Shown here one piece after another: positions 1 through 64,000 of a stretch of 64,000 nt of DNA. The position numbers and the translations under genes are program-made. The notes under the pieces are model-generated. The model was given only the letters and a program-made list of their open reading frames with translations, did not search any database and was not told where the DNA came from. This stretch comes from Nitrosopumilaceae archaeon (GTDB lineage: Archaea > Thermoproteota > Nitrososphaeria > Nitrososphaerales > Nitrosopumilaceae). Each line of letters begins with the position of its first letter. Position 1 is the first letter of the stretch. The DNA is taken from assembly GCA_035631875.1 (NCBI GenBank), contig DASQHX010000009.1, positions 363,281 through 427,280 on the forward strand, in the 5' to 3' direction.

Positions 1-1095
1 TTCATAGCCTGTGACAGGTTGTAACGAGTTTTCATCCATAATCTTGTAATTTGATATCTTTGCTTTTTTGAATAGTTGTTCTAGATCATCTTTTGAAAAC
101 CATTTTGAATAAACGCCTTTTGTTGTTCGAAGTATAGAATTATTTTGATCTTGTTTTGAATTTATTATTTCTCCAACAGTTTGCTTTACTTCTCTACCAT
201 AGAATGTTTTTAATCCAAAATCTTTGAAGAGTTTTTTATTAAAAACTGAAACTATTATTGTACCATATGGCAAGGCCAATTTTTTCATTGCTTCTAATAA
301 TTGTATTTGCAAATCCATGTTTTCCTGATTACCCAATGTTTGAAAAGTGCATACGATTACTTTGTGAGTCCGATCAAGTGCTTGTTGATTAAGATTAAAG
401 TTTTGGATGATACCTGTGATTGGAAATATCCTTTTGTTTAGATATTGACCTAGTCCATATTTTTTTAGTAATCGTGTAGAATGTGATGTCATTTCTTCTG
501 AATAATCAATACCAATAATATTGCGCAAATTCTTGTCATACATCTCATCATACGTGTAAAGTGCAGCAGTTTCCGAATTTCTTTTCAATTCCTTGCATGA
601 GTTAATGCTAATCTTTGATCCTAACCATATGAGGTATCTACCTGGGCCAGAACCAGCATCAATAAAAGTAACTTCTTTGTTTTTCAATAAATTATCCAGA
701 TAACTTGCTATGAAAATATCTTCAAATCGTTCGTAAGAGCGAGCTGACCATGCTGCATGTGTTGGATGAACTACATTTCTAAAGTATTGTTTTGCCATGT
801 ATTTGCTAGCCAGTATTCCTTTGACTAGATCTTGTTCATTTTTAGAAAGTTGATTCATATGAAATTTATCTTTGATTCTTCGTTCTAAAATTCCTCTTGT
901 ACAAATTTCTTTCCTTATTTTTGGTGGTAACAGATTTAGATAATCATTCTTAAAAGAATATGTTGAATTACATTTAGTACATTTAAGATCTAATTCTTCA
1001 TGTTCTAATAATGAATTTTTATTTTTGAATTTTAAAGGAAAACTGCACATTGGACACATTGCTATTAAATTTTTATGAGTATGTGATGTCATCAT
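1..1095 (-). CDS. Zinc-ribbon class I SAM methyltransferase-like protein (C-terminus beyond window)
   Basis: The frame stays open from an ATG at 1095 (a second ATG follows at 1092) to the window edge, giving at least 365 residues with no stop, so the C-terminus is missing. The N-terminus carries two CxxC pairs (Cys14/17 and Cys39/42), a zinc ribbon. Near residues 145-152 is an IDAGSGPG motif typical of motif I of class I SAM-dependent methyltransferases, followed by an IGIDYSEEM stretch that fits the acidic ribose-binding segment. The start lies only 7 bp after the stop of the upstream regulator gene, so the two are probably co-transcribed. The substrate cannot be told from sequence; small-molecule or lipid methyltransferases share this layout. 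The family call is fairly sure and the specific function unknown. Confidence 0.7.
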   Translation of the reverse strand, partial: MMTSHTHKNLIAMCPMCSFPLKFKNKNSLLEHEELDLKCTKCNSTYSFKNDYLNLLPPKIRKEICTRGILERRIKDKFHMNQLSKNEQDLVKGILASKYMAKQYFRNVVHPTHAAWSARSYERFEDIFIASYLDNLLKNKEVTFIDAGSGPGRYLIWLGSKISINSCKELKRNSETAALYTYDEMYDKNLRNIIGIDYSEEMTSHSTRLLKKYGLGQYLNKRIFPITGIIQNFNLNQQALDRTHKVIVCTFQTLGNQENMDLQIQLLEAMKKLALPYGTIIVSVFNKKLFKDFGLKTFYGREVKQTVGEIINSKQDQNNSILRTTKGVYSKWFSKDDLEQLFKKAKISNYKIMDENSLQPVTGYE

Positions 1096-1102
1096 TTGTA
1101 GC

Positions 1103-1870
1103 TCAAGCAATATCATCACTATCTTTTTTTCTAGTAATTTTTTGTTTTGAGGAACCTTCTTCTTTTATGTAAGTGTCATAAGTATGAAATACTTGTTTTA
1201 TACTCTTCAAATATGTTTCAAAATTAGGAATTTTTATTGGTTCATAAAAATAGTTTGTGTGCACTTTGGTCAGATTATTTTTGGATAGTCCTACGCCTTC
1301 AAGTACATGAATGGGTTTACTATCAACCGAATGAACCCATCCAAGTGATCTGATTTTTTCTATAAATTCTTCAAAAAGAGTTAGCTCATTTGTAGCCATT
1401 CGCAAGATGAAATCATAGTTTTGACCTTCTCCCTGAACAAGGTCTATTGCTGTCACTATACCATATTCTCTGCTTATTTCAACTAAATTACCATACATCT
1501 CAGAGTATGGAATTACTCTTCGCTCAAAAAGTGGATTCTGCGATTTTATGAAAGTATACCATTGGTTATCAAATAATTTACTTGGATCTACTAGAATCCA
1601 CTTTATTTTATCGTCTTTCTTACTGTCTTCTGTGTTATTATGCTCTATAATGACGCCTTTTTTTATGAGTTCATCTACTCTGTTTTTAACATTATCACGT
1701 GAAAGAACATAACCGTATTTTTCAAGATCCTTGTTTGCTGTATCAGGAGTCGCACCACTTTGTAATACATGAAGAATAAGTAAATCAAGAGGGCCAATAC
1801 CGTTCTTGGTCATGTTTTTCACAGGCACTACATTGTCAGGACTATCTGTATTCCTACCTACCATGCTCAT
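1103..1870 (-). CDS. Winged-helix (Lrp-like) regulator, hypothetical
   Basis: A 255-residue soluble protein. Residues about 25-75 look like a winged helix-turn-helix (GPLDLLILHVLQSGATPDTA, then a second helix with SRDNVKNRVDELIKKGVI). The middle (about 110-200) alternates strands and helices in a way reminiscent of the ligand-binding half of Lrp/AsnC-type regulators (YGIVTAIDLV, then NELTLFEEFIEKIRSLGWV), and the C-terminus is a basic tail. It sits 7 bp upstream of the methyltransferase gene on the same strand. The start ATG at 1870 is followed by a second ATG at 1864; homologs would decide. The HTH assignment is moderately sure; target and effector are unknown. Confidence 0.6.
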   Translation of the reverse strand: MSMVGRNTDSPDNVVPVKNMTKNGIGPLDLLILHVLQSGATPDTANKDLEKYGYVLSRDNVKNRVDELIKKGVIIEHNNTEDSKKDDKIKWILVDPSKLFDNQWYTFIKSQNPLFERRVIPYSEMYGNLVEISREYGIVTAIDLVQGEGQNYDFILRMATNELTLFEEFIEKIRSLGWVHSVDSKPIHVLEGVGLSKNNLTKVHTNYFYEPIKIPNFETYLKSIKQVFHTYDTYIKEEGSSKQKITRKKDSDDIA

Positions 1871-2005
1871 AAACTGCTAAACTAATGTTAAAAATATTTA
1901 CTACACTTTTGTCACAAAAATGCTGAACCAGTGTTTTTACGCACGATGCTTTGCTCACAAAAGTACAATTCTCGGATTTTTTGTTGCAAAAAGTGTTCTA
2001 ATAGA

Positions 2006-2012
2006 TTTATAA
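2006..2012 (+). promoter_or_regulatory. TATA box for the small zinc protein at 2027
   Basis: A TTTATAA element ends 15 bases before the ATG at 2027. This predicts transcription starting at or just after that ATG, i.e. a leaderless mRNA, and argues for this start over the upstream TTG at 1931. Confidence 0.5.
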
Positions 2013-2026
2013 TTTTTCAGCCAAGT

Positions 2027-2263
2027 ATGACCATGACATCAATACCAACAATTGAACGCATTGAAAAATCGCAATGCCGCACATGTTCACAAAATTGTAC
2101 AAAATTATGTGTGACTTGTGGATGTGCCTTTTGCAATAGGCATCTACTCTCACATTCTGAAGGATGTGGTAACCAATATCACAAAATCATCCGCACAATC
2201 CTTCGAGATGATATTAAGAATGGTTTGATAAATGTGCTGGAAGTAGTGTTGCGGTCTTTATGA
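2027..2263 (+). CDS. Small B-box-like zinc-binding protein
   Basis: A protein of 78 residues from the ATG at 2027. A longer frame opens at a TTG at 1931, but its first 32 codons overlap the TATA box and do not look coding. Residues about 17-47 hold a dense cysteine/histidine pattern (CRTC, CTKLCVTCGCAFC, then H, H and C) like a B-box zinc finger or AN1-like treble clef. The rest is a short helical tail. It ends 21 bp before the hammerhead ribozyme core. Function unknown; such mini zinc proteins often mediate protein-protein contacts. Confidence 0.6.
   Translation: MTMTSIPTIERIEKSQCRTCSQNCTKLCVTCGCAFCNRHLLSHSEGCGNQYHKIIRTILRDDIKNGLINVLEVVLRSL
2256..2262 (+). promoter_or_regulatory. Possible TATA box upstream of the hammerhead
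   Basis: A CTTTATG stretch lies about 25 bp upstream of 2281-2286, so transcription from it would begin almost exactly at the 5' strand of ribozyme stem I. It overlaps the last codons of the preceding gene. The match to the archaeal TATA consensus is moderate. Confidence 0.35.
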
Positions 2264-2283
2264 TAACAGGAGAATACAAAAAA

Positions 2284-2336
2284 TCCCCTGATGAGTCCGT
2301 GAAACTCGGACGAAACAACATTGTTTGTTGTCGGGA
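2284..2336 (+). ncRNA. Hammerhead ribozyme (type I arrangement) in a 5' leader
   Basis: All invariant hammerhead parts are present in order. Stem I 5' strand UCCC (2284-2287); core CUGAUGA (2288-2294); stem II GUCCG/CGGAC (2295-2299 with 2307-2311) closed by a 7-nt loop; core GAA plus A15.1 (2312-2315); stem III of six pairs (2315-2320 with 2326-2331) closed by UUGUU; the U16.1-C17 cleavage dinucleotide (2331-2332); stem I 3' strand GGGA (2333-2336). Every stem is perfectly paired. Predicted self-cleavage is between 2332 and 2333, leaving a 27-nt leader with a Shine-Dalgarno sequence before the ATG at 2360. Stems II and III are capped and stem I is open. Stem I is only 4 bp and no certain loop-loop partner for loop II is seen, so in vivo speed is uncertain. 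The element lies between two genes and overlaps no well-supported coding sequence. Confidence 0.9.
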
Positions 2337-2345
2337 GAAACCAGA

Positions 2346-2352
2346 GAGGTGA
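2346..2352 (+). promoter_or_regulatory. Shine-Dalgarno GAGGTGA for the gene at 2360
   Basis: GAGGTGA lies 7 nt before the ATG at 2360. It is a strong match to the 16S rRNA tail and is unusual here, because many neighbouring genes look leaderless. It decides the start: the TTG at 2321 lies inside ribozyme loop III. Confidence 0.75.
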
Positions 2353-2359
2353 AAATAGA

Positions 2360-3031
2360 ATGATTGAAACCATAGAAAATAAAGAAATGCAAACTAACAA
2401 CAAAAGTAAGAAAATGAATAAGACAGGTCAACTATGCGTTTTTGCAAGTGTTTTTGCAGTGCTAATAGTTGTAACAAATTTTGGATTTGCTTGGGCTGAT
2501 ACTGGAGCAAACAACACCAATACAATATTAGCTACAGATGCCATAAAGAACAACCCCACAGAAATGAAAATTCTTGAAAACATAGAATTATTCAAGCAAA
2601 GATATGCTGCAATGCAACAAAAACAACAGATAGTAGATCAGCAAAACCAGTTCATAGAGCAACAACGTAAAATTGCAAATGCGTATTTGCAAAATGATCT
2701 TGAGGGTATGAATAACGGAAATGATCTAACTGCTCCAAAGAATGCATATGCAGGCTTTGTAACGCATGTAGACAACTCTGCACAGAGTCTTTTTTGGGAT
2801 CAATTTAATTTCATGCAACAAAAGATTCAGAATGCAAGAAATGCAATGAATCAAGTGCTTAGAAATGGTGGTACCATGCAAGAGGCTTTACAGGCATACA
2901 ATAATGAAGCTGCAGTCCACAAAGATCAACTGGTAAGCATCAACAAGGACTTAAATGTCAAATACAATCTTGCAGATGCAAAAGTCCAGAGCTTATTCAA
3001 TAAGGATGGAAAGCTGAGCAGAAACGCATAA
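2360..3031 (+). CDS. Exported glutamine-rich coiled-coil protein
   Basis: A protein of 223 residues from the SD-preceded ATG. After a basic N-terminus (about 20 residues) comes a hydrophobic segment ending in AWA-D, a plausible signal peptide or anchor. The mature part is helical and rich in Gln/Asn (AAMQQKQQIVDQQNQF and FNFMQQKIQNARNAM), suggesting coiled coils, with no cysteines or known catalytic motif. It is the first gene after the hammerhead and would be translated from the cleaved mRNA. I do not recognise the family; a cell-surface structural or binding role is a guess. A T-rich stretch at 3039-3058 may terminate transcription. Confidence 0.7.
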   Translation: MIETIENKEMQTNNKSKKMNKTGQLCVFASVFAVLIVVTNFGFAWADTGANNTNTILATDAIKNNPTEMKILENIELFKQRYAAMQQKQQIVDQQNQFIEQQRKIANAYLQNDLEGMNNGNDLTAPKNAYAGFVTHVDNSAQSLFWDQFNFMQQKIQNARNAMNQVLRNGGTMQEALQAYNNEAAVHKDQLVSINKDLNVKYNLADAKVQSLFNKDGKLSRNA

Positions 3032-3071
3032 ACCCCAATTTTTTAATTAATTTTTGTTTATTTAGACATAT

Positions 3072-4712
3072 TTAGCCATGAGCCATATCATCAAGTTGAA
3101 TTTTTTTTAGAACTCTCTTACCGCTCTTAACATTAATCAATGGATTATTTCCAAATTCATCAGGTAATCTTACTACCAAAATACTGCCCTCATAGACGTG
3201 CCTTGGTTTATCTATTTTTGTGTCAGTCCAAACACACGTAACACCTGAACATAAGATAATGCAGTCTTCTATTGTAGGACCACTATTTCTAATTCTTATA
3301 TGTTGAATTCCATCTTCAATTATCTTTTCCAATGTAAAGTAGTATTCTTTTGCTATTTTTTTTGCAACTTTTGTTTTAACAAACCAAGTTATGATACCTA
3401 TTACTCCAGATGCTATTACTGATGTAGCTACACCCCATAATAGTCCAATATTGGGACTGTTAGTGTTATTTGGAATTGGTGGAGTATAGTTGTATGTCTG
3501 TTGTGGAGATGTAGTTTCTTGAGGAGAATGAATTGTTTGATATCTAAGAAGACCTGACAGGTTATTGTTTATGGTGTTTGTTGTTTCTGTTACATTAGAA
3601 ATTAAACTTCTAGGATCTTTTATTACTATTAGTTGCTGATAATCACTTTGTGTTATTATAACAGCTGTTAGTGTGGTTCCATCAGATGCTGTAAAGTCAA
3701 ATTTCACATTCATCACAGGTTGTGGTGTTGGTGTAGGTTGTGAAGATGTTGTAGTTGGCGGAGGTGTAGTTTGAGATATAGGCTGTAGTGATTGAAGTGT
3801 AATTGCTGAAGCTTCGTTTGATGGATTACTAATCGTATGATCAGAATAAATTGCTGATACCCGGTAGGTGTAAGTAGTGCCAGTCTTCAGACTCACTATT
3901 GAATATTTTGTAGTGTCATTACCTGTATTATCATCTATTATGACATAATCTCCTGGAGCTCGTTTCAAGTCTATTTTATAACCAATTATGGATTGTTGAT
4001 AGTTCTCTATTGGAGGAAGCCAAGAAAGGTTGATCTGAGTTGGAGAGACTGCTTGTGCCATAAGTGGTCCAGGTACTGAAGTTGGGCTTAAATGATAATT
4101 CTGGTATGTTAGAATTCCAGCCAAATCATTAGTTATTGTTTCGGTTGTTGGTAATGCATTAGAAATTATACTTCTAGGATTTTTTTCATATTGCAATTGT
4201 TGATAATCACTTTGTGTTATTATAACAGCTGTTAGTGTGGTTCCGTCAGATGGTGTAAAATCAAATTTTACGTTTGTAATTGGTGATGTAAGTGATGGAG
4301 TTGGTGGAGGTGCAGATGTTGTGGTTGGAGTTGCAGATGCTGCATTTGATGGATCTGTACTAGTATCATCATGGTAAACTGCTGATACTCTGTAAGTGTA
4401 AGTAGTATCAGTTGTCAATCCAGTCAAAGAATACGTAGTAATTATTCTGTTTGTGTTTGCTACTAATGTAAAATAGTTACCACCGCCTAATCTCTGTTCA
4501 ATTTTATAACCAATGATAGTTTTTCCATAGTTTTCTGTCGGTGCATTCCATGAAAGATTGATCTGAGTTGGAGAGACTGCTGTTGCAGTTAGATCTGTTG
4601 GGCGTTCTGTTGGAGTTGGTGTCATTGCATGAGCAATATTTGGTGTAACAGCCCAAATTCCAATCATAACAAAAAAGACAGCTGTGGGGACAAAAAATTG
4701 ACTAAATTTCAT
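3072..4712 (-). CDS. Surface protein with two FN3 domains and a C-terminal membrane anchor
   Basis: A 546-residue protein with a signal peptide (residues 1-29, ending IAHA). Two fibronectin type III domains (about 37-130 and 213-305) each precede a conserved linker module that begins NVKFDF and contains DGTTLTAVIITQSDYQQL, so the ectodomain is a tandem duplication of an FN3-linker unit of about 180 residues. A Thr/Pro-rich stalk and a transmembrane helix (about 425-445) follow, with a roughly 90-residue cytoplasmic tail. The duplicated linkers are nearly identical in DNA (around 3635-3705 and 4200-4270), pointing to a recent duplication or gene conversion. The likely role is in cell-surface adhesion; no ligand can be named. 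Confidence 0.8.
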   Translation of the reverse strand: MKFSQFFVPTAVFFVMIGIWAVTPNIAHAMTPTPTERPTDLTATAVSPTQINLSWNAPTENYGKTIIGYKIEQRLGGGNYFTLVANTNRIITTYSLTGLTTDTTYTYRVSAVYHDDTSTDPSNAASATPTTTSAPPPTPSLTSPITNVKFDFTPSDGTTLTAVIITQSDYQQLQYEKNPRSIISNALPTTETITNDLAGILTYQNYHLSPTSVPGPLMAQAVSPTQINLSWLPPIENYQQSIIGYKIDLKRAPGDYVIIDDNTGNDTTKYSIVSLKTGTTYTYRVSAIYSDHTISNPSNEASAITLQSLQPISQTTPPPTTTSSQPTPTPQPVMNVKFDFTASDGTTLTAVIITQSDYQQLIVIKDPRSLISNVTETTNTINNNLSGLLRYQTIHSPQETTSPQQTYNYTPPIPNNTNSPNIGLLWGVATSVIASGVIGIITWFVKTKVAKKIAKEYYFTLEKIIEDGIQHIRIRNSGPTIEDCIILCSGVTCVWTDTKIDKPRHVYEGSILVVRLPDEFGNNPLINVKSGKRVLKKIQLDDMAHG

Positions 4713-4844
4713 TCATCATGTATTTTATGAGGTTAAATAAATTGATCACGATTCAGACGTTCTATTGTCTTGAATTGAACTTTGAGTTCTTGTCCTTTAC
4801 ATTTTGGACATTTTTCACATATTCAAGTGACGTTTGAATTCTGA

Positions 4845-5822
4845 TTATGTGTAAACTGGCTTTACAAGATCAGCTATATCATTCCAACAGCGTGCAATCC
4901 TATCAAAGGAATATACAATATCAAACAGATCAATTGAGGTCTGTTTTTTTGTCTCAAGTAAGGAACGAATCTCGGAAATTTTCTTATGATATTTCCTATG
5001 AAGCGTTATAGCTTCAATTGCAAGCGATCTATTATGACTAATGAATGCCTCAATTGACTTTTCATGAACTTTTTCAATTTCCTTTGCAACATCATAAATC
5101 TTTTTGATTTCAGCTGGCATTAATGATAAACCTGTAAGCGAGTTGGCAAGATCTACTATAGTATCACCTGCAGCTTCAAGAAGATTTGCTGCTATTCTGT
5201 AATCTAAAATGTCAATATTTTCAAGATTTAATGCATGAGCAAGTTTCTTGTCAACCATAGTACTTCGAATCAATCTTACAAGCAGGAAATATTGTCTGTC
5301 TATTTCATCATCACGGTTTACCATTGTTTGCAGTACAGTCTTGTCACTAGATGTCAATGTGCTTAATGTATCACGAAACATTCCAAGAGCGATTGAGCTC
5401 ATACGTTTTAAAATTTTTTCTGGACTAAGTGTCGTTGCATCCAACAAAAAATGTACATTTACATTTGTCGAGTCTTCGTCAACAATTTCCATGCCAACCA
5501 ATCTACGCATTGACGTTCTGATCTTTTCTCTGTCTTCAATTGAAATGGTTGATTTGCCTTTTATCTTGATTATATCATATCCAAGAAGATAAGCACCTGT
5601 GATATCTGCAATAACATTTTCTTCTTTTGAAACAGGATATGATATTGTTACTTCCTTTGGTTGTCTGATGTCTCCTGATGGAGTAATGGAAAGACTGTCT
5701 GAACCAGTTTCTATTTCAACCTCATCACTTTTTTCTAACTTGTTTGAATCAATCCATTCTTTTGGTAGCGAAACTAGAATACTACTACCAATTTTTTGTA
5801 GGCGCCGAATAAATTTAGTCAG
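4845..5822 (-). CDS. AbrB-PhoU family regulator (CTG start)
   Basis: The first in-frame ATG (5510) is internal. The same frame continues upstream through a clear SpoVT/AbrB-like DNA-binding domain (FIRRLQKIGSSILVSLPKEW) and reaches a stop just upstream of 5828. Between that stop and the domain there is no ATG, GTG or TTG; CTG at 5822-5820 followed by ACT AAA TTT gives M-T-K-F-I-R-R, a natural-looking N-terminus. The gene would encode 325 residues: AbrB-like domain (about 1-50) and PhoU-like helical bundles (about 110-325). Archaeal proteins of this build are thought to regulate phosphate uptake. It is divergent from the CoA operon with a short AT-rich promoter region. The family is sure; the CTG start is an inference (an ATT five codons later is the alternative). 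Confidence 0.8.
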   Translation of the reverse strand: MTKFIRRLQKIGSSILVSLPKEWIDSNKLEKSDEVEIETGSDSLSITPSGDIRQPKEVTISYPVSKEENVIADITGAYLLGYDIIKIKGKSTISIEDREKIRTSMRRLVGMEIVDEDSTNVNVHFLLDATTLSPEKILKRMSSIALGMFRDTLSTLTSSDKTVLQTMVNRDDEIDRQYFLLVRLIRSTMVDKKLAHALNLENIDILDYRIAANLLEAAGDTIVDLANSLTGLSLMPAEIKKIYDVAKEIEKVHEKSIEAFISHNRSLAIEAITLHRKYHKKISEIRSLLETKKQTSIDLFDIVYSFDRIARCWNDIADLVKPVYT

Positions 5823-5851
5823 TTTAAATCAATATAAATAATTTAATCATC

Positions 5852-5863
5852 ATTTTTATATTT
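5852..5863 (+). promoter_or_regulatory. TATA box of the CoA operon
   Basis: An AT-only TTTTTATATTTT stretch ends about 22 bp before the ATG at 5885, fitting a leaderless or nearly leaderless transcript. Confidence 0.45.
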
Positions 5864-5884
5864 TACTCAAATTTAAATTTGATC

Positions 5885-6772
5885 ATGCAGGCAATAGCCT
5901 TCTGTCCAGGTCATATTACCGGTTTTTTCAAAGCTGAGATAGATGAGAAGAGACCAGAGCTTCAAGGTTCTATTGGAGCAGGATTCTGTATAAAGGAAGG
6001 TGTTACTACACGTGTCAACATTTCAAGTTCTAAGAAACCTAGTTTTAAAATAAAAGTTACAGGATATCAATCGGATAACACCCAAGTTTCTGAGTTTGTA
6101 ATTGGGGAATTTTTCAATCTTGTAAAAGAAAATTATTTTGTAGATGTTGAGCATCAAATTGAAATTCCAGTTGGTTATGGACTTGGCTCAAGCGGTGCTG
6201 TTGCACTAAGCTTGGCATTTGCATTAAACAAAGCATTCCAAACAAATCTTTCTAGAACCCAGATTGGGCAGATAGCTCACAAAGCAGAAATTTTTTGTAA
6301 AACTGGTCTTGGGACTGTTTTATCTTCATACCATGGAGGTTTTGAGATTAGAACAAAACAAGGTGCACCCGGTATTGGATCATTAAGAAAAATTCATATG
6401 GATTCTTCTGCAATAGTGATTTGTTTTTCCCCTATTTCAACTAAAAAATTCATAAAAAATGATTTGTCAAAAATAAATGGCCTTGGTGGAAAGATGGTAG
6501 GTAAGCTAATTAAATCAAGAGATTATCAGGAATTTTTAGACATGTCGTTGGAATTTGCAAAATATGTTAACGTTATCACACCAAAGATGCATACTGTAAT
6601 TAAAGATCTTCAAAAAAATGGTTTCAAGTGTGGTGTTGCAATGTTTGGAGAAACTGTCTTTACTTTAATTCCCAAATCAAAAGAGGAACTAGTGATTGAG
6701 ATTTTGAAAAAATATGATGGCGGTATTATGATCAAATCAAGTATTGATACTAGCGGAGCAAGGGTTTCCTAG
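5885..6772 (+). CDS. Pantoate kinase (GHMP family)
   Basis: A protein of 295 residues that phosphorylates pantoate to 4-phosphopantoate, the archaeal replacement for bacterial PanC/PanK steps. It belongs to the GHMP kinase superfamily: the N-terminus AFCPGHITGFFK fits the substrate-binding start, and the glycine/serine ATP loop VGYGLGSSGAVAL lies near residues 97-109. A TTG two codons upstream is possible, but ATG 5885 aligns with family starts. First gene of the CoA operon; its TAG overlaps by one base the GTG of the next gene. The next gene is the archaeal phosphopantothenate synthetase, which strongly supports this specificity over other GHMP kinases. Confidence 0.9.
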   Translation: MQAIAFCPGHITGFFKAEIDEKRPELQGSIGAGFCIKEGVTTRVNISSSKKPSFKIKVTGYQSDNTQVSEFVIGEFFNLVKENYFVDVEHQIEIPVGYGLGSSGAVALSLAFALNKAFQTNLSRTQIGQIAHKAEIFCKTGLGTVLSSYHGGFEIRTKQGAPGIGSLRKIHMDSSAIVICFSPISTKKFIKNDLSKINGLGGKMVGKLIKSRDYQEFLDMSLEFAKYVNVITPKMHTVIKDLQKNGFKCGVAMFGETVFTLIPKSKEELVIEILKKYDGGIMIKSSIDTSGARVS

Positions 6773-7518
6773 TGCTAATTCCAAAATCACATCCTAGGGC
6801 TGCATCCCTACATATCAGAGAAAGACTAGTTTCAGGATACAAGTTGGGTTTGGTAATAGAAGAAGGCCTTTTAGCTCATGGTAGGGGCGAGATGTTTGAC
6901 TATCTCATAGGGGAAAAAACCTCAAAATACTCTCTGAAAGCCATAAAAGCTGCCTCAGAATCTCTCATTTTGGCAAAATCGCCAGTCATATCAGTAAATG
7001 GGAACTTTGCTGCATTATGTCCAAAAGAGATCGTGCAGCTTGCCAAGATAATTAATGCAAAAATTGAAATCAATCTGTTTTATGCAAATGAAAAAAGAAA
7101 GAAAAACATTGCAAAGGCTTTGAAAAAATATGGTGCGAAAGAGATTTTGGGACTTGATCCTAAATATTCTAAAACAATTCCAAAGCTAGATAGTGCAAGA
7201 AGAATTGTAGATCAGAGAGGAATATTTTCTGCTGATGTTGTTTTGGTACCACTTGAGGATGGTGATAGAACAATTGCATTAAAAAAATTTGGAAAGAAAA
7301 TAATCACTTTTGATCTAAACCCCATGTCCAGAACTGCACAGACAGCTGATATCACAATTGTAGATAATGTCATTAGAGGAATGAAAATTCTAATTGATTA
7401 TTCTAAAACACTTGTAAAGAAAAGGAATCCTCCAAAAATTAAATTTGACAACAAGAAAAACTTGGCATTTTCTATTAATCTTGTGAAAAAAAATCTTAGG
7501 AGAATGGCAAATGCCTAA
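6772..7518 (+). CDS. 4-phosphopantoate--beta-alanine ligase (archaeal PPS)
   Basis: A 248-residue enzyme joining 4-phosphopantoate and beta-alanine with ATP to make 4'-phosphopantothenate. The start is GTG at 6772, overlapping the kinase stop by one base. The N-terminal IPKSHPRAASLHIRERLVSG and the segment HGRGEMFDYLIGEKT are characteristic of the archaeal family, as are the length and the later GLDP and FDLNPMSRTAQTADI segments. It overlaps panB downstream by 8 bases, so translation is likely coupled. Acts in the cytoplasm. Confidence 0.92.
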   Translation: MLIPKSHPRAASLHIRERLVSGYKLGLVIEEGLLAHGRGEMFDYLIGEKTSKYSLKAIKAASESLILAKSPVISVNGNFAALCPKEIVQLAKIINAKIEINLFYANEKRKKNIAKALKKYGAKEILGLDPKYSKTIPKLDSARRIVDQRGIFSADVVLVPLEDGDRTIALKKFGKKIITFDLNPMSRTAQTADITIVDNVIRGMKILIDYSKTLVKKRNPPKIKFDNKKNLAFSINLVKKNLRRMANA

Positions 7519-8344
7519 ATCTGTAAGGGATATTCTATCGATGAAAAATTCTAAAAAAATTACTGTACTTACTGCATATGATTATACCACAGCTCAGCTT
7601 TGCGACAAGGCAGGAATAGACATCTTACTTGTTGGAGACAGTGGTGGGATGGTGATGCTTGGTTATGAAAATACGATTCCAGTTACAATGGAGCAGATGT
7701 GTTTCTTTACAGAAGCTGTTGCAAGAGGAAGACAAAATGCAATGGTTGTGGCAGATCTACCTTTCATGTCATACCAAGCAAGTAAATCTCAAGCAATAGA
7801 AAATTCAGGTAAATTAATCAAGGCAGGAGCAGATGCTGTCAAGCTAGAAGGTGGCCTTGAGGTAAAAGATACTGTTCATGCTATAGTAGAAGTAGGTATA
7901 CCTGTAATGGGTCATATTGGATTTCAGCCACAAACTACCACTCTGCAGGAAGGATACAAGGTTCAGGCAAAGACAAGAGATGCTGCAGTAAAGCTAATCG
8001 AGGCTGCAAAAGTACTCGAAGAGGCGGGAGCTTTTAGCATAGCTTTAGAGATGGTTACAAAAGAAGTATCAAAGATAATTTCAAATTCTATCAACATTCC
8101 AACAATAGGAATTGGATCTGGATCAGATTGTGATGGTCAGGTCCTTGTTATTCATGATGTATTAGGATTGTATGAAAAAATAAAACCAAAGTTTGCTAAA
8201 AGATATCTTGAGCTTTCTGGTGAGGTTGTTAAAGCTGTTACATCTTATAAAAATGATGTAATATCAGGCAAGTTTCCAGCTAATGAGCATTCTTTTTCTA
8301 TGGACAAGTCCGAGCTTGAAAGGTTGAAAAAAGAAATTGCATAA
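7511..8344 (+). CDS. panB: Ketopantoate hydroxymethyltransferase
   Basis: A 277-residue TIM-barrel enzyme forming ketopantoate from 2-oxoisovalerate with a folate- or pterin-borne one-carbon unit. Family signatures are ITVLTAYDYTTAQLCDKAGI near the N-terminus, the metal-site Asp in LVGDSGGMVMLGY (about residue 43), ADAVKLEGG (about 107-115) and GHIGFQPQ. Length is normal. It overlaps PPS at its 5' end and coaBC at its 3' end. No ketopantoate reductase gene is in this cluster, so that step must be encoded elsewhere. Confidence 0.95.
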   Translation: MPKSVRDILSMKNSKKITVLTAYDYTTAQLCDKAGIDILLVGDSGGMVMLGYENTIPVTMEQMCFFTEAVARGRQNAMVVADLPFMSYQASKSQAIENSGKLIKAGADAVKLEGGLEVKDTVHAIVEVGIPVMGHIGFQPQTTTLQEGYKVQAKTRDAAVKLIEAAKVLEEAGAFSIALEMVTKEVSKIISNSINIPTIGIGSGSDCDGQVLVIHDVLGLYEKIKPKFAKRYLELSGEVVKAVTSYKNDVISGKFPANEHSFSMDKSELERLKKEIA

Positions 8345-9575
8345 ACATCCATCATTTGATATTGTTGGCTCAAGTGGAACTGAGCTTACTGGAAAAAAAA
8401 TTGTCTTGTGTATATCTGGGAGTGTTGCAGCATACAAGGCAATTGAATTAGCTAGACTGTTTATGAGATATGGTGCAGATGTCACTTGCGTTGCAAGCAA
8501 AGCTGCAACAAATCTGATCAAGTCAAGTTATTTTAAGTGGGCAACTGGAAACAAAGTAATTACACAACTTACTGGCGATCTTGAACACATCAAGGTTGCA
8601 GATTACAAACGTTCGGATCTGATTGTGGTTTATCCTTGTACTGCAAACACACTTGGGAAATTGGCAAACGGAATTGATGATACGCCAATTTCTACTGTCT
8701 TGAGTGTTGGACTAGGTTCCAAAATACCAATTGTTATTGCACTTGCCATGCATGAAGCCATGTATGAGAATCCTGCAGTGGCAAAAAATATAGAGTTTCT
8801 AAAAAAGAAAATTGATTTTATTGCTCCAAGCTTTGTTGAAGGCAAGGCAAAAGCTGCCGAGCCTGAGGAAGTGCTTGATTTTGTGCTCAAAAAGTTTGGT
8901 TCCTCACCTATTTTGAGAGGAAAAAAGGTGTTAATGACTGCAGGTCCTACAATTGAGTACATTGACCCAGTACGAGTAATTACAAATCAAAGCTCAGGCA
9001 AGACTGGTGTTTTGTTGGCATCAGAGCTTGTTTCTGCTGGTGCCAAAGTCACTTTCATTTATGGCCCAGGAACAGAACAGCCACCTAAAGGTGCCAAAGT
9101 CATAAAAGTTGAAACAGCCCAAGAAATGCTAAACGCTGTAAGAAAAGAGATGAAACAAAAATTTGATATTGTGGTTTTAGCTGCTGCAGCATCTGATTAT
9201 ACTTTAGAAAAACCAAGCAAGACAAAGATTAAAAGTGATCTTGATAAGATTGTTCTAAAATTAAAACGAGTTACAAAAATCATTGATGAGATTAAAAAAA
9301 TACAGAAAGATGTTTTTCTTGTTGGGTTTAAAGCGGAAACCAATCTACCCAAAGAGAAATTGATCAGTGAAGCAAGAAAAAAACTAAGAGAATCAAGCGC
9401 TGATCTTATTGTAGCAAACGATATTGGATTGAAAAAATATAAAGAAAATCCAGACTACAACAATATAATTATCGTAGATTCAAAGAAAACGGTTCAATTA
9501 GGATGGAAGAAAAAATTAGAAATTGTCAAATTTGTCCGTAAAGAAATAGAAAAACGAATTTCTATGTTTAAATAA
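8337..9575 (+). CDS. coaBC: Bifunctional phosphopantothenoylcysteine synthetase/decarboxylase
   Basis: A 412-residue protein starting at a TTG that overlaps the panB end by 8 bases. The N-terminal half (about 20-190) is the FMN-dependent decarboxylase CoaC (CISGSVAAYKAIELARLF; CTANTLGKLANGIDD; AMHEAMYENP). The C-terminal half (about 200-400) is the CoaB ligase (TAGPTIEYIDPVRVITNQSS; AAAASDY; LVGFKAETN). Together they make 4'-phosphopantetheine. Last gene of the CoA operon. Confidence 0.95.
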   Translation: MHKHPSFDIVGSSGTELTGKKIVLCISGSVAAYKAIELARLFMRYGADVTCVASKAATNLIKSSYFKWATGNKVITQLTGDLEHIKVADYKRSDLIVVYPCTANTLGKLANGIDDTPISTVLSVGLGSKIPIVIALAMHEAMYENPAVAKNIEFLKKKIDFIAPSFVEGKAKAAEPEEVLDFVLKKFGSSPILRGKKVLMTAGPTIEYIDPVRVITNQSSGKTGVLLASELVSAGAKVTFIYGPGTEQPPKGAKVIKVETAQEMLNAVRKEMKQKFDIVVLAAAASDYTLEKPSKTKIKSDLDKIVLKLKRVTKIIDEIKKIQKDVFLVGFKAETNLPKEKLISEARKKLRESSADLIVANDIGLKKYKENPDYNNIIIVDSKKTVQLGWKKKLEIVKFVRKEIEKRISMFK

Positions 9576-9691
9576 TAACTGTTTCTATTTCTAGATCTGT
9601 TAAGTAGTTGAGTGTTATACTAATGATCTTCTTTGTGTTCAGTTTCGGGGGTTGTTTTAGAATTGTTATAGATTTCCTACGCTAGAAGCAA

Positions 9692-9979
9692 TTATTGATT
9701 TATGATATCAAGAAATCTTTTAGTGATTTGATTTTTTATAGAGTTTCTCAAGTCTTTGTTAATAGAATCCACTATATCCTTATGAGCACTGCTAAAGTGT
9801 TTTTTTATCACTTGATGTAGATATTCTGGGTGCTCATAACAATCCGAAATTTGACATTGATATTCATTTTTCAATATTTGTACAATTGTGTTGTAAACAT
9901 ACATTCCAATATTTAATAACGCCTTTTCTATAACTACCGTCACCAATTCTTTGTACATTAGTTCTTTGTCATCATTCAA
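9692..9979 (-). CDS. Small helical protein, hypothetical (possibly a NitrOD5-like output domain)
   Basis: A 95-residue, all-helical, soluble protein without catalytic motif or signal. The pattern of a short N-terminal YKELVTVVIEKALLNIG helix followed by YNTIVQIL resembles small Nitrosopumilus-type output domains found in thaumarchaeal signalling proteins, but this is recall rather than a search result. The start may be the internal Met at residue 8 (MYKEL). It stands alone on the minus strand. Confidence 0.5.
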   Translation of the reverse strand: MNDDKELMYKELVTVVIEKALLNIGMYVYNTIVQILKNEYQCQISDCYEHPEYLHQVIKKHFSSAHKDIVDSINKDLRNSIKNQITKRFLDIINQ

Positions 9980-10181
9980 TGAAATTTATGATTCGCATAG
10001 TTTTTATCAATTCATGAGGTTGGATATAGAATACTGTTCTAATTTTTTGATGCCAACTTGATAAGACTTTCTATCTTATTCTGACCAAGTTCAAGCTTGA
10101 TCCCAGTTGTTCTGCAGGAGTTTTCTTTATTGAACTGTGATCTCTAATGAAATTGTAATCAATTATTATTCAGCTACACTA

Positions 10182-11243
10182 TCAAATGATAATCAAATCT
10201 TTCGTAAACTTGTGCATCACATCAGCTTTGTTATTTACTATAACAGAATCTTCAATTCTTACACCGAATTTGTTTGGAAGATAAATTCCTGGTTCTACAG
10301 TTATTGCCATATTTTTTTCAAGATTTGTCTTACTTAATGGACTCAAACATGGCAGTTCATGAACTTCTAGTCCTAATCCATGACCAGTAGAATGAATGAA
10401 ATATTTTCCATATCCTTTCTTTGTGATTATTTTTCTACAGACATCATCTATTGATTTGCAAGAAGCTTTTGGTTTAACAGCTTTAAGGCCAGCTTCCTGC
10501 GATTGTTTTACAATTTCATAGACTTTTTTTGCTTCACTTGAAATAGTCCCCAGTCCAAATGTTCTTGTTGCATCAGAGACATATCCCTTGTATCGTAGTG
10601 TGAGATCAACTACAATCATGTCACCGCTTACAAACTTTCTTTTTGTCACCTGTGCATGTGGTAATGCACTATTTGGTCCACCAGCTATTATTAGAGGATT
10701 AAGAGTTGACTTGTATCCAGTTGCAAATGCTTCTTTTTCCATTGCATACGACATTAAGATAGTTTGAAGCTCAGACTCTGACTGCCCTATTTTGATTTCA
10801 TCAACACAAAGATCGTATATTTCATCTAGTATCGAAGATGCCTTCTTTAGGAGTCCAATTTCTTTTGAATCTTTTACCTCCCTTGCGCGGTAAAATGGTT
10901 CTGTAGTTGATTTTACACCAGAAATGGATTTTTTGAGCGTCTGAATTACATCGTAATTGTTACTATCTGTACAAATATTCTTGCCTTTTAGCAATCCAAT
11001 AAGAGTAGAAAGTGATCCTTTGCCGCGCTCCGATTTTACTATCTTACAGTTAGTAGACTCTTCCTTAGCACGACCCATCTCTAGTTCCGGAGATACAATC
11101 GTAGTACCATTTTTGTCCAATATTCCAATTGCCTCGCCCCAAAATCCTGTCATGTAATAGAGGTTTTCAGGCTCAAATGCCACTAGACTATCACAGTCTA
11201 TTTTATTACAAAATTTCAGAAGGTTTTGCCTACGTTTTTGCAA
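10182..11243 (-). CDS. pepQ: M24 family Xaa-Pro dipeptidase/aminopeptidase
   Basis: A metallopeptidase of the pita-bread fold. From a TTG at 11243 it would be 353 residues (MQKRRQNLLKF). The longer frame to 11342 would run across the promoter and start of the divergent gene at 11315 and adds an unlikely N-terminus. Metal ligands of M24 enzymes are visible: the Asp pair in VVDLTLRYKGYVSDATRTFG, the His in HSTGHGLGLEVHE, Glu in EPGIYLP and Glu in VRIEDSV. The creatinase-like N-domain covers about 1-130. It probably recycles proline-containing peptides in the cytosol. An AT-rich TATA-like stretch lies about 25-30 bp upstream of the TTG. Confidence 0.88.
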   Translation of the reverse strand: MQKRRQNLLKFCNKIDCDSLVAFEPENLYYMTGFWGEAIGILDKNGTTIVSPELEMGRAKEESTNCKIVKSERGKGSLSTLIGLLKGKNICTDSNNYDVIQTLKKSISGVKSTTEPFYRAREVKDSKEIGLLKKASSILDEIYDLCVDEIKIGQSESELQTILMSYAMEKEAFATGYKSTLNPLIIAGGPNSALPHAQVTKRKFVSGDMIVVDLTLRYKGYVSDATRTFGLGTISSEAKKVYEIVKQSQEAGLKAVKPKASCKSIDDVCRKIITKKGYGKYFIHSTGHGLGLEVHELPCLSPLSKTNLEKNMAITVEPGIYLPNKFGVRIEDSVIVNNKADVMHKFTKDLIII

Positions 11244-11314
11244 TACACAAAATCTACAAATTCTTAATTTATGTTTGCTGGAAGGTTTAGATATCCGAAA
11301 ACGAGAGATTTTCT

Positions 11315-12319
11315 GTGGAAGAAAAAAAGAAGATTGTAGCATTATTGTCAGGCGGTCTTGACAGCCGACTAGCTATCAAAATGATGCAGAAACAAGGATT
11401 TGAGGTAGAAGCAGTAGCGATCAAGACACCATTTTGTGATTTTGATTGTGGAAGAGGATGCGGTTTTGAAATACGAGAAACTGCAGACAATCTAGGTGTA
11501 AATCTAAAAACAGTTTATCTTGGAGATGAGTATATTGAGATGCTAAAGCATCCAAAGCATGGATTTGGATCGGGAATGAATCCATGCATTGATTGTAGAG
11601 CAATGATGTTTGAAGCTGGAAAAAAACATATGGAAGAGATCGGTGCCGAATTTATAATTTCAGGCGAAGTTTTAGGTCAAAGACCAATGAGCCAGCACGG
11701 TCCAGCTCTTAGAACAATTGAAAAAGAATCTGGTCTTGAGGGAAAAATAGTAAGACCACTTTCAGCAGCTTTGCTTCCACCTACAGAACCAGAACTAAAC
11801 GGCTTGATTAAAAGAGAGGATTTGGGAAAGATAAGGGGTCGATCAAGAAAGGATCAGTTAAGAATGGCACAAGAATTTGGAATTGAAAATCCACCAAATG
11901 CGGGTGGTGGTTGTCTTTTAACAGATCCAAAATTTGCTATCAGAGCAAAAGATCTTTTCAAACATATACAAACACCAACTACTAATGATATTGATCTATT
12001 AAAAATTGGAAGACATTTCAGATTTGATGAGAAAACGAAATTCATTGTTGGAAGAAACCAAGATGAAAATGAAATGCTCAAAGCTTTAGCATTAGATGGT
12101 GATGTGTTACTTGAAACAAAAGATCATGTTGGACCAGTTTCATTAATCCGGGGAGAAATTTCTCAAAACCTTTTGGGATTAGCTGCAGCTATTACACTGC
12201 GATATTCCGATGCACCAAAAGATGTCCCAAGTGTTGTGGTATCACAGAAAAAGGACATAAAGTCAGAAATTTCAGCAATGCCAGTTGACGAGTCTTCTTA
12301 CCTGCAATACAGAATTTAG
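11315..12319 (+). CDS. PP-loop ATP pyrophosphatase, tRNA thiolation (ThiI/MnmA-like)
   Basis: A 334-residue protein starting at GTG 11315. The N-terminus has the PP-loop SGGLDS (residues 13-18), which adenylates a target base or carboxylate. A cluster of cysteines follows (FCDFDCGRGCGF, and NPCIDC near residues 90-95); CxxC plus a later GGGCLL Cys resembles sulfur-transfer enzymes acting on tRNA. The gene is divergent from the peptidase. It may make 2-thio- or 4-thiouridine in tRNA; the exact position is unknown. It ends upstream of a hairpin at 12328-12355. Confidence 0.75.
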   Translation: MEEKKKIVALLSGGLDSRLAIKMMQKQGFEVEAVAIKTPFCDFDCGRGCGFEIRETADNLGVNLKTVYLGDEYIEMLKHPKHGFGSGMNPCIDCRAMMFEAGKKHMEEIGAEFIISGEVLGQRPMSQHGPALRTIEKESGLEGKIVRPLSAALLPPTEPELNGLIKREDLGKIRGRSRKDQLRMAQEFGIENPPNAGGGCLLTDPKFAIRAKDLFKHIQTPTTNDIDLLKIGRHFRFDEKTKFIVGRNQDENEMLKALALDGDVLLETKDHVGPVSLIRGEISQNLLGLAAAITLRYSDAPKDVPSVVVSQKKDIKSEISAMPVDESSYLQYRI

Positions 12320-12327
12320 TCGTGCAA

Positions 12328-12355
12328 GCTAGTCTGTGAAATGCAATTGACTAGC
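12328..12355 (+). terminator. Hairpin followed by T-run
   Basis: A perfect 7-bp inverted repeat (GCTAGTC at 12328-12334, GACTAGC at 12349-12355) with a 14-nt loop, followed within 5 bases by TTTTT. It sits just after the PP-loop gene and 37 bp before sepF, so it could end transcription or act as an operator for sepF. Confidence 0.4.
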
Positions 12356-12391
12356 AAGACTTTTTGAGGGAGTACTTTGCATCTACTTTGT

Positions 12392-12670
12392 ATGCAGACT
12401 CAAAAGGCACCCACTTACTTGAAAGCCATCACATTAAGGGATACTAGTGATGTGCATTCCGTAAAAGAGGATATCAAAAAAAACATGATTCTGGTGTTAA
12501 GGGTAACCCCACTTGCACAAAAAAATGTAGATGAGTTAAGAAAAGTAGTAGAAGAAATTTATGCCATTGCAAAAACTCATGACGCAGATATTGCAAGATT
12601 AGGAGAAGAAAGAATTATTGTCACTCCTCCAGGTGTTAAGATCTGGAAAGCAGAGTACGATCTAAAGTAA
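12392..12670 (+). CDS. sepF: Archaeal SepF-like cell division protein
   Basis: A protein of 92 residues from ATG 12392 (a TTG five codons upstream is less likely). The whole protein matches the SepF fold: LKAITLRDTSDVHSVKEDI, a beta strand MILVLRVTPLAQK, and the end segment EERIIVTPPGVKIWK. In archaea SepF links FtsZ to the membrane; in Thaumarchaeota, which also divide with Cdv/ESCRT-type proteins, its exact role is less clear. An amphipathic membrane-targeting N-terminus is not obvious here. It is convergent with fttA and overlaps its end by 9 bases. Confidence 0.85.
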   Translation: MQTQKAPTYLKAITLRDTSDVHSVKEDIKKNMILVLRVTPLAQKNVDELRKVVEEIYAIAKTHDADIARLGEERIIVTPPGVKIWKAEYDLK

Positions 12671-14593
12671 TCTTATTCCTTCTTGTACTTGAGGACAAAC
12701 AGTTGTGATTCTAAACATTCTGTGAATTGATGCAGAAAGATTTTCACATTTCCTTCTTTCACCGTGATTTACAATCACTCTTCGTAGTTTTGGTCGTAGT
12801 TTGTGTACATATGACATAAGTTGGTTGTAGTCGCTGTGACCACTAAATCCATCAAGTTTTTCTGTAGAACAGTTTATGTTAATTACTTCTATTTTTCCTT
12901 CTTTTCCAACAACTGAAACTTGTCGTGAACCATCAAGCACTCTCCTTCCCAGGGTTCCATTAACCTGATATGAAACAAACAAAATTTTATTTTTTTGAAC
13001 AGGTGCAATGTTTTTGAAATATTCCAAGACAGGTCCTCCTTCCAGCATTCCAGATGTTGCAATTATAATACATGGACCTTCACGTAATGGTTCTTCTCTT
13101 GCATCAGCATGTTCAATATTTGTGAAATATTCAGAATCAAATGGATTATCATCTGTTTCCAAAATCTTTTGTCGCAATTCGCGTGCAAGATATTCTGGAT
13201 AGGCCTCATGAATTGATGTTGCTTCTTGGATCATTCCCTCCATAAATACGGGAGATTCTACTATTTGCCCTGACTTCATGTATTGATCTATTACCATCAT
13301 AAGTTCCTGTGCACGACCAACTGCTGGTATTGGAATTAGTACCTTACCACCGTTTCTTAGCGTCTCATTTACCGATTTGATGAATGCAGCCTCTACTTCT
13401 TCTCGTGAAGGCTGGATATCCTCTTTTGCACCATAGGTACTTTCTATCAGAAGGGTTTCAACACGTGGAAAGTTCCAAGATGCACTTTCAAGAAGCATTG
13501 TTTTTCCATATTTGAGATCTCCAGTGTAGACAAAGTTGTGGTCACCATTTCCTATGTGAAAGTGACAAGAAGCAGAGCCCAATATGTGACCTGCGTTGGA
13601 AAGAACAAGTTTGATGTCTGGAGAAATGTCTGTTACAGTTCCATATGGAAGTGTTATTGTTTGCTTCATGACTTGCTTGACATCTCTTTCAGAATATAGC
13701 GGAACTCTGCCCTGAGCAGCAGCAACTTTGATTGCATCAAGCTGAATTAGATTCATCATTGGTAAAGTTGGTTCAGAACAATAGACAGGTCCCTTGTAGC
13801 CATATTTGAAAAGGGCAGGTAAGAATCCAGTATGATCAAGATGTGCATGACTGATTACAATTGCATCAAGTTCGTCTAGTGTGATATTAGTCCAATCAAG
13901 TCTTGGATATGCTTCTTGTGCATTTCTGGTACCGGGGTTGACACCACAATCTATCAAAATTTTGCTTTCATGTGTTGTTAAAAGCATACAAGATCTACCA
14001 ACTTGACTAAATCCGCCCAATGTAAGAAGAGAAACTTCGGCATCTTCTGAAAGTTTTGGTCTGAAAATTTCTTCTCCAACTTGTTTGAGATGCTTACTTC
14101 TCTCTGAAGATGAAATCTTTAGGTTATAGTTTATGGTTTGTATTGTTTGTGATTGATTTGCAGTAGCTTTTCTTATTCGTAGTCTCCAACCTGTCTTTTC
14201 AACAACATCAGCCATGTTGAATGTTTCAGTATTATACAAAAGCCACGGCCGCTTTACTTCAAGTGTTACCTCACCTATTGCAGTATCAAAAAAGGTACCA
14301 CGCAGATCTGCATCTTTTGGCATTGATTGAGTAAGAATCTGCCTTGCTTCTTCCTCAGATTTTCGTATGGATTCTTCTGTTCTTACAACGATTCTCTTTT
14401 TTATCACATTTACCATGTTAGAGATTACTTCGTTGTGTTCCATCAGATAACGGGGTTTTCTTGTATAAATTGCAATTCTTGGACCTTCATAATCTATTTT
14501 GGTAACATCAGCTTCTTTTGGGATACTTTGTAGTATTGTACCCATTATGTTTGTGGATGGCGATATTTCACGTTGTTGTTGTTTTCTTTGCAA
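12662..14593 (-). CDS. fttA: Archaeal CPSF-like beta-CASP ribonuclease / transcription terminator FttA
   Basis: A 643-residue protein. N-terminal KH domains (about 15-175) precede a metallo-beta-lactamase domain with the zinc motif HAHLDH (249-254) and a beta-CASP insert; the C-terminus has GFSGHSDYNQL and NHGE motifs. Archaeal aCPSF1/FttA cleaves nascent RNA at U-rich sites and terminates transcription. Length is as expected. Located 10 bp downstream of the proteasome gene on the same strand, so the two may be co-transcribed. The start ATG at 14593 is preceded by few alternatives. Confidence 0.95.
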   Translation of the reverse strand: MQRKQQQREISPSTNIMGTILQSIPKEADVTKIDYEGPRIAIYTRKPRYLMEHNEVISNMVNVIKKRIVVRTEESIRKSEEEARQILTQSMPKDADLRGTFFDTAIGEVTLEVKRPWLLYNTETFNMADVVEKTGWRLRIRKATANQSQTIQTINYNLKISSSERSKHLKQVGEEIFRPKLSEDAEVSLLTLGGFSQVGRSCMLLTTHESKILIDCGVNPGTRNAQEAYPRLDWTNITLDELDAIVISHAHLDHTGFLPALFKYGYKGPVYCSEPTLPMMNLIQLDAIKVAAAQGRVPLYSERDVKQVMKQTITLPYGTVTDISPDIKLVLSNAGHILGSASCHFHIGNGDHNFVYTGDLKYGKTMLLESASWNFPRVETLLIESTYGAKEDIQPSREEVEAAFIKSVNETLRNGGKVLIPIPAVGRAQELMMVIDQYMKSGQIVESPVFMEGMIQEATSIHEAYPEYLARELRQKILETDDNPFDSEYFTNIEHADAREEPLREGPCIIIATSGMLEGGPVLEYFKNIAPVQKNKILFVSYQVNGTLGRRVLDGSRQVSVVGKEGKIEVININCSTEKLDGFSGHSDYNQLMSYVHKLRPKLRRVIVNHGERRKCENLSASIHRMFRITTVCPQVQEGIRLL

Positions 14594-14603
14594 TTAAAAT
14601 TCA

Positions 14604-15236
14604 CTAAAGTGTAATGATGGCTTTCTTCTGCTCTTTTGTCAAGAGTCTATATCCATTCTTGTCTATAATTGCGACGTTTATTCCGTCACCAGTTCCAATG
14701 TTTCTTGTTATTGCAGCTTTTACAGCTCGTAAAGCAATTACCTTGCCTTCTTCTACATTAAGTCCATCACGGTATTCATTTTCTAAGAGGCCGTATGCAA
14801 CTGGAGAACCGCTTCCTGTTGTCACAAAGGTTTTCTTTTCAAGGGAACCAAACATGTCTATGTTGTATAATGATGGTCCCAGATTATCATATCCTCCAAC
14901 AAGTATGTCTGCGATAAATGGATAGTATCTGTTCTGGAAGAATATCAGAGAAGCAAGTTTTGCAATAGATTTTATCGGAAGATATTCTTGTTTTTCTATT
15001 CTATGTATATTGGAATGATATCTTAGCATGTCAGTAACGTTTTGCGCATCTGCAACACCACCAGCAATTGTCATTCCTGCATGCTTATCGATTTGCTGTA
15101 TTTTCATGGTATTGTTATTTGCTATGAAATAACCTGCACTTGCTCTCATGTCTGCACACAATACTACACCGTCGGTACAGGAAATTCCTACCGTAGTTGT
15201 TCCATGTAATGTGTGTTGTTCAACATAGTCTGACAA
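14604..15236 (-). CDS. psmB: 20S proteasome beta subunit
   Basis: A 210-residue precursor. A 12-residue propeptide ends in Gly before Thr13, the N-terminal nucleophile (TTTVGIS). Relative to that Thr, Asp17 and Lys33 of the catalytic triad are in place (LCADM and NTMK). GSGSPVAYGLLE and the second Asp-rich DGINVAIID segment also fit. It forms the proteolytic rings of the archaeal proteasome, working here with Cdc48 (42041-44176) and possibly the PAC2 protein. Divergent from egsA. Confidence 0.95.
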   Translation of the reverse strand: MSDYVEQHTLHGTTTVGISCTDGVVLCADMRASAGYFIANNNTMKIQQIDKHAGMTIAGGVADAQNVTDMLRYHSNIHRIEKQEYLPIKSIAKLASLIFFQNRYYPFIADILVGGYDNLGPSLYNIDMFGSLEKKTFVTTGSGSPVAYGLLENEYRDGLNVEEGKVIALRAVKAAITRNIGTGDGINVAIIDKNGYRLLTKEQKKAIITL

Positions 15237-15325
15237 ATAACATTCTCCTTAACTTAAGATACTTAGACTAGGAAAACACCCGTTTAAATAACTTTGTGTT
15301 GAGCAAAACGGGAGATTGATAAATA

Positions 15326-16387
15326 ATGAGATTTCATCAAAAATCTATGCCTTCTCATGTAATGGAGCTTCCAAGAAAAATAGTCATCGGAGAAAATAAC
15401 ATTGGTGATATTGGAAAGTTTATAGCTGATCTAGCTAATCCAAAAAAGGTTTCAGTTGTCTCTGGCGATCATGTAAAAAAAATAACATACAAAAAAGTTG
15501 CAAATTCATTTGCTTCTTCTAAAATAAAAAATATCTGGCATACAAGTATAAATAATGACGTAAAATCTGTACAAAAAGTTCTAAATGAAATTAGGAAAGA
15601 CCATAGTGATTTGATAATAGGAATTGGTGGAGGGAGATCAGTTGATATTGCAAAAATGGCGGCAGTTACTTTGAAAAAATCTTTTGTTAGCATCCCAACT
15701 TCAGCATCACATGATGGAATTGCAAGTCCATTTGTTTCTATACGTGGAGAAAAACCATATTCTGTTATTGCAACAGCACCTCTTGGAGTCTTTGTTGATA
15801 TTAAGATCCTAAAGAAAGCGCCAAAAAGACTTCTAGCCAGTGGATGTGGAGATTTGATGGCCAAAGTTACTGCAGTTAGAGACTGGGAGCTTGCAAGAGA
15901 TAATGTTGGAGAATATTTTGGAACCTATGCTGCAAATCTTGCTTCAATGAGTGCAAAAATTGTAATTGAAAATTCAAAGAATTTCAAAAAAAGACCAGAT
16001 GTCAGAATGATAGTAGAAGCTTTGATCAGTTCTGGTGTTGCTGCCTGTATTGCTGGAAGTAGTAGGCCCTGTTCTGGTGCAGAACATCTCTTCTCTCATG
16101 CTATTGATTATCTAGAGTCTGGTGTTGGATTACATGGAGAGAAATGTGGTATAGGATCTATCTTGATTGCAAAACTGCAAGGTCAAGACTGGAAAAAAAT
16201 TGTTCAAATGCTAAAAAACGTAGGGGCTCCAACCACCGCAAAAGAGATTGGTCTAAAACCAAAAATTCTTGCAAAAGCTCTTACTATTGCTCAATCACTC
16301 AGACCTGAACGATATACTATTTTAAGCCAAGTAAAAATGAATGAGGAAAAAGCTATTACACTAGCAAAAAGTACTGGTGTTTTGTAA
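15326..16387 (+). CDS. egsA: sn-Glycerol-1-phosphate dehydrogenase
   Basis: A 353-residue NAD(P)H enzyme that makes sn-glycerol-1-phosphate, the archaeal lipid backbone. Signatures: GIGGGRSVDIAK (nucleotide-binding, about 93-104), IPTSASHDGIASPF with the zinc-ligand Asp, and a late pair of His ligands (SHAIDYLES and GLHGEKCGIG). It starts at ATG 15326. Together with GGGP synthase at 57377 it defines ether-lipid synthesis. Confidence 0.95.
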   Translation: MRFHQKSMPSHVMELPRKIVIGENNIGDIGKFIADLANPKKVSVVSGDHVKKITYKKVANSFASSKIKNIWHTSINNDVKSVQKVLNEIRKDHSDLIIGIGGGRSVDIAKMAAVTLKKSFVSIPTSASHDGIASPFVSIRGEKPYSVIATAPLGVFVDIKILKKAPKRLLASGCGDLMAKVTAVRDWELARDNVGEYFGTYAANLASMSAKIVIENSKNFKKRPDVRMIVEALISSGVAACIAGSSRPCSGAEHLFSHAIDYLESGVGLHGEKCGIGSILIAKLQGQDWKKIVQMLKNVGAPTTAKEIGLKPKILAKALTIAQSLRPERYTILSQVKMNEEKAITLAKSTGVL

Positions 16388-16389
16388 AT

Positions 16390-17145
16390 TTAGGCAGCCT
16401 TTGGTTGTACTGGTTTTTCTTCCGATTTGACTTCAGCTGATTTTGCTTCTGGTTTTTCAGCTTTCTTGTTGTTGTACGTTTCAATATAGTTGATCTTTTC
16501 TAGTTTGTTTACAAACTTGAAAATGTCATTTGCTATAATGCGTTTTATTGTACTTAGTCCTTCTGCCATAAGTATCTCATCTGGCATTGTAACATTAAGT
16601 TCTGAGCCTTTTACCTCAAATTTCAGCTTTGAATCATCAACAGGTATGTTTCTCTTTAAGAGACCCATTATCTTTTCTTCGTCAGTGTTAAGAGATTTTA
16701 TTACATTAACATCATAAAGTATTGTCTTTCCAGCAAATCTGTGATTGAAATCAACTTGAACTCTACCAGATCCAATAAATCGAATAATTCCAGTTCTTTC
16801 ATCAATTTCTATTGTATCACCAACCGAAACTTTTTCGGCATCATCACCAAGTTTTCGAAGTGGAATCATGCGAACCTTGGCAGGATCTCTTGCTCCAAAT
16901 CCCTTCTCTGGGGGTACCTCTACAGTTAGCTTGTCTCCAGCACTTGTGTTAAGTAATGCATCATCTAATCCTTTGAGGACCCATGACTCTCCAACTGAAA
17001 TGAGTCTTGGCTGATATTTTCTATTAGCATCATGTATTGAATTTGTTTTGGCATCATCTTCTCTAGTCGTTTCAAAAACTTCGTTAGTGTCTTTTACCTT
17101 TGCAGTATAATCCACTAAAACCAGTGTGCCTTTTTGGAAAGTCAA
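16390..17145 (-). CDS. FKBP-type peptidyl-prolyl isomerase (SlyD-like)
   Basis: A 251-residue protein. Residues about 1-150 form an FKBP domain with an insert-in-flap (LVDYTAKVKDTNEVFETT; WVLKGLDDALLNT; FNHRFAGKTI). About 160-225 is an extra alpha/beta domain seen in longer archaeal FKBPs, and the last 25 residues are a charged Lys/Glu/Pro tail. It assists protein folding in the cytosol. It is convergent with egsA at only 2 bp distance. Confidence 0.88.
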   Translation of the reverse strand: MTFQKGTLVLVDYTAKVKDTNEVFETTREDDAKTNSIHDANRKYQPRLISVGESWVLKGLDDALLNTSAGDKLTVEVPPEKGFGARDPAKVRMIPLRKLGDDAEKVSVGDTIEIDERTGIIRFIGSGRVQVDFNHRFAGKTILYDVNVIKSLNTDEEKIMGLLKRNIPVDDSKLKFEVKGSELNVTMPDEILMAEGLSTIKRIIANDIFKFVNKLEKINYIETYNNKKAEKPEAKSAEVKSEEKPVQPKAA

Positions 17146-17188
17146 TGTGATCGGTGCTTGGAATTCCTTATATTAAGTTAACATGAGT

Positions 17189-18331
17189 TTAAAGCGCTTT
17201 TAGTTTTTCTTCAGCTACTTTGAGTGCTTCTGGGTTTGTCTTGTATCCCATCATATCAAGAGTTGAGGAGATTGCAGAGATTGTTCTCATTACATGATAT
17301 TTGTGAACTTCACCCATACATCCTACTCGAAATACTTTTCCTTTTAATTCACCAAATCCACCTGCAACAAGGACTCGGAATTTTTCTGAAAGTGTTGATC
17401 TAAATGTTTTGTCTTCTAATCCTTGCAGATAGTTTAGTGCAATTACAACTGTAGATCTTGCATCTTGTTTTGCGAATGGACTAAGACCCATTGCACTAAG
17501 ACCTGAATAAAATGCATCAGAACAAACTCTATGTCTTTTTATTCTTGCTTCCATTCCCTCTTCTAGAATAATGTCAAGTGCTTCTCTGAATGCATAAAGT
17601 AATGGGAGTGCTGGCGTAAATGGTGTCTCTTTTGTATCATCATAATATTTGAAGTATCTTGCCAAGTTAAAGTAAAAAGTTGGAGGTGGATTTGCAATCA
17701 TGTATTTTTTTGCTTTTGGACTAATTGATATTGGTGAGATTCCAGGAGGTGCAGCCATTGCCTTTTGTCCTGCTGCAATACAAACATCTATTCCCCATTT
17801 GTCTACAGGTAATTCTTCGCCACCAAGTATTGAGACAGCGTCAACTACAAAGTATGAGTCGTTTCTTGAGGTAAGTTTTGAGATCTTGTCCAAGTATTTC
17901 ACTTGTGTTCCTGTAGATGTCTCATTATAGACTACATAGAATGCCTTTACATCCTTGTTGTTATCAAAAGCCTCTTTTACTTGATCAAAAGTAGCATTTT
18001 CTCCAAAAGGAGTTGTAAGTCTTATGACGTTTGCTCCTTGCCATTCTAGCATTGTAGCTAGTCTACTGCTAAATTCTCCGTTTACAGGAATTATTACTTT
18101 ATCTCCTTTTTTTATTAGATTTACAACTGATGCTTCTACTGCTCCAGTTCCTGAAGCAGTTAATGCAACAATGTCATGCGAGGTTTGAAAGACCTTTTGT
18201 GTTTTTTCTATAACATCAGTGTATAGCTTAACAAAATCTTTGCTCCTATGATTTATTGTAGGAGTAAACATCGCACGGGTAACTCTTTCGGGAACGTTTG
18301 TTGGCCCCGGCAACATAACCAAATATTCCAA
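17189..18331 (-). CDS. Class V aminotransferase (serine-pyruvate / alanine-glyoxylate type)
   Basis: A 380-residue PLP enzyme. The N-terminus MLPGPTNVPERV and NHRSKDF are typical of the AGXT group; GTGAVEASVVNLI binds the cofactor phosphate, VDAVSILGGEE has the PLP-binding Asp, and the Schiff-base Lys is in AGQKAMAAPPG. The likely reaction is transamination of glyoxylate or hydroxypyruvate. GlyA at 61496-62833 may share a serine/glycine pathway. Start ATG 18331. Confidence 0.88.
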   Translation of the reverse strand: MEYLVMLPGPTNVPERVTRAMFTPTINHRSKDFVKLYTDVIEKTQKVFQTSHDIVALTASGTGAVEASVVNLIKKGDKVIIPVNGEFSSRLATMLEWQGANVIRLTTPFGENATFDQVKEAFDNNKDVKAFYVVYNETSTGTQVKYLDKISKLTSRNDSYFVVDAVSILGGEELPVDKWGIDVCIAAGQKAMAAPPGISPISISPKAKKYMIANPPPTFYFNLARYFKYYDDTKETPFTPALPLLYAFREALDIILEEGMEARIKRHRVCSDAFYSGLSAMGLSPFAKQDARSTVVIALNYLQGLEDKTFRSTLSEKFRVLVAGGFGELKGKVFRVGCMGEVHKYHVMRTISAISSTLDMMGYKTNPEALKVAEEKLKAL

Positions 18332-18373
18332 ATAAATTCTCCAATCTTAACGATTAGGAACCACTATTTATAA

Positions 18374-18871
18374 TTACAGAATTTTTGAGAGTCGTCTTTC
18401 TGCATCTATTTTTAATAGTATGTTTTTAGTTCCTTCTGGCACAAGTTCCATCCAGTTTATTCCCATTGCTATCATTTCACGAATATTGGTTCCAGAGATC
18501 ACCTCCCTTTGTAACAGAGGCACTGGAATAATCTTGATTCCACGTTTTTGATAAAGTGCTATTGTAAAATCATCATTTGAGAATACCACATCATATTTTG
18601 GTACAATAGAATCAACGTGCTGTGTCCACTTTGCATGATCATCGACGTCTGGAATATAAAATATCTGAACTCTGTTTAAGGTGAATTTATCTAAAGAAGA
18701 TAGTATCATTTCCTTTCTTTCATCAGCAGAAAATGGATTTCTTTTTTCATTATTTTTATTTGAGCTGCCTATACCTATCCAAAGATTCTCTACTTGAGAG
18801 AGTCCAAAATTTACTGCTGCGAGATGTCCTTTATGAAAAGGTTGGAATCTGCCAATTAAGAGACCATTCAT
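18374..18871 (-). CDS. nadM: Nicotinamide-nucleotide adenylyltransferase
   Basis: A 165-residue archaeal-type NMN adenylyltransferase making NAD from NMN and ATP. It has the nucleotidyltransferase motif GRFQPFHKGH at residues 7-16 and the closing ISGTNIREM motif near 127-135. Length matches family members. Located 43 bp upstream of the aminotransferase gene in the same direction. Confidence 0.93.
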   Translation of the reverse strand: MNGLLIGRFQPFHKGHLAAVNFGLSQVENLWIGIGSSNKNNEKRNPFSADERKEMILSSLDKFTLNRVQIFYIPDVDDHAKWTQHVDSIVPKYDVVFSNDDFTIALYQKRGIKIIPVPLLQREVISGTNIREMIAMGINWMELVPEGTKNILLKIDAERRLSKIL

Positions 18872-18938
18872 AATAAAAATTGATTTTAATTCTTTAAAAA
18901 ACTATCATTACTTATACGGCTAGACAATTCAATTGTTT

Positions 18939-19967
18939 ATGGAGCTTCTAAAAATAGACGGGTCATACGGTGAAGGCGGCGGTCAGATAATTCGAACTGC
19001 GGTAACACTTTCATCAATAACTGGAACACCAATAGAAATTGAAAACATACGTAAGGGCAGAGATGTTCCCGGTTTAAGGCCACAGCATCTTACTGGAATT
19101 AAAATTCTTGCAAAAATTTGTAATGGCAAAGTAGATGGATTACATATTGGATCAACTATGCTTAGATTTTTTCCTTCAAAGATTAAAGATTCTACTTTAA
19201 AAGAAAATGTGGGAACTGCAGGAAGCATTCCACTAATTTTACAGATTTTAATTCCTGCAGTAGCTATCTCTAAAAAACATTTGAAATTATCAATCATAGG
19301 TGGCACAGATGTTGCATGGAGTCCAACAAGTAACTATACCAAATTTGTTTTGAAAGAAGCATATTCTAGAATTGGAATTAATTTTTCTATGGATATTAAA
19401 AAGCGAGGGTATTATCCAAAGGGCGGTGGACTTGTCGATGTACAAGTATTGCCTTTTGAAAAAATCAAGCCTATTTCTCTTCTAAAAAGAACTATAAAAA
19501 AAATAATGCTTCTTTGTTCATATTCCATGTTATCAAAAGAATTAATTGAAAATGAGGTAAACGAAGCCAGAAGAATTTTTGAAAGTAAAGGCATGTCCTG
19601 TGATTACGAGATAAAGAATGAACCTACATTAGATAAAGGATGTTCACTCTTAGCTTTTGGACACGATGATAGTTCAATCATTGGTTCTGATGCAATATAT
19701 GATAAAGGTATGAAAGGAATTGGACAGACTGTAGCAGACAGATTTTTAGAGTCGAATTTAGGAGTGGATCACTTTCTTTCAGATATGCTTGTGATTCCTC
19801 TGGCCTTGATTAATGAGACTTCGGTCTTTAGAGTAAACAAAATTACAAAACACCTAGAGACAAACCTTTTTGTCACTTCAAAAATTACCAACTGCAAGTA
19901 CGGAATAGGAAAATTAGATGATGGGTTTGAGGTCAGAATAAAGGGAAATTCAGATGCCGGAATGTAG
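18939..19967 (+). CDS. rtcA: RNA 3'-terminal phosphate cyclase
   Basis: A protein of 342 residues from ATG 18939. Begins with IDGSYGEGGGQIIRTAVTLS, the classic RtcA/EPT-like start, followed by RPQHLTGI, GGTDVAWSPT, and the catalytic His region VDHFLSDMLVIPLAL near residues 280-295. It converts RNA 3'-phosphate into 2',3'-cyclic phosphate using ATP. The substrate is notable here because a hammerhead in the same window would generate 2',3'-cyclic phosphate ends. Its end overlaps the convergent CopD-like gene by 18 bp. Confidence 0.93.
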   Translation: MELLKIDGSYGEGGGQIIRTAVTLSSITGTPIEIENIRKGRDVPGLRPQHLTGIKILAKICNGKVDGLHIGSTMLRFFPSKIKDSTLKENVGTAGSIPLILQILIPAVAISKKHLKLSIIGGTDVAWSPTSNYTKFVLKEAYSRIGINFSMDIKKRGYYPKGGGLVDVQVLPFEKIKPISLLKRTIKKIMLLCSYSMLSKELIENEVNEARRIFESKGMSCDYEIKNEPTLDKGCSLLAFGHDDSSIIGSDAIYDKGMKGIGQTVADRFLESNLGVDHFLSDMLVIPLALINETSVFRVNKITKHLETNLFVTSKITNCKYGIGKLDDGFEVRIKGNSDAGM

Positions 19968-20444
19968 TAATGCTGCCATAAGCAATATGGCTATAGAAAC
20001 AATAACCATAATTCTGCCAAGAGAAATTATTTTTGAGCGAAGTTTTTGAACTATTTCTGGCAACATTTCTTTTGATTCTATTTTTTTCTCAATTTCAGTC
20101 CGAATTATCCTAACATGAATAGCAAACATCACAAGCAAGGAAATTACAAGAATTATCTTTATTACAAGTATTATTCCATAATTTGTAGAAAACAAAAATT
20201 CTGGTCTGCTTAGAATATTAGATGAGCTATAAAGTCCAGTAGCAATCAAAATTGCTAAGGATGGAATTGCAATCTTGTTAAATTTTCTTCCAACCCGAAT
20301 CATTATTGCTACTCTTTCTTCTACTGATTCTGAGATTGTCTTCAACAATGGTGCCAAAACAATTCCGATAAAAATGGATCCTCCTACCCATATGGAAGCA
20401 GAAACAAGATGTGCCCACATCAGTATGGCATCCAAAACTGGCAT
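19950..20444 (-). CDS. CopD-like integral membrane protein
   Basis: A 164-residue protein with four predicted membrane helices (about 8-30, 50-70, 88-108, 142-162). The first helix holds WAHLVSASIWVGGSIFIG, a His and Trp pattern seen in CopD-family copper and related membrane proteins. A copper-related role would suit ammonia oxidizers, whose ammonia oxidation relies on copper enzymes, but is only inferred. Confidence 0.7.
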   Translation of the reverse strand: MPVLDAILMWAHLVSASIWVGGSIFIGIVLAPLLKTISESVEERVAIMIRVGRKFNKIAIPSLAILIATGLYSSSNILSRPEFLFSTNYGIILVIKIILVISLLVMFAIHVRIIRTEIEKKIESKEMLPEIVQKLRSKIISLGRIMVIVSIAILLMAALLHSGI

Positions 20445-20528
20445 TGTCAGTATATTCTATTATTACAAGTAATATCTATTCGGATCCGGAGAAGGTTTTT
20501 TAATTCTATAGAACCCGTAGCTGTTGAA

Positions 20529-21026
20529 TTGGTTAGTAGAGGTCGTGTTGTTATATTTAGTGCATTTGCTGGATTAGGAGTTTTGATGCTTGGTTTGGTT
20601 TTATTTGCAAACTCTGGTCAGGATGTTCTCAAGCAAGTAAACATAGATTTGGCTGGTGTAAAGTTAATTGATGTAGACAAGATAAACAATCGAGCTCATC
20701 TTGAAGTATTGTTTAATGTAACAAACCCTACCACCATAACATCAACCATTCCTTCTATCAATTACGATTTATTTGTAAATGGTAAACATCTTGGAAGTGG
20801 TCATTATAGTACTGAGGATATTGCCATGGCTGGAAGAGCACCACTGTTCCCTAGTAGCACAGTGACATTTACCAATACGTTTGAGCTTGTAGATACTGAA
20901 CAAATCTCTAATGAATACCAATCCATCATAAGCGGTCAACCAGTTAGCTACAAGGTAACTGGTCAGGTAACTGTAGAGTCAGCATGGACTCTAATTACAA
21001 GAGATTTTGAATCTACATTTGGCTAA
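20529..21026 (+). CDS. Membrane-anchored LEA14-like protein
   Basis: From TTG 20529 the protein is 165 residues: an N-terminal membrane helix (about 8-26) and an LEA14/WHy-like beta-sandwich (VKLIDVDKINNRAHLEVLFNVTNPT). A longer frame reaching back to 20409 would overlap the divergent gene start and is unlikely; an AT-rich TATA-like region (20495-20510) supports the shorter start. The fold is linked to desiccation proteins and to extracytoplasmic binding. A second such protein is at 26420. Confidence 0.72.
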   Translation: MVSRGRVVIFSAFAGLGVLMLGLVLFANSGQDVLKQVNIDLAGVKLIDVDKINNRAHLEVLFNVTNPTTITSTIPSINYDLFVNGKHLGSGHYSTEDIAMAGRAPLFPSSTVTFTNTFELVDTEQISNEYQSIISGQPVSYKVTGQVTVESAWTLITRDFESTFG

Positions 21027-21421
21027 TTTAGGCCCCAGCTAGTCTTTGTTTTTGGTTTTATTTTAACAAAGGGTGCTTCTCCTTCTTTCCAAGGATTATC
21101 TCTGACCCATGAAAATTTTTTATAAAAAATTTCATACAATCGTTTGTATTCTGAACCCTTTTCAATAAATTCTGTTATTCCCTGTACGATTACGGCCTTA
21201 TGTTTCCCAGACGTGTAAATGTCTACAGTTATTGCTATTTTGTTATTTTGTTGAAGATTGGAATGTTTTTTTGTATCATAATCTGTTGCCAGATAAAAAA
21301 GGTCATCTTCAAAATAATATGTAACTGGAACAACATGTGGTATGTTATCATGAGAGGTTGCCATTCTACATGCTTCGTTATTTTGTAAAAACTCTATTTC
21401 CTTTTTGGTAAATTTGATCAT
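21023..21421 (-). CDS. Pyridoxamine 5'-phosphate oxidase-like flavoprotein
   Basis: A 132-residue single split-barrel domain. The start (FLQNNEACRMATSHDNIPHVVPVTY) and a later KIAITVDIY strand fit the PPOX-like family that binds FMN, F420 or heme. The ending WVRDNPWKEGEAPFVKIKPK is shared with archaeal relatives. Substrate unknown. The gene is convergent with the LEA14-like gene, overlapping by 4 bp. Confidence 0.78.
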   Translation of the reverse strand: MIKFTKKEIEFLQNNEACRMATSHDNIPHVVPVTYYFEDDLFYLATDYDTKKHSNLQQNNKIAITVDIYTSGKHKAVIVQGITEFIEKGSEYKRLYEIFYKKFSWVRDNPWKEGEAPFVKIKPKTKTSWGLN

Positions 21422-21456
21422 TAATGCTAGTCATAAAATTATAGAATAAAAACAGA

Positions 21457-21530
21457 TGGGCCGAGAGAGATTTGAACTCTCGACCACCGCCGTGTCAGGG
21501 CGGTATCCTAACCAACTAGACGATCGGCCC
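21457..21530 (-). tRNA. tRNA-Val (anticodon GAC)
   Basis: A complete cloverleaf on the minus strand: 7-bp acceptor stem GGGCCGA/TCGGCCC with discriminator A, D-arm with GGTTAGG, anticodon stem CCGCC/GGCGG with loop CTGACAC (anticodon GAC, reads GUC), five-base variable loop, T-arm GAGAG-TTCAAAT-CTCTC. CCA is not encoded and there is no intron. Confidence 0.95.
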
Positions 21531-21616
21531 GTTAAAATACGACTCTTCTTGTAGGCGTTATTAACGTTTAATTTGAGAAAACAAGAATAATATGCATTGT
21601 TACTGGTGAGTGTTTT

Positions 21617-22327
21617 ATGAATGAAGAATTCTCTCAAGATGAAAAAAATGGTTTTTACAAAGCAGTTTTTTCAAGACGAGATGTGAGATCTCATTTTATA
21701 CCAGAACCAATTGATGACAAGACTCTGTCTAAAATTCTAAATGCGGCGCATCATGCACCATCTGTCGGTTTTTCGCAGCCATGGAACTTTATTCTGATAA
21801 AAGATGTCGAGACTAGAAAAAAAGTAAAAGAATCATTTGATAATGAAAGAAAACGCTCTGCAACTCTTGTTGAGGATCCAAAGAGAACAAAATATCTTTC
21901 CTTAAGGTTAGAAGGAATTTTGTCTTCAGCAGTAAATGTCTGTGTAACATATGATCCTACAAAGTTTGGCCCTTTTGTAATAGGAAGATCAAGTATTCCT
22001 GAAACAGGAATTTACAGCGTGTGTTGTGCAATACAAAATCTTTGGCTTGCTGCAAGAACAGAAGGCATTGGGCTTGGTTGGGTCAGCATACTTTCAAATG
22101 ATGATCTGAAAAAAATTCTTGAAATACCAGAGCATGTTGTTCCTATTGCATACTTGTGTCTTGGTCATGTTTCAAAATTTGCAGAAAAACCAGATCTAGA
22201 AGCAGCTGGTTGGCTTCCACGACTTGATTTGAAAGATGTCGTATTTTATGAAAAATGGAATAGTCTTGATGATCCAACCTGGAATCAAATCAGACAGATG
22301 ATAGTTTCAAATCTTGATTACGCTTAA
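21617..22327 (+). CDS. bluB: 5,6-Dimethylbenzimidazole synthase
   Basis: A 236-residue nitroreductase-fold enzyme that converts reduced FMN into the lower base of cobalamin. Signatures: FSRRDVRSHF, AAHHAPSVGFSQPWNF, and GLGWVSIL near residue 155, with the acidic PETGIYS region. It fits the cobamide-making capability of ammonia-oxidizing archaea together with cbiH and cbiE in this window. It lies between two tRNA genes. Confidence 0.93.
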   Translation: MNEEFSQDEKNGFYKAVFSRRDVRSHFIPEPIDDKTLSKILNAAHHAPSVGFSQPWNFILIKDVETRKKVKESFDNERKRSATLVEDPKRTKYLSLRLEGILSSAVNVCVTYDPTKFGPFVIGRSSIPETGIYSVCCAIQNLWLAARTEGIGLGWVSILSNDDLKKILEIPEHVVPIAYLCLGHVSKFAEKPDLEAAGWLPRLDLKDVVFYEKWNSLDDPTWNQIRQMIVSNLDYA

Positions 22328-22352
22328 ATTGTTAACAAGACTGATTTTTTCT

Positions 22353-22445
22353 GGGCTCGTAGCGCAGAGTCTTATTGACGCGCAACATGGATAGCGCAGT
22401 AGCCTCCTAAGTTACAGGTCGAGGGATCGAAGCCCTCCGAGCCCG
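22353..22445 (+). tRNA. tRNA-Arg (anticodon CCU) with an 18-nt D-loop intron
   Basis: After removing 22368-22385, a clean 75-nt tRNA results: acceptor GGGCTCG/CGAGCCC with discriminator G, D-stem GCGC/GCGC with a GG-containing loop, anticodon stem GTAGC/GTTAC with loop CTCCTAA (CCU, reads AGG), five-base variable loop and T-arm GAGGG/CCCTC. CCA is not encoded. Without removal the D-loop would be 28 nt and impossible. The T-loop begins with A rather than T, a small oddity. Confidence 0.92.
22368..22385 (+). other. Non-canonical tRNA intron with BHB motif
   Basis: The 18-nt intron splits tRNA positions 15 and 16. The pre-tRNA folds as bulge-helix-bulge: a 4-bp central helix GCGC (22362-22365) with GCGC (22380-22383), a 5' bulge AGA (22366-22368, cut AG|A), an inner 3-bp stem GTC/GAC with a 5-nt loop, and a 3' bulge AAC (22384-22386, cut AA|C). 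The resulting G15 can pair with C48, which supports these junctions over shifted ones allowed by the repeated GCGCA. Confidence 0.85.
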
Positions 22446-22479
22446 CTTTATTACAGTATTTAGATGAAATTACGAATTC

Positions 22480-22890
22480 TTAGGTTGTAGTTGGAGCAGT
22501 TATAGCATAAACTGTTTTGAAGATGTCAACAGTGTAATCTCCCTGAAAAATATTAATCACGTTATTACCATCTACAGATTTAATTCTAAAATAGTGTTCG
22601 TATGAACCATCATTTTTCACATCTACTTGGGCAAAATAAACTGGTTTACCATTTTGATAAATCTGAACTACTACTGGATATCCTGGTACAGCGTCTGTTA
22701 CTGTGCCCCAAACACAACCAAATGGAAGTTTGTTATCAGCTGGAATATGCATGTACACTATTGATTTTTCTAATTGAATATTGTCATTGGCAATTAATTT
22801 TGGATCCCATTGGACTCCTTGTGATACAGAGCTCAGGCTTGGCAATAATAGTAAAATAATTCCTACCGCCATACCAAGCACATATTTCAT
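22480..22890 (-). CDS. Secreted beta-sandwich protein, hypothetical
   Basis: A 136-residue protein with a signal peptide (MKYVLGMAVGIILLLLPSLS). The rest looks like an Ig-like or CARDB-like sandwich (WGTVTDAVPGYPVVVQIYQN, FAQVDVKNDGSYEHYFRI) of the sort used as extracellular repeats in archaeal surface proteins. No anchor follows, so it may be released or lipid-independent. Not recognised further. Confidence 0.65.
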   Translation of the reverse strand: MKYVLGMAVGIILLLLPSLSSVSQGVQWDPKLIANDNIQLEKSIVYMHIPADNKLPFGCVWGTVTDAVPGYPVVVQIYQNGKPVYFAQVDVKNDGSYEHYFRIKSVDGNNVINIFQGDYTVDIFKTVYAITAPTTT

Positions 22891-22946
22891 AAATTCTCTT
22901 TTGAAAAAGTTACATATTAAGATGACGCATAATTAGTGTATATCAA

Positions 22947-23066
22947 TTGGTACCAGAAGAGAAATTAAATGATGGATGTCGTTGTCATTGCCATTTCGGC
23001 GGTGCAGTAAGCTGTCCTGGCTGTAAAGAAAATCACGGAAAGATTAACTGTTCACATTGTAAATAA
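22947..23066 (+). CDS. 39-residue cysteine-rich zinc mini-protein
   Basis: A tiny gene starting at TTG 22947 (MVPEEKLNDG). It has CxCxC-type and two CxxC pairs (CRCHC; CPGC; CSHC) and several histidines, an arrangement like a rubredoxin-style or double zinc ribbon. An ATG in this area (22970) is in another frame and soon stops. Its TAA abuts the stop of the convergent gene with no gap. Cysteine spacing makes coding likely despite the length. Function unknown. Confidence 0.6.
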   Translation: MVPEEKLNDGCRCHCHFGGAVSCPGCKENHGKINCSHCK

Positions 23067-23513
23067 TTATTTTCTCTTTGAGTTTTCCTTTGCTGCTAGT
23101 GCTTTTAGATTTGCAAGCTCTGTCTTGAGGGCTTCTATTTGTACAAGGGTCTGCAGGCTAGCAATCTCATTTTTTAGGTTTTCAATCTCACTATCTTTAT
23201 TTTTTACAGTGTTTCGTAATTCATCTAACTCTGCACCAAGTGTAACTTTGGCTTGTTTGATTTGATTTGAAGTTATCTGTACTGTTTGTTGATGATTATT
23301 AGTGTTGACTAGCTTTTTTTTTTCTTCATGACCGTAGCCGCCCTTCGTAATATAGTCAGCACTCTTTTGTGCTAACCAGCATATTACAACAAGAAACCAT
23401 GCGGCTGCGATGAATACTATCATAGCAAAGTGTGTTGCGTCAGGGAGCACAAAGTATAGCCCTGTAAGAGCAGATGCAAGACAAGTAACTACTATTGTAG
23501 GAATGTGCCCCAT
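23067..23513 (-). CDS. Membrane protein with cytoplasmic coiled coil
   Basis: A 148-residue protein with two membrane helices (about 4-24 and 29-49) followed by a soluble region of about 95 residues predicted as coiled coil (LRNTVKNKDSEIENLKNEI and following heptads). No catalytic motif. It may scaffold other proteins at the membrane. Convergent, zero-gap neighbour of the cysteine-rich mini-protein. Confidence 0.68.
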   Translation of the reverse strand: MGHIPTIVVTCLASALTGLYFVLPDATHFAMIVFIAAAWFLVVICWLAQKSADYITKGGYGHEEKKKLVNTNNHQQTVQITSNQIKQAKVTLGAELDELRNTVKNKDSEIENLKNEIASLQTLVQIEALKTELANLKALAAKENSKRK

Positions 23514-23596
23514 AATTTTATCACATGATTCCTAGAATATAACGGTAATGGAAATTATCAGATCTAAAATACATATTATAAAAAGGAAAGATTTTG

Positions 23597-23833
23597 CTAG
23601 TCGGTACTAGTATCTTTATCGCCTGATCCAAGTTTTGGAACCTCAGACTGCAAAATCTGAATTTTTTGTAAAAGTTCATTTCGTAGATCTCGTGCTACTC
23701 GCCTTACTGTTGGTCTTGGAACACCAAGCTCTTCGACCACTTTGGTATAGATATCTTGTTTGTCTGTAAGGCCCTTGTCAAGCAACGAGTTTATGGCTTG
23801 TTTAATATTTGTGCTTTGAGTAGAGCGATTCAC
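23597..23833 (-). CDS. Small HTH DNA-binding protein
   Basis: A 78-residue protein with an N-terminal helix-turn-helix (IKQAINSLLDKGLTDKQDI, then GVPRPTVRRVARDLRNELLQ), the second helix looking like a recognition helix with three arginines. The C-terminus is a short acidic tail. A strong 12-bp inverted repeat at 23935-23964 lies about 100 bp upstream. Probably a local regulator; targets unknown. Confidence 0.65.
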   Translation of the reverse strand: MNRSTQSTNIKQAINSLLDKGLTDKQDIYTKVVEELGVPRPTVRRVARDLRNELLQKIQILQSEVPKLGSGDKDTSTD

Positions 23834-24181
23834 GTTTTGTATTTTTCAGATCTTCTATATAAGACTGTTACTATCTTTTTTGTATTACTTTCATATTTAA
23901 AAAATGGAAAAATTTTGATTACATAAGAAGATTTTTCTTGGTTCAATCTTGTTTGAACCAGGAATAATTATCAAAAGTAACATGTTGGGCTTATCTATTG
24001 TTAGATTGTTTTGGTAATTATAAGTCTTGGAATTTTTTGATTCATTTTTGTGATAATTAGATTATTTGGTATAATTTCTTCAGTATTAACAGTGACTTGT
24101 ATTTACAATAACAAAGGGGCATCTTAACATAAACAATTGTGAAGAAAGATTCTTATGATTAAATGACCAAGTTTGAAGAAA
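23834..24181. other. 348-bp non-coding gap with a large hairpin
   Basis: Very AT-rich. Apart from the inverted repeat at 23935-23964 and a few TATA-like stretches (e.g. around 23892-23901 and 24060-24075), no ORF with a plausible start, no tRNA and no C/D box pair could be seen. It is the divergent promoter of the small HTH gene and cyclophilin; a small RNA is possible. Confidence 0.5.
23935..23964. repeat. 12-bp imperfect inverted repeat (hairpin or operator)
   Basis: The arms are TTCTTGGTTCAA (23935-23946) and TTGAACCAGGAA (23953-23964), loop TCTTGT. Eight inner pairs are perfect; one outer pair is G:T. As RNA it makes a stable hairpin; as DNA it could be an operator for the neighbouring HTH protein. 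Confidence 0.6.
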
Positions 24182-24661
24182 ATGCCCAAGGCTACGATAG
24201 AGACTACTTTTGGTAAGATAGTTTTCGATCTTTTACCAGATCTTGCACCTGAAACGGTAAGAAATTTCACAAAACTTGCAAAGGGCTCCTTCTACGATGG
24301 AACGTTATTTCACAGGGTTATTCCAGGATTCATGATTCAAGGCGGAGATCCCAATACCAAAAAACCAGATAAAAGTAAGTGGGGTACAGGTGGTCCAGGC
24401 CATACTATCAAAGCCGAATTTAGTTCCAAATCTCATCTTCGTGGAATAGTTTCTATGGCTCGTGCAATGGATCCTAATAGCGCTGGCTCGCAATTTTTCA
24501 TAGTTACAACAGATAGTACTTTTCTTGATAAACAGTATACCGTCTTTGGCAGAGTGACAGAAGGTATGGATGTAGCAGACAAAATAGTGAATTTGCCACG
24601 AGACAAAAATGATTGCCCGCATCAGGAAGCAAAAATGCTTCATGTAACAATATCAGAATAG
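24182..24661 (+). CDS. Cyclophilin-type peptidyl-prolyl isomerase
   Basis: A protein of 159 residues from ATG 24182 (a TTG three codons upstream is possible). Cyclophilin core: NFTKLAKGSFYDGTLFHRVIPGFMIQGGDP with the catalytic Arg, then SMARAMDPNSAGSQFFI and DKQYTVFGRV. Cytosolic protein-folding helper. The window also has FKBP and parvulin folds, so all three isomerase families are here. Confidence 0.93.
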   Translation: MPKATIETTFGKIVFDLLPDLAPETVRNFTKLAKGSFYDGTLFHRVIPGFMIQGGDPNTKKPDKSKWGTGGPGHTIKAEFSSKSHLRGIVSMARAMDPNSAGSQFFIVTTDSTFLDKQYTVFGRVTEGMDVADKIVNLPRDKNDCPHQEAKMLHVTISE

Positions 24662-24671
24662 GAATAATGAA

Positions 24672-25583
24672 TTGAGAAAATTACTTTCAATTTTAATAAT
24701 GTCATTAATGCTTTTATCAATGTCACAAGTTTTTGGTCAGGAATTAACAATGGGACAAAATCCGGTGGAAGACATTAAAATTGTACTTGATGAAAGCGGA
24801 ACAGCTCATGTGACACATTTTGTTAAAGGTAACAGTGCAGTGGCAATTCAAGTAATTACAGTAAAAGGAAATATGACAAACTTTTCTGTAACAGATCAAA
24901 ATGGCAATTCCGTACAATATTTTAGTGTAGCCACAGCTCAAAAATCAGTATTGTTTCCTCCCACATCAAGAAATATGACTATAATCAAATATGATCTAAC
25001 AAATGCCGTAACTCAAATTAATGGCGTTTGGGAATGGAATTATACAGAACCATCTGATGCGGGTTATACAGACTTTTACTTCCCAAAAGGAGCTGACACG
25101 ATTTGGGCCAATCATAGACCAGTTTATCTAGGTGATCATGGACTTAGACAACACGGTAATGGTTTTACTTTAGACTATATTATCAATGAACCAGTCACTT
25201 TACAAAATGTAGAATGGCAAAATAGTAATTTCATAGTAGGTATACAAACTCTTTCAGATTTGGGTCCTTATACATTTGACCAATCAGCAAAAGCATATTC
25301 ATTTGATATCAATAAACCACATTCATTTGTAACAGTAATAATGCCACAGAAGCTTTTATGGGCCAATGAATTCCAAGGAAAGCTTAATGGTAATGGTACT
25401 TTAACCAACACGTTTTACAAAAATGGAACTCATATTTGGATTGGATTACATCCATCTAAAGCTGGCACAATTCAGTTAACGGGTACAACTGCAATTCCTG
25501 AATTTCCATTATTTGTGCCGTTGGTCATAGGAATCACTGTTGTAATTGCATTACAGTTCAGAAACCGCCTAAATTTCAACTAG
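24672..25583 (+). CDS. Surface protein with PEFP C-terminal anchor
   Basis: A 303-residue protein starting at TTG 24672 (an ATG just upstream runs into a stop). It has a signal peptide (about 1-23), a beta-rich ectodomain with several aromatic residues (WEWNYTEPSDAGYTDFYFPK), and an ending with IPEFPLFVPLVIGI, a membrane helix and a short basic tail. This PEF plus helix plus basic tail is the layout of archaeal C-terminal sorting signals. Follows cyclophilin by 10 bp. Function of the ectodomain unknown. Confidence 0.75.
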   Translation: MRKLLSILIMSLMLLSMSQVFGQELTMGQNPVEDIKIVLDESGTAHVTHFVKGNSAVAIQVITVKGNMTNFSVTDQNGNSVQYFSVATAQKSVLFPPTSRNMTIIKYDLTNAVTQINGVWEWNYTEPSDAGYTDFYFPKGADTIWANHRPVYLGDHGLRQHGNGFTLDYIINEPVTLQNVEWQNSNFIVGIQTLSDLGPYTFDQSAKAYSFDINKPHSFVTVIMPQKLLWANEFQGKLNGNGTLTNTFYKNGTHIWIGLHPSKAGTIQLTGTTAIPEFPLFVPLVIGITVVIALQFRNRLNFN

Positions 25584-25604
25584 GTTATTAGGTGTATTCC
25601 ATAA

Positions 25605-25799
25605 ATGAATTCTATGCAATGTGGCTGTCATTGTATAAAATGCGGAAGTACTGATCTAAAATCAGAACAGGTAGGCAAGATTGAAAGTGATGGGTATTTT
25701 GATATGCATCATACATGTAGAAAATGTAATGTTCATTTTGACCACTTGGAAGGAGATGTATTTGATTCCTGCAAAGTTTGTGGTTACAAATCTAGCTGA
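25605..25799 (+). CDS. Small double zinc-ribbon protein
   Basis: A 64-residue protein with cysteine groups CGCHCIKC, CRKC and CKVC, enough for two zinc ribbons, plus His residues (DMHHTC). No membrane part. Short distance (22 bp) to the surface protein upstream. Similar mini zinc proteins are at 2027 and 22947. Confidence 0.65.
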   Translation: MNSMQCGCHCIKCGSTDLKSEQVGKIESDGYFDMHHTCRKCNVHFDHLEGDVFDSCKVCGYKSS

Positions 25800-26283
25800 A
25801 CTGTGCTATTATCTTGTTTGAGTAGTAGCTACGTTTTTCTCGCATGTCTTTTTGTATTTCTTTTTTCAAGGCCATATTTGCCAGTACCTTTGATACATCT
25901 AGTGGTACGGCAGCCCAACCATATTCACGGAGTTGTGCAACAACCTCTGAAACTGTTCTTGGTTGTTCAAAAAAAGAATCCCGTGTTAGTATGTGTATTT
26001 TGCTTCTTATCTGATTTCTATCAATAGAAATTGGTTGAACGAATTCAGGTTCATGAATTTCAGCATCTTCAAGCGAACTTAGATAATTTGTTTTTGGTTC
26101 ATTATTTAGTACTTCTCTTATGATTTCTACTTGTGTGTTTGTTCTTTGTTCTTCGGTTTGATTTCTTGCTACAAACCTAGAAAGATTGTATATGACTTCG
26201 TCTATGCTTTTATTGTCTACGTAAAAGTCCTTAGATTCTACTTCTATCTCATTTTCACCGAATTTTAGTCTAATTTTGGCCAT
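25792..26283 (-). CDS. Conserved hypothetical soluble protein
   Basis: A protein of 163 residues from ATG 26283 (MAKIRLKFGENEIEVESKDF); an alternative Met three codons earlier exists. The N-terminal 30 residues look like a small beta element; the C-terminal third (REYGWAAVPLDVSKVLANMALKKEIQKD) resembles a winged helix. I do not recognise it. Its end overlaps the zinc-ribbon gene by 8 bp. Confidence 0.6.
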   Translation of the reverse strand: MAKIRLKFGENEIEVESKDFYVDNKSIDEVIYNLSRFVARNQTEEQRTNTQVEIIREVLNNEPKTNYLSSLEDAEIHEPEFVQPISIDRNQIRSKIHILTRDSFFEQPRTVSEVVAQLREYGWAAVPLDVSKVLANMALKKEIQKDMREKRSYYSNKIIAQFS

Positions 26284-26419
26284 TCGTATCAATCCATTTG
26301 AGTATTTTCATTTATTCTACTAGCTCTAAGTAGCTTAGAAAACAGATCAAAATTTTTACACAAATTATTTGGTTTTTTTTCCTATGTGTGCTAAAAAGGA
26401 ATTTTTTGGTTGAGATAGT

Positions 26420-26890
26420 ATGCAAAAGAATTCTAAGATAATCATGGTAATAGCAATAATAGGCGCAGTTGGTGCTTTTGGGTATATTCAGTATGTTTCT
26501 GTTACTCATCTCCATGTGTCCATATTAGACAGTAAGGTTGTGGAGAGAACTAATGATGGTACACTCTATAATATGCAGCTTGAATTTAAGAATCCATCAT
26601 TAATGATTTTAAATGTAGGAAAAACTGACTTTGTAATATCTGTAGAAGGTCAAGATCTTGGTAGTGGTACACTAGAACCATCTACAATACCCGCTATGGG
26701 AAATACTGTTCAAAAAGCACCATTTCTAGCTGATAATACGATTCTTGATAAATATAATAAAAATAATAATGTTCCATCTGTAAAATTAACTGGAACGACA
26801 AAATACGATTTCCTTGTTGCTTCAATTAATATTCCCTTTACATATTATCCCACACAAGACGAAGCTAGCGCATTTATACACGGTACGTAA
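26420..26890 (+). CDS. Membrane-anchored LEA14-like protein
   Basis: A 156-residue protein: one N-terminal membrane helix (about 7-24), then a beta sandwich with NMQLEFKNPSLMILNVGKTDF and SVEGQDLGSGT, the LEA14/WHy pattern also seen at 20529. Likely outside the cell. It lies 11 bp before the PfkB gene. Confidence 0.7.
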   Translation: MQKNSKIIMVIAIIGAVGAFGYIQYVSVTHLHVSILDSKVVERTNDGTLYNMQLEFKNPSLMILNVGKTDFVISVEGQDLGSGTLEPSTIPAMGNTVQKAPFLADNTILDKYNKNNNVPSVKLTGTTKYDFLVASINIPFTYYPTQDEASAFIHGT

Positions 26891-26901
26891 ATCAGCAAAA
26901 T

Positions 26902-27795
26902 ATGCTGACAGTTTTTGGTTCTGTTGCACTGGATACTATAAGGACACCTACGAAAATTCTAAAAAACGTACTTGGAGGTGCTGCAACTTATGCAGCAATC
27001 TCAGCTAGTTTTTTTGTAAAACCTGGGCTTATTGCAGTAATAGGTCAAGACTTTCCAAAAAAATATCATAATATTTTAAACAAATTTGTTGATTTGAAAG
27101 GAGTAGTACGTGCAAATGGAAAAACATTCAGATATGATGGAAGTTATGACCAGACACTGAGCATTAGAACTACAAATAAAACAGAGCTTAATGTTCTTGG
27201 GGGTTTTAGACCAATTGTTCCAGAAAAGTATAGAAAATCAGAATTTGTTTATCTTGCAAATAATGATCCAGTACAGAATACTAAGATCATAAAGGAATTT
27301 GACAGAGTAAAATTTTCAATGTGCGATACAATTGATTTTTGGATCTCTAGTAAAAGAAACGATGTCATAAAAATGATGGGCGTAGTAGATTCTGTTGTAA
27401 TAAATGATGAGGAAGCAAAACTTCTGACTAAAACTCACAACCTCATAACATGTGCAAAAAAGATTATGGAGTGGGGAACAAAATATGTAATTATTAAAAA
27501 AGGTGAACATGGTTCACTTCTTTTTTATGAGGATGTGGTTTTTCCATCACCTGCATTTTCTATGGAAAATATAGTCGATCCTACTGGAGCAGGTGACTCG
27601 TTTGCAGGTGGCATGATTGGATATATGTCAAGTAAGAATAGTACAAAAATCTCAACTATTCGTGAAGCTGCAGTATATGGAAACATCATGGGATCATTTG
27701 CTGTAGAGAAATACGGGGTATATGGTTTGACAAATCTAAAGAAATCACAAGTTCAGAAAAGATTTAAAAAATATAGAAGTATGGTTAGATTCTAA
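26902..27795 (+). CDS. PfkB-family sugar/nucleoside kinase
   Basis: A 297-residue ribokinase-fold enzyme. The C-terminal signature DPTGAGDSFAGG (residues about 228-239) has the catalytic Asp. The N-terminus contains GGAATYAAISASFF and later VINDEEAKLL. Substrate is not clear: archaeal members phosphorylate nucleosides, sugars or ADP-ribose-type compounds. Short gap to both neighbours. Confidence 0.88.
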   Translation: MLTVFGSVALDTIRTPTKILKNVLGGAATYAAISASFFVKPGLIAVIGQDFPKKYHNILNKFVDLKGVVRANGKTFRYDGSYDQTLSIRTTNKTELNVLGGFRPIVPEKYRKSEFVYLANNDPVQNTKIIKEFDRVKFSMCDTIDFWISSKRNDVIKMMGVVDSVVINDEEAKLLTKTHNLITCAKKIMEWGTKYVIIKKGEHGSLLFYEDVVFPSPAFSMENIVDPTGAGDSFAGGMIGYMSSKNSTKISTIREAAVYGNIMGSFAVEKYGVYGLTNLKKSQVQKRFKKYRSMVRF

Positions 27796-27829
27796 CAAAG
27801 GTTATAGATATCAAATCAAGACCAAACCT

Positions 27830-28162
27830 ATGGAAGATAAACTAGAAACAATATTCAAGTTACAAAAAAATTTGGAAAAAATGATGAGCCTAGATAGATA
27901 TCCAAAGGATGTAGAGGGAAAAATTTCTGCTCTTTGTACAGCTATAGTTCATGAGGCAATAGAACTACAACGAACTACAAACTGGAAATGGTGGAAAAAA
28001 CCAACTACTTTTGATCAAGCTGCTGCTCGTGAAGAACTCATAGATATATGGCATTTTGTTATCCAAGCTTCTCTTGAATTGAATATGACTCCAGATGATA
28101 TCTTAAATGAATACCAAAAGAAAAATAAAATAAATCAAGAGCGACAGAAGAACGGCTATTAG
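27830..28162 (+). CDS. Dimeric dUTPase / MazG-like NTP pyrophosphohydrolase
   Basis: A 110-residue all-alpha protein. The metal-binding helices contain HEAIELQRTTNWKWWK and REELIDIWHFVIQASLEL, the E-x2-E and E-x-x-D pattern of the all-alpha dUTPase/MazG group; the NWKWWK stretch is typical for dimeric dUTPases. It would cleanse the dUTP pool. Its TAG overlaps the convergent MtrA-like gene by 4 bp. Confidence 0.82.
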   Translation: MEDKLETIFKLQKNLEKMMSLDRYPKDVEGKISALCTAIVHEAIELQRTTNWKWWKKPTTFDQAAAREELIDIWHFVIQASLELNMTPDDILNEYQKKNKINQERQKNGY

Positions 28163-28644
28163 ATTTTTACTCTTGTATTAATTGAAAGTTTAATTTTAGA
28201 AATACTAGTTTCACCAATTTCATCAATAAGTTTTATCTGAGTTTGAAATTCATGAATATCTGACTTTGTTATAGTCAGTACAGGATCAGGACTAGATGAA
28301 CCGATAATTTTTCCCTGACTGTCTACTCCATTTTTGTAAAGATTAAGAAGTGAATGTCCTGGTCTATGCCCAGGTGTATCTTTTCCACAAAGTAGAATTG
28401 TTTCTAAATTTTTATTTGATATTACATATCTAACCAATGAATTAATCCCTTTGTTTTCAGAAAATAGTCTTCCTGCGAGGGCAACTTTTGACAACAGATT
28501 AGAATTGGCAATTTCTTTTAGCAGAGTAATACTTGAAAGGGTACAAATTGCAAGTGAAGATTTTGGATTTCCGAAAAATATTTCTTCGTTGATAGGAAGA
28601 ATAATTTTGCATACTTCACCTGCTAGATTTTCTATTAAATTCAT
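28159..28644 (-). CDS. MtrA-like corrinoid-binding domain protein
   Basis: A 161-residue protein matching the cytoplasmic domain of tetrahydromethanopterin S-methyltransferase subunit A: AICTLSSITL, AGRLFSENKGINSLVRYVI, the CGKDTPGHRPGHSLLNLYKNG region with candidate axial histidines, and GKIIGSSSPDPVLT. The usual C-terminal membrane helix is missing. The rest of the Mtr complex is not here and thaumarchaeotes are not methanogens, so the role is likely a corrinoid carrier or methyl transfer to another acceptor. Start ATG overlaps the stop of the upstream aminotransferase (4 bp). Confidence 0.8.
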   Translation of the reverse strand: MNLIENLAGEVCKIILPINEEIFFGNPKSSLAICTLSSITLLKEIANSNLLSKVALAGRLFSENKGINSLVRYVISNKNLETILLCGKDTPGHRPGHSLLNLYKNGVDSQGKIIGSSSPDPVLTITKSDIHEFQTQIKLIDEIGETSISKIKLSINTRVKI

Positions 28645-29729
28645 GCCTTAACAGCTTTATGCATAGATTTTGCTATGAATTCGAGTTCTTGTTTACTTAC
28701 TAACGGATGAACTGGTAAGCTTAGAACACTAGAGGCTGCCCATTCTGTAACAGAAAGCTTTTGTTTAGAATTATAAAATGGAGTCTTGTGTACAGGAATT
28801 GAATAGTAAGCTGTTGCACCAATTCCCTCAGAATTCAGTTTTTTCATTATCTTGTTTCTATTTTTAGTGGCAATTGTAAAAAGATACCAATTAACCTTCT
28901 CACCTTTTCTTTCATGAGGGATTACAATGTCCAAGTCAGACAAAAGTTCAGTGAGAGTTATAGCATTCTTTTGTCTTTGTTTTAGAAAGCTACCTAGTTT
29001 TTTCATTTGTATTTTTGCTATTGCCGCATTAATTTCGGGAAGTCTCAAGTTCAAACCAAGAGTTCGGGTATCATAACCATGTAGCATACCATGGTTTCTT
29101 ATTTTGCGCAATTTTTCAAAAAGGCTTTTATCATTAGTAACTATTGCACCACCTTCACCTGATGTCATTACCTTTGCTGCATACAAACTAAAGCATCCAA
29201 GTTTAGAAAATGTTCCTGAATGTTTTCCCTTGTAAGTTGTACCAAGTGACTGTGCAGCATCCTCAATTATTTCTAAATTGTATTTGTTTGCTACCTCAGA
29301 CAACTCATTCATGTAAGACATATTTCCATACAAATGAACAGGAATTATTGCCTTAGATTTTTTTGTAATTTTTTTTCGTAAATCATTAGGATCCATAGTA
29401 TAGTTTTCTTTTAATATATCAACGAAAACAGGTTTTGCTCCAACTGATACTACTGAATTTGCAGTCGCAACAAATGTGAATGATGGAAGAAGCACTTCAT
29501 CTCCTTGTTTAATGTCAAGTGAATACAGTGCTGCTTGCAGTGCAGCAGTACCAGAGTTTACTGCTACTGCATATTTTGATTTAACAAATGAAGAAAGAAG
29601 CTTCTCAAATTCTTGTACTCTTTTACCGCCCGAGTTTGCTGCAGATGTAAGAGAATTTTCTACCAGTACAGCCCTTACTTCATTGATTTCTTCTTTGCCG
29701 ATTATTGGTGTATTTACCAGGATTTTCAA
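28641..29729 (-). CDS. DegT/DnrJ/EryC1/StrS-type aminotransferase
   Basis: A 362-residue PLP enzyme of the sugar aminotransferase group. Features: VNSGTAALQAALYSLDIKQG, DEVLLPSFTFVATANSV, the EDAAQSLGTTYKG Asp region, and the Lys in LYAAKVMTSGEGG. It probably aminates a nucleotide-linked keto sugar for surface glycans. It is translationally coupled to the MtrA-like gene, an odd pairing. Confidence 0.9.
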   Translation of the reverse strand: MKILVNTPIIGKEEINEVRAVLVENSLTSAANSGGKRVQEFEKLLSSFVKSKYAVAVNSGTAALQAALYSLDIKQGDEVLLPSFTFVATANSVVSVGAKPVFVDILKENYTMDPNDLRKKITKKSKAIIPVHLYGNMSYMNELSEVANKYNLEIIEDAAQSLGTTYKGKHSGTFSKLGCFSLYAAKVMTSGEGGAIVTNDKSLFEKLRKIRNHGMLHGYDTRTLGLNLRLPEINAAIAKIQMKKLGSFLKQRQKNAITLTELLSDLDIVIPHERKGEKVNWYLFTIATKNRNKIMKKLNSEGIGATAYYSIPVHKTPFYNSKQKLSVTEWAASSVLSLPVHPLVSKQELEFIAKSMHKAVKA

Positions 29730-29821
29730 CTACAGAAATTATGATTATAAATACTATAATAAACCTCTGGAATTTATTCAAAACCAATTTTTATATTTCA
29801 GATGAAAACAATTGGAGTTGA

Positions 29822-30385
29822 ATGAAAGTACACTTGCAAGAGAATGAAGCCGGATACAGGATATTTTTGTACATTTTCTACGCTTGTGCAGTAATAATGG
29901 CATCTATTACAGCATTTGGAATCTATGCTATGTTTGAAGAGTGGTCAACTAAAGGCACGTATGTAATGGGAGAGGTTCTTGTAAAAACTGAATTTCCTAC
30001 AAGTCATTTTGCTAAACTGACAACTTGGTTATTCTTTTCTACTATAGTAGGATGGTATTGTGTAACAAGAGTGGGGTGGAAAAAAACTACCAGCATTCCA
30101 TCATGGAGATTGTCTCTTCTTCAGTTGATGTTAGTAGGATTTTCTACAATCTGTCTTTATGAAGCAATTTATAATTTTGTAGTTCTTAATGCACAGATTA
30201 CTGCAGGCATTGTGGCTGGAAAGGTACCAGACATAGATTCGTTAACTATTGCATATCCTGATCCAAATAGGCCATGGAATCTAATCTTTGCAACAAAGAT
30301 GTTCCTTGCAGGTTTTATAATAAGCTCACATGCACTCTACCTTAGTACAAGACCAAGGAAACAACATCATGAACTTGATGCGTAA
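29822..30385 (+). CDS. Four-helix membrane protein, hypothetical
   Basis: A 187-residue protein with four membrane helices (about 15-37, 64-84, 100-122, 156-178). The loop TYVMGEVLVKTEFPTSHFAKL and the segment AYPDPNRPWNLIFATKMFLAG look conserved. No cofactor motif. It precedes tyrS by 34 bp. I cannot assign a function. Confidence 0.62.
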   Translation: MKVHLQENEAGYRIFLYIFYACAVIMASITAFGIYAMFEEWSTKGTYVMGEVLVKTEFPTSHFAKLTTWLFFSTIVGWYCVTRVGWKKTTSIPSWRLSLLQLMLVGFSTICLYEAIYNFVVLNAQITAGIVAGKVPDIDSLTIAYPDPNRPWNLIFATKMFLAGFIISSHALYLSTRPRKQHHELDA

Positions 30386-30419
30386 CTTTATAGGGTTACA
30401 AAGGAAAATTTGACTCGCA

Positions 30420-31472
30420 TTGGATGTTACAGAAAAAATAGCACTTGTGACAAAAGATCCTACTGAAGAAGTAGTAACCAAAGAGGAACTTGAAAATCTT
30501 TTCAAGACAAATTCACATCCAAAACACTATATCGGATTAGAAATTTCCGGATTCTTACATCTTGGAAGTCTCATACTAACTGGTTTTAAGATCAATGATT
30601 TCATCAAGGCAGGAGTAGAGTCTACCATCTTTTTAGCTGATTGGCACACTTTTATCAATAATAAGCTTGGAGGAGATTGGGAAAAAATTAAGAGTGTTTC
30701 TAAATACTATGCAGATGCTTTCAAGCTTTTTTGTCCTGGTGTGAAAATAATTCAAGGTTCTGAGCTTTATGAGTCAAGAAAGGAGTATTGGTTAGATCTT
30801 GTGAAGTTTGCAAAACACATGTCACTTGAACGTGCCATGAGATCACTTACAATTATGGGAAGAACAGAAAAAGAAAAAATAGACTTGGGTCAGCTGCTTT
30901 ACCCGCCCATGCAAGCTGTTGATATACATGCCATGGATCTTGACATTGTTCATGCAGGCATGGATCAGAGAAAAATTCACATGCTTGTAAGAGAAATTTT
31001 TCCAAAAATGAAATGGAAAGTTCCCGTGGCTGTTCACCACCATATTCTTCCAGGTTTATCAGAACCACAAGATAATGATGTCAGGGATTCTAGTTTTACC
31101 GGTACTAAAATGAGCAAATCCAAATCAGGATCAGGGATTTTTATTCATGACTCTGATGATGAGATAAAATCAAAGTTCAAAAAAGCTTGGTGTCCAGAAG
31201 GAATTGTTGAAAATAACCCACTTTTAGAGATTTCAAGACATCTGCTTTTCCATGAGTTTGAGGAAATTACTGCTGAGAGACCCTCAAAGTTTGGTGGAAA
31301 TATAACATTCACCAGCTATCAACAACTAGAAAAAGAATTTGCAGAAAAGAAATTACATCCTTCTGACCTTAAAGAAACCGTTGCTAGATATATCATAGAG
31401 ATTATCAAACCTATTCGTCAGAAACTTGCCTTAAGTGAGGAGCTTGTTAATGCAATTAAACAAACTACCTAA
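30420..31472 (+). CDS. tyrS: Tyrosyl-tRNA synthetase
   Basis: A 350-residue class I synthetase of the archaeal/eukaryotic type, starting at TTG 30420. HIGH-like HLGSL near residue 47, and KMSKS (TKMSKSKSG) near residue 231. The AMDLDIVHAGMDQRKIHML segment recognises tyrosine. A CTTTATAGG TATA-like element ends about 25 bp before the TTG, supporting a leaderless mRNA. Confidence 0.95.
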   Translation: MDVTEKIALVTKDPTEEVVTKEELENLFKTNSHPKHYIGLEISGFLHLGSLILTGFKINDFIKAGVESTIFLADWHTFINNKLGGDWEKIKSVSKYYADAFKLFCPGVKIIQGSELYESRKEYWLDLVKFAKHMSLERAMRSLTIMGRTEKEKIDLGQLLYPPMQAVDIHAMDLDIVHAGMDQRKIHMLVREIFPKMKWKVPVAVHHHILPGLSEPQDNDVRDSSFTGTKMSKSKSGSGIFIHDSDDEIKSKFKKAWCPEGIVENNPLLEISRHLLFHEFEEITAERPSKFGGNITFTSYQQLEKEFAEKKLHPSDLKETVARYIIEIIKPIRQKLALSEELVNAIKQTT

Positions 31473-31524
31473 GTTGTGGTCTACTTTCTCTGAAAATAAT
31501 AAACTCACTTGGACTGATTTCATA

Positions 31525-32313
31525 CTAGTTTCTGTTTTTTTGCGGATCTATTATGTTGTACTTTGACGTATATCCACGAGGGTTGATCATCAAGTCTTGG
31601 TATGTATATGTAGAAGAATTTCCAACTATTACAGTACTAATCATGCCAAGTTGATCTGCGTGATTTTCAAGGTTTTCTAGATCTGTTAGAACTATTGTTT
31701 GTGATTCCCTAAATGCTCCTTTTACTATTGCAACTGGTGTAGTTGGAGATCTATATTTTAACAAAATTTTTCGTGTGTCTTGTAGTTGATGAATTCTTTT
31801 TTTGCTAGATGGATTGTAAATAACTATCACATAATCTCCTTGTGCAGCTGCTTCTACTCTTTTTACTATTATTTCCCATGGAACCAACAAATCACTCATG
31901 CTTACAACAGCAAAATCTGTCATGAGCGGAGAACCTACAAGAGCAGCACAGGAATTGAGTGAAGATACTCCTGGTACTATTTCAACATACAAACCATTTT
32001 TTCTATCCCATCCTTCCTCTGCAAGTACTTCATAGATGAGACCAGCCATTCCATAAATTCCTGGATCTCCACTTGAAACAAGTGAGACTATTTTTCCTGA
32101 TTTAGCAAGATCAATGCATTGATGAGCTCTTTCTACCTCTTGAGTCATAGCATATCGGTGAACTTCCTTTCCATCAATAAGATCTTCTACCAAGTTGACA
32201 TATGTTTCATATCCAACGATGGTATTACTTTCTTCGATCACTTGTTTTGCACGAAAAGTCATGTGATCATGATGACCAGGACCAACTCCTACAATGTATA
32301 ATTTTCCAGTCAT
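31525..32313 (-). CDS. cbiH: Precorrin-3B / cobalt-factor III C17-methyltransferase
   Basis: A 262-residue SAM-dependent tetrapyrrole methylase. N-terminal GKLYIVGVGPGHHDHMT and VSSGDPGIYGMAG (about residues 80-92) are family motifs; NPSSKKRIHQL and TVIVGNSSTY fit the CbiH/CobJ branch. It acts in corrin ring contraction. It stands apart from cbiE, so cobamide genes are scattered. Confidence 0.9.
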   Translation of the reverse strand: MTGKLYIVGVGPGHHDHMTFRAKQVIEESNTIVGYETYVNLVEDLIDGKEVHRYAMTQEVERAHQCIDLAKSGKIVSLVSSGDPGIYGMAGLIYEVLAEEGWDRKNGLYVEIVPGVSSLNSCAALVGSPLMTDFAVVSMSDLLVPWEIIVKRVEAAAQGDYVIVIYNPSSKKRIHQLQDTRKILLKYRSPTTPVAIVKGAFRESQTIVLTDLENLENHADQLGMISTVIVGNSSTYTYQDLMINPRGYTSKYNIIDPQKNRN

Positions 32314-32370
32314 GTTACAATAAACCGTTGTTTAAGGAAATTTATCCGTTTTCATAAAAAATAACTAATT

Positions 32371-33819
32371 TTACTGAAATGGATCTATGAATGGACAATC
32401 CAGAACATAATCAGTATCTAAAACTTTTGCAGGTTGTATTGTTATATCTCCTATTGATTTCTTTGTGTTAATATCTTCCATGTTTTCAAGAAGTTTTGCC
32501 TGGGTTGGATTATTCCAAGAAACCAGAGATATCTTGCATAGCGGTCCATACGTATCGTATCCTGAAGATGCACTACTAATTCCTGGTTGGAAACCAAAAG
32601 GTCCTGATCCTGTTAGTCCATTTGTAAATTGAAAAAAGTCTATGAATGCAGGACTTAGTGAGGAAAGTGAGGGTGTATTTACTATACCCATCATTTTAGC
32701 TAGTCCTTCTGTTGTGGCATCAGTTACAATATAGTAAATGGTTTTACCATCTGGTCCCCATGATCTGTGAGCTACAAAGGTAACAACCATGTTGTTGGTA
32801 TTAATATCAAGAATTTGCCCTCCTTCAAACGGCTTTTGTTCTAGATTTTTATCTTCTCGAATTGACATTTGACCACCAGGCCACATGATCTGCGGCATGT
32901 TTATGATTACGCCAATATTGCTAAGTTTTACTTTGCCTGTCATATTTGCATCAAGAATTTTTTGTTCGGAATCTAAAATTTCTGTATTATTTGTATTCCA
33001 AATTACATGTATTACAGATCTAAGTGGGGTGTATTGATCTTGTGCAGGAGTACTTGAAAAGACATCATTTTGAAATCCATTAATTCCATTACCCATAATT
33101 CCATTATCGAAGAGATAGACTTTGCCTAACGATTCTTTTGGAAGGTTACTTAGGATTGGTGAATTTCCAACTTTCCATTTTTGTTTTTCAGAGATTACAG
33201 TAGCACTTTTTTTATCGTTAGTATCAGTTATGATATAGTAAACAGGACTAGTATTGAAGAATCCCATGTGCATTGGAATTTTTGCAGAAACACTTGCACT
33301 TGATAATTTTAATGAAGATTGTGTTATTGCAGAGTCTGCGTAATGTTGCATTGCTTCAGGTGTTTGTCCTCGTATCCATCCATCAACACTGACAGTCGCT
33401 GTAAATGCAGTAGAGTTTGTAGAATGCATACCAACTGCTGCTCCTGTGAAATCATAAGAACCTGCGTTTGTACCAGGATCCACTACAGTTTCAGCAAAAA
33501 TGGTGTTGCCATCAACTGTCCATGTAGGCTGACCTTTTGCATCAGCTCTGTCTATTTGATGCAAAATTATGATTTGTACTGGTTCACTTGCAGCATATGT
33601 TAATGAACCACTATACAAAGTTCCATTATTAGGAGATAAAATAATTGCCATTTGTTCACTATCGTGCCCTTGACCTGGATCTTGTGATGAGGTAAATGTC
33701 TGTGTGAACTGTATTTTTTTTATAATTCCTGCATTAACATATTGATTTGAAAGTAATGGGATAGAAAGTATAACAGCAGAAATAGCAAAAATTGCAATCA
33801 AAAGAATGTATTTGTTCAT
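32371..33819 (-). CDS. Large exported protein with an internal duplication
   Basis: A 482-residue protein with a signal peptide (about 1-30, ending VNA). The ectodomain has two weakly similar halves: each has a YYI(I/V)TD segment, a NGxxGxGxxGFQ stretch and a PL.xxxxVxWNN-like strand (around 205-310 and 360-460). No anchor at the end, no catalytic pattern. A secreted or S-layer-associated role is plausible. Not recognised. Confidence 0.65.
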   Translation of the reverse strand: MNKYILLIAIFAISAVILSIPLLSNQYVNAGIIKKIQFTQTFTSSQDPGQGHDSEQMAIILSPNNGTLYSGSLTYAASEPVQIIILHQIDRADAKGQPTWTVDGNTIFAETVVDPGTNAGSYDFTGAAVGMHSTNSTAFTATVSVDGWIRGQTPEAMQHYADSAITQSSLKLSSASVSAKIPMHMGFFNTSPVYYIITDTNDKKSATVISEKQKWKVGNSPILSNLPKESLGKVYLFDNGIMGNGINGFQNDVFSSTPAQDQYTPLRSVIHVIWNTNNTEILDSEQKILDANMTGKVKLSNIGVIINMPQIMWPGGQMSIREDKNLEQKPFEGGQILDINTNNMVVTFVAHRSWGPDGKTIYYIVTDATTEGLAKMMGIVNTPSLSSLSPAFIDFFQFTNGLTGSGPFGFQPGISSASSGYDTYGPLCKISLVSWNNPTQAKLLENMEDINTKKSIGDITIQPAKVLDTDYVLDCPFIDPFQ

Positions 33820-33893
33820 AAAGTCCGAATCATTGTTTTACATAAATGCCTTTTCCAAGGCTCAATTCTCATTTTTGAACTCGTTTTATAAAA

Positions 33894-35297
33894 TTAATTT
33901 ATTTTTGCAAGTTCAAATTCATCATGTAGGGCCTGTACTGCCACATTACAATCAGCATCTTTTACTACAAATGCCAAATTAAGCTCAGAAGAGCCCTGTG
34001 CAATCATTACAACATTTACTCTTTTTTTTGCAATAGCAGCAAAGACTTTTGATGCAACACCAACAATTCCCCTCATACCAGATCCGATTAATGCAATTAT
34101 TGCGACATCAACTGTTACATCTACTTTTTTTATTATTTTACCTAATAGATTCATTTCAAGTGCATTGACAGCTTTGTCTAGATCATTCTTTTTTACGATA
34201 ATCGATATACTTGATTCTGATGGGCTTTGTGAGATCATCATAACGTTTACTCCAGCTTTGGCAAGTGTAGAAAATATTGTAGCGGCAGTTCCAGGTGCAC
34301 CAACCATGCTTCCTCCTCTAACATCTATGAGTGCAGTGTGTCGTATTGCACTAACACATTTTACTGTTTTTTGCGCATCAGCTTTTGGAGTAGCAGTTAC
34401 AAATGTTCCAGAATTTTTAACATTAAATGTACTTCTTATTCTAAGTGGTATTTTTTTTGTAACTAATGGTTCTAGTGCTCTTGGATGAATGTATTTTGCA
34501 CCAAAGAGTGCCATTTCCATAGCCTCAATATAAGAAACCTCCTTTAGGACCTTGGCGTTTTTCACAATTTTTGGATCGGTTGTCATTAAACCATCTACAT
34601 CACTCATAAGCCATACTTCATCAGCCTTGATACTAGAAGCTATAATTGTGGCAGTATAATCTGAACCTCCTCTTCCAAAAGTGGTTATGTTTCCATGCTG
34701 ATCAGCTCCTGCAAATCCTCCAATGATAGGTAAAGTCTTTTTTTCCAAGAATGCATCAATTGTATGAGAAACATGTAATCTTGTTGTGTCCATAAGGGGT
34801 TTTGCCTCACCAAAATTCGAATCAGTTACTATTCCTGCATCTTTTCCAGTAAGGGCTATTGCTTTGGTACCTAAATCATTTAGAGCAGCTGCAACTAGAT
34901 TGATAGATAATCTTTCTCCAAATGAGATAAGATAATCAGAAGAACGAGGAGTCACTTCGCCAAGTAAAAGCATTCCATGCAATAATTCTTGTAGCTCAGA
35001 AAGATCCGCTGTCATCTTATCGACTAATTCTTTTCTTATCTTGGGATTTTTGACGCATGTATTTGAAATTTGCAGGTGATTTTTAATTATTTTTTTTGCA
35101 AGATTATTTGCAGCGTCTTTGTTTCTATTTTGAATTAGGGTTGTTATTCTTATCAAATCATCTGTGACACCAGTAATTGCAGAAAAGACACAAACTATTT
35201 TGTGTTGTTTTGATAATGAGTTAATAAAATTAGCTACATGTCTAATGTTTCCAACAGAAGAAATTGATGTCCCACCAAACTTCAACACTAATTTCAA
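33894..35297 (-). CDS. lysC: Aspartate kinase
   Basis: A 467-residue enzyme for the first step of Lys/Thr/Met synthesis. Catalytic N-terminus KFGGTSISS; FGERLS near residue 125; FGRGGSDYTA near 208. Two C-terminal ACT domains (about 320-385 and 400-465) suggest feedback control. It lies 34 bp downstream of the PCNA gene on the same strand and may be its last operon member. Confidence 0.93.
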   Translation of the reverse strand: MKLVLKFGGTSISSVGNIRHVANFINSLSKQHKIVCVFSAITGVTDDLIRITTLIQNRNKDAANNLAKKIIKNHLQISNTCVKNPKIRKELVDKMTADLSELQELLHGMLLLGEVTPRSSDYLISFGERLSINLVAAALNDLGTKAIALTGKDAGIVTDSNFGEAKPLMDTTRLHVSHTIDAFLEKKTLPIIGGFAGADQHGNITTFGRGGSDYTATIIASSIKADEVWLMSDVDGLMTTDPKIVKNAKVLKEVSYIEAMEMALFGAKYIHPRALEPLVTKKIPLRIRSTFNVKNSGTFVTATPKADAQKTVKCVSAIRHTALIDVRGGSMVGAPGTAATIFSTLAKAGVNVMMISQSPSESSISIIVKKNDLDKAVNALEMNLLGKIIKKVDVTVDVAIIALIGSGMRGIVGVASKVFAAIAKKRVNVVMIAQGSSELNLAFVVKDADCNVAVQALHDEFELAKIN

Positions 35298-35331
35298 TTC
35301 AGTATACCTGTCTTAATTGTCCTTAAATGCT

Positions 35332-36078
35332 TTAACTTTCTACCCTAGGTGCTAAATAGAAATGAATTCTACCTATGTTTGCTACTTTGAATTCTAATCT
35401 TAGTGGCATCTTAGTAGAATATTCGCAAACCACTGTTCCTGCAACAGTCCCCACAGCTTTTACAATACTGTTAAGATATTCCAAACTGTAGGTTGCTGTA
35501 CTTTCTTCTTTTACCTCAATTTCCGGCATTTCTGTCATTCCCTTTTCTAGTGTAATTACTGCCTCTCCAGAATCACCTCTTCCAGAAAATTCAGCTTTGG
35601 ATGCAGTTGCACTTATTGAAAGATATTCTGAAACAACTTGTATATCACCTAGAATTTTGTCAAACTCCGTTGAAGTAACCCCAATCCTTGCATTATATGA
35701 GATTTTTGGGAGAGGAGTGTCTGTCGCAGAGCTCTCAATCAGTCTCATTTTGTATTTTTTATTTTTTCCTATTGTGACAAGTAATAGGTTTTCTTCTGAT
35801 ATACTGACCTCAATGCTATCTTTTTTATCGGCTCTTTTTATTAGCTTAGAAAATTCATCAATTCTTACACCAAACTTTACATCATTATCACATTCATATT
35901 TTTCAAATGCGGAGTTGGGCCATGCAATATCTATTAATGCAACATGAGATGGATCCATGCCTCTAAATGCTATTCCTTCTCCTGTTGCTTCAAAGGTAGC
36001 TTCTTCTACCAAAGTAGAAATTGCAGAGATGACTGCTTTCCATTCATCTGATCCATTTGTTTTTGCAGAAAATACCAA
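35332..36078 (-). CDS. pcn: DNA sliding clamp PCNA
   Basis: A 248-residue clamp: two similar halves, MVFSAKTNGSDEWKAVISAI at the start, GIAFRGMDPSHVALIDI in the first domain, and the ending FKVANIGRIHFYLAPRV. It tethers PolD and PolB and other PIP-box proteins. It follows tfs and rpoL in one direction, a common archaeal grouping linking transcription and replication genes. Confidence 0.96.
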   Translation of the reverse strand: MVFSAKTNGSDEWKAVISAISTLVEEATFEATGEGIAFRGMDPSHVALIDIAWPNSAFEKYECDNDVKFGVRIDEFSKLIKRADKKDSIEVSISEENLLLVTIGKNKKYKMRLIESSATDTPLPKISYNARIGVTSTEFDKILGDIQVVSEYLSISATASKAEFSGRGDSGEAVITLEKGMTEMPEIEVKEESTATYSLEYLNSIVKAVGTVAGTVVCEYSTKMPLRLEFKVANIGRIHFYLAPRVES

Positions 36079-36113
36079 ACTTAATCAATTGTCTAACATC
36101 TTCAAGTTAAACG

Positions 36114-36425
36114 TTATGCGTAATTACGCCATGTATAGCTGCATTTAACGCAGCGATAAAACTGGGTTGTTGGTTCATCTGCACTTCTAGTTTGTAACAT
36201 CCACCACACTGCTTCTGTGTTTCCACATTTTTCACAGTCAATTTTTATAACAGGTAACGTTGGCGTTTTTTCATTTTTATCGAAAACATTAATGGTAGAG
36301 CTACTCTCTCCTTTTACTTGTTTTCTTTCTTTTCCTCCTTTTTCAGCGTAACCACATTTTTGACAAATAAAAGAATCAGAGCTATCTTGTTTTAAGCGCA
36401 CCTCACACTTGGGGCAAAATTTCAT
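36114..36425 (-). CDS. tfs: Transcription elongation/cleavage factor TFS
   Basis: A 103-residue protein with two zinc ribbons: N-terminal CPKC...CQKC (residues 4-24) and C-terminal CEKC...CVKC, with the catalytic acidic pair in RSADEPTT. It rescues stalled RNA polymerase by stimulating transcript cleavage. Its ATG is 1 base after the rpoL stop. Confidence 0.95.
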   Translation of the reverse strand: MKFCPKCEVRLKQDSSDSFICQKCGYAEKGGKERKQVKGESSSTINVFDKNEKTPTLPVIKIDCEKCGNTEAVWWMLQTRSADEPTTQFYRCVKCSYTWRNYA

Positions 36426-36707
36426 TTAAACACCTTTTAATTTAGAATGTACTACTTTTTTTAGTTCGTCTGTATATTCAATTGCAGTCTTTACTGCCTT
36501 TTCTATTTCTTTTAATGGATTTCCTTTTGATGTGTTTACACGCATCCAATATTCTCTAGTAAGTGGATGCTTCATTATTACACCTGCAAATTCTATACTA
36601 GATTCCTTGAGAAGTTCATGTTGCACTATGTATAATGTGCCAATATCAGATTTCGATATAGTTAATGAAACTTCCTTTGGAGAAGATTTTGTTATTTTTG
36701 CATCCAT
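36426..36707 (-). CDS. rpoL: RNA polymerase subunit Rpo11 (RpoL)
   Basis: A 93-residue protein with the RpoL/RPB11 fold: TLYIVQHELLKESSIEFAGV, HPLTREYWMRVNT and KAVKTAIEYTDEL. It dimerises with Rpo3 in polymerase assembly. First gene of the rpoL-tfs-pcn group. The N-terminal LxKxD-type signature is degenerate but length and spacing fit. Confidence 0.88.
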   Translation of the reverse strand: MDAKITKSSPKEVSLTISKSDIGTLYIVQHELLKESSIEFAGVIMKHPLTREYWMRVNTSKGNPLKEIEKAVKTAIEYTDELKKVVHSKLKGV

Positions 36708-36753
36708 GTAAATAAAAAAAATACTTATTGAGGATATAAACCATTACGGTTAA

Positions 36754-37296
36754 TTGTCTAATGAAAAGACCTTCATCACTGATGTGGAACTAGAGAAATC
36801 AAATGATAAATTCAGAACCGATGAAAATGTTACAATAAATGTAAAATTTGCTGTAATGGGTGCATTTCGAGAAGCTTTTAATGAAAAAAATTGGGAAAGA
36901 GCATACAATAAACATGACAATACGTTCAAGCTAAAATACGGAGTCAGACTCTATACAGGTGGACTACGAAAACGTGAGATAGGAAAACCAGTAGACACAT
37001 ACAGAAAGGCAGCGTTATTTTGGACACGTAACCCTAAACTCACCCAGATGGCAGAAAAAAAGATCTGGGTACAGATAGCAAAAAATTTTGAACCGTTTAT
37101 TCCAAAAAGTCTGGTAGAGGCTCAAGAATTGCTTCTTAATTTTAATGAAAAAATTGAATTCAAAGCGTCTGATCTTAGTATTGGAAAACATAAGGTTGGT
37201 GCAGAGGTTTTTGTTTCTTGGTTAAAACATGACTATACTGATACATTTGATGAAAAAACACATTCTAAAGAGATAGAGATCGAGATTACCAAATAA
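36754..37296 (+). CDS. Conserved thaumarchaeal hypothetical protein
   Basis: A 180-residue soluble protein starting at TTG 36754; an ATG 11 bases later is out of frame and soon stops. A TATA-like GATATAAA at 36733-36740 predicts a leaderless start here. It has no signal peptide; the end (HKVGAEVFVSWLKHDYTDTF) looks beta-rich like an Ig or arrestin-like strand set. I do not recognise the family. Confidence 0.62.
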   Translation: MSNEKTFITDVELEKSNDKFRTDENVTINVKFAVMGAFREAFNEKNWERAYNKHDNTFKLKYGVRLYTGGLRKREIGKPVDTYRKAALFWTRNPKLTQMAEKKIWVQIAKNFEPFIPKSLVEAQELLLNFNEKIEFKASDLSIGKHKVGAEVFVSWLKHDYTDTFDEKTHSKEIEIEITK

Positions 37297-37298
37297 GG

Positions 37299-37308
37299 AT
37301 ATAAATGG
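37299..37308 (+). promoter_or_regulatory. TATA box for the 48-residue gene at 37327
   Basis: A GATATAAATG element ends 19 bp before the ATG at 37327, as for leaderless genes in this window. It starts right after the stop of the preceding gene. Confidence 0.5.
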
Positions 37309-37326
37309 AATTATTAGAGTTAGGTT

Positions 37327-37473
37327 ATGGCAAAATTTGATGGACTTAGAGGACAGGAACTGCTTGAAGTAGAAGAAAAAAATGGCGAAATAACTTTGAT
37401 CTTCAAGGATAACAGATTTTTGTTTATCAAGCTTGAAAATGGAAAAATGGTAACTACTTCTATACCAGAATAG
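37327..37473 (+). CDS. 48-residue hypothetical protein
   Basis: A small beta-strand-rich protein (MAKFDGLRGQELLEVEEKNG then ITLIFKDNRFLFIKLENGKM). It has its own TATA box and ATG and its TAG abuts the stop of the convergent phosphatase gene. Composition and alternating pattern look coding. Function unknown. Confidence 0.6.
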   Translation: MAKFDGLRGQELLEVEEKNGEITLIFKDNRFLFIKLENGKMVTTSIPE

Positions 37474-37971
37474 TTACTTGTGAACAAATTTGTGATAAAG
37501 ACCTACTGCTATTTCTTGTGATTCAGATTGTATGGAGCCTGGTCTTTCTTTACGTACTTTTTCAATTGCATTTTTAGCAGATAAGTTATGATATTTTATC
37601 AAGTAGCAAGCTAATATGGTTCCCGTTCTACCAATTCCAGCTGCACAGTGAACCATAATAGGTTCATCATTTTTGATCCGTTTTTGGATAAAGTCAACAG
37701 TCTGATCTATTTTATCCATGTCTGGTGCAGAAAGATCTTCTGTGGGTACATGAAGATAGTTAATATCTTTAATCCATGACTCTGGAAGAGGATTTTCTGT
37801 CATTGTAATAATGGATTTCACGCCCCGTTTTCTAACCCATTCAAGCTCAGCTATAGATGTTGGCATTCCACTTCCTGCAAGTTTATTGTTAATTAACCAG
37901 CCAAAGTTAGTTGGTTTTTTTGTTATCTTACCATGTACACGACGCCATAAGTTACCGGGTTTGCTCAACAA
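37474..37971 (-). CDS. Dual-specificity protein phosphatase-like
   Basis: A 165-residue cysteine phosphatase. The P-loop HCAAGIGRTGT (residues about 107-117) matches HCxxGxxRT/S, and the general-acid Asp is likely in TEDLSAPD about 20-30 residues earlier. It could act on phosphotyrosine/serine or on small phosphates. Convergent with the 48-residue gene at zero distance. Confidence 0.88.
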   Translation of the reverse strand: MLSKPGNLWRRVHGKITKKPTNFGWLINNKLAGSGMPTSIAELEWVRKRGVKSIITMTENPLPESWIKDINYLHVPTEDLSAPDMDKIDQTVDFIQKRIKNDEPIMVHCAAGIGRTGTILACYLIKYHNLSAKNAIEKVRKERPGSIQSESQEIAVGLYHKFVHK

Positions 37972-38061
37972 TTATGGTTGAATTTTTCCATATATTTAGA
38001 CAGCGTGGTATAGTATTCACTAGTATAGTTTAAAGAAAAAGAAAGTTAATTGTCGGACTAC

Positions 38062-38361
38062 TTATTCTGCTAGTTCAGTCCAACCTTTGACGAATACAGA
38101 GTTTCTGTATAATGGTACTGGTTGACCTACTGTAAAGTCCATTGGTCTCATCCAGAAGATTGCTTTTGTTGGGCAAACTCCTATACATGCACCGTCTGAG
38201 ATGCATCTTTCTGGATAAAAGACAAATGCTTTACCCCTCTTCCAGCCTTCTACTGGTTTTACTCTTAGTACGTCTGGGCCTAGTGATGTACAGATCTCTA
38301 CGCAGAGTGCACATCCTATACACATTTGTTCGCCTATATCGGGTATTATTCCAACTGGCAT
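38062..38361 (-). CDS. 4Fe-4S ferredoxin
   Basis: A 99-residue ferredoxin with two cluster motifs: CIGCALCVEIC with extended spacing to the next Cys, and CISDGACIGVCP. The pattern suggests one or two [4Fe-4S] clusters; the second motif is unusual with CxxxxxCxxxCP. It is likely abundant and donates electrons in central metabolism. Divergent from the parvulin gene across a 190-bp promoter region. Confidence 0.85.
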   Translation of the reverse strand: MPVGIIPDIGEQMCIGCALCVEICTSLGPDVLRVKPVEGWKRGKAFVFYPERCISDGACIGVCPTKAIFWMRPMDFTVGQPVPLYRNSVFVKGWTELAE

Positions 38362-38472
38362 ATTCAGTATTAATTCGCTAACGGATCTTAATATAACTTG
38401 CTCAAAATAACTGAGTTATAACGGCGTTTGAGAATTTTATAACAGTGTTAAAATTTTATTTGAGATCATTAG

Positions 38473-38496
38473 CTTATTCTAAATTTTTAGAATGAG
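38473..38496. repeat. 24-bp inverted repeat in the ferredoxin/parvulin promoter region
   Basis: Arms CTTATTCTAAA and TTTAGAATGAG with TT between them; eight inner pairs are perfect, one outer is G:T. It lies 57 bp upstream of the parvulin ATG and 112 bp from the ferredoxin start. Likely an operator or a small hairpin. Confidence 0.55.
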
Positions 38497-38552
38497 TTAA
38501 GTGTATTGCATGTAATCGACGTTTTTTTATAATTTAATTTTATTTTAAAATC

Positions 38553-38828
38553 ATGGCAAACAAAGTTCATTGTGCACATATTCTAGTTGAAAAGCTAAGT
38601 ATTGCTCAAGAATTAAAAACAAAAATTACAAAGGGTGAAAGCTTTGCAAATCTTGCTAAAGAATATTCAATTGATGGCTCGAAAAAACGAGGTGGCGATC
38701 TTGGGTATTTCGGTAGAGGTATGATGGTGTCAGAATTTGAAAAAGCTGCATTTTCTCTAGAGAAAGGTCAGGTTTCAGACATAGTAAAAACTCAGTTCGG
38801 ATATCACATAATAAAAAGATTGGATTAA
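38553..38828 (+). CDS. Parvulin-type peptidyl-prolyl isomerase (NmPin-like)
   Basis: A 91-residue stand-alone parvulin: VHCAHILVEK start, FANLAKEYSIDGSKKRGGDLGYF, and FGYHIIKRLD end. It closely resembles the one-domain archaeal parvulin NmPin known from Nitrosopumilus maritimus, a cytosolic or surface-associated isomerase. No signal peptide. Its stop overlaps the convergent gene by 4 bp. Confidence 0.93.
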   Translation: MANKVHCAHILVEKLSIAQELKTKITKGESFANLAKEYSIDGSKKRGGDLGYFGRGMMVSEFEKAAFSLEKGQVSDIVKTQFGYHIIKRLD

Positions 38829-39442
38829 AGTGGAATTGAATCTGCAGGGATAATTGATTTTTCTTTTTTATCTAAAAAATTTAAAATTATTCCTTGATCA
38901 TTTTTTTCAAGTAAAATTTGTTCTCCATTTTTTGCTTCTATTAGCCGTTTTCCCGTAGAAGAAAGTACCCAACCTTCTTCTTTTTTGAATCGAACCATAC
39001 TTGTTATGACAACATAAGAGCCAGTACTATATGCAATACTAGCTAGCAACATTACATATGATGTGACAAGCTTGCCAATGTCCTTTTTTTTGTTTAACAT
39101 GTTAAAAAGCCCATTAAGGGAATCTATTATCACTACAGATTTTTTTGTACTCAAATCTACCAAAATTTTTGCTAGTGTATTATTTAGTATTTCAAAAGTG
39201 GGTTGAAACAAAGTAAGGTTTTGCGGAGTCTTAATCATTCCAGATACAATATATCCACTATACAATAAATCAAGATCCAAATACAATACATCCAGTTTAA
39301 GATCATTTACAAGTTTTGCAATAAAACCAGCTTTAAGAAATGAATCAGAATACAAAACTGAATTAATTTTGTTTGGCCTAAGTATGTTTTGTAAATTCAA
39401 AATAATTTCAGCCTTTGAAGTATTATCATGATTTTTAAACAA
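38825..39442 (-). CDS. RecA/KaiC-like protein with a decayed P-loop
   Basis: A 205-residue protein with the alternating strand-helix pattern of a RecA-like core. Walker B is visible (KSVVIIDSLNGLFN), and a later SSTGKRLIEAKNGEQI segment fits. The place of Walker A reads NSVLYSDSFLKAGFI with no GxxxxGK, so ATP binding is doubtful. It may be a non-catalytic partner in a larger complex. Confidence 0.6.
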   Translation of the reverse strand: MFKNHDNTSKAEIILNLQNILRPNKINSVLYSDSFLKAGFIAKLVNDLKLDVLYLDLDLLYSGYIVSGMIKTPQNLTLFQPTFEILNNTLAKILVDLSTKKSVVIIDSLNGLFNMLNKKKDIGKLVTSYVMLLASIAYSTGSYVVITSMVRFKKEEGWVLSSTGKRLIEAKNGEQILLEKNDQGIILNFLDKKEKSIIPADSIPL

Positions 39443-39472
39443 CGTTGTAGTTAGATAGATCGTAATATAATA

Positions 39473-40621
39473 ATGAATTTAGATTATGATGTTTCTCAAG
39501 ATTTTCCGTTTAAAGATACAATCTATCTAAACAACGCATCAACTTCATTGATGCCAATTTCTAGTATAAAGGCGATGACTGATTTTCTTGTAAGTTATAA
39601 TGAGATGGGGCCAGATTCAAAAAAAGCAGATAGTTACGTAACGGAAAGATTATTTCTTGCAAGAAAGGCTGTCTCACATTTAATAAAATGCAAACCAGAT
39701 GAGGTAATCTTCACTCAAAGCACTACAGATGGTGTTAATATGGTTGCCAGTGGTTTGAAATTAAAACAAACATCAAACATCATAATTCGTGATTCAAATC
39801 ATGAGCATCCTGCAAATTATTATCCATGGATACGTTTAGCTCAAAAGTTGACGGTAAATAATTTGAAAGTCAACAATATTGGTTATTTTGACCTTGAAGA
39901 ATTAAAAAATATGATTGACAATAATACTGGTCTTGTTGTACTAAGTCACGCTCTCTTTAACACAGGTGCAGTTTTACCTGTAGAACAAATTGGAAATATC
40001 TTAGCTGAAAAAAATATTCCATATTTCATAGATGCTGCACAAACAGTTGGTTGTCTTGAAGATGTTGATGTAAATAAAATCAAGTGTAATTTTATGTCTT
40101 TTAATGGTTCAAAGTGGCTCTGTGGTCCGATGGGAACTGGAATATTTTTTTGTAAAAAAGAATCAGGTGAAATGCTAGAACCGCTTCAGGTAGGTGGAGA
40201 GTCAGCCTTATTTCATGAAGGTAAGATTGCTTACAAGGAGATGCCAGCTAAATTCCAAGCTGGATTTCGCAATTGGGCAGGCATAGCTGGTCTTGAGGCA
40301 TCTATTGTCTATTTGTTACGATTAGGTCTTGAAAATATTAGAAAAAAGAATATCAAACTTGCCAATATGATGCGTGAGGAGTTATCAAGAATTCCAGGAG
40401 TTGTCTTGTACGGACCTGATGAACCAGAAAAAAGAACGAGTATTGTTTCTTTTTCACTTCTAAATCAAGACCCAAAAATTGTTGTAGAAAGACTCGAGAA
40501 GCAAAACATGATTCTGGCAGTGCGAGAAATCTTTGCTCAAAAAGTGATTAGAGCTTCTATGCACTTTTTTAATACAGAATCTCAAATTCTCAAAGTAATA
40601 GATGTAATTAAAAAAAATTAG
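39473..40621 (+). CDS. Class V aminotransferase (cysteine desulfurase-like)
   Basis: A 382-residue PLP enzyme. IYLNNASTSLMP at the start, TQSTTDGVNMVASGL for phosphate binding, IDAAQTVG with the PLP Asp, and Lys in SFNGSKWLCGPMG. This is the SufS/isopenicillin-N-epimerase-like group; a clear catalytic persulfide Cys loop is not obvious, so desulfurase activity is uncertain. Confidence 0.82.
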   Translation: MNLDYDVSQDFPFKDTIYLNNASTSLMPISSIKAMTDFLVSYNEMGPDSKKADSYVTERLFLARKAVSHLIKCKPDEVIFTQSTTDGVNMVASGLKLKQTSNIIIRDSNHEHPANYYPWIRLAQKLTVNNLKVNNIGYFDLEELKNMIDNNTGLVVLSHALFNTGAVLPVEQIGNILAEKNIPYFIDAAQTVGCLEDVDVNKIKCNFMSFNGSKWLCGPMGTGIFFCKKESGEMLEPLQVGGESALFHEGKIAYKEMPAKFQAGFRNWAGIAGLEASIVYLLRLGLENIRKKNIKLANMMREELSRIPGVVLYGPDEPEKRTSIVSFSLLNQDPKIVVERLEKQNMILAVREIFAQKVIRASMHFFNTESQILKVIDVIKKN

Positions 40622-40622
40622 T

Positions 40623-40883
40623 TTATTGTTCTTGTTCTTCTATAACCATCATTGTTAAGGTTGAATACACTTTGTCTATTTTTCTGATTTTGTTTGTTAT
40701 GATGTTTCGTAAAAGATCCATGTTATCTGCTGTTATTTTTACAATTATGTCATACACACCATATACTCCTTGGACTTCGTATCGAATGGATTTTCCCTCC
40801 TTATCCAGTATTTCTTTAATTTTCTGAATTATTTCTACGTCAGAACCTAAATCAGAATTTAACAAGATATAGGTTGTAGGCAT
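40623..40883 (-). CDS. Stand-alone Lrp/AsnC ligand-binding (RAM) domain
   Basis: An 86-residue protein that is only the effector-binding domain of Lrp regulators: YILLNSDLGSDVEIIQKIKE, GVYGVYDIIVKITA and a final TLTMMVIEE strand. There is no HTH. Such stand-alone RAM proteins bind amino acids and partner with full Lrp proteins. Confidence 0.85.
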   Translation of the reverse strand: MPTTYILLNSDLGSDVEIIQKIKEILDKEGKSIRYEVQGVYGVYDIIVKITADNMDLLRNIITNKIRKIDKVYSTLTMMVIEEQEQ

Positions 40884-40947
40884 AAGGTAATTCTCGTTTC
40901 ACAATATTTAACCTTTGACTAGGATTTATCTTAAGTGCAATTACCCG

Positions 40948-42012
40948 CTAGAAAACAAACTGAAATCTATTTCGTTTATAATTTTCTGCTAATTTTCCAG
41001 TTATAGGAATTTTATTTCCACAAAATTTACAGTTATTATTTTCGTCCATATTCCAACCTTGAATATCAAAACCATATCTTTTGACAACTATGTTATTACA
41101 TTGAGAACAGTACGTATGCTCAAGCGGATGGCCAGGTACGTTTCCAAGATATACGTATGCGAGTCCTTCTTTTTTCGCAATTTCATAGTGTTTTTCAAGT
41201 GTCTTAATTGGTGTTGATTCAAATTCCATCATTTTATAATCTGGGTGGAACCGCAAGAAATGAATTGGCATTTCGGGCCCAAATTCATCATAAATGAACT
41301 TACAGAGCTTGGTTGCATATTCTAAATTATCTCCAACTTCTGGAATTATTAAATCAGTTATTTCTACATGAATTTTGGTTTTATCTCTAATTTCTTTTAG
41401 AGTATCAAAAATTGGTTTTGGATCAGGAACCCCGATGTATTTTCTGGTGAAATTAGGTTCGGCATTACCCTTAAAGTCAACAGTAATACAATCAAGAAAT
41501 TCATCCATCATCTTTACTGTTTGTGGTGTATCGTAACCATTTGAGACAAAAATATTGAAAAGACCTTTTTTTCTTGCAATAACACCACAGTCGCGTGCAA
41601 ATTCGATGAAGATGGATGGCTGGTTATAGGTATAGGCTATTCCATCAGCACCATATCTTATGGCTTGATCTACTACTTGTTCGGGAGTCATTTCAATTCC
41701 TTCTACTTTTCTTCGTTGACTGATGTCATAGTTTTGACAATATTTACACAACCAATTACAACCAGTAGTAGCTATGGAATAGATGCTAGTACCAGGTCTG
41801 TAATGAATAACTGGCTTTTTTTCTATAGGATCTACATGACCAGAAATCACTCTACCGTAAACAAATAACTCGAGTTTACCGCCTTTATTTCCTCGAACAC
41901 CACAAAGACCAATCTGTCCATTGCCAATTTCACAATATCTAGCACATGCTGTGCAACGAACCTTATCATTTGGCATCTTTTCATAGAGTATTGCTTCTTT
42001 GGACGTTACCAT
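40948..42012 (-). CDS. AmmeMemoRadiSam-system radical SAM enzyme (AmrS-like)
   Basis: A 354-residue protein. Radical SAM cluster motif CNWLCKYC (CxxxCxxC), preceded by an N-terminal Cys cluster (CTACARYCEIG and LCGVRGN) and followed by C-terminal zinc-like CSQC...CKFC. HVDPIEKKPVIHYRPG is typical of this group, as is KYIGVPD. Partner AMMECR1/Memo genes are not in the window. Reaction unknown. Confidence 0.88.
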   Translation of the reverse strand: MVTSKEAILYEKMPNDKVRCTACARYCEIGNGQIGLCGVRGNKGGKLELFVYGRVISGHVDPIEKKPVIHYRPGTSIYSIATTGCNWLCKYCQNYDISQRRKVEGIEMTPEQVVDQAIRYGADGIAYTYNQPSIFIEFARDCGVIARKKGLFNIFVSNGYDTPQTVKMMDEFLDCITVDFKGNAEPNFTRKYIGVPDPKPIFDTLKEIRDKTKIHVEITDLIIPEVGDNLEYATKLCKFIYDEFGPEMPIHFLRFHPDYKMMEFESTPIKTLEKHYEIAKKEGLAYVYLGNVPGHPLEHTYCSQCNNIVVKRYGFDIQGWNMDENNNCKFCGNKIPITGKLAENYKRNRFQFVF

Positions 42013-42040
42013 TTACTACTTAAAATTATCATATAAGCTA

Positions 42041-44176
42041 TCACGTCACTGCATGCATAGAAGTTTTTTCTGGTCTCAGCTTTTTAATTGCATTTAATAG
42101 ATCTTCTTGCGTAATCTTTATGGATTTAACTGATTTTTCTTTGTTGTCTACGTATCGCTTTATTGCAGTTATTGCTGCTCTACTACAAGCACCCTCAATT
42201 TCCGCTCCGCTAAATCCTTCTGTCATTTCCACAAGTTTTGTTAAATTCACATCTTCTGCTAGGGGCTTTTTCATGGTATGAATCTTGAAGATGTTTTCAC
42301 GTCCTTTTGAATCTGGTAATGGCACTTCAATTATTCTATCAAATCTTCCAGGTCTCAATAATGCAGGATCAACAATGTCTACTCTGTTGGTAGCACCAAT
42401 CACTAGCACATTATTCAATTCTTCAAGACCGTCAATTTCTGTTAGAATTTGTGAAACTACTCTTTCGGTAACATGTGAATCTGAACTTCCAGAACCTCTG
42501 GCTGGTGCTATTGCATCTATTTCATCTAAGAATATTATACATGGAGCAGCTTGTCTTGCTTTTCTGAAAATCTCTCGCACACCTTTTTCAGATTCTCCTA
42601 CCCATTTTGATAAGAGCTCTGGGCCTTTAATGCTGATAAAGTTAGATTCCGTAGTATGTGCAAGAGCTTTTGCAATCAATGTTTTTCCTGTGCCTGGTGG
42701 ACCATGTAATAAAATTCCTTTTGGTGAAGTAACTCCAGTATACTCAAATGCTTCTTTGTGTTTTAGTGGCCATTCAACAGCTTCGTGTAATTCTTCCTTA
42801 AGTGATTCTAATCCTCCAACATCATCCCATGTGACATTTGGAACTTGAACTAGTACTTCTCTTAATGCAGATGGTCTTACTTCTTTTAATGCATCTTTAA
42901 AGTCATCATCAGTAATCATGATTTTTTGTAAAATTTTTGCAGGAATTTTTTCTTCTTCAAGATCTAATTCAGGTAAGATTCTTCGTAATGATCTCATTGC
43001 TGCCTCTTTTGCAAGCATTTCTAAATCAGCGCCAACAAATCCATGTGTTACTCTTGCAATTTGATCTAAGTTGACTTTGTCATTAAGAGGCATGCCACGT
43101 GTATGAATATCCAGGATTTCTTTTCTACCTGCTTCGTCTGGTATTCCAATCTCAATTTCACGATCGAATCTTCCTGGTCTTCTTATTGCAGGATCAAGTG
43201 AGTCTGGTCTATTTGTTGCTGCAATGACAATTACTTTGCCTCTTGATTTCATTCCATCCATTAAAGTCAATAACTGTGAAACTACTCTTTTTTCTACTTC
43301 GCCAGTAACTTCTTCCCTTTTTGGAGCTATTGAATCAATTTCGTCAATGAATATTATACTTGGTGCACCCTCTTCAGCTTGCTTGAAGATATCACGTAAT
43401 CGTTCTTCGCTTTCTCCATAGTATTTTCCAATAATTTCTGGCCCACTAAGTGAAATGAAATGAGAGTTTGTTTCTCCTGCCACTGCTTTTGCTAAAAGTG
43501 TCTTTCCTGTGCCTGGTGGACCATACAACAATACTCCTTTTGGTGCTTCCACACCTAATTTTTCAAATAATTCAGGATGTCTCATTGGAAGCTCTACCAT
43601 CTCGCGTATCTTTTGAACTTCTTTCTTTAGTCCTCCTAATTCATCATACGTAATTCGTGGAATACTGTGGTCAATTGCCTTAGTCATACTGCCTAGCTTG
43701 AATTTAGTTTGTTCAGTTATTATGACAGGTTTTGCAGATGGAGTAGTACCTGTTACAATCAATTGAGTTCTAGCGCCAAGATGTGTCATTACAATAAGTG
43801 TGTCTCCATTTGTTAAGACGTGACCATCATAGTTTACTTGCATATATTCTTGTAATCCTTCCTCACTTAGTTTTTCAATTGGTGACAAAACCACTTGTTC
43901 TGCTTCTTTTGCGTCTACTTTTTTGACAGTTACTCTGTCATTTATGCCAGCATCAATATTATGTCGCGTTAATCCATCAATCTTTATGATTCCAGTACCA
44001 TAGTCTTCTGGAGAACCAGGCCATAACTTTACATGACTTTTTCTATTACCGATAATTTCTAAAACTTGGCCAACTTCCCAGTTGTTATCCTCAATTATTT
44101 TTGGATCTACTAGGGCAATGCCCTTGCCTACATGGCGTTGTGAGATTTCTTCTATTTTTAAAATTATTTCGCTCAT
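42041..44176 (-). CDS. cdc48: Cdc48/VCP-type AAA ATPase
   Basis: A 711-residue double AAA protein: N-domain (about 1-175), D1 with [12 protein letters not shown] and IIFIDEID, D2 with [12 protein letters not shown] and IIFLDEID, both followed by SRH arginines (RRPGRFD and LRPGRFD). It unfolds proteins, feeding the proteasome (psmB here). Large reading frames on the opposite strand here (for example 42285-42848) are shadows. Confidence 0.97.
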
Positions 44177-44208
44177 AAATTAATCACCATAAAAAATAGG
44201 GGTTGGAT

Positions 44209-44709
44209 TTATTCAACCTCCACAGTTTTTCCTTTTGGTTTTTCGTCTTCTTTCAGTTTGAACCTTACTTCAAGAATTCCGTTAGCATATGTTGCCTTTA
44301 CAGAATCCTCGTCTACCTTTTGTTTTATAGGTACTTTGGCACTATATTTTTTCTCGCCATGTTCTGCATCAAGATTTACTGTGCGTCCTTCAACTACGAT
44401 CTTGATGTCTTTCTTTTCTACACCTGGCATTTCAGCTACAAGTTTCAGAACTTTTTCTTTGTCATCAACTAGAACGTCAACAAAAGGTTCTCTTACATCA
44501 GATGTTGGTAGAAGTGCTGATTTTACGTTTCCATATTCTTTTACAACTGGTTTACCGTCTGGCCCAATTGTCATGGTGTAACCATAATAGTATGGACCAT
44601 AGGTCTGGAGGTTGTCTGAATCCTTGAACTCTTCGAATATATCGTCCATATTCATGAATGGTCGAGACATTCTTTTGAAGAGGTTGTCGAACTCGTCATT
44701 TAGGAACAT
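44209..44709 (-). CDS. hsp20: Hsp20 / alpha-crystallin small heat-shock protein
   Basis: A 166-residue protein with a variable N-terminus and an alpha-crystallin domain (about 75-160): EPFVDVLVDDKEKVLKLVAE, MPGVEKKDIKIVVEG and ANGILEVRFKL. The C-terminal I-x-I motif is not evident. Its promoter has a 24-bp palindrome between the TATA box and the start, suggesting regulated expression. Next to cdc48 on the same strand. Confidence 0.93.
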   Translation of the reverse strand: MFLNDEFDNLFKRMSRPFMNMDDIFEEFKDSDNLQTYGPYYYGYTMTIGPDGKPVVKEYGNVKSALLPTSDVREPFVDVLVDDKEKVLKLVAEMPGVEKKDIKIVVEGRTVNLDAEHGEKKYSAKVPIKQKVDEDSVKATYANGILEVRFKLKEDEKPKGKTVEVE

Positions 44710-44724
44710 GTTATAATCACTTAC

Positions 44725-44748
44725 ATAATGTAATACATATTACATTAT
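44725..44748. promoter_or_regulatory. 24-bp palindromic operator in the hsp20 promoter
   Basis: The arms ATAATGTAATA (44725-44735) and TATTACATTAT (44738-44748) are perfectly complementary with a CA centre. It lies between the minus-strand TATA region and the hsp20 start. A second, wider repeat (TGTAAG at 44759-44764, CTTACA at 44778-44783) is close by. Confidence 0.7.
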
Positions 44749-44755
44749 ATATAGT
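44746..44755 (-). promoter_or_regulatory. TATA box of hsp20
   Basis: On the minus strand this reads CTATATATAA, about 37-46 bp before the hsp20 ATG, predicting a short leader of roughly 10-15 nt. It touches the outer end of the palindrome. Confidence 0.55.
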
Positions 44756-44788
44756 TTTTGTAAGTATATACCGTATTCTTACATAAGA

Positions 44789-44800
44789 CTATTATATATG
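44789..44800 (+). promoter_or_regulatory. TATA box of the gene at 44821
   Basis: An ACTATTATATAT stretch ends 20 bp before the TTG start at 44821, as expected for a leaderless transcript. Confidence 0.5.
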
Positions 44801-44820
44801 ACAATTAATATTATTTATGC

Positions 44821-45480
44821 TTGAAGACTGCAAATGTTTCTGTCCCAGATGCTGTACGGGAAATTATCACTAGGAACCGCTCAATTTATGATTGCATAAA
44901 GATGGATTTGATAAATTATACTGCCCTAGCTGTGAAGATCCAAAAAGATGTTGAAGCTCAGGTTGGTCCTGTAAACCTGAACACCGTTGTTGTTGCAATC
45001 AAAAGATATGCAGATTCATTTGATAAAAAAGACGAAGTTCAACAAGAACCTGTTTTAAAAAATGCCAGACTTTCATTAACAGATGGAATTTTAGATATCA
45101 AATTTGCAACTGATGAATTTGGGGCAAATGATACTGCTACGCTTATGGATAAATTTACACAGATAGATCCTGATTACGAGTTTTTTAGATTCACAGATTC
45201 ATTTAGAGTTTTAACTGAAGACATATTGGATGTAAGAAAACTTTTAGAATCATTTCCATTTCAGAAAAACAATTTTCAAACAGGATTAGCAAAAATCAGC
45301 ATACGTGTTCCAGAATCTCAAAGTGGTTCTGATATAGTTTCTTATGTATCTGAGATACTGCATAGTAATGGAATAGAACTTGTAAATGCCTTTTTTGGCC
45401 AGGATGACATCATCATTGTATTAAAGGAGAAAGACGCTGCAAGAGCCTATGAAATTTTGCGTTCTGAGATTTCAAGATAG
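44821..45480 (+). CDS. ACT-domain-like regulatory protein, hypothetical
   Basis: A 219-residue protein starting at TTG 44821. The N-terminal part is helical (VPDAVREIITRNRSIYDCIK); the C-terminal part has two ACT-like beta-alpha-beta elements (ARLSLTDGILDIKF and LAKISIRVPESQSGSDIVSY, then NAFFGQDDIIIVLKEKD). This fits archaeal ACT-like proteins that sense amino acids. No enzyme motif. Divergent from hsp20. Confidence 0.65.
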   Translation: MKTANVSVPDAVREIITRNRSIYDCIKMDLINYTALAVKIQKDVEAQVGPVNLNTVVVAIKRYADSFDKKDEVQQEPVLKNARLSLTDGILDIKFATDEFGANDTATLMDKFTQIDPDYEFFRFTDSFRVLTEDILDVRKLLESFPFQKNNFQTGLAKISIRVPESQSGSDIVSYVSEILHSNGIELVNAFFGQDDIIIVLKEKDAARAYEILRSEISR

Positions 45481-45533
45481 TATGTATCTTGGCAATATCT
45501 AATTAAATTTTAAATATAAAAGATAGAAAATAT

Positions 45534-45851
45534 TTAGACACCAAGAGATTCTGGCTTTGAGATTTCTAAAAAGACCTTATCTCCTACAGAAAGTCCAAGT
45601 TCTTTGTATTCACGCATATCCAGTTTCATTGAAGTAATTCCACCTGCTTGGCCAAATACCCCTCCAGACATCATTTTGTTAAGGCCTTTTACCATATCAT
45701 CCATATTCGTAAAACCCATAACATTTGAACCAAAAGGAGACATTGGCTGGTTCTGCTCTCTAAAATCCTTAGGTGATGAGAGAGAAATTACCACATATGG
45801 CGCACCATCAGGCGCGGCATCAATACGAACTACTACGTACTCTTTCTTCAT
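45534..45851 (-). CDS. Conserved hypothetical protein
   Basis: A 105-residue soluble protein: a beta-rich start (KKEYVVVRIDAAPDGAPYVV), a Met/Gly-rich flexible middle (about 35-70) and a C-terminal strand pair (YKELGLSVGDKVFLEI) like an AbrB or SPT-type barrel end. Not recognised. It lies on the minus strand between two plus-strand genes. Confidence 0.55.
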   Translation of the reverse strand: MKKEYVVVRIDAAPDGAPYVVISLSSPKDFREQNQPMSPFGSNVMGFTNMDDMVKGLNKMMSGGVFGQAGGITSMKLDMREYKELGLSVGDKVFLEISKPESLGV

Positions 45852-45967
45852 ATAGTCTTACCAGTTTTTATGATATTTTATTGTTCCCTTAGTATTTTTA
45901 TTTTAATATTTGAAGGAATGATAATCAGACCCATAGGATATAACCGGCAAATTGGGTTTAAGTGTAA

Positions 45968-47326
45968 ATGTCTGAAGGAAAGAAGAGAATTCTGATTCTA
46001 GGTGGGGGATTTGCTGGCGTAGAATGTATGCGAAAACTAGAGTCATATTTTATGAATGATACAGATATTGAAATCGTTCTGGTAAGCGAAGACAATTTTC
46101 TTCTTTTTACTCCCATGCTTCCCCAAGTAGCATCAGGGATGATTGAGACACGACATGTTGTGATACCAATTAGGACTCTTTGTAAAAAAACTATATTTTA
46201 TGAAGCACAAATCAAAAACATTGATCCCTATGGAAAGATTGTAACTCTTACTGGAACTAATGAACGACGCGGTATTTCTTTACATTATGATTTTCTTGTT
46301 CTTGCATTAGGAAGTCAAACAAACTTTTTTGGAATTGATAAAATGGAAGAGAGGGCATATTCCATGAAGACGTTAAACGATGCAGTAGTTTTACGAAATA
46401 GAATAATAGACATGTTAGAGCAAGCAGAGAATGAAAGCGACCCAATTCTTAAGAAAAGTTTACTTACACTTGTAATAGTTGGAGGTGGATTTGCTGGAAT
46501 TGAAACAGCTGGTGAATTAAATGATTTTGTACGTGATGCAAGAAAATATTATCCAGATATAAAAAAAGAAGACATTCGAGTAATTGTTTTAGAAGCAGCC
46601 TCATTTATTTTACCAGGATTTAATGAGAAACTAGCTAAATTTACACTAGAAAAACTAACAGAGCATGGGGTAGAGGTCAAACTTGGTAAGAAACTCTCAA
46701 GTTTTTCTGGTTCTGAGGTAATAATAGAAGATGTAGTTGATCCAAATAAAACTGCAGCAAGCCAACCTGTTATAGAAGCAATTCAGACAAGAACTTTGGT
46801 TTGGACTGCAGGTATTACCCCAGTTGATATAATAAAAAAATCTGTCTTTAAGACAAATAGGGGAGGAATTGTTGTAAATGAATTTTTGGAAGCTCCAGAT
46901 TTTCCTGGAGTTTTTGCCATTGGAGATTGTTGTTATTTACTAAATCCACAAACCAATAGACCATACCCCCCAACTGCGCAAAGCGCAGAAGCTGGAGCAA
47001 AAATTGTAGCATATAATTTACAAGCCATAATAAAAAATAAACAAAAAAGAAAATTTGAATTTTCTTCAAGAGGTCAGATGGCAATAATAGGAAAGAGATC
47101 AGCTATTGCTACCATATTTGGATTACATTTACATGGTTTTGTAGCATGGTGGATTTGGAGGACTGTCTACCTTTCTAAAATTCCAAGACTTGACAAACGC
47201 GTAAGGATTTTTCTTGATTGGACTACAGATCTATTCTTTGACAGAGACATATCCAGATTGAAAATCTTCAGACGTGAATTACCTGTAGAATACAAGGAGC
47301 TTGATGAAGTTGATGATGTTTGGTAA
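45968..47326 (+). CDS. ndh: Type II NADH dehydrogenase-like flavoprotein
   Basis: A 452-residue protein. FAD-binding GGGFAG at about residues 12-17; second Rossmann motif LVIVGGGFAGIETAGEL near 168-184; TWTAG-like VWTAGITP and the FAIGDCCYL C-terminal FAD motif. The last 80 residues have amphipathic/membrane-binding segments (FVAWWIWRTVYL). It likely passes electrons from NADH to quinone without pumping protons. Confidence 0.92.
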   Translation: MSEGKKRILILGGGFAGVECMRKLESYFMNDTDIEIVLVSEDNFLLFTPMLPQVASGMIETRHVVIPIRTLCKKTIFYEAQIKNIDPYGKIVTLTGTNERRGISLHYDFLVLALGSQTNFFGIDKMEERAYSMKTLNDAVVLRNRIIDMLEQAENESDPILKKSLLTLVIVGGGFAGIETAGELNDFVRDARKYYPDIKKEDIRVIVLEAASFILPGFNEKLAKFTLEKLTEHGVEVKLGKKLSSFSGSEVIIEDVVDPNKTAASQPVIEAIQTRTLVWTAGITPVDIIKKSVFKTNRGGIVVNEFLEAPDFPGVFAIGDCCYLLNPQTNRPYPPTAQSAEAGAKIVAYNLQAIIKNKQKRKFEFSSRGQMAIIGKRSAIATIFGLHLHGFVAWWIWRTVYLSKIPRLDKRVRIFLDWTTDLFFDRDISRLKIFRRELPVEYKELDEVDDVW

Positions 47327-47433
47327 AAATAGTAAACCCCCCTTTTACGCATGAAAACTGACGCTGTCTAGGTAATATCGAACGTTATGATTTGTCGGAG
47401 AATCTTTAAGATCAATATGGAAGTAATGATGTC

Positions 47434-47763
47434 ATGAAACATCTTTACATTATTCTTGTTATTGGCATTTTCATTGTACCACAATTGGCTTATGCTCAGA
47501 TGACACAAGAACAAGCTAACAAAATTTTGACTTGGTTTTACATATTCGAAATAGTGTTTTTCACTCTTTGTGGACTAGGGACATTTTATGCTATGCGAAT
47601 AGTTCTTCGACGACTCTCACAACAACGAAATCTTGACCGTAAAAATCGTACTATTAACGTTGTAGTGACGATTGCAGTAATAGTACTAATTTTTCGCTTT
47701 GTTGATGTACCGAATTTTATTATGTCCATCATAGAAAAATCACCCACGTCTTTCCTACATTGA
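47434..47763 (+). CDS. Small membrane protein, hypothetical
   Basis: A 109-residue protein with a signal-like N-terminal helix (about 3-21, ending AYA), a membrane helix (about 34-56) and another (about 72-92), joined by a basic loop (RRLSQQRNLDRKNR). No motif. It ends where the Cas1-like fragment begins. Confidence 0.6.
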   Translation: MKHLYIILVIGIFIVPQLAYAQMTQEQANKILTWFYIFEIVFFTLCGLGTFYAMRIVLRRLSQQRNLDRKNRTINVVVTIAVIVLIFRFVDVPNFIMSIIEKSPTSFLH

Positions 47764-47879
47764 CTCTCAAAGATCACCAAAACCACTATGATATTAAATA
47801 CTTGAGAGGATACGGCTCTCAAATTTCAGTAAAAAACCAAAGAATCGTTCTCAAAAATGGTGTTATGATTCTTTTTTAA
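47760..47879 (+). pseudogene. Cas1-like N-terminal fragment (relic)
   Basis: A 39-codon open frame from TTG 47760. Its middle, YLRGYGSQISVKNQRIVLKNG, looks like the N-terminal beta strands of Cas1 integrases (as in thaumarchaeal Cas1 or casposon Cas1). After NG the frame turns into a short Met-Ile-Leu-Phe tail and stops; reading one base later gives Y-D-S-F, which would suit a continuation after a +1 shift. Nothing of the catalytic domain remains. No CRISPR array or other cas gene is in the window. The assignment is by eye, so only moderately sure. Confidence 0.4.
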
Positions 47880-48546
47880 GAGATTTTTTTCTTTTAACTA
47901 AAATTCCTACTGCTACGCCTACGCATATTGCGATACCTATGCTAATCTCATACTTGAGATTACTTTGTGGTTGATTTGATTCGTTTGAAACTATTTGAAA
48001 TGAGTTTAAGACGTCATCAAAGTTTTGTAAATCATCATCAAAATGCTTTTCCTGATTTGCATAAGTAATTGTATAGAATTTGTCATTTGTTGATATGATA
48101 GCTTCTTTAAATTTAATTATGAATCCTTGATTTTGAGATAAAAATTCACCTTTTGATTCTGAAATGTAGCCATCATACCCATTGATTTTTTTGGTTTCAT
48201 CAGATAGGAAAATCAATCTACCAGCATCAACTGCAGGTTGAAGTCGTGCTTTCTGATCTTTAACGTATTCTTCAAGTAAAGTTCCGTTTGAATTCTCAAC
48301 AGAAACGGAGATGGCTGGTGCAAATCCATCTACTTTTGTACCAACTATAGCAACATCAGGTGCATTTGGTTGTGTCTTTTTTAATTCTTGTACTGTCCAA
48401 TTATCTGGTGGATGAAAAGAGAATCCTAATAGTTGATTAGTATAATTTCCTGTTTCTTCTGTAGAATTGGAACTTGCAAGTATTTGAGGTATCAAGCTTA
48501 CAAAAAGAAGAAAACAAATGCTTGGTGCAAGTAAGTTAAAACGCAA
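47863..48546 (-). CDS. Secreted PsbP-like domain protein with C-terminal anchor
   Basis: A 227-residue protein: signal peptide (about 1-24), then a domain starting NYTNQLLGFSFHPPDNW, a pattern of PsbP/MOG1-like proteins (a short peptide followed by GFSFHPPDNWTV), and a C-terminal membrane helix (about 202-218) with a basic tail. The domain often sits in archaeal exported proteins of unknown use. Confidence 0.62.
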   Translation of the reverse strand: MRFNLLAPSICFLLFVSLIPQILASSNSTEETGNYTNQLLGFSFHPPDNWTVQELKKTQPNAPDVAIVGTKVDGFAPAISVSVENSNGTLLEEYVKDQKARLQPAVDAGRLIFLSDETKKINGYDGYISESKGEFLSQNQGFIIKFKEAIISTNDKFYTITYANQEKHFDDDLQNFDDVLNSFQIVSNESNQPQSNLKYEISIGIAICVGVAVGILVKRKKSLKKES

Positions 48547-48632
48547 TAACTGAATTCGTCAGTCCCTATAATAAAAGCCAATTGTAAAATTAAAATTTTG
48601 TAGATTATATTACGACATTGAAAAACAAACAC

Positions 48633-49334
48633 ATGGGAGAAGTTTATGCTGTAGGAGTGGGTCCTGGATCTCCTAGATACATAACTGATGTTGTAAAAGA
48701 AATAATACTATATTCTGATATCGTGGTTGGATACAAATACACACTTAAAACAATTGAGCGACTTTTGGTCAATAAAGAAGTATGTGAGATAACCATGCAA
48801 GACCAAGAAGAAACCTATCAGAAAATTGCAAAAACATTAGGTGATAAGACATTAGTTGTTCCATTCACTGGTGATGTGAATTTCTCTGAATCCGAAGTTG
48901 TAGACAGACTAATTGAGATTTTTGGAAATGTGCAAATAATTCCCGGCATTAGTTCTGTTCAGGTTGCAGCATCAAAAGCAAGAGTGCCTCTTGATAAAAG
49001 CAAAGTAATCACTATGCATATAACTACAAGTATTGAAGAAAAAAAGATCGAACTACAAAAGGCATTATTAGATGGATATAGTGTGGTGCTTGTACCAAGA
49101 CCGTGGCCTAAAGATCCTTCAAAACACTTTATGCAGTCTGAGGTTGCTTTCTATTTAAAAGATCATGGATTTGATACCTCAAAAATGAAAGTTCATGTTT
49201 TTGAATTTTTAACTACAGATAAAGAAACCTCGTTTGTAGGTATGGTTAAGGATTTAGAGGGAAGGCAGTTTTCAGATCTTTCAGTCATGGTTTTTGATCA
49301 AACAAAACTTGAATCATATATTAATTTTAAATAA
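48633..49334 (+). CDS. cbiE: Cobalt-precorrin-7 C5-methyltransferase
   Basis: A protein of 233 residues from ATG 48633 (a TTG five codons upstream is less likely). SAM-dependent tetrapyrrole methylase: VYAVGVGPGSPRYIT, TGDVNFSES and IIPGISSVQVAASKA, with the late VPRPWPKDP loop of the CbiE/CobL N-terminal group. CbiT is not adjacent. Adds to the cobamide set (bluB, cbiH). Confidence 0.87.
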   Translation: MGEVYAVGVGPGSPRYITDVVKEIILYSDIVVGYKYTLKTIERLLVNKEVCEITMQDQEETYQKIAKTLGDKTLVVPFTGDVNFSESEVVDRLIEIFGNVQIIPGISSVQVAASKARVPLDKSKVITMHITTSIEEKKIELQKALLDGYSVVLVPRPWPKDPSKHFMQSEVAFYLKDHGFDTSKMKVHVFEFLTTDKETSFVGMVKDLEGRQFSDLSVMVFDQTKLESYINFK

Positions 49335-49352
49335 AATAATTTTACTTTTGAT

Positions 49353-50975
49353 TTAGTGAAGCCCTGGATTATGAGATGGGGCTGTTATGGTTTGTGAAGA
49401 AGAGGCAGGGATTGAAACTATAACACCGTTCATCCATGTATATGATGGATCATAAAATCTGATGATCCCCACGTCGTTTATTGTAACTTGAAATGATTGT
49501 CCTGGTGCAAGAGGGCCACTATCAAATTTTCCATCTGGTGTGAAAGGATTATCATTTTTTTGTGTGCTATGTCCACTAAGAACTCTGTGAGATACTGTAT
49601 CATTGTTTGTCCAAATAATAGTAGTACCAGGAATGATTTGTAGATCAGTTGGTAAGTAATACTGATTGGTATAAAGTTGGTTTTGTTGTGATGCAGAACC
49701 TTGGGGTTGATACGAACCTGGTTGTATGCTTATTTGAATGGGTTTACTCTGTGTTGATATTTGTGAAATTGATGAGATTACACCATTAATCCATGTGTAT
49801 GAAGGATCGTAGAATGTTATGGTACCTACACGATTCATTGTGTATTGAAATGATTGTCCTGGTAAAATGGTGCCACTGTTAATTTGATTATCTGGTTGAA
49901 ATGAAGGTGCAATTGCTGTCGGATTGGCAGAGCCTCTTTGCCCTTGTGTTGTTGTAGATAAAATTCCACTAAGAAGTGTGTGTGGTACAGAGTCGTTGTT
50001 TGTCCAGACAATGGTTGTACCTGGAGTAATTTGGATAGATGGTGGAGAAAGAACTTGTCCTGTTTTCATAGTTGATGCTCCTTGTAATATTGAAATTTGA
50101 GTTGTCTTCACTTGTGTGGTAGTTACTGATTTTGAGGTTATGGCACCTGACATCCACAAATATGAAGGATCGTAGAATGTTATAGTTCCAACATTATTTA
50201 CTGTATATTGAAATGTCTGTCCTGGTGCAATAACAGGACTGATGATTTGTCCATCTGGAGAAAATGAACCTTTTGCATTTGTTGTTGATGTTGATATAAT
50301 TCCGCTTTCAATTTGGTGTGGTACAGAGTCGTTGTTTGTCCAGACAATGGTTGTACCTGGTGTGATCAATATGGAAGATGGTGAAAAATAATTTTGATTA
50401 AATTGATTAGATGCGCCTGGTACAATACTTACTTGGAATGTATTTCCTTGATTTTGTGTTGGTGTAGTTTGTGTCGGAGTGATTTGTGTTGGTGGGATAA
50501 CATTAGAAATCGTTGAGGTTATTTTTGCACTGAAAGCAACTTGGAATGGCTCAGTTGTGCCAGTTATCTTTCCTGTAAAGTAATAAACTGATCCTTCTTG
50601 ACTTGTTTGAACCAGTCTCCCAAATATGTTAACATGAATTGTGTCACCGTTTGAATTTTGGGCATCACCTGTAACTACTATAAATTGTCCATTACGCAAT
50701 AGTGTTGTAGCCCAAGTTCCAGAGTTAAGATAGTTATTGCCAGAAATAGAAACTAAACCACTTTCTAGTGTTACCGGAGTGTTACCATTGTTCAAAGTCC
50801 CTGTTGAAAACTGTAAATCAATCTCGGAACTTTGAATGGTTTGAGTTCCTACTACAAAACCTGTGGCTTGTACTAGATATTTGTTATCTGACATTAATTG
50901 AGAATAAGCGTGAGGTAATGAGATTGTTAGTAATATTCCTGTAATTGAGATTAGTAAAATTAATCCAAGTTTCAT
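49353..50975 (-). CDS. Surface protein with three degenerate cupredoxin-like repeats
   Basis: A 540-residue exported protein (signal about 1-25). After a beta-sandwich N-terminal domain (about 30-155) come three plastocyanin-like repeats of about 115 residues (about 180-285, 295-410, 415-525). Each has LxITPGTTIVWTNND-type strands, a His after S(V)P/VSH, and the end FYDPSY(L/T)W(M/I). In true blue copper proteins the last loop is C-x2-H-x2-M; here Cys is Asp and His is Tyr in all three, so copper binding is probably lost while the fold stays. Two repeats share a 44-bp identical DNA stretch (near 49981 and 50318). Confidence 0.82.
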   Translation of the reverse strand: MKLGLILLISITGILLTISLPHAYSQLMSDNKYLVQATGFVVGTQTIQSSEIDLQFSTGTLNNGNTPVTLESGLVSISGNNYLNSGTWATTLLRNGQFIVVTGDAQNSNGDTIHVNIFGRLVQTSQEGSVYYFTGKITGTTEPFQVAFSAKITSTISNVIPPTQITPTQTTPTQNQGNTFQVSIVPGASNQFNQNYFSPSSILITPGTTIVWTNNDSVPHQIESGIISTSTTNAKGSFSPDGQIISPVIAPGQTFQYTVNNVGTITFYDPSYLWMSGAITSKSVTTTQVKTTQISILQGASTMKTGQVLSPPSIQITPGTTIVWTNNDSVPHTLLSGILSTTTQGQRGSANPTAIAPSFQPDNQINSGTILPGQSFQYTMNRVGTITFYDPSYTWINGVISSISQISTQSKPIQISIQPGSYQPQGSASQQNQLYTNQYYLPTDLQIIPGTTIIWTNNDTVSHRVLSGHSTQKNDNPFTPDGKFDSGPLAPGQSFQVTINDVGIIRFYDPSYTWMNGVIVSIPASSSQTITAPSHNPGLH

Positions 50976-51031
50976 AATTGAATTAAAGTTTAAAGTTGTA
51001 TTTAATTAATAGGTAAAATTTATCAACATAA

Positions 51032-51767
51032 TTAGGCAATTCCTGGCTGCTTGTCTTTCCTAGCCAGATCATCCATATAGTTCATTTGTTGCTCCATGAA
51101 CTTTTTCCTTTTTTCTTCTTCTTCCAAGTCTTTCATATCTAGAGGTTTTATTTTCAATAATTCTAAAAGTTTGACAAGGATTGTTTGTGTTGCTTTTGGT
51201 TGTATAATGTTCGGATTATCAATTTCCATAAGAATGCAAATACTGTCAAGATTTTTTTCTTTTGCAATACCAAGCACTAATCCATTAAAGCCCGTTATCT
51301 GTCCTTTGCCATTTAGAAGTTCGATTTTTTGTTTTTTTAATAGATTAGTAAGATTAGTTGATGATGCTACACCAAATAACTTTGGTTCAGTAGGATTGGG
51401 AGATCTCAATGCTGCTCCAATGGAGTATAATATATCGACTTTGAGTTTCTTAGCCATCTCAACTACCTTATAACACAATTCATACAGTCTTCTTGGATCT
51501 GAGGGATTAAATTCGCCAGAAAAAATTACAAGATTTTCTTTTTCACAATAATGAAACTTGTAGCTTGATTGATTATATTGAATCAAGCCTTTTTCATAAG
51601 ACACAGCAGGAGGCCAAAATGCATAAATTTCAGCAAATAATTTTGCTTTTAGTTTTTTTACAAGAAAATCCATTCCCTATGCCTGCAACGTTACCCATAT
51701 CTGGAAGGGCGGCAATCATGTTTGGGTTTTTTAGTTTTGGAAGAGTATGGATTTTTAGACCAAGCAT
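51032..51767 (-). CDS. PAC2-family proteasome assembly chaperone-like protein (apparent frameshift)
   Basis: The long frame (51032-51673, 213 residues) begins at a Met that is internal by homology. Upstream, in another frame, lies LKNPNMIAALPDMGNVAGIG from an ATG at 51767, the expected PAC2 N-terminus. The two join smoothly if one base is removed from the CCC run at 51675-51677 (minus strand GGG). So either a real frameshift mutation or a sequencing error splits the gene. Total length would be about 244 residues. PAC2 proteins are thought to assist proteasome assembly. If real, the product would lack its N-terminal strand. Confidence 0.72.
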
Positions 51768-51803
51768 TATTGCTTTGTATTTTATGTTAAAATAAAAATG
51801 AAT

Positions 51804-52337
51804 CTAAGATTTTAAATGAGTAATAGATCCGTATTGACTTATCATTGCAGATTCAATGAATCCTCCCGCAAGTAGTAAAGCGATTACAATTCCTATTTCA
51901 ATTATGGTTGGTCGGATTTCCTGTTTTATTGGATTTTTTTTAATTATGGTCCAGATGAGGATGAAGCTTCGTGACATTCCTATGGAATAAGCTGCAAGTT
52001 CCATTACTCCAAAGGGAGATATTATTAGAATAGTTATTGGTGGAATTTTGGCAAGTAATGGAGATGTAGATGCAATGGCATTAAAAGCAAGCCCTGTTGA
52101 TGCGGATGCAAACAACCCCCAGGCAATTCCAAACCCTGGGATAAACATTGGTAATCCAATTGAGGCATTATGTGTAAATATTCCAATTGCATTAATTCCT
52201 TCTACTGCCTGTTCAAATTCTTTAAGAAATGCTTTAGAATCTTCTTGTGGCATTTTGATTTCAGCTCCTATAGAAAATGATGTGGCAAAAATTCCAACAA
52301 AAATAAACCCAATTAAAATTCTTTTTTTCCTAAACAT
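51804..52337 (-). CDS. SpoIIM-family membrane protein
   Basis: A 177-residue protein with four to five membrane helices; the start MFRKKRILIGFIFVGI and the segment NAIGIFTHNASIGLPMFIPGFGIAWG match the stage II sporulation M family found in many archaea. LISPFGVMELAAYSIGMS is also a family hallmark. Archaea do not sporulate; the role is unknown but membrane remodelling has been suggested. Confidence 0.8.
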   Translation of the reverse strand: MFRKKRILIGFIFVGIFATSFSIGAEIKMPQEDSKAFLKEFEQAVEGINAIGIFTHNASIGLPMFIPGFGIAWGLFASASTGLAFNAIASTSPLLAKIPPITILIISPFGVMELAAYSIGMSRSFILIWTIIKKNPIKQEIRPTIIEIGIVIALLLAGGFIESAMISQYGSITHLKS

Positions 52338-52416
52338 ATTTTGAGTTAAAATAAACTCTATTTGAGGGTTGACAGTTTGAAACAGATTTAATTAAAAGTT
52401 CTATTATGAGTCCTTG

Positions 52417-53844
52417 ATGAAAGAAGATGTCTCATCTGCATTGACCTATGCGTTAAGTAGGGGTTTTCAGATTCATCCTGATGCTTTTAAAATACTTGAA
52501 AAAATTGATGTAAAAGAGCTTGAGAGAATAATCAAACAAGTAGTAAGAGAAAAGACAAAGCAAAACTTGTTTTTGATAAATCAAAATGATTTGAAAATGT
52601 TTGTTGATTCTGGGATTGATGAAAACATAGAAAATAATCATGTAATTTTATCAGATCCTACAAAAAAAATCACATCAGCAGAAGGAATTGATGGTTTTAG
52701 TGCGCTTTTTGCAAGCCGGTACTCAAAATTATTAAAAATAATATTGCAGAGGTCTCAATCTAAAAAACTAAGCCCTATTGACACCATTAAAAGCGGTAAA
52801 ATCAAAGAGGAGGTCTTTGTAGCTGGTCTTTTGATGGATAGAAAAATAGACAGAGATGTAACAAAACTTGTTGTAGATGACCCGACTGGTTCTCTTGAGG
52901 TATTGGTGTTTAACAAGGACCTACAAGAGACGGCCAATTCCCTCCTAATGGACCAGTTTGTAATGTTTACAATTGTTCCAGGGAAAAATGGTGGTTTTAT
53001 TGTAAAAGAATTGGTTGTACCAGATGTTCCAGACCATGTTACAAATCGTTCAAAGACTGAGACCTATGCTGTTTTGATCTCTGATTTGCATGTAGGAAGT
53101 AAGTATTTCATGGAAAAAGAGTTTACAGAGTTTGTAGAGTGGCTCTCAAGTCCAGACCCAATAGCAAGGAAAGTTCGCTTTGTTTTGGTTGGTGGTGATG
53201 TGGTAGACGGGATTGGAATTTTCCCAAACCAGGATAAGGAATTACTTTTAGTTGATACTAATCAACAGATGTTAAAAGCAGCTCAATTATTGGATAAAAT
53301 TCCAAAACACATCAAAGTTTTCATAATTCCAGGAAACCATGATCCAGGTCGTAGAGCTCTACCCCAACCTGCAATTCCAGAAAAACACAATCTAACTTTA
53401 TGGAATAGGGAAAATTTTTTCATGTTAGGTAATCCCTCCATGTTAGAGCTAAACGGTGTCAAAATCTTAATGTTTCATGGACAAAGCTTGGATGATGTTG
53501 TTGGAACCACACCTGGGCTAAGTTATTCACAGCCTGCAAAGGCAATGCGTGTTTTACTAAAAGCAAGACATCTTAGTCCTATCTATGGAAAACGAACTCC
53601 AATTGCGCCTGAGACAGAAGACATGATGGTGATAAATGATGTTCCAGACATTTTTCATTCAGGACATATTCATGTTGTTGATCTTGACATGTACAAGGGT
53701 ACACTTATTGTAAACTCTGGAGCTTGGCAAACACAAACAGCATATCAAGCAAGTGTTGGGGTCACACCAACTCCGGGAATTGCCGTTATTGTAAATTTGG
53801 CCACAATGAAGGTTTTTACCAAAGACTTTACTGAAAAAGAATAA
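52417..53844 (+). CDS. polB: DNA polymerase D small subunit (DP1)
   Basis: A protein of 475 residues from ATG 52417 (TTG 52414 directly upstream). Layout: N-terminal helical part (about 1-60), OB domain (about 115-215), and a calcineurin-like phosphoesterase domain (about 215-460) with SDLHVGS, GGDVVDGIG, PGNHDPGRR, MFHGQS and GHIH, which carry the 3'-5' exonuclease metal ligands. It pairs with DP2 (58128-61499). Convergent with cdc6; only 2 bp apart. Confidence 0.96.
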   Translation: MKEDVSSALTYALSRGFQIHPDAFKILEKIDVKELERIIKQVVREKTKQNLFLINQNDLKMFVDSGIDENIENNHVILSDPTKKITSAEGIDGFSALFASRYSKLLKIILQRSQSKKLSPIDTIKSGKIKEEVFVAGLLMDRKIDRDVTKLVVDDPTGSLEVLVFNKDLQETANSLLMDQFVMFTIVPGKNGGFIVKELVVPDVPDHVTNRSKTETYAVLISDLHVGSKYFMEKEFTEFVEWLSSPDPIARKVRFVLVGGDVVDGIGIFPNQDKELLLVDTNQQMLKAAQLLDKIPKHIKVFIIPGNHDPGRRALPQPAIPEKHNLTLWNRENFFMLGNPSMLELNGVKILMFHGQSLDDVVGTTPGLSYSQPAKAMRVLLKARHLSPIYGKRTPIAPETEDMMVINDVPDIFHSGHIHVVDLDMYKGTLIVNSGAWQTQTAYQASVGVTPTPGIAVIVNLATMKVFTKDFTEKE

Positions 53845-53846
53845 TT

Positions 53847-55064
53847 CTAGATTAAATCTTCAAGTGTTAGGTCTTCTTTGAATGCTTTTTTTATTGTGTC
53901 AGGTTGTAATGTAAGACTGAATTTTTTTGTCCTTCCATGCATTCCTTGGTGAATAATTTTTCCTGAAATTAGACCCGTCATCTCTATTTCACTAAGTATT
54001 TGGGTGATGCGCCTTTGTGTAAGCTCCTTTTGTCTGATAATCTTGCAGAGGTTTTTGTAGGAATGATAAATTTCTCCAGTTGTTGTCCCGTTTGCTTTCA
54101 TTACGGCTAAAATTAACAGTTTTTCATGGAGTGGATAAGAATTAAGTGCAGTGGTTTCCTTGTCTTCTTCCATTTTTAGTGAGGCTTTTCTGATGTGTTC
54201 TTCTTTGATATGGTCTGCTTGTTCTCGTTCTGCTATTTCTCCAGCTACACGTAAGAGATCAATGGCTCGTCTTGCATCTCCATGTTCTTGGCCTGCCATT
54301 GCAGCACAGAGGTTTACTGCTGCCTGCTCAATTGCCGTGGAAATGAATGCAACTTTGATTCTTTCTTCGAGAATTTCTTTAATTTGTCCTACACTATAAT
54401 TTGTAAATACAATTTCCTCCTCACTTAGGCTGCTCAAGACCCTTGGATCTAGTCTTTCCTTGAATGTGAGATCGTTTGAGATTCCTACTAGTGTAAGTGA
54501 ACCTTTCTTTAGTCTCTCATTTGCTCTGGTAAGTGAGTAAAAGACATCTTTGCCTGTTTTTGATACTAGCTCTGCGAGATAATCAATTTCATCTACTACA
54601 AAGACCGTATTAAGAGAGTTTTTTTCTATAATAGAAATGATTCTGTTAAACACCTCACTAATGGATAGACCGGTGCTTGGTAGATCTTTTTGAGTTGTTA
54701 GCCCTAACTGGCGGCCAAATTTTACCAATAATCCATAGAGTGTTGTTTCTTCCTTAGAGTTTGCATAAACCAATTCTATTGGAAATGACTTTTCTTTTGC
54801 CCTTTCCTGTATCTTGTTTAGTATCTTCTTTACAACTAGGGTCTTTCCAGTACCTGGTTTTCCATAAACAAGTAGGTTAGATGGACGAGATTTTTTTAAT
54901 AATGGAATAAGTGATTGTGTGACTTTCTTTTGCTCTTCATCTCTATGAAGAATGTTTTCTGGGATAAAGGCAAAATGTAGTGCTTCTCTATTTTTAAATA
55001 ATGATTTTCCGTTTGCTACGTCATCAAGTAATTTGTCTATTGGGTCGCTGTATGCTAAAGCCAT
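53847..55064 (-). CDS. cdc6: Orc1/Cdc6 replication initiator
   Basis: A 405-residue initiator ATPase: Walker A YGKPGTGKTLVVKK near residue 65, Walker B VFVVDEIDYLAEL near 157, sensor arginine region (FKERLDPRVLSSL), and a C-terminal winged helix (about 310-400) that binds origin ORB repeats. It reads away from the ORB-bearing gap just upstream, as is typical for archaeal origins. Confidence 0.96.
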   Translation of the reverse strand: MALAYSDPIDKLLDDVANGKSLFKNREALHFAFIPENILHRDEEQKKVTQSLIPLLKKSRPSNLLVYGKPGTGKTLVVKKILNKIQERAKEKSFPIELVYANSKEETTLYGLLVKFGRQLGLTTQKDLPSTGLSISEVFNRIISIIEKNSLNTVFVVDEIDYLAELVSKTGKDVFYSLTRANERLKKGSLTLVGISNDLTFKERLDPRVLSSLSEEEIVFTNYSVGQIKEILEERIKVAFISTAIEQAAVNLCAAMAGQEHGDARRAIDLLRVAGEIAEREQADHIKEEHIRKASLKMEEDKETTALNSYPLHEKLLILAVMKANGTTTGEIYHSYKNLCKIIRQKELTQRRITQILSEIEMTGLISGKIIHQGMHGRTKKFSLTLQPDTIKKAFKEDLTLEDLI

Positions 55065-55120
55065 TGAGATCGATCCGATCGCGCTTTGGAATTTGAATAG
55101 ATCATTGAATAATTGTTAAC

Positions 55121-55148
55121 AAACAAGTGCGATCATATACACTTGTTT
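55121..55148. repeat. 9-bp inverted repeat near the cdc6 start
   Basis: AAACAAGTG (55121-55129) and CACTTGTTT (55140-55148) with a 10-bp spacer. It is 57 bp upstream of the cdc6 start codon, so it could be part of the cdc6 promoter or an origin element. Confidence 0.55.
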
Positions 55149-55155
55149 CTGAAAA

Positions 55156-55313
55156 ACCCACACACCAATACTTCCACTCTAGCTTAATTAAAAAATATTT
55201 TTTTAAAGAAAATAAAATAATTAATGATAAACCAAATTTAGTTATTCTATTCTAATTGTATTATCAAAGATAGAATCCATATGTAGACAGAGAAGAAACA
55301 AAGGTGTGTGGGT
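55156..55313. repeat. Inverted 11-bp motif flanking the AT-rich unwinding region
   Basis: ACCCACACACC at 55156-55166 and its exact reverse complement GGTGTGTGGGT at 55303-55313, 136 bp apart, bracket the AT-rich core. This symmetry resembles paired initiator sites facing each other over an unwinding element. Confidence 0.6.
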
Positions 55314-55379
55314 ATGCCTAAAACAAAATTAACATCATGTGAACAAAATGTTAAACTAGATGTGGAAAAGCCTAATTTG

Positions 55380-55409
55380 ACCCCTTTATTTCCAGTCCAG
55401 GCGTGAAGT
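55380..55409 (-). promoter_or_regulatory. ORB-like element 1
   Basis: On the minus strand it has ACTGGAAATAAAGGGGT, close to the archaeal origin recognition box with its dyad and G-string (Sulfolobus-type AGTGGAAACAAAGGGG). Same orientation as element 2. Confidence 0.75.
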
Positions 55410-55441
55410 CAGGTCTTAACAATGTTAAGGTTGTAGAATAG

Positions 55442-55471
55442 ACCCCTATGTTTCCAGTCTAGGCATGAAAT
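55442..55471 (-). promoter_or_regulatory. ORB-like element 2
   Basis: Minus strand ACTGGAAACATAGGGGT; differs from element 1 at only a few places over 30 bp and lies 62 bp from it. A shorter copy of the outer part (CTAGGCGTGA) is at 55526-55535 without the G-string. Confidence 0.75.
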
Positions 55472-55501
55472 TCATACATATTGTGGTATAAAGGGAAAGG
55501 T

Positions 55502-55531
55502 GCCTAGTTAAGGTGCCATAACAAACTAGGC
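55502..55531. repeat. 8-bp inverted repeat with partial ORB
   Basis: GCCTAGTT (55502-55509) and AACTAGGC (55524-55531) with a 14-bp spacer. The right arm overlaps the partial ORB-like CTAGGCGTGA. Lies 91 bp before the HTH gene start, so it may also control that gene. Confidence 0.5.
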
Positions 55532-55622
55532 GTGAGCTAGGCAGTGAATGTTAACAAACACACTGGTTAACAAATATTCTTTGATCTGTTCAAGTGTTAA
55601 GGTGTTAACCCAATCGATCACA

Positions 55623-56021
55623 ATGACAAGAAAAAAGATTAGGATTGACCTAGAGGACTCGGAGGGGGCCAAATACAACTTTAGCCTAGAAGGCAACGTA
55701 ACTAGGGATAAAATGTTAAAGATATTCGAATTAATGGATTTAATCAACATTGAAGAAGTAGAAGAGTCTCCTCAACTAGACTCAATTGGCTCCAAGATTT
55801 GGTATATGGTGGACAAACATTTCCCACTGGGCAAGTTTACCTCATCTGAGATACTTGAAAAATATGAGGATGAATATGGAGTACCAATCAAACTTAGTAT
55901 AGTATCCACATACCTTGCCAGGTTTGCCACAAAAGGAAAGATAGTCAGGGAAAGACAAGGCAGGGAGTGGGCATATCAGGTAATCAAACTGGCCCAGAAA
56001 CAACGGAATCTGGAAACTTAG
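55623..56021 (+). CDS. Winged-helix-like protein beside the origin
   Basis: A protein of 132 residues from ATG 55623; a longer frame to 55548 only covers promoter repeats. The middle and end look like a DNA-binding helical domain (FTSSEILEKYEDEYGVPI, then STYLARFATKGKIVRERQGR), a wHTH with basic recognition region. It is the first gene right of the origin, with a promoter that carries GTTAACAAA repeats. A role in origin or local regulation is a guess. Confidence 0.65.
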   Translation: MTRKKIRIDLEDSEGAKYNFSLEGNVTRDKMLKIFELMDLINIEEVEESPQLDSIGSKIWYMVDKHFPLGKFTSSEILEKYEDEYGVPIKLSIVSTYLARFATKGKIVRERQGREWAYQVIKLAQKQRNLET

Positions 56022-56173
56022 GATATTATAGCTTTTTTAATAACGAGACAGTCCTGCTCCATTACTACCCTAACATAATCACCTTTTTGTAATTGTAGAT
56101 ATTTTCTAAATTGTATTGGAATGGAAATGGTTCCACCTGAGGTGATTTTGATCAGTTCTTCATTTGTGGGCAT
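56018..56173 (-). CDS. 51-residue AbrB/SpoVT-like DNA-binding protein
   Basis: A very small gene on the minus strand whose end overlaps the previous gene by 4 bp. The sequence MPTNEELIKITSGGTISIPI, QFRKYLQLQKGDYVRVVMEQ is the swapped-hairpin AbrB fold (strand, GGTISIPI, then KGDYVRV). These act as dimers on DNA or as antitoxins. No toxin partner is adjacent. Confidence 0.75.
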   Translation of the reverse strand: MPTNEELIKITSGGTISIPIQFRKYLQLQKGDYVRVVMEQDCLVIKKAIIS

Positions 56174-56274
56174 GATATAGAATAATTAATTTATCTATTT
56201 AAGATTTTATTATTATATGAAATTATTATAAAATGATATTTTGTGGCAATGAATATGGAGGATCCTTGGTCAAA

Positions 56275-56877
56275 CTATTGTTGGGGGGTTAATTTGGCAA
56301 TATCCAGCTTTGTCTTACCCTTATCTGTAATGTAATAGGTGAATGGTTTGGTCTGCATGTTTCTTTCCACCAAACCCTCCTCGAAAAGCTTCTTCATCAT
56401 GCGTGATGTGTGTTCTCTAGTTCGTCCTATTGTGATTTGTATATCACGTGATGTCATAGGTTTTTCTGTGATTAATCTTAAAACATAATCTGTAGCATTT
56501 CCAAAATTCATGTTATGCATGCGCTCCTTTGGTTTCTCTTCCTGGGCAGGGACCATCTTCTCTCCTTTTACTTCTTTTGGCTTTGGGATAGGAATTTCCA
56601 ATTCTTCAGATTCCTTCAATAATTCAGCAGAATCTATACGTATTTTCATATCTATTAACTGATTTTCATAATATTGTAGGCGCTCCGTATAGGATTTTAA
56701 AAGATCTGAATCGGTCTTTATGAGAGGTTTTACTTTGTTGTAGACCACTATTGCAACAATACCTAACACAAATGCAATAAAAATACCTATTATTGTGCCT
56801 ATATCAGGTATATCTACTAACATCACTATATTTTGCATATCTATGTGATTTATCATGTTTGAGTAAAACTTGTTCAC
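56275..56877 (-). CDS. Membrane-anchored winged-helix protein
   Basis: A 200-residue protein: a membrane helix (about 27-47), a coiled-coil (about 55-90), a Lys/Glu/Pro-rich linker, then a C-terminal MarR-like wHTH (about 122-195: PMTSRDIQITIGRTREHTSRM, LFEEGLVERNM, PFTYYITDKG). A transcription regulator fixed to the membrane is unusual and suggests direct signal reception. Initial Mets at residues 1, 8 and 14 are alternative starts. Confidence 0.72.
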   Translation of the reverse strand: MNKFYSNMINHIDMQNIVMLVDIPDIGTIIGIFIAFVLGIVAIVVYNKVKPLIKTDSDLLKSYTERLQYYENQLIDMKIRIDSAELLKESEELEIPIPKPKEVKGEKMVPAQEEKPKERMHNMNFGNATDYVLRLITEKPMTSRDIQITIGRTREHTSRMMKKLFEEGLVERNMQTKPFTYYITDKGKTKLDIAKLTPQQ

Positions 56878-56949
56878 ACATTACATATCAATCACAACAT
56901 TACTTTATCACTAATTCTAGACTAGAGTTAGATCATAAAAGAGATAAAA

Positions 56950-57312
56950 TCACACTCTACAGGCACGATTTACTAACTCACCTATCACAACCATGATTTC
57001 TTCCTCCTTTTCAGTAAATACATCACTACTATGTATCACAGAAACTTGTTCAGATAGCCTTGAAATCACATCAATATCCTCAGGCACAAGTATGCCTAGG
57101 CCTCTTAACAATATTATAGAATAGAATAACCCAATTAACTTGTCCCTTGACTGACCTACTTGCCTGAAATATGCCCCTTTACTTATCGTAAACTGGGTCT
57201 TGTGTAGGTTCAGTTGATTTAAAATAATTTCAATTTGTCTTTCTGTAAATAGAGATTTTTTTATAATTTGCCTTATTATATTGTTAGAAATTGGATTAGG
57301 AGACTCCGCCAT
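56950..57312 (-). CDS. Conserved hypothetical protein
   Basis: A protein of 120 residues from ATG 57312 (MAESPNPISNNIIRQIIKKS). A longer start at 57342 would put a perfect 16-bp palindrome inside the coding region and is less likely. The protein is helical, soluble and lacks Cys-rich or catalytic motifs; FTERQIEIILNQLNL looks like a short HTH helix pair. Divergent from GGGPS. Not recognised. Confidence 0.58.
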   Translation of the reverse strand: MAESPNPISNNIIRQIIKKSLFTERQIEIILNQLNLHKTQFTISKGAYFRQVGQSRDKLIGLFYSIILLRGLGILVPEDIDVISRLSEQVSVIHSSDVFTEKEEEIMVVIGELVNRACRV

Positions 57313-57315
57313 AGC

Positions 57316-57331
57316 TATACAGATCTGTATA
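57316..57331. promoter_or_regulatory. 16-bp perfect palindrome between divergent genes
   Basis: TATACAGATCTGTATA reads the same on both strands. It sits 4 bp upstream of the minus-strand ATG at 57312 and 46 bp before the GGGPS start, so one regulator could control both. Confidence 0.65.
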
Positions 57332-57376
57332 CATACTTTCAATTAAACTTTAAATGAATACCCAATAACCAGTCTT

Positions 57377-58126
57377 ATGCCAAACGTAGAAAGCTATCTA
57401 AAAGACACTCTGAAGAGAAAAAAAGCCCTGCTCTTTGTATTAATAGACTCTGAAATATCTGAAGTAAAATCATCAGTCAAGCTTGCAAAAGAGGTTGAGA
57501 GGATAGGAGCTTCTGCAATACTTGTTGGGGGTTCATCAGCAACAGATCAGCTTGGCATGGCCCAAACGGTAAAGATACTAAAGAAAGCTCTTAAGATCCC
57601 AATTATTCTATTTCCAGGAAATGTTACAGGTGTTGTACCAGGCGCTGATGCAATCCTGTTTAGTTCCCTTTTGAACTCTGATAACCCTTATTTCATCTCA
57701 CAAGCTCAAGCGTTGGGGGCACCCAGTGTACTCAAGTTTGGTTTAGAACCGCTTCCAACAGCATACATCATAATTGGTGAGGGAACGTCGGCTTGGTTTG
57801 TAGGCTCTGCAAGGACCATACCGTTTGAGAAATCAAATTTGGCAGCAATGTATGCCCTTTCTGCACAATTCATGGGAATGAGGTTTGTCTATCTTGAGGC
57901 TGGATCTGGTGCAAAATCTAACGTAAAACCAGAGATGGTTGCGGCCGTAAGGAAGGTTTTCAAGGGCTTTTTGATAGTAGGTGGGGGAATCAAGACTCCT
58001 CAGACTGCATCTGAGATAGTCAAAGCAGGAGCTGATGCCATTGTTATTGGTACCATGCTTGAGAAAGGCGGTAGCCTCAAGACTCTAAGCGATATTGTAA
58101 AAGCCATCCAGACTGTAAGGAAGTAA
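57377..58126 (+). CDS. Geranylgeranylglyceryl phosphate synthase
   Basis: A 249-residue TIM-barrel prenyltransferase attaching geranylgeranyl diphosphate to glycerol-1-phosphate, the product of EgsA. LLFVLIDSE start, VGGSSATDQL, FPGNVTGVVPGADAILF, YLEAGSGA and GGGIKTPQTA (phosphate site) are family signatures. Length normal. It ends one base before the PolD large-subunit ATG, so the two are in one operon. Confidence 0.95.
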   Translation: MPNVESYLKDTLKRKKALLFVLIDSEISEVKSSVKLAKEVERIGASAILVGGSSATDQLGMAQTVKILKKALKIPIILFPGNVTGVVPGADAILFSSLLNSDNPYFISQAQALGAPSVLKFGLEPLPTAYIIIGEGTSAWFVGSARTIPFEKSNLAAMYALSAQFMGMRFVYLEAGSGAKSNVKPEMVAAVRKVFKGFLIVGGGIKTPQTASEIVKAGADAIVIGTMLEKGGSLKTLSDIVKAIQTVRK

Positions 58127-58127
58127 C

Positions 58128-61100
58128 ATGTCTGAAAACGTAGCATTGAGACTAAACGAAGTCCCAATGCCTAGATATTATTTTGATTACTACACCAAAC
58201 TTTCTGAAGAGGTCTTTAGAACATTTGAGAAGGCAGCTGTTGCAAAATCTACCTTGGCAGACTCGTCTGGGATGGTAGAGCCCAAGATTGCGTTTGATCT
58301 CGCAGATCGTGTATCCAAGATGCATGACATTGATGTGACTGAACGACTAAGGGTATTGATTCAAAGCACAACAAAGGAGCTTGCCGCCTTGACCCTATCT
58401 GAGGAGATTGCTTTAGGCAAGTATTCTGGACCAGATACTTCACTAGAAGAGAGGCTTGATCTAGCAGTAAGGGTAGGCCTTGCCATAGTGACAGAAGGTG
58501 TTACAGTAGCCCCACTGCAGGGAATTAGTGAGGTAAAGATAAAGAAAAATCATGATGGCTCTGATTACCTTTCTGTATCATTTGCAGGACCAATCAGGTC
58601 TGCAGGCGGAACCGAAGCAGCATCTACAATGCTGATTGCAGACCACATCAGAAAGATAGCGGGACTTTCTAAATTCCAGGCAAACTCCTTTGATGATGAG
58701 ACTGGGAGATTTGTAGAGGAGTTAAGGCTCTATGAGAGAGAGGCTGGAAATTTCCAATACCATGTTCCAGATGAGGATGTTGTAACTGTCATATCAAATC
58801 TTCCAGTTGAGCTTGATGGTGTTGATACAGATCCGGTTGAAATTGTAAGCCATAGAAACATGACTCGAATCAGTACTAACAGAGTAAGGGGTGGCGCCCT
58901 TCGAGTTCTAAATGACGGTCTGATAGGCAAGTCAAGGAAATTACTAAAACTCATCGAGTTGTTTGAATTAGACGGTTGGGACTGGCTAAAGAGCCTAAAG
59001 GGTGCAATTCAGACTGGAGATGAGGATGCAGCATCTCATAGGATGAGAGAGGTCATAACTGGCAGATCCGTCCTTTCTATGCCAAAGAAACTAGGTGGTT
59101 TTAGGTTAAGATATGGACGAGCATGCAATACTGGCTTTTCCTCAGTAGGAATACATCCTGTCATTGCAGAAATTTTGGATCATACCATAGTAGTTGGTAC
59201 ACAGATCAAAGTTGACATCCCAGGAAAGGCTGCAACCATTGCTTTTGTGGATTCCTTGGACACACCAATTGTTAGGCTGAGAAATGGTAATGTCGTAAAA
59301 ATCAGGGACACTCATCACGGCATAAAACTCAAACCACAGATAGAAAAGATCCTTCACCTTGGTGACATACTGATCAGCTATGGTGATTTCTTGGAAAACA
59401 ATGCAGAGCTTGTCCCAACAGGCTATGTGGAAGAATATTGGGCCGAGGAACTCAAAACAAAGCTTGCAAAATATGAACCTGAAGATCCACGCTTACAATA
59501 TGTTTCAAAGGCACCAAGTCTAGATGAAGCATTCAAACTCTCACTTGATTTTGGTATTCCATTACATCCCAACTATCTGTATTATTGGGACCAGATCTCA
59601 ATCCAAGAATTTGAACAAATCCTAAATCCGCAAAAGGCAGATCCCGACTTGATAATCTACCAAAAAAATAGTAAAGAAACTCTTGAAAAACTTGGGGTAC
59701 CTCATGAAATGGCAGGAGATTCAATTTTACTAAAAGACGTAGAGGCAAAGATTTTCTTTTATTTGCTTTTTAGAAAACTCATAAAACTTGATCATACCAT
59801 GACTGTTCCAAAACTTATCACTGATGTATCTGGGATAAAAATAAAAGACAAGTTTTCAACGGCAATAGGGATTAGAGTTGGTAGACCAGAAAAGGCTGCA
59901 GCAAGAAAGATGAAACCCCCAGTACACACACTCTTTCCAATAGGCAGTAAGGGGGGAGCATCACGAGACTTGATAAAAGCATCAAAGGAACCAAATTTTT
60001 ATTGTAATATAAATAACAGATTTTGTAAAAACTGTAACGAACCATCAATTAGCATAGCCTGTCCAAAATGCAAAAACAAGACAACTGTACTTTTTGTCTG
60101 CCCAACTTGTCGAGATGAGTTAGAGTCTGAGTATTGTGAAAAATGTAAAAGAAAGACACTATCCCACACATATAGGTCATTTCCACTCAAAGAAAGGCTC
60201 TATTCTGCACAGGAAAGGACTGGCATCCGTGTTCAGGAACCATTCAAAGGCGTAAAGGAACTCATAAACCAAGACAGAATAGCAGAACCTCTTGAAAAAG
60301 GACTCATAAGACAAAGCCTAGGACTTAATGTCTTCAAGGACGGAACCATTAGATTTGATGCGACCAACGCACCACTAACTCACTTTACACCTGCATGGAT
60401 TGGAACCAGTCCAGAAAAACTTGTGCAACTTGGATATGCTCATGATATCAATGGCAAACCCATCACTAGTTCTGATCAAATAATAGAACTTAGAATTCAA
60501 GATGTCATAATACCACATGAATGTGGAGAATATCTGGTACAGACATCAAAATATCTGGATACAGAACTGGTAAAACTATTTGGTCATTCTCAATTTTACA
60601 AAGTAAAAACCACTGATGATCTTATTGGGCATTTAATGATTGGATTAGCTCCACATACATCAGTTGGGATTGTAGGACGAATAATTGGTTATACCAACAC
60701 ACATGTTTGTTATGGTACACCGGTGTGGCACTCTGCAAAAAGACGTGATGCTGATGGAGACGCTGATTCGATAATGCTTCTGATGGATAGCCTGCTTAAT
60801 TTTTCAAGACAATTCCTGTCAGACAGAATTGGGGGTCTGATGGACGCACCATTATTGGTGCAACCAATTGTCATACCACAGGAAGTCCAAAGACAGGCCC
60901 ATAACTTTGAGGTAGTAAAGTACTTGCCACTTTCATTTTTTGAAGCAACACTTACAAAAGAAAAGGCAAGTGAGATAAAAGATGTTGAGACCCTAAAGTC
61001 AAGACTTGAGACAGAAAGACAATTTTATGGATATAATTTTACACACAATACGTCTACTCTAACAGCATCAAGATCTCGTAGTGCCTATTCTACACTAGGA

Positions 61101-61499
61101 TCTCTTTTAGAAAAACTTGACATGCAAATCAGAACTGCTGATATCATCAATGCGGTAGACCCAAGCGAAGTTGTTTCTATGGTTATGACAACCCATCTCT
61201 TACCTGATATCATGGGAAATCTTAGGGCATATTCTAGTCAGTCTTTTAGATGTACAGCTTGCGGCGCAAGCTACAGAAGAGTTCCACTTGCTGGAAATTG
61301 TCTAGAATGCAGTAACAAACTAATCCAGACCATGACGCGACCTTCAGTCCAAAAATATCTCAAGCTAGCAACAAGGCTGCTTGATAAATACAAAATTGAT
61401 CCATACTTGAAAGGAAGAGTGATGTCCCTTTTGGATGAATTAGAACTGGTCTTTGGAAAAGAAGAAGGTAACCAAGCGCTTCTTACAGATTATGCCTAG
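58128..61499 (+). CDS. polC: DNA polymerase D large subunit (DP2)
   Basis: A 1123-residue catalytic subunit without an intein. N-terminal GPIRSAGGTEAA region; two zinc domains (about 625-685, with CKNC, CPKC, CPTC and CEKC; and about 1043-1065, CTAC and CLEC); and the catalytic carboxylates in RRDADGDADSIMLLMD near residues 870-885. It is the replicative polymerase of non-crenarchaeal Archaea. With DP1 and cdc6 nearby, replication genes surround the origin. Confidence 0.97.
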   Translation: MSENVALRLNEVPMPRYYFDYYTKLSEEVFRTFEKAAVAKSTLADSSGMVEPKIAFDLADRVSKMHDIDVTERLRVLIQSTTKELAALTLSEEIALGKYSGPDTSLEERLDLAVRVGLAIVTEGVTVAPLQGISEVKIKKNHDGSDYLSVSFAGPIRSAGGTEAASTMLIADHIRKIAGLSKFQANSFDDETGRFVEELRLYEREAGNFQYHVPDEDVVTVISNLPVELDGVDTDPVEIVSHRNMTRISTNRVRGGALRVLNDGLIGKSRKLLKLIELFELDGWDWLKSLKGAIQTGDEDAASHRMREVITGRSVLSMPKKLGGFRLRYGRACNTGFSSVGIHPVIAEILDHTIVVGTQIKVDIPGKAATIAFVDSLDTPIVRLRNGNVVKIRDTHHGIKLKPQIEKILHLGDILISYGDFLENNAELVPTGYVEEYWAEELKTKLAKYEPEDPRLQYVSKAPSLDEAFKLSLDFGIPLHPNYLYYWDQISIQEFEQILNPQKADPDLIIYQKNSKETLEKLGVPHEMAGDSILLKDVEAKIFFYLLFRKLIKLDHTMTVPKLITDVSGIKIKDKFSTAIGIRVGRPEKAAARKMKPPVHTLFPIGSKGGASRDLIKASKEPNFYCNINNRFCKNCNEPSISIACPKCKNKTTVLFVCPTCRDELESEYCEKCKRKTLSHTYRSFPLKERLYSAQERTGIRVQEPFKGVKELINQDRIAEPLEKGLIRQSLGLNVFKDGTIRFDATNAPLTHFTPAWIGTSPEKLVQLGYAHDINGKPITSSDQIIELRIQDVIIPHECGEYLVQTSKYLDTELVKLFGHSQFYKVKTTDDLIGHLMIGLAPHTSVGIVGRIIGYTNTHVCYGTPVWHSAKRRDADGDADSIMLLMDSLLNFSRQFLSDRIGGLMDAPLLVQPIVIPQEVQRQAHNFEVVKYLPLSFFEATLTKEKASEIKDVETLKSRLETERQFYGYNFTHNTSTLTASRSRSAYSTLGSLLEKLDMQIRTADIINAVDPSEVVSMVMTTHLLPDIMGNLRAYSSQSFRCTACGASYRRVPLAGNCLECSNKLIQTMTRPSVQKYLKLATRLLDKYKIDPYLKGRVMSLLDELELVFGKEEGNQALLTDYA

Positions 61500-62833
61500 C
61501 GAAGCTTAACGTACTCATAGGCACCAAGCTTGTTCTCAAAGCAATAATTGACCTTTTGAAAGTCTTTTCTGAACTTCTTTACTTCAACTGCTATTTTCTT
61601 TGCGTCTTTTTTGTCGACAACAACTTTCTTGATAAATCTTGCAACCTCTTTCATGTCTGATTCCTTCATGCCAAGTCGTGTAATCTCAGCAACACCAAGC
61701 CTTATTCCTCCTGGATGGAAATAATTTCTTCCAGCCTTGATATCTCCTGGTATGAGTTGTCTGTTTACAATTATGTTTGCTTTTTCTAGATCAGCCTCAA
61801 TTTTTCCACCATCACTAAATGAAAGAACATTTACTACGATTTGGTGTGATTTTGTAAATCCTCGTTTTTCTCCAAGAACCCCAAATCCATAGGAGTTTAA
61901 CGCTTCTGCAAGTGCCTTGGCGTTCTTTACAACCTGGACTGCATATTTTTTACCAAACTCTAACATTTCTGCAAAAGCAATTGCCTTTCCAGCCATATGA
62001 TGCAGGTGATGATTACTAGTCATTCCGGGAAACGTTGCCTTTTTGATCTCTTCACTATATTTTTCATAAGAGACGATCATGCCTCCTTGTGGTCCAAAGA
62101 GGGTCTTGTGCGTACTCATAGTCATTGCATCAGCTCCTTCTCGCAATGGATCTTGGAACTGTCCACCAGCTATTAACCCAGCAACATGAGCTGCATCATA
62201 ATTGACAAACATCTTGTACCCTTTTAGAAAATCAGCAAGCTCCTTAACAGGATGGGGAAACAAAAAGACAGAGCCCCCAAACATTGCAATCTTTGGAGTT
62301 CTACTAGCTTTGTCAAGCTCGATTACCTTTTGTTTTGTTTTATCTACATCAATTGACATCTCTTCGGCATCAAATGGATAAAATTCAATATCTAATCCAT
62401 GAACTAAACCTGCAGTTCCAGAATGTTCTTTTTTACCATGAGAGATGTGTCCACCAGAAGGAATTGAAGGCGCAAGCATTACGTCCCCTGGATTTGAAAA
62501 AGCTGAATAAATGGAAAGATTTGCCACAACACCAGAGATTGGTCTTACGTCAACAAACTCTGCCTTGAATAATTTTTTACCTAGTTCGATACACTTGAAC
62601 TCTACTTTATCGATATATGTACAACCAGCATAGACACGCTCACCAGGCCACCCCTCTGCATATCTATTTGCAAAGTCAGATATCGTTGCCTCTCTGACAG
62701 CAGGACTTGGAACATTCTCACTTGCAATAAGCGGTATTGAATTTGCAAACCAATCATTGTGAATTTTGAGCAAAGAAAGTACCTCCTTGCAAGATTCTTT
62801 TGGGGAGGATTTTGTCATGAACTGATCGACCAA
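61496..62833 (-). CDS. glyA: Serine hydroxymethyltransferase
   Basis: A 445-residue PLP enzyme interconverting serine and glycine with a one-carbon carrier. YAEGWPGERVYAGC near the N-terminus, VNYDAAHVAGLIAGGQF (PLP His/Asp) and the Schiff-base Lys in MSTHKTLFGPQGG. The C-terminal RLGVAEITRLGM segment is normal. Its stop overlaps the end of the DP2 gene by 4 bp (convergent). It supplies one-carbon units, also for panB. Confidence 0.95.
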   Translation of the reverse strand: MVDQFMTKSSPKESCKEVLSLLKIHNDWFANSIPLIASENVPSPAVREATISDFANRYAEGWPGERVYAGCTYIDKVEFKCIELGKKLFKAEFVDVRPISGVVANLSIYSAFSNPGDVMLAPSIPSGGHISHGKKEHSGTAGLVHGLDIEFYPFDAEEMSIDVDKTKQKVIELDKASRTPKIAMFGGSVFLFPHPVKELADFLKGYKMFVNYDAAHVAGLIAGGQFQDPLREGADAMTMSTHKTLFGPQGGMIVSYEKYSEEIKKATFPGMTSNHHLHHMAGKAIAFAEMLEFGKKYAVQVVKNAKALAEALNSYGFGVLGEKRGFTKSHQIVVNVLSFSDGGKIEADLEKANIIVNRQLIPGDIKAGRNYFHPGGIRLGVAEITRLGMKESDMKEVARFIKKVVVDKKDAKKIAVEVKKFRKDFQKVNYCFENKLGAYEYVKLR

Positions 62834-62914
62834 CTTTCCTAATTTAAAAACATCGATTAAAATTTTGAAAAACGGTTTAATTTTTGAAATTTCCCAGTTT
62901 TTGGGGTTTTTTAG

Positions 62915-62930
62915 TATAAAGATATAAAAA
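62915..62930 (+). promoter_or_regulatory. TATA region of the thermosome gene
   Basis: Two overlapping TATA-like elements (TATAAAGATATAAAAA) lie 25-40 bp before the ATG at 62955, a strong promoter for an abundant chaperonin. Confidence 0.6.
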
Positions 62931-62954
62931 GGGAAAATTGGGCTTCAATGAACT

Positions 62955-64000
62955 ATGTCATTACAAAATTCACAAGGCGGAATTCCAGTTGTTATACTAA
63001 AAGACGGTGCACAACAGACCAAAGGCCGTGATGCCCAAAAAAATAACATTACTGCTGCAAAACTGATTGCAGAGATAGTCCATACAAGCCTTGGTCCAAG
63101 AGGAATGGACAAGATGCTTGTAGATTCCCTAGGTGATGTTACAATTACAAATGATGGGGCAACAATTCTAAAAGAAATTGATGTTCAGCATCCTGCAGCA
63201 AAAATGCTAGTAGAAATCTCAAAAGCAACAGACAATGAGGTAGGAGATGGAACAACTTCTGCAGTAGTTCTGGCAGGCGCATTATTAGAAAACGCTGAAT
63301 CTCTCATACTACAAGAGGTCCATCCGACAATTATTGTAGATGGATATAGAAAAGCAGCACAAAAGACAAAAGAGCTTTTGGCAAAAATTGCAGACAAGGT
63401 ATCTCCAACAGACAAAGAAATTCTTGACAAAATTGCAAGGACAGCAATGCAAACAAAACTTGTCAGAAAGGACTCTACTAATCTTGCAGACATTGTAGTA
63501 AAGGCTGTACTTGCCGTAGCTGAAAAAACAGAAGATGGTTATGCAGTAGATATTGATGATATCAAAGTAGAAAAGAAAGCAGGCGGTTCCATAAAAGATA
63601 CCTATCTAACAAAAGGAATTGTACTAGACAAAGAAGTTGTTCATAGCGGCATGCCAAAAAAGATTGCCAATGCAAAGATTGCACTAGTTAACAGTGCACT
63701 TGAGATTGATAAAACTGAGTTTGATGCAAAAATAAACATATCAAATCCACAACAAATGAAATCATTTCTGGATGAAGAAAACAGGATGATCAAAAACATG
63801 GTGGACAAAGTAATTGCATCTGGCGCAAACGTATTGCTATGTCAAAAAGGCATTGATGATATTGCACAACACTATCTTGCAAAAGCAGGAATACTTACAG
63901 TAAGAAGAGTAAAAGAAAGCGATCTTTCAAAACTTGCAAAGGCAACTGGTGCAAGAATGGTAACAAATCTTGATGATCTGTTTGAAAAAGACTTGGGATC
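62955..64000 (+). CDS. Thermosome subunit (partial, runs off the window)
   Basis: Group II chaperonin, first 348 residues from ATG 62955. Typical segments: [27 protein letters not shown], the ATPase loop [12 protein letters not shown] (with the catalytic Asp). The apical domain begins about residue 210 and contains [16 protein letters not shown]. The C-terminal equatorial half lies beyond the window edge. It folds proteins in the cytosol. Confidence 0.97.

Follow-up and report, generated by a model that had tools for sequence, protein, structure and literature searches.

We found a type I hammerhead ribozyme with an open stem I between two genes on the forward strand of the window, which here means the whole stretch of 64,000 nucleotides that was analysed and which is part of a 1.76-Mb, 13-contig thaumarchaeal genome. 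The host belongs to a group of ammonia-oxidising soil archaea; among named relatives, Thaumarchaeota MAGs such as TA_20 and Candidatus Nitrosotalea stand nearest to it. The ribozyme has been kept intact in 24 species, with one copy per genome, and this conservation suggests that it is used for cutting one mRNA into two. From sequence comparison, it is very probable that the element is a genuine type I hammerhead within a two-gene operon and that it splits the bicistronic mRNA in two. The parts of the motif are as follows.

2284..2336 (+), type I hammerhead ribozyme, stem I open; assigned from the sequence, a descriptor with chance test, conservation in 23 aligned loci, and searches with the covariance models R1 and R2
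2284..2287 (+), stem I 5' strand, UCCC; pairs with GGGA at 2333-2336, 4 bp
2288..2294 (+), catalytic core CUGAUGA, positions 3-9, with N7 at U2292, its sole varying position in 23 loci
2295..2311 (+), stem II, GUCCG (2295-2299) with CGGAC (2307-2311), 5 bp; loop UGAAACU at 2300-2306
2312..2315 (+), core GAA (2312-2314) plus A15.1; no variation in the aligned loci
2315..2331 (+), stem III, ACAACA (2315-2320) with UGUUGU (2326-2331), 6 bp including A15.1-U16.1; loop at 2321-2325
2332 (+), C17, the nucleotide 5' of the predicted cleavage site; C in 18/23 loci, A in 5/23 and G in none
between C17 (2332) and G2333 (+), predicted self-cleavage site
2333..2336 (+), stem I 3' strand, GGGA; opening bases of the predicted downstream product

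A sequence-only reading of this DNA had proposed a complete hammerhead core at these positions with Watson-Crick pairs throughout, and it was correct base for base: all parts are in place, and 15 of the 15 pairs read directly from the sequence are Watson-Crick. The type I elements C3U4G5A6N7G8A9, G12A13A14, A15.1-U16.1 and H17 are all present, and three helices surround the core, with loops closing stems II and III and stem I left open. For the trimmed motif, the minimum free energy (MFE) fold is the hammerhead itself (-16.3 kcal/mol). When 8-9 flanking bases were added per side, the ensemble also contained a competing fold and the energy z-score was -1.6, and folding energy by itself is thus insufficient as proof. 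For seven sequences with GAAAC in loop II, MFE values and structures alone were used. Stem I comprises 4 bp and lacks the customary internal loop, and stem III is shortened to 3-4 bp in several Nitrosotalea copies, because of which cleavage could be slow or could depend on tertiary contacts. Two further features, which bear on a possible tertiary contact of loop II with stem I, are conserved across relatives, namely the A-rich bases 5' of stem I and the loop II motif UGnRA, which by loop counts is common to the window copy and to its viral and other archaeal relatives.

The occurrence of such a motif by chance was assessed with a descriptor comprising the core and stems I/II/III of at least 4/5/6 Watson-Crick pairs. 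The 2284-2336 element was the one match when both window strands were scanned, and composition-matched first-order Markov sequence totalling 842 Mb yielded none at 4/5/6 pairs and two once the descriptor was relaxed to 4/4/4 pairs. The earlier claim that the match was very unlikely to be fortuitous is borne out by these counts. At its gathering threshold, Rfam 15 called no hammerhead anywhere in the window. Scoring against the Rfam hammerhead models, which the sequence-only reading had suggested as a check, gave sub-threshold values at the locus for both Hammerhead_1 (RF00163; 22.7 bits, gathering cut-off 34) and RAGATH-1-hammerhead (RF03152; 25.4 bits, gathering cut-off 56.3). Whether the copy was already catalogued had been left open in that reading, and it proved to be absent from the Rfam calls. 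Membership in RAGATH-1 was rejected, as its score fell well short of that cut-off, the upstream hairpin of the model is unformed and most of its pairs are non-standard. None of the sampled archaeal and viral relatives tested attains an Rfam cut-off, and these relatives show the Rfam hammerhead models to miss a subgroup with a short uninterrupted stem I that is present in Nitrososphaeria and many viral contigs. The sub-threshold Rfam score is the one observation on the side of a chance match, to which we assign a negligible probability given the absence of random hits at 4/5/6, the invariant core, the covariation described below and the conservation in 24 genomes, the last of which, as judged from these sequences, has already refuted it. 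In our reading, hammerhead identity is settled by conservation and not by Rfam alone. Elsewhere in the window, positions 22380-22437 gave an Rfam tRNA match of 29.3 bits, barely above the cut-off and with D, anticodon and T arms only; this stretch was not called by ARAGORN and is possibly an intron-bearing or partial tRNA.

Conservation was followed in the host's own genus (g1) and in a second genus (g16), which corresponds to Nitrosotalea by named matches. A search with RF00163 over 250 genomes of the family gave weak matches and recovered this element in a few relatives. Other matches to this model, such as L010, L014 and L017-L018, lay within ordinary gene sequence and were rejected, and those at the shared junction were the only ones taken as real. 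Through a search with the exported protein encoded downstream, followed by a scan of the leaders, 23 loci were collected, all from g1 or g16, and from these the covariance model R1 was built; R2 is a broader model. R1 matched 24 of the 250 family genomes at E < 1e-19, and of the 42 genomes sampled from the two genera, 24 had the ribozyme at this gene junction (own genus 4/5, g16 20/37). A second R1 match within these genomes was recorded in G196 alone and was weak (E 0.08). The weak R1 matches L124-L127 (E 0.001-0.005) were judged to be chance; L124, L126 and L127 fall inside same-strand ORFs. The sequence-only reading had named absence of the core from all related genomes, together with lack of a transcript across it, as grounds for giving up the proposal; the core was looked for and is clearly carried by 24 genomes. 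Its remark that hammerheads are rare in archaea is true of the share of genomes that carry one, but the copy is not an isolated one, with counterparts in these 24 genomes as well as in other Nitrososphaeria families and proviruses.

The genes on either side share this distribution. An exported-protein ortholog occurs in the same 24 genomes as the ribozyme, with a truncated copy in G187 (54% identity), while the zinc-finger gene upstream is missing in 17 of the 18 ribozyme-less genomes of the two genera; the remaining one (61% complete) gave a weak partial zinc-finger match only. This matching presence and absence indicates that the zinc-finger gene, the ribozyme and the exported-protein gene travel as one unit. 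Exported-protein orthologs below ~45% identity (L062-L068) had leaders without a hammerhead.

Over the 23 aligned loci, the 11 tested core positions were 100% identical and the stems 96% identical. N7 and H17, the core positions that are free to vary in hammerheads, showed 48% identity; for the neighbouring zinc-finger gene, third codon positions were 52.5% identical and the protein 51%. Stem III differs in length and loop among genomes while its pairing persists, and the 1-2 base insertions and deletions that it carries between genomes argue against a coding constraint. Covariation was assessed in an alignment of 60 archaeal and viral copies, among which the 58 distinct relatives showed compensatory double changes in 12 of 14 pairs. 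Pairing was kept in 99.1% of cells. There were 156 double-change cells compared to 37 in shuffles, a count inflated by the fitting of the alignment to the structure model; when the partners were slid by 1-3 columns, at most 14 such cells remained. Within the 23-locus clade, compensatory changes were limited to 2/14 pairs, both in stem II, because the sequence of this clade is so conserved. These patterns bear on whether the hammerhead is decayed or catalytically idle and is kept, for example, as a protein-binding or mRNA-protecting structure. We regard this as improbable: the short stem I and the surplus sequence conservation in the stems would fit such a role, but the catalytic core is invariant, N7 and H17 vary as catalysis allows (at H17, C and A occur but G does not), and a purely structural element has no need of CUGA.GA or GAAA.

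The gene context of the element in the window comprises the following features.

1103..1870 (-), divergent winged-helix regulator gene; HTH_27 match below cut-off; not part of the ribozyme
2004..2015 (+), predicted TATA-box promoter GATTTATAATTT, 25 nt upstream of the zinc-finger ATG
2033..2263 (+), first cistron, a 76-aa CxxC/HxxxH zinc-finger protein with a near-leaderless mRNA predicted; stop 20 nt ahead of stem I
2346..2352 (+), Shine-Dalgarno site GAGGUGA serving the second cistron, 13 nt past the cleavage site
2360..3031 (+), second cistron, a 223-aa exported protein with a signal-like N-terminus

The two cistrons are separated by a 96-nt gap that holds the ribozyme, and the winged-helix regulator gene is a conserved neighbour in the inspected loci. 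The distance from the TATA box to the zinc-finger ATG is 25 nt in each of the 20 loci with enough upstream sequence, apart from two of them with 26 nt, from which a near-leaderless transcript is predicted. No TATA-like box was found between -120 and the Shine-Dalgarno site in 22 loci. Across loci, the zinc-finger stop lies 6-23 nt from stem I, and the cleavage site lies 10-13 nt from the Shine-Dalgarno site and 20-30 nt from the start codon. In the window clade, the element lies between the stop of one ORF and the Shine-Dalgarno site or start of the next on the same strand. Given this spacing and a promoter before the zinc-finger gene only, we place the element most likely between two cistrons of one transcript, with the promoter and operon calls predicted from sequence patterns. 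The sequence-only reading had described a thaumarchaeal 5' leader, which is right in that the element precedes a protein gene but too simple, since it is intercistronic and the sole conserved promoter lies upstream of the zinc-finger gene. The zinc-finger protein had no Pfam match (78-aa reading from 2027) and no PHROG match (76-aa reading from 2033); the exported protein had no confident Pfam or PHROG match and has many paralogs within the family.

On this arrangement, transcription would begin at the near-leaderless zinc-finger gene, and once the polymerase had moved beyond 2336 the ribozyme would fold and cut the bicistronic mRNA between 2332 and 2333. Hammerhead cleavage takes place 3' of H17 and yields a 2',3'-cyclic phosphate and a 5'-OH. 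The upstream product would terminate in stems II and III, both folded, and carry the cyclic phosphate at its 3' end. The downstream product would become a separate mRNA for the exported protein, starting with a 5'-OH, having a leader of 27 nt and keeping its Shine-Dalgarno site intact. Such a cut would probably serve to give each cistron its own stability and translation. The analysis shows the sequence, predicted structure, conservation, covariation and operon architecture; cotranscription, cleavage in the cell and an effect on expression are what we infer, and in-cell cleavage is proposed because selection acts on precisely the catalytic residues.

An active ribozyme could also have regulation as its main job, with the ribosome that terminates at the zinc-finger stop covering stem I and blocking cleavage. 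Cutting would then indicate whether the first cistron is being translated, or would respond to a ligand or a protein, for which the zinc-finger protein is a candidate. The stop-to-stem I spacing of 6-23 nt is very tight and conserved, and in viral relatives (L087, L099 and other contigs) the upstream stop codon usually abuts stem I directly, both of which would suit such a role. The stem and flank letters are also conserved more than pairing requires, and the ribozyme is inherited as a unit with the genes on either side. However, close packing alone can explain the spacing, and neither an aptamer nor any further conserved structure is visible, and we hold a mainly regulatory role to be possible though somewhat unlikely. 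In viral copies, these stop codons often coincide with the conserved bases 5' of stem I.

Searches with R1 and R2 returned further strong matches (E 1e-10 to 1e-22) in other Nitrososphaeria families. In L130, L133 and L144, a cupredoxin-like gene is followed by DsbD-like or EB_dh genes in operons with a hammerhead. In L134 and its close counterpart L132, the hammerhead lies between the tail terminator and tail tube genes of a provirus, and in L135 it is upstream of a provirus major head protein gene. The recurrence of the same arrangement with unrelated flanking genes is counted in favour of intercistronic mRNA cutting. A phylum-wide sample of 300 gave one weak match outside this class, L142, which was inside an ORF and was set aside as chance. 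L130 (f7) and L133 (f4) seemingly share a junction, in which the cupredoxin-like gene precedes a gene starting SAHQIPEELRPAIMD / SAHEITAELKPAIMD; the L133 copy has a U4C core change (CCGA), and the hammerhead is sporadic within both families. A related hammerhead was noted in L136, L145 and L146 (genus g49); the L136 copy has the core UUGAUGA and is not clearly between two ORFs, with a small CxxC zinc-finger ORF ~110 nt downstream. A weaker R2 match, L150 (G006, f1, g3; E 1e-5), has all three stems and lies ~80 nt past a 268-aa ORF, and no start codon was found downstream of it.

Among viral contigs, at least 120 stretches match a loose hammerhead pattern, and 104 of 139 viral hammerheads are located between an ORF stop and the next start, compared to 700 of 7280 random positions. 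Type I hammerhead arrays were observed in the viral contigs L087 (IMGVR_UViG_3300041956_000313; 8 in 14.8 kb), L099 (3300033153_007262; at least 10 in 14.5 kb) and L095 (3300036857_000320), where most copies are intergenic with a Shine-Dalgarno site and ATG next. A similar type I hammerhead is present in L081 (CANJFK010000177.1), a contig labelled Legionellaceae. These many relatives in viral contigs and proviruses, together with the clustering of prokaryotic hammerheads in prophages (PMC3088659, PMC6155905), raise the question of whether the window copy belongs to a mobile element or provirus, comparable to retrozymes or prophages, and not a host feature. This appears very unlikely, as a single copy per genome sits at one junction with conserved neighbours in 24 species, the exported protein found no match among 50,697 phage records, and neither gene has a convincing PHROG match. 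A viral or prophage gene context was not supported for the window locus, with no viral genes recognised at the junction. Viral origin followed by domestication is possible. In a more specific scenario, which we offer tentatively and consider rather doubtful, the common ancestor of Nitrosotalea and its sister genus acquired a viral-type intercistronic hammerhead, which then passed on vertically as an element of a host operon, with cleavage gated by termination of zinc-finger translation. If true, archaea would here have a domesticated ribozyme in routine use for mRNA processing.

Gupta and Swati (2016, Interdiscip Sci) reportedly made computational hammerhead predictions in archaeal genomes. 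In the literature searched, outside of which their text lies, we found no hammerhead conserved across species at a non-viral chromosomal archaeal operon junction. No paper in that literature joins hammerhead with Nitrosotalea, and ammonia-oxidizing archaea or thaumarchaeota gave incidental mentions. The ribozyme class and the intercistronic idea are already known, and within the literature searched, its conservation at an operon junction of an archaeal chromosome seems not to have been reported. A 2017 review considered the role of prokaryotic hammerheads to be open and stressed their tie to phages (PMC6155905). Most known prokaryotic hammerheads sit in fast-changing phages, which is partly why their role remains open, and a single conserved chromosomal copy in 24 archaeal species offers a fixed case for measuring cleavage, mRNA ends and expression.

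Among known systems, the element resembles Hammerhead_1 (RF00163) in its CUGANGA/GAAA/UH core, three stems, open stem I and predicted cleavage after H17, but it differs in its score of 22.7 bits, its loopless 4-bp stem I and its fixation in an archaeal chromosomal operon. RAGATH-1 (RF03152) gave the top raw Rfam score at the locus and shares the A-rich stretch ahead of stem I; however, the locus is far under its cut-off and does not form its upstream hairpin. Perreault et al. (2011) proposed that hammerhead arrays in prophages may cut phage transcripts to operon- or gene-length mRNAs, and some of these cleaved both in vitro and in E. coli (PMC3088659). They also reported at least three archaeal hammerheads, with type II forms in some archaea. 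It counts against our reading that 4 of their 18 tested consensus hammerheads showed no activity in vitro (PMC3088659). Hammerheads lie between co-directional genes in those arrays as they do here, but the arrays belong to phage or prophage genes in bacteria, whereas the window copy is single and occurs across two archaeal genera. In the haloviruses HF1/HF2, a mapped transcript 5' end and a hammerhead site upstream of a gene lie no more than 3 nt apart (PMC3088659). That HHphage motif is likewise closely upstream of a start codon and in a virus of archaea, but it has a variant core and precedes the first ORF of the viral transcript in high-salt viruses, whereas the window element has a canonical core and stands between two cellular cistrons.

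Follow-up and report, generated by a model that had tools for sequence, protein, structure and literature searches.

The window, a stretch of 64,000 nucleotides from the genome of a Nitrosopumilaceae archaeon, contains on its forward strand (22353–22445) a tRNA gene with the anticodon CCU and 18 extra nucleotides within the D-loop. We read it with high confidence as a functional archaeal tRNA-Arg(CCU) gene carrying one noncanonical intron of the bulge-helix-bulge (BHB) type between positions 15 and 16, which is removed as proposed below. The removal would almost certainly be the work of the ordinary tRNA-splicing enzyme of the cell.

Detection and setting of the tRNA-Arg(CCU) gene

All the arms of a tRNA were present in the sequence: an acceptor stem of 7 bp, the D-stem GCGC/GCGC, the anticodon loop CUCCUAA and the T-arm GAGGG/CCCUC. 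The discriminator base is G and CCA is not encoded. ARAGORN did not detect a tRNA in the unspliced sequence 22353–22445, and Rfam returned for the unspliced gene a marginal fragment of 29.3 bits (cut-off 29) in which the D-stem began at the second GCGC. After in silico deletion of nucleotides 22368–22385 ARAGORN detected a complete tRNA-Arg(cct) with four paired stems, which is the behavior of a BHB intron, whose removal leaves the host tRNA complete. The parts of the gene and of its predicted precursor are listed in Table 1.

Table 1. Features of the interrupted tRNA-Arg(CCU) gene, in coordinates of the window
Feature	Positions	Strand	Basis
5' exon, positions 1-15: acceptor 5' strand, U8 A9, D-stem 5' strand GCGC, A14 G15	22353..22367	+	Sequence; intronless orthologues; ARAGORN on spliced form
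D-stem 5' strand G10-C13; pairs with the intron before splicing and with positions 22-25 after it	22362..22365	+	Fold; co-variation
5' bulge A14-G15|A, predicted cut after 22367	22366..22368	+	Fold; orthologues; A14/G15 invariance; published cut rule (PMC4307357)
18-nt intron AGUCUUAUUGACGCGCAA, between positions 15 and 16	22368..22385	+	Absent in orthologues L102, L103 and L104; hairpin co-varies in relatives
Intron hairpin GUC-UUAUU-GAC	22369..22379	+	Co-variation in relatives
Central helix, intron strand GCGC; first three nucleotides conserved, fourth pair (with G10) not	22380..22383	+	Co-variation; U13-A in L127
3' site AA|C, predicted cut after 22385, no flanking outer helix	22384..22386	+	Sequence; fold; intronless orthologues
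3' exon, positions 16-73: remaining D-arm, anticodon arm, variable loop, T-arm, acceptor 3' strand	22386..22445	+	Sequence; orthologues; ARAGORN on spliced form
Anticodon CCU	22406..22408	+	Sequence; ARAGORN on spliced sequence, Arg(cct)

The host genome has a size of 1.76 Mb, and the G+C content of the window is 35%. An ORF located 25 nt upstream of the tRNA gene is one that we take to be nitroreductase-like. Among approximately 45 tRNA matches in this genome, which is rated 99.99% complete, no second Arg(CCU) gene was found; the other tRNA-Arg genes have the anticodons UCU, UCG and GCG. Since ARAGORN misses the gene and the Rfam match is marginal, annotation carried out without archaeal intron models would make the genome appear devoid of tRNA-Arg(CCU).

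Splice junctions at position 15/16

The gene contains GCGCA as a direct repeat at a distance of 18 nt, and for this reason the sequence alone is ambiguous with regard to the junctions. They were settled by three intronless orthologues, which represent three genera of this family, since these carry as their natural sequence exactly the predicted spliced form GCGCAG|YNUGG, namely GCGCAG-CAUGG (L102), GCGCAG-UAUGG (L103) and GCGCAG-CUUGG (L104). The site is therefore 15/16 and not the canonical 37/38, one nucleotide 3' of the anticodon. The host's own tRNA-Arg(UCU), its sister tRNA (AGCUUGGACA), likewise has G15, and because position 48 is a C, a G15-C48 pair is possible.

The repeat leaves room for excision of the same intron by cuts up to 6 nt further upstream, which would yield a product with A15 rather than G15. 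Removal of 18 nt at six neighboring registers gives one identical product, and ARAGORN likewise accepted it. We nevertheless consider such an excision very unlikely, as every intronless orthologue that was read (L102–L104) had G15, and A14 and G15 were both invariant in 43 distinct genes of the family. Introns of some relatives end in AAA, AAG or AAU, which interrupts the repeat, so that a cut after G15 is the only one that fits. The same cut is indicated by the 5' bulge of 3 nt, for which the published rule places cleavage between the second and the third nucleotide (PMC4307357). The original prediction, made from the sequence, had named an arginine isotype with the anticodon CCU, an 18-nt intron in the D-loop at the non-canonical site 15/16 with the cuts AG|A and AA|C, and a G15 able to pair with C48. 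The ARAGORN assignment of the spliced sequence, together with the empty site and the G15 of the intronless orthologues, agreed with it on all of these points.

Precursor fold and co-variation in relatives

Folded without constraints, the 93-nt precursor has a minimum-energy structure in which the GCGC/GCGC helix of 4 bp, the AGA bulge and the hairpin GUC-UUAUU-GAC are all present. The z-score of the whole precursor fold was only -2.1, so that the structural argument is carried by the comparison with related genes. For this comparison a set of 43 distinct genes of the family and a wider set of 113 distinct related genes, with 83 distinct introns, were used. Among the 43 family genes all three pairs of the hairpin (3/3) were altered on both sides. 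A hairpin of at least 3 bp was present in 107 of the 113 related genes, with many compensatory changes, and 77 of the 83 distinct introns were fully paired at the first three hairpin positions, whereas 1000 shuffles gave a mean of 34 and never more than 42. Co-variation thus revealed the hairpin flanking the 5' bulge that is expected of a BHB intron.

The pairs that the intron forms with D-stem positions 11–13 were kept in 112/113 genes, and the sole exception (L101) was a register artefact of the script. In one relative (L127) a U13 in the D-stem and an A in the intron replace the C13-G pair, so that exon and intron have changed in a compensatory way. Pairs 11–13 and this change point to a central helix formed by the 5' exon with the intron, as in BHB introns generally. 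The fourth central pair, G10-C, is present in the window gene and can be made in 52 of the 113 relatives (16/42 in the smaller family set). The length of the intron varied from 15 to 38 nt over the 113 genes, while its position was constant. Conservation of the gene, taken together with co-variation of the hairpin, excludes a chance origin of the structure.

When the 3' bulge is drawn with 3 nt, A9/A17, U8/U17a and G7/G18 remain unpaired, and there is no outer helix. The precursor has the 4-bp helix and the 5' bulge of a strict hBHBh' motif and lacks the outer helix by the 3' bulge. The absence of that helix beside the 3-nt 3' bulge makes the motif a relaxed BHB whose 5' side is intact. Of the bulge-helix-bulge originally proposed, the 4-bp central helix and the AGA bulge are thus borne out by the minimum-energy fold of this gene, but four base pairs are not a general feature of the intron, given the count for G10-C. 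A weak outer helix had also been proposed; the motif is indeed relaxed, but the helix is wholly absent and not weak.

Failure of ARAGORN to see the unspliced gene and the marginal Rfam fragment would also be expected if the insert were retained in a tRNA working with an enlarged D-loop, or if the gene were a pseudogene. We regard this as extremely improbable: 99.7% of cells in the acceptor, D, anticodon and T stems are paired and compensatory changes occur, the gene is the only one for Arg(CCU) in its genome, and the insert is precisely absent in natural orthologues. Equally improbable is that the D-stem (GCGC...GCGC) was duplicated in tandem by chance, with no intron involved, a reading that the GCGCA repeat of the host genome invites and that the comparison with relatives has already refuted, since other genera have A, U or G as the fourth base of the intron copy, the hairpin elsewhere is different and longer and yet the D-stem pairing and the boundaries persist, and both strands are changed in L127.

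Splicing enzymes and proposed mechanism

Two tRNA_int_endo proteins, of 178 aa and 189 aa, are encoded in the host genome. The 178-aa protein aligned with the catalytic subunit of the Aeropyrum pernix endonuclease (3P1Z) over 175 residues (E 1e-40), the region of the Tyr, His and Lys included, and its catalytic His corresponds to the position mutated in 3AJV. It has a Lys at the place of K44 and another Lys at 46, within the Crenarchaea-specific loop (CSL), residues of which have been linked to broad substrate use (PMC12397907; PMC6379350). The 189-aa protein has no catalytic His and is the second (structural) subunit. Judged by its genes, the host would thus possess an (alpha-beta)2 endonuclease with a CSL, as catalytic and structural subunits and the CSL lysine are all encoded. 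An RtcB gene is also present.

With the outer helix absent and three central pairs only in most relatives, cleavage would, as far as the sequence tells, rely on an enzyme of relaxed specificity. The need for such an enzyme had been anticipated in the original prediction, and it fits both the 3' site without an outer helix and the two-subunit, broad-specificity type that is encoded. More than 100 distinct versions of the intron define the tolerance required of the thaumarchaeal endonuclease, namely three central pairs and no outer helix.

In the mechanism that we propose, the intron's 3' part would pair in the precursor with C11-G12-C13 of the D-stem (here also G10) as GCG/GCGC, and a short hairpin would form within the intron. 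The 5' site would then lie in the 3-nt bulge AG|A and the 3' site in AA|C, and at both of them the two-subunit splicing endonuclease would cut after the second bulge nucleotide. RtcB would then ligate G15 to C16. The released strand of the D-stem could pair with positions 22–25, resulting in a normal cloverleaf, possibly with the G15-C48 pair. We infer that the gene is transcribed, that the transcript is cut and joined in this manner and that the product decodes AGG codons.

Distribution of the intron

The 93-nt gene was matched in 248 of 250 genomes of the same family, a few of these matches being to paralogous tRNAs or intronless copies only. A pattern for the intronless gene gave 31 matches, which were not taken at face value because the pattern also fits introns ending in GCGCAG. 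When only those cases were counted in which the DNA match does not span the intron, approximately 20 of the 250 genomes were without it, as judged from pattern and match extent and with three genes read directly. They belong to the genera g12, g14 and g21, with one further genome from g15. Since g14 and g21 contain both states, the intron was lost several times. When the pattern for the intron-bearing gene was run on named genomes, all the matches listed were thaumarchaeal or came from archaea lacking a name; they included Nitrosopumilus, Nitrosarchaeum, Nitrosotenuis, Nitrosotalea, Cenarchaeum, Nitrosocosmicus, Nitrosopelagicus and others. This range points to a host of the Nitrosopumilaceae type (Thaumarchaeota, class Nitrososphaeria).

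When genomes were sampled across the phylum, 31/34 of those in the class Nitrososphaeria and 4/186 others had the intron-bearing gene, and the reversed pattern gave zero matches in the same sample. Within the phylum the intron is a typical feature of this class and is rare outside it. The four cases outside the class come from three families; they have the identical site and architecture, but their hairpins are quite different. Longer intron hairpins are seen in other families of the class, where the intron still ends GCG/GUG-NNN|; intronless genes were found in families f2 and f10 (L140, L144, L146).

Whether the intron is ancestral to Nitrososphaeria, and possibly older, we judge to be an even question. 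Such an intron would have kept the same phosphate of the same isoacceptor, its sequence and length being free to change. Its presence in 31/34 genomes of the class, the at least three losses and the four same-site cases in three outside families are compatible with this origin; alternatively, there may have been repeated insertion at a favored site. If the intron is ancestral, its versions would make up a large natural collection of endonuclease substrates reduced to the minimum, with only three central pairs and lacking an outer helix.

Other interrupted tRNA genes

Apparent introns were also observed in other tRNA genes of the host genome. A tRNA-Asp(GUC) gene (L074, G000:C11:152815-153086) has an apparent intron of 31 nt, also at 15/16, with the plan AG|A, a hairpin, GUA pairing with U11-A12-U13, and AAA|C; its spliced form was accepted by ARAGORN with one mismatch in the T-stem. 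Five further tRNA genes (L068, L071, L072, L073, L075) were unrecognised by ARAGORN and appeared to be interrupted at noncanonical places, examples being a tRNA-Glu(UUC) with an insert in the T-loop and a tRNA-Trp with two inserts. The host genome thus seems to have several noncanonical introns. ARAGORN called another gene (L066, G000:C9:85425-85728) a tRNA-Ser(aga) with a 29-nt intron. As A34 is unexpected in archaea, a noncanonical intron in a tRNA of different isotype, perhaps Gln(CUG), is more likely.

Outside the host genome, two tRNA-Arg(CCU) genes (L274 in G340:C4; L145 in G294:C1) have an apparent intron at 15/16 and a second insert after the anticodon. In another class of the phylum, three genes with other anticodons, such as CUU (L276, L277, L278), have an apparent 15/16 intron. 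The 3' part of these introns is GAG, fitting a D-stem GCUC, compared with GCG for the D-stem GCGC; this would be the same plan fitted to another D-stem.

Comparison with known introns

The kind of intron described here is already known, and the tRNA-Arg(CCU) case adds an ordinary example to an established class. The novelty implied in the original prediction was not upheld, as such introns have been described and modelled before (PMC8450103, PMC4307357, PMC3293823). tRNAscan-SE 2.0 has a dedicated covariance model trained on thaumarchaeal noncanonical introns, of which 107 are reported (PMC8450103), and which are likewise short BHB introns outside 37/38. Given its near-universal presence in the family, the 15/16 intron of tRNA-Arg(CCU) is very probably among the 107 catalogued there. 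A literature search on thaumarchaeal D-loop introns retrieved nothing direct.

BHB-like introns in the D-arm have been reported for tRNA-Glu(UUC) and tRNA-Glu(CUC) of Sulfolobus tokodaii and for tRNA-Thr(UGU) of A. pernix (PMC4307357), and D-arm introns are also treated in reviews (PMC6379350; PMC12397907). Recombinant endonuclease cleaved the S. tokodaii tRNA-Glu precursors in vitro at the sites that had been predicted, and the borders of the A. pernix tRNA-Thr(UGU) intron match spliced cDNA (PMC4307357). These introns occur in other isotypes, in another class and at differing exact positions. Candidatus Caldiarchaeum subterraneum, which represents a related lineage, has tRNA introns in the D-, V- and T-arms, and the example detailed there is tRNA-Thr(GGU), with introns at 24/25 and 45/46 (PMC3293823). 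With the (alpha-beta)2 endonuclease of A. pernix (3P1Z, 3AJV) the predicted catalytic subunit of the host has in common the catalytic His, the K44 of the CSL and a basic residue at 46.

Follow-up and report, generated by a model that had tools for sequence, protein, structure and literature searches.

A probable left-end casposon fragment carrying one gene between two host genes of a Nitrosopumilaceae archaeon, and similar one-gene units in related archaea

The window, a stretch of 64,000 nt from a Nitrosopumilaceae archaeon, holds at 47323-47864 (~540 bp) what is very likely a left-end-anchored, right-truncated fragment of a family-1 casposon, made up of a casposon end, a passenger gene and a stub of cas1. 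That the fragment itself is a relic is close to certain. The same one-gene arrangement of casposon end, slot gene and cut cas1 appears, by sequence comparison, to be general in related archaea, with different passengers. What is new is the recurrent one-gene unit, together with different occupants of one fixed site.

The starting point was a 39-codon open frame in which the original prediction had seen the interrupted N-terminus of a Cas1. The frame is present at 47760-47879 on the forward strand, begins with a TTG start codon and reads MTLKDHQNHYDIKYLRGYGSQISVKNQRIVLKNGVMILF in the ORF listing. As a bare 39-mer it gave no match in sequence searches of Pfam, NCBIfam, PADLOC and PDB; discarding the Cas1 finding on these null results alone would have been wrong. 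The 39-mer matched in 19 of 61 related genomes, with E-values down to 5e-10, and the best of these matches are the starts of open proteins of 331-390 aa. Seven full-length relatives were aligned and three were tested by Pfam, all three being Cas1 (PF01867; E = 9.8e-44, 2.5e-48 and 1.2e-46). BLASTP of the window frame against one full-length casposon Cas1 showed 22 of 34 residues identical (65%; E = 7e-14), and profile–profile comparison gave a probability of 97.9. The profile search proposed as a check detected the similarity once a casposase profile was used (E = 1.2e-8; model positions 4-38 of 355). With these three scores the Cas1 likeness is well above chance, and homology indicates that the frame corresponds to ~34 codons from the start of a casposase, as the Cas1 of family-1 (thaumarchaeal) casposons is called.

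The frame is cut off as predicted. Beyond about codon 34-35 the cas1 reading runs into host sequence, so that ~34 of ~331-390 residues are left in the window and the C-terminal catalytic domain is missing. The active-site residues of Cas1 named in the available text of PMC4046053 fall past this break. A continuation of Cas1 had also been suspected in another frame, from the residues YDSF. This is partly borne out: one relative with a longer cas1 piece (L047) goes on with CYDPF at that point, and its alignment with the window DNA scores 38. The empty host site of two sister genomes, G002 and G004, gives these bases a higher alignment score (59-61), however, so they are probably host DNA with chance or micro-homology.

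The unit is bounded on the left by the 3' end of a host gene of the NADH dehydrogenase type 2-like (NDH2) kind (45968-47326, forward strand; Pfam Pyr_redox_2, E = 7.1e-46, and NDH2_C, E = 1.3e-10). On the right the boundary is a convergent host gene for a PsbP-like exported protein (47863-48546, reverse strand; Pfam PsbP_2, E = 4.2e-8), which is also present in the empty-site genomes G002 and G004 and there adjoins the NDH2-like gene. The casposon left end, here called LEAD, covers ~94 nt at 47323-47415 of the forward strand (nhmmer score 71.3, E = 2.5e-20, with a profile that has the window copy as one of its 11 seeds); with the window LEAD alone, BLASTN found copies 81-86% identical in G001, G003 and G004. 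LEAD begins at the NDH2 stop codon and continues with a C-run and then an AT-rich stretch. It contains CTTTAAG ~25 nt ahead of the next start codon, a promoter-like motif that may mark a promoter. The slot (passenger) gene follows at 47434-47763 on the forward strand, an ORF of 109 aa with a hydrophobic N-terminus and further hydrophobic stretches, and its TGA stop codon is provided by the cas1 start (tTGAC). The casposase (cas1) 5' stub of ~34 codons, assigned by homology to casposases, occupies 47760-47864 of the same strand. Alignment to the empty sites and to cas1 shows that the remainder of the open 39-codon frame (47865-47879, forward strand) is a junction zone of mostly host DNA from the end of the PsbP-like gene. 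Further along, 49353-50975 of the window encodes a 540-aa exported protein with repeated copper-binding (plastocyanin-like) domains, a type that we take to be typical of ammonia-oxidising archaea.

The suggestion that the frame is the remnant of a casposon is borne out by LEAD, which is common to the fragment and to complete casposons of related genomes that have cas1, PolB and inverted end repeats. The complete casposon L031 has LEAD ends at 9583-9684 and, inverted, at 18318-18395, cas1 at 9949-10953 and a B-family DNA polymerase (DNA_pol_B_2, E = 1.2e-28); a polymerase candidate in L034 had no Pfam match. Full-length cas1 relatives lie in elements with a B-family DNA polymerase, often adjoining aEF-2, and the inverted LEAD at the far end of L031 adjoins aEF-2. 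This placement agrees with published family-1 casposons, for which the available text of PMC6563490 and PMC4046053 gives the 3' end of aEF-2 as the insertion preference. LEAD stands directly ahead of cas1 in L033 and L036, and one gene lies between them in L031, L032 and L034. Back-to-back LEAD pairs ~10-16 nt apart, pointing outward, were observed in L036 (10867-11048), L029 (427-618) and L031 (9508-9684), which suggests tandem insertions at one target.

The window unit shares with the family-1 casposons of Thaumarchaeota (NitAR1-C1 and others), as described in the available text of PMC4046053 and PMC6563490, the kind of Cas1 and the preference for 3' ends of protein genes, of which aEF-2 is the commonest; its LEAD starts at the NDH2 stop codon. 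Its terminal repeat is that of the complete relatives found here, in which the B-family DNA polymerase is present. Unlike family-1 casposons, the unit has one end only, at 47323-47415, and the same LEAD profile found no inverted copy on its other side. Instead of an intact cas1 it has the 34-codon stub, and a protein-primed-type PolB is missing, the 109-aa frame and the stub being all that lies between the host genes. There is no target site duplication, at most a few bases being shared by comparison with the empty sites, and the single passenger gene sits at a non-aEF-2 site.

The NDH2 site was compared among sister genomes. The window genome (G000) and G001 (L044) are 92% identical to the left of the unit and 90% to the right. 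Between LEAD and stub, G001 has an unrelated gene of 186 aa, weakly HEPN-like under the Pfam cut-off, where the window genome has that of 109 aa. In G002 and G004 the site is empty and the two host genes are directly adjacent. A look at the same locus in sister genomes for a full Cas1 or casposon, also proposed with the prediction, thus recovered a casposon-type unit with a cas1 stub in G001, G002 and G004 being empty. Both passenger genes of this locus appear from the searches to be orphans. The 109-aa protein, run against 250 family genomes (E ≤ 1e-3), found itself and one weak match with internal stop codons (E = 3.6e-4), while the 186-aa protein found only itself at E ≤ 1e-6. The neighbour of the G001:C15 unit, searched for in six genomes, matched only itself and so gave no empty site for that unit.

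When GTDB contigs were scanned with an alignment built from stubs and full-length starts, 64 loci with a cas1 5' end were obtained, or 65 with the window; some are the same places as in the 61-genome search, and L260 and L266 are near copies. The scan loci are labelled Nitrosopumilus, Nitrosarchaeum, Nitrosotalea, Nitrososphaera and unnamed Thaumarchaeota, with one contig labelled Alphaproteobacteria. The latter, L294 (JABMNR010000221.1), comes from a MAG classified as Alphaproteobacteria; it has a casposon end, a cas1 stub and a gene that is weakly HEPN-like, and is probably a mis-binned thaumarchaeal contig. LEAD was found within 1.6 kb upstream of the cas1 start at 46 of the 65 loci (the profile seeds including the window copy), and a frame of at least 45 aa ending between -40 and +60 nt of that start at 49. 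Both were present at 38 loci; at six, LEAD runs straight into cas1 without an intervening gene.

Of the 49 slot ORFs, four that ran off the edge of the stretch were excluded ahead of clustering, and the 45 complete ones fall into 42 families at E 1e-3, the short ORFs among them being predicted only. Pfam was run on 20 slot genes and neighbours. Slot matches above the cut-off were to methyltransferase, nuclease-like (SNase), GNAT, HAD, AbiV-type HEPN, TPR, universal stress protein and glucose/sorbosone dehydrogenase families, and most other genes had none. A methyltransferase-type gene occurs behind LEAD in both G000 and G004 (54% identity), in the former at aEF-2 and in the latter at a different locus. 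An exact ATGA overlap of slot-gene stop and cas1 start was seen at 24 of the 65 loci. As a joining signal it was not counted as strong, because cas1 always offers that TGA and about one frame in three would end there anyway.

The length of cas1 is below ~560 nt at 49 of the 65 loci, at most 105 nt at 18 and at least 1000 nt at 14. These extents are chained TBLASTN pieces with an error of tens of nt or more either way; those of L302 and L254 are overstated, and those of L279 and L292 are limited by contig ends. Among the first 26 copies the stub had seemed fixed at 75-105 nt, as if cas1 contained a defined right end. This idea was dropped, since the family search and the 65-locus set show a continuum from 81 nt to full length. 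Two-ended mini-elements were rejected as a general explanation, an inverted LEAD being present downstream, within the stretch examined, at five of the 49 loci with cas1 below 560 nt. The profile search of the 61 genomes found ~25 amino-terminal remnants (starting at model positions 3-7 and ending by 93) against ~5 carboxy-terminal ones, an excess that is partly expected because cas1 starts beside the casposon end.

LEAD, gene and stub occur in at least three further places of the window genome. By gene names assigned from sequence, these are aEF-2 (L038), a pair of cobalamin genes (L039) and the stretch behind a GMP-synthase-like gene (L114, a remnant). At the cobalamin locus of the window genome ~20 nt of the aEF-2 3' end stand ahead of LEAD, as they do at several other loci without an aEF-2 gene, so some units seem to be descended from aEF-2 residents. 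In G004 the cobalamin (CbiA) locus (G004:C36:22889-23068, near L161 and L127) holds the last 60 codons of a casposase, where G000 has LEAD, gene and stub. A second recurrent target was seen at L250, L267, L280 and L298, where LEAD starts at the stop codon of an isocitrate/isopropylmalate-dehydrogenase-type gene. The encoded protein has ...TKQITDNL or ...TKHITDNL as its C-terminus, and the single copy run against Pfam, L280, matched Iso_dh (E = 5.8e-98).

Behind aEF-2 at L048 (G002:C30, 1713-3916; the same as L289) lies a row of several LEAD copies that differ in their genes. There, a 140-aa gene ends in a 26-nt miniature cas1 start, and a 68-aa gene with a full stub follows directly (E = 0.31), a possible two-cassette array. 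The corresponding search of upstream regions gave three matches in 58 real regions against one in 290 block-shuffled ones, two of the three without a clear layout, which amounts to a hint of tandem cassettes.

For the formation of the window unit, the chances of a one-ended insertion closed by microhomology seem to us about even. In this route, casposase would attach a single casposon end at a host gene's 3' end, away from the aEF-2 site that is its cognate target. The other side would be closed where the element, broken inside cas1, is joined to the host at a short homology, leaving no target duplication and costing little or no host DNA. We infer it from loss-free, duplication-free junctions at two loci and from the N. 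koreensis family-1 casposase, for which the available text of PMC6614799 describes single-end insertion into plasmids that lack the cognate target. The left flank GGTAAAAAGAG and the right flank GAATCATTC of G001 together restore the empty site, sharing at most a few bases, and hence without host loss or long duplication; GAATC is common to cas1 and host at the right junction. At the proteasome-gene locus of G036, compared with G257 and G259, the flanks again rebuild the empty site with no loss and at most a few duplicated bases, TCTA being common to cas1 and host at the right junction.

This route is the weakest step of the explanation, drawn as it is from two or three junctions and short microhomologies. 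The continuum of stub lengths speaks against it, as slow erosion would give the same. So does the right junction of the window genome, which lies ~20 bp deeper into the host than that of G001, with ~20 host bases replaced by cas1 sequence; host bases were thus lost there. Nor is truncation tied to off-target sites, since truncated and full elements both occur at EF2, the cognate site. The EF2 panel comprised 30 matched genomes, 28 of them processed and 22 with the aEF-2 stop codon located by pattern; ten loci have EF2 upstream, three with full-length cas1 and seven with cas1 cut.

Nearly as likely as one-ended insertion is that a complete casposon sat at the NDH2 gene end and that a later deletion removed it from cas1 to the right boundary. 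The stub would then be a product of ordinary decay, kept beside the passenger gene because deletions into that gene were selected against. Progressive loss predicts N-terminal cas1 remnants of all lengths, as are found, and cas1 holds GTAAAA motifs like the target end that could recombine with a right-hand target copy. Nevertheless, at the two loci described above the right flank starts exactly where the left flank ends, with no other casposon leftovers and no host loss, and a deletion would have to stop precisely at the host border each time. The scarcity of an inverted LEAD downstream of short cas1 remnants also tells against it.

Compatible with either route, and to be held tentatively, is a swap of the slot by homologous recombination, with the casposon end as the left arm and the cas1 stub as the right, in which a newly arriving casposon or a further unit would replace the passenger gene of a fixed locus by its own. 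G000 and G001 do carry unrelated genes between the same arms at one locus. Moreover, over nt 45-90 their stubs share 87% identity, against no more than 71% when either is set beside the other 23 copies compared, and over nt 0-45 only 73%, as expected from a crossover inside the stub. However, each filled genome is nearest an empty one in its NDH2 flank (G000–G002, 96.7%; G001–G004, 96.3%), so the filled and empty states do not reflect one simple insertion, and related casposons could equally well have inserted on two separate occasions. The ~20 bp between the right junctions of G000 and G001 also argue against exchange. The identity pattern of the stubs could have come about by recombination within the stub or by two such insertions.

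Very improbably, the frame is a conserved small protein that merely resembles Cas1: it is open in G000 and G001, but the stubs end at many places, several of them with stop codons or frameshifts, and a casposon end stands upstream at most of the surveyed loci. The lost CRISPR adaptation locus that the original prediction had offered as its other origin is the least credible reading, the peptide being Cas1-like but its nearest relatives being casposon Cas1 proteins with casposon ends and PolB; it is already contradicted by the casposon end common to the unit and complete casposons. The claim that the frame lies outside any CRISPR context stands, with no CRISPR-like array within 40000-56000 of the window and no Cas protein among six proteins of the stretch scanned with Pfam. 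A PF01867 search of the window genome (99.99% complete) found no intact Cas1, only one fragment under the cut-off (E = 0.006).

The cas1 stub is dead: its catalytic domain is gone, and the genome encodes no intact Cas1 that could serve it. All it does at present is supply the stop codon of the passenger gene. The casposon end, with its presumed outward-reading promoter, would drive that gene, and retention of the gene under this promoter is probably why the unit persists. A wider scheme seems rather unlikely: family-1 casposons would have a dedicated one-gene slot, placed between terminal repeat and cas1, and casposase would scatter 'end + one gene + cas1 start' by one-ended insertion among host-gene 3' ends, at which the delivered genes would be kept and exchanged.

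Similar features are known from other mobile elements. MITEs and other non-autonomous elements are short transposon derivatives that keep terminal sequence without a transposase. The window unit is such a short derivative, but MITEs keep both ends, whereas it has no second end and is broken inside cas1. In 5'-truncated LINE insertions and one-ended transposition, one end is exact and the other variable, joined at short homologies. The window unit also has one exact end; it is, in contrast, a DNA element with a Cas1 integrase, and its mechanism would be as proposed above. Integron gene cassettes combine a promoter, a slot with highly varied single genes, orphans included, and a constant sequence behind each. 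The casposon units resemble them in the promoter (presumed here), the varied slot and the constant sequence behind the gene. They differ from integrons in having no tyrosine integrase and in that the constant sequence is the 5' end of the transposase gene, and we know of no attC hairpin in them. On the site-specific capture and excision of cassettes by an integrase, the observations comprise a difference in slot gene at one locus and the diversity of slot genes; the tandem array is a single weak case (L048/L289).

The CRISPR adaptation module is generally traced back to casposons. In the available text of PMC4046053 and PMC6563490, family-1 casposons are described from few genomes so far. Element-specific genes of thaumarchaeal casposons are mentioned in PMC6563490, but its available passages on these casposons contain neither a slot between end and cas1 nor stub-bounded units, and 'truncated' and 'MITE' are absent from its main text. 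No description of a one-gene, stub-bounded slot was found in the literature searched, the coverage of which was partial, so that absence from print is not established.

As the stubs show, casposon left ends occur widely among Nitrosopumilales-type archaea, including where no Cas1 is left. Each casposon end tends to bring one small gene, mostly unrelated between loci, and sister species can differ in the gene that occupies a given chromosomal spot. If the one-ended insertion is true, the units would be natural products of the single-end activity seen in vitro for the family-1 casposase. They could be a source of many lineage-specific small genes of marine ammonia oxidisers. If the casposase does scatter and exchange one-gene slots, ammonia-oxidising archaea would possess a Cas1-based system of gene delivery and cassette exchange, matching integrons in function and built around the ancestor-type of the CRISPR adaptation enzyme.
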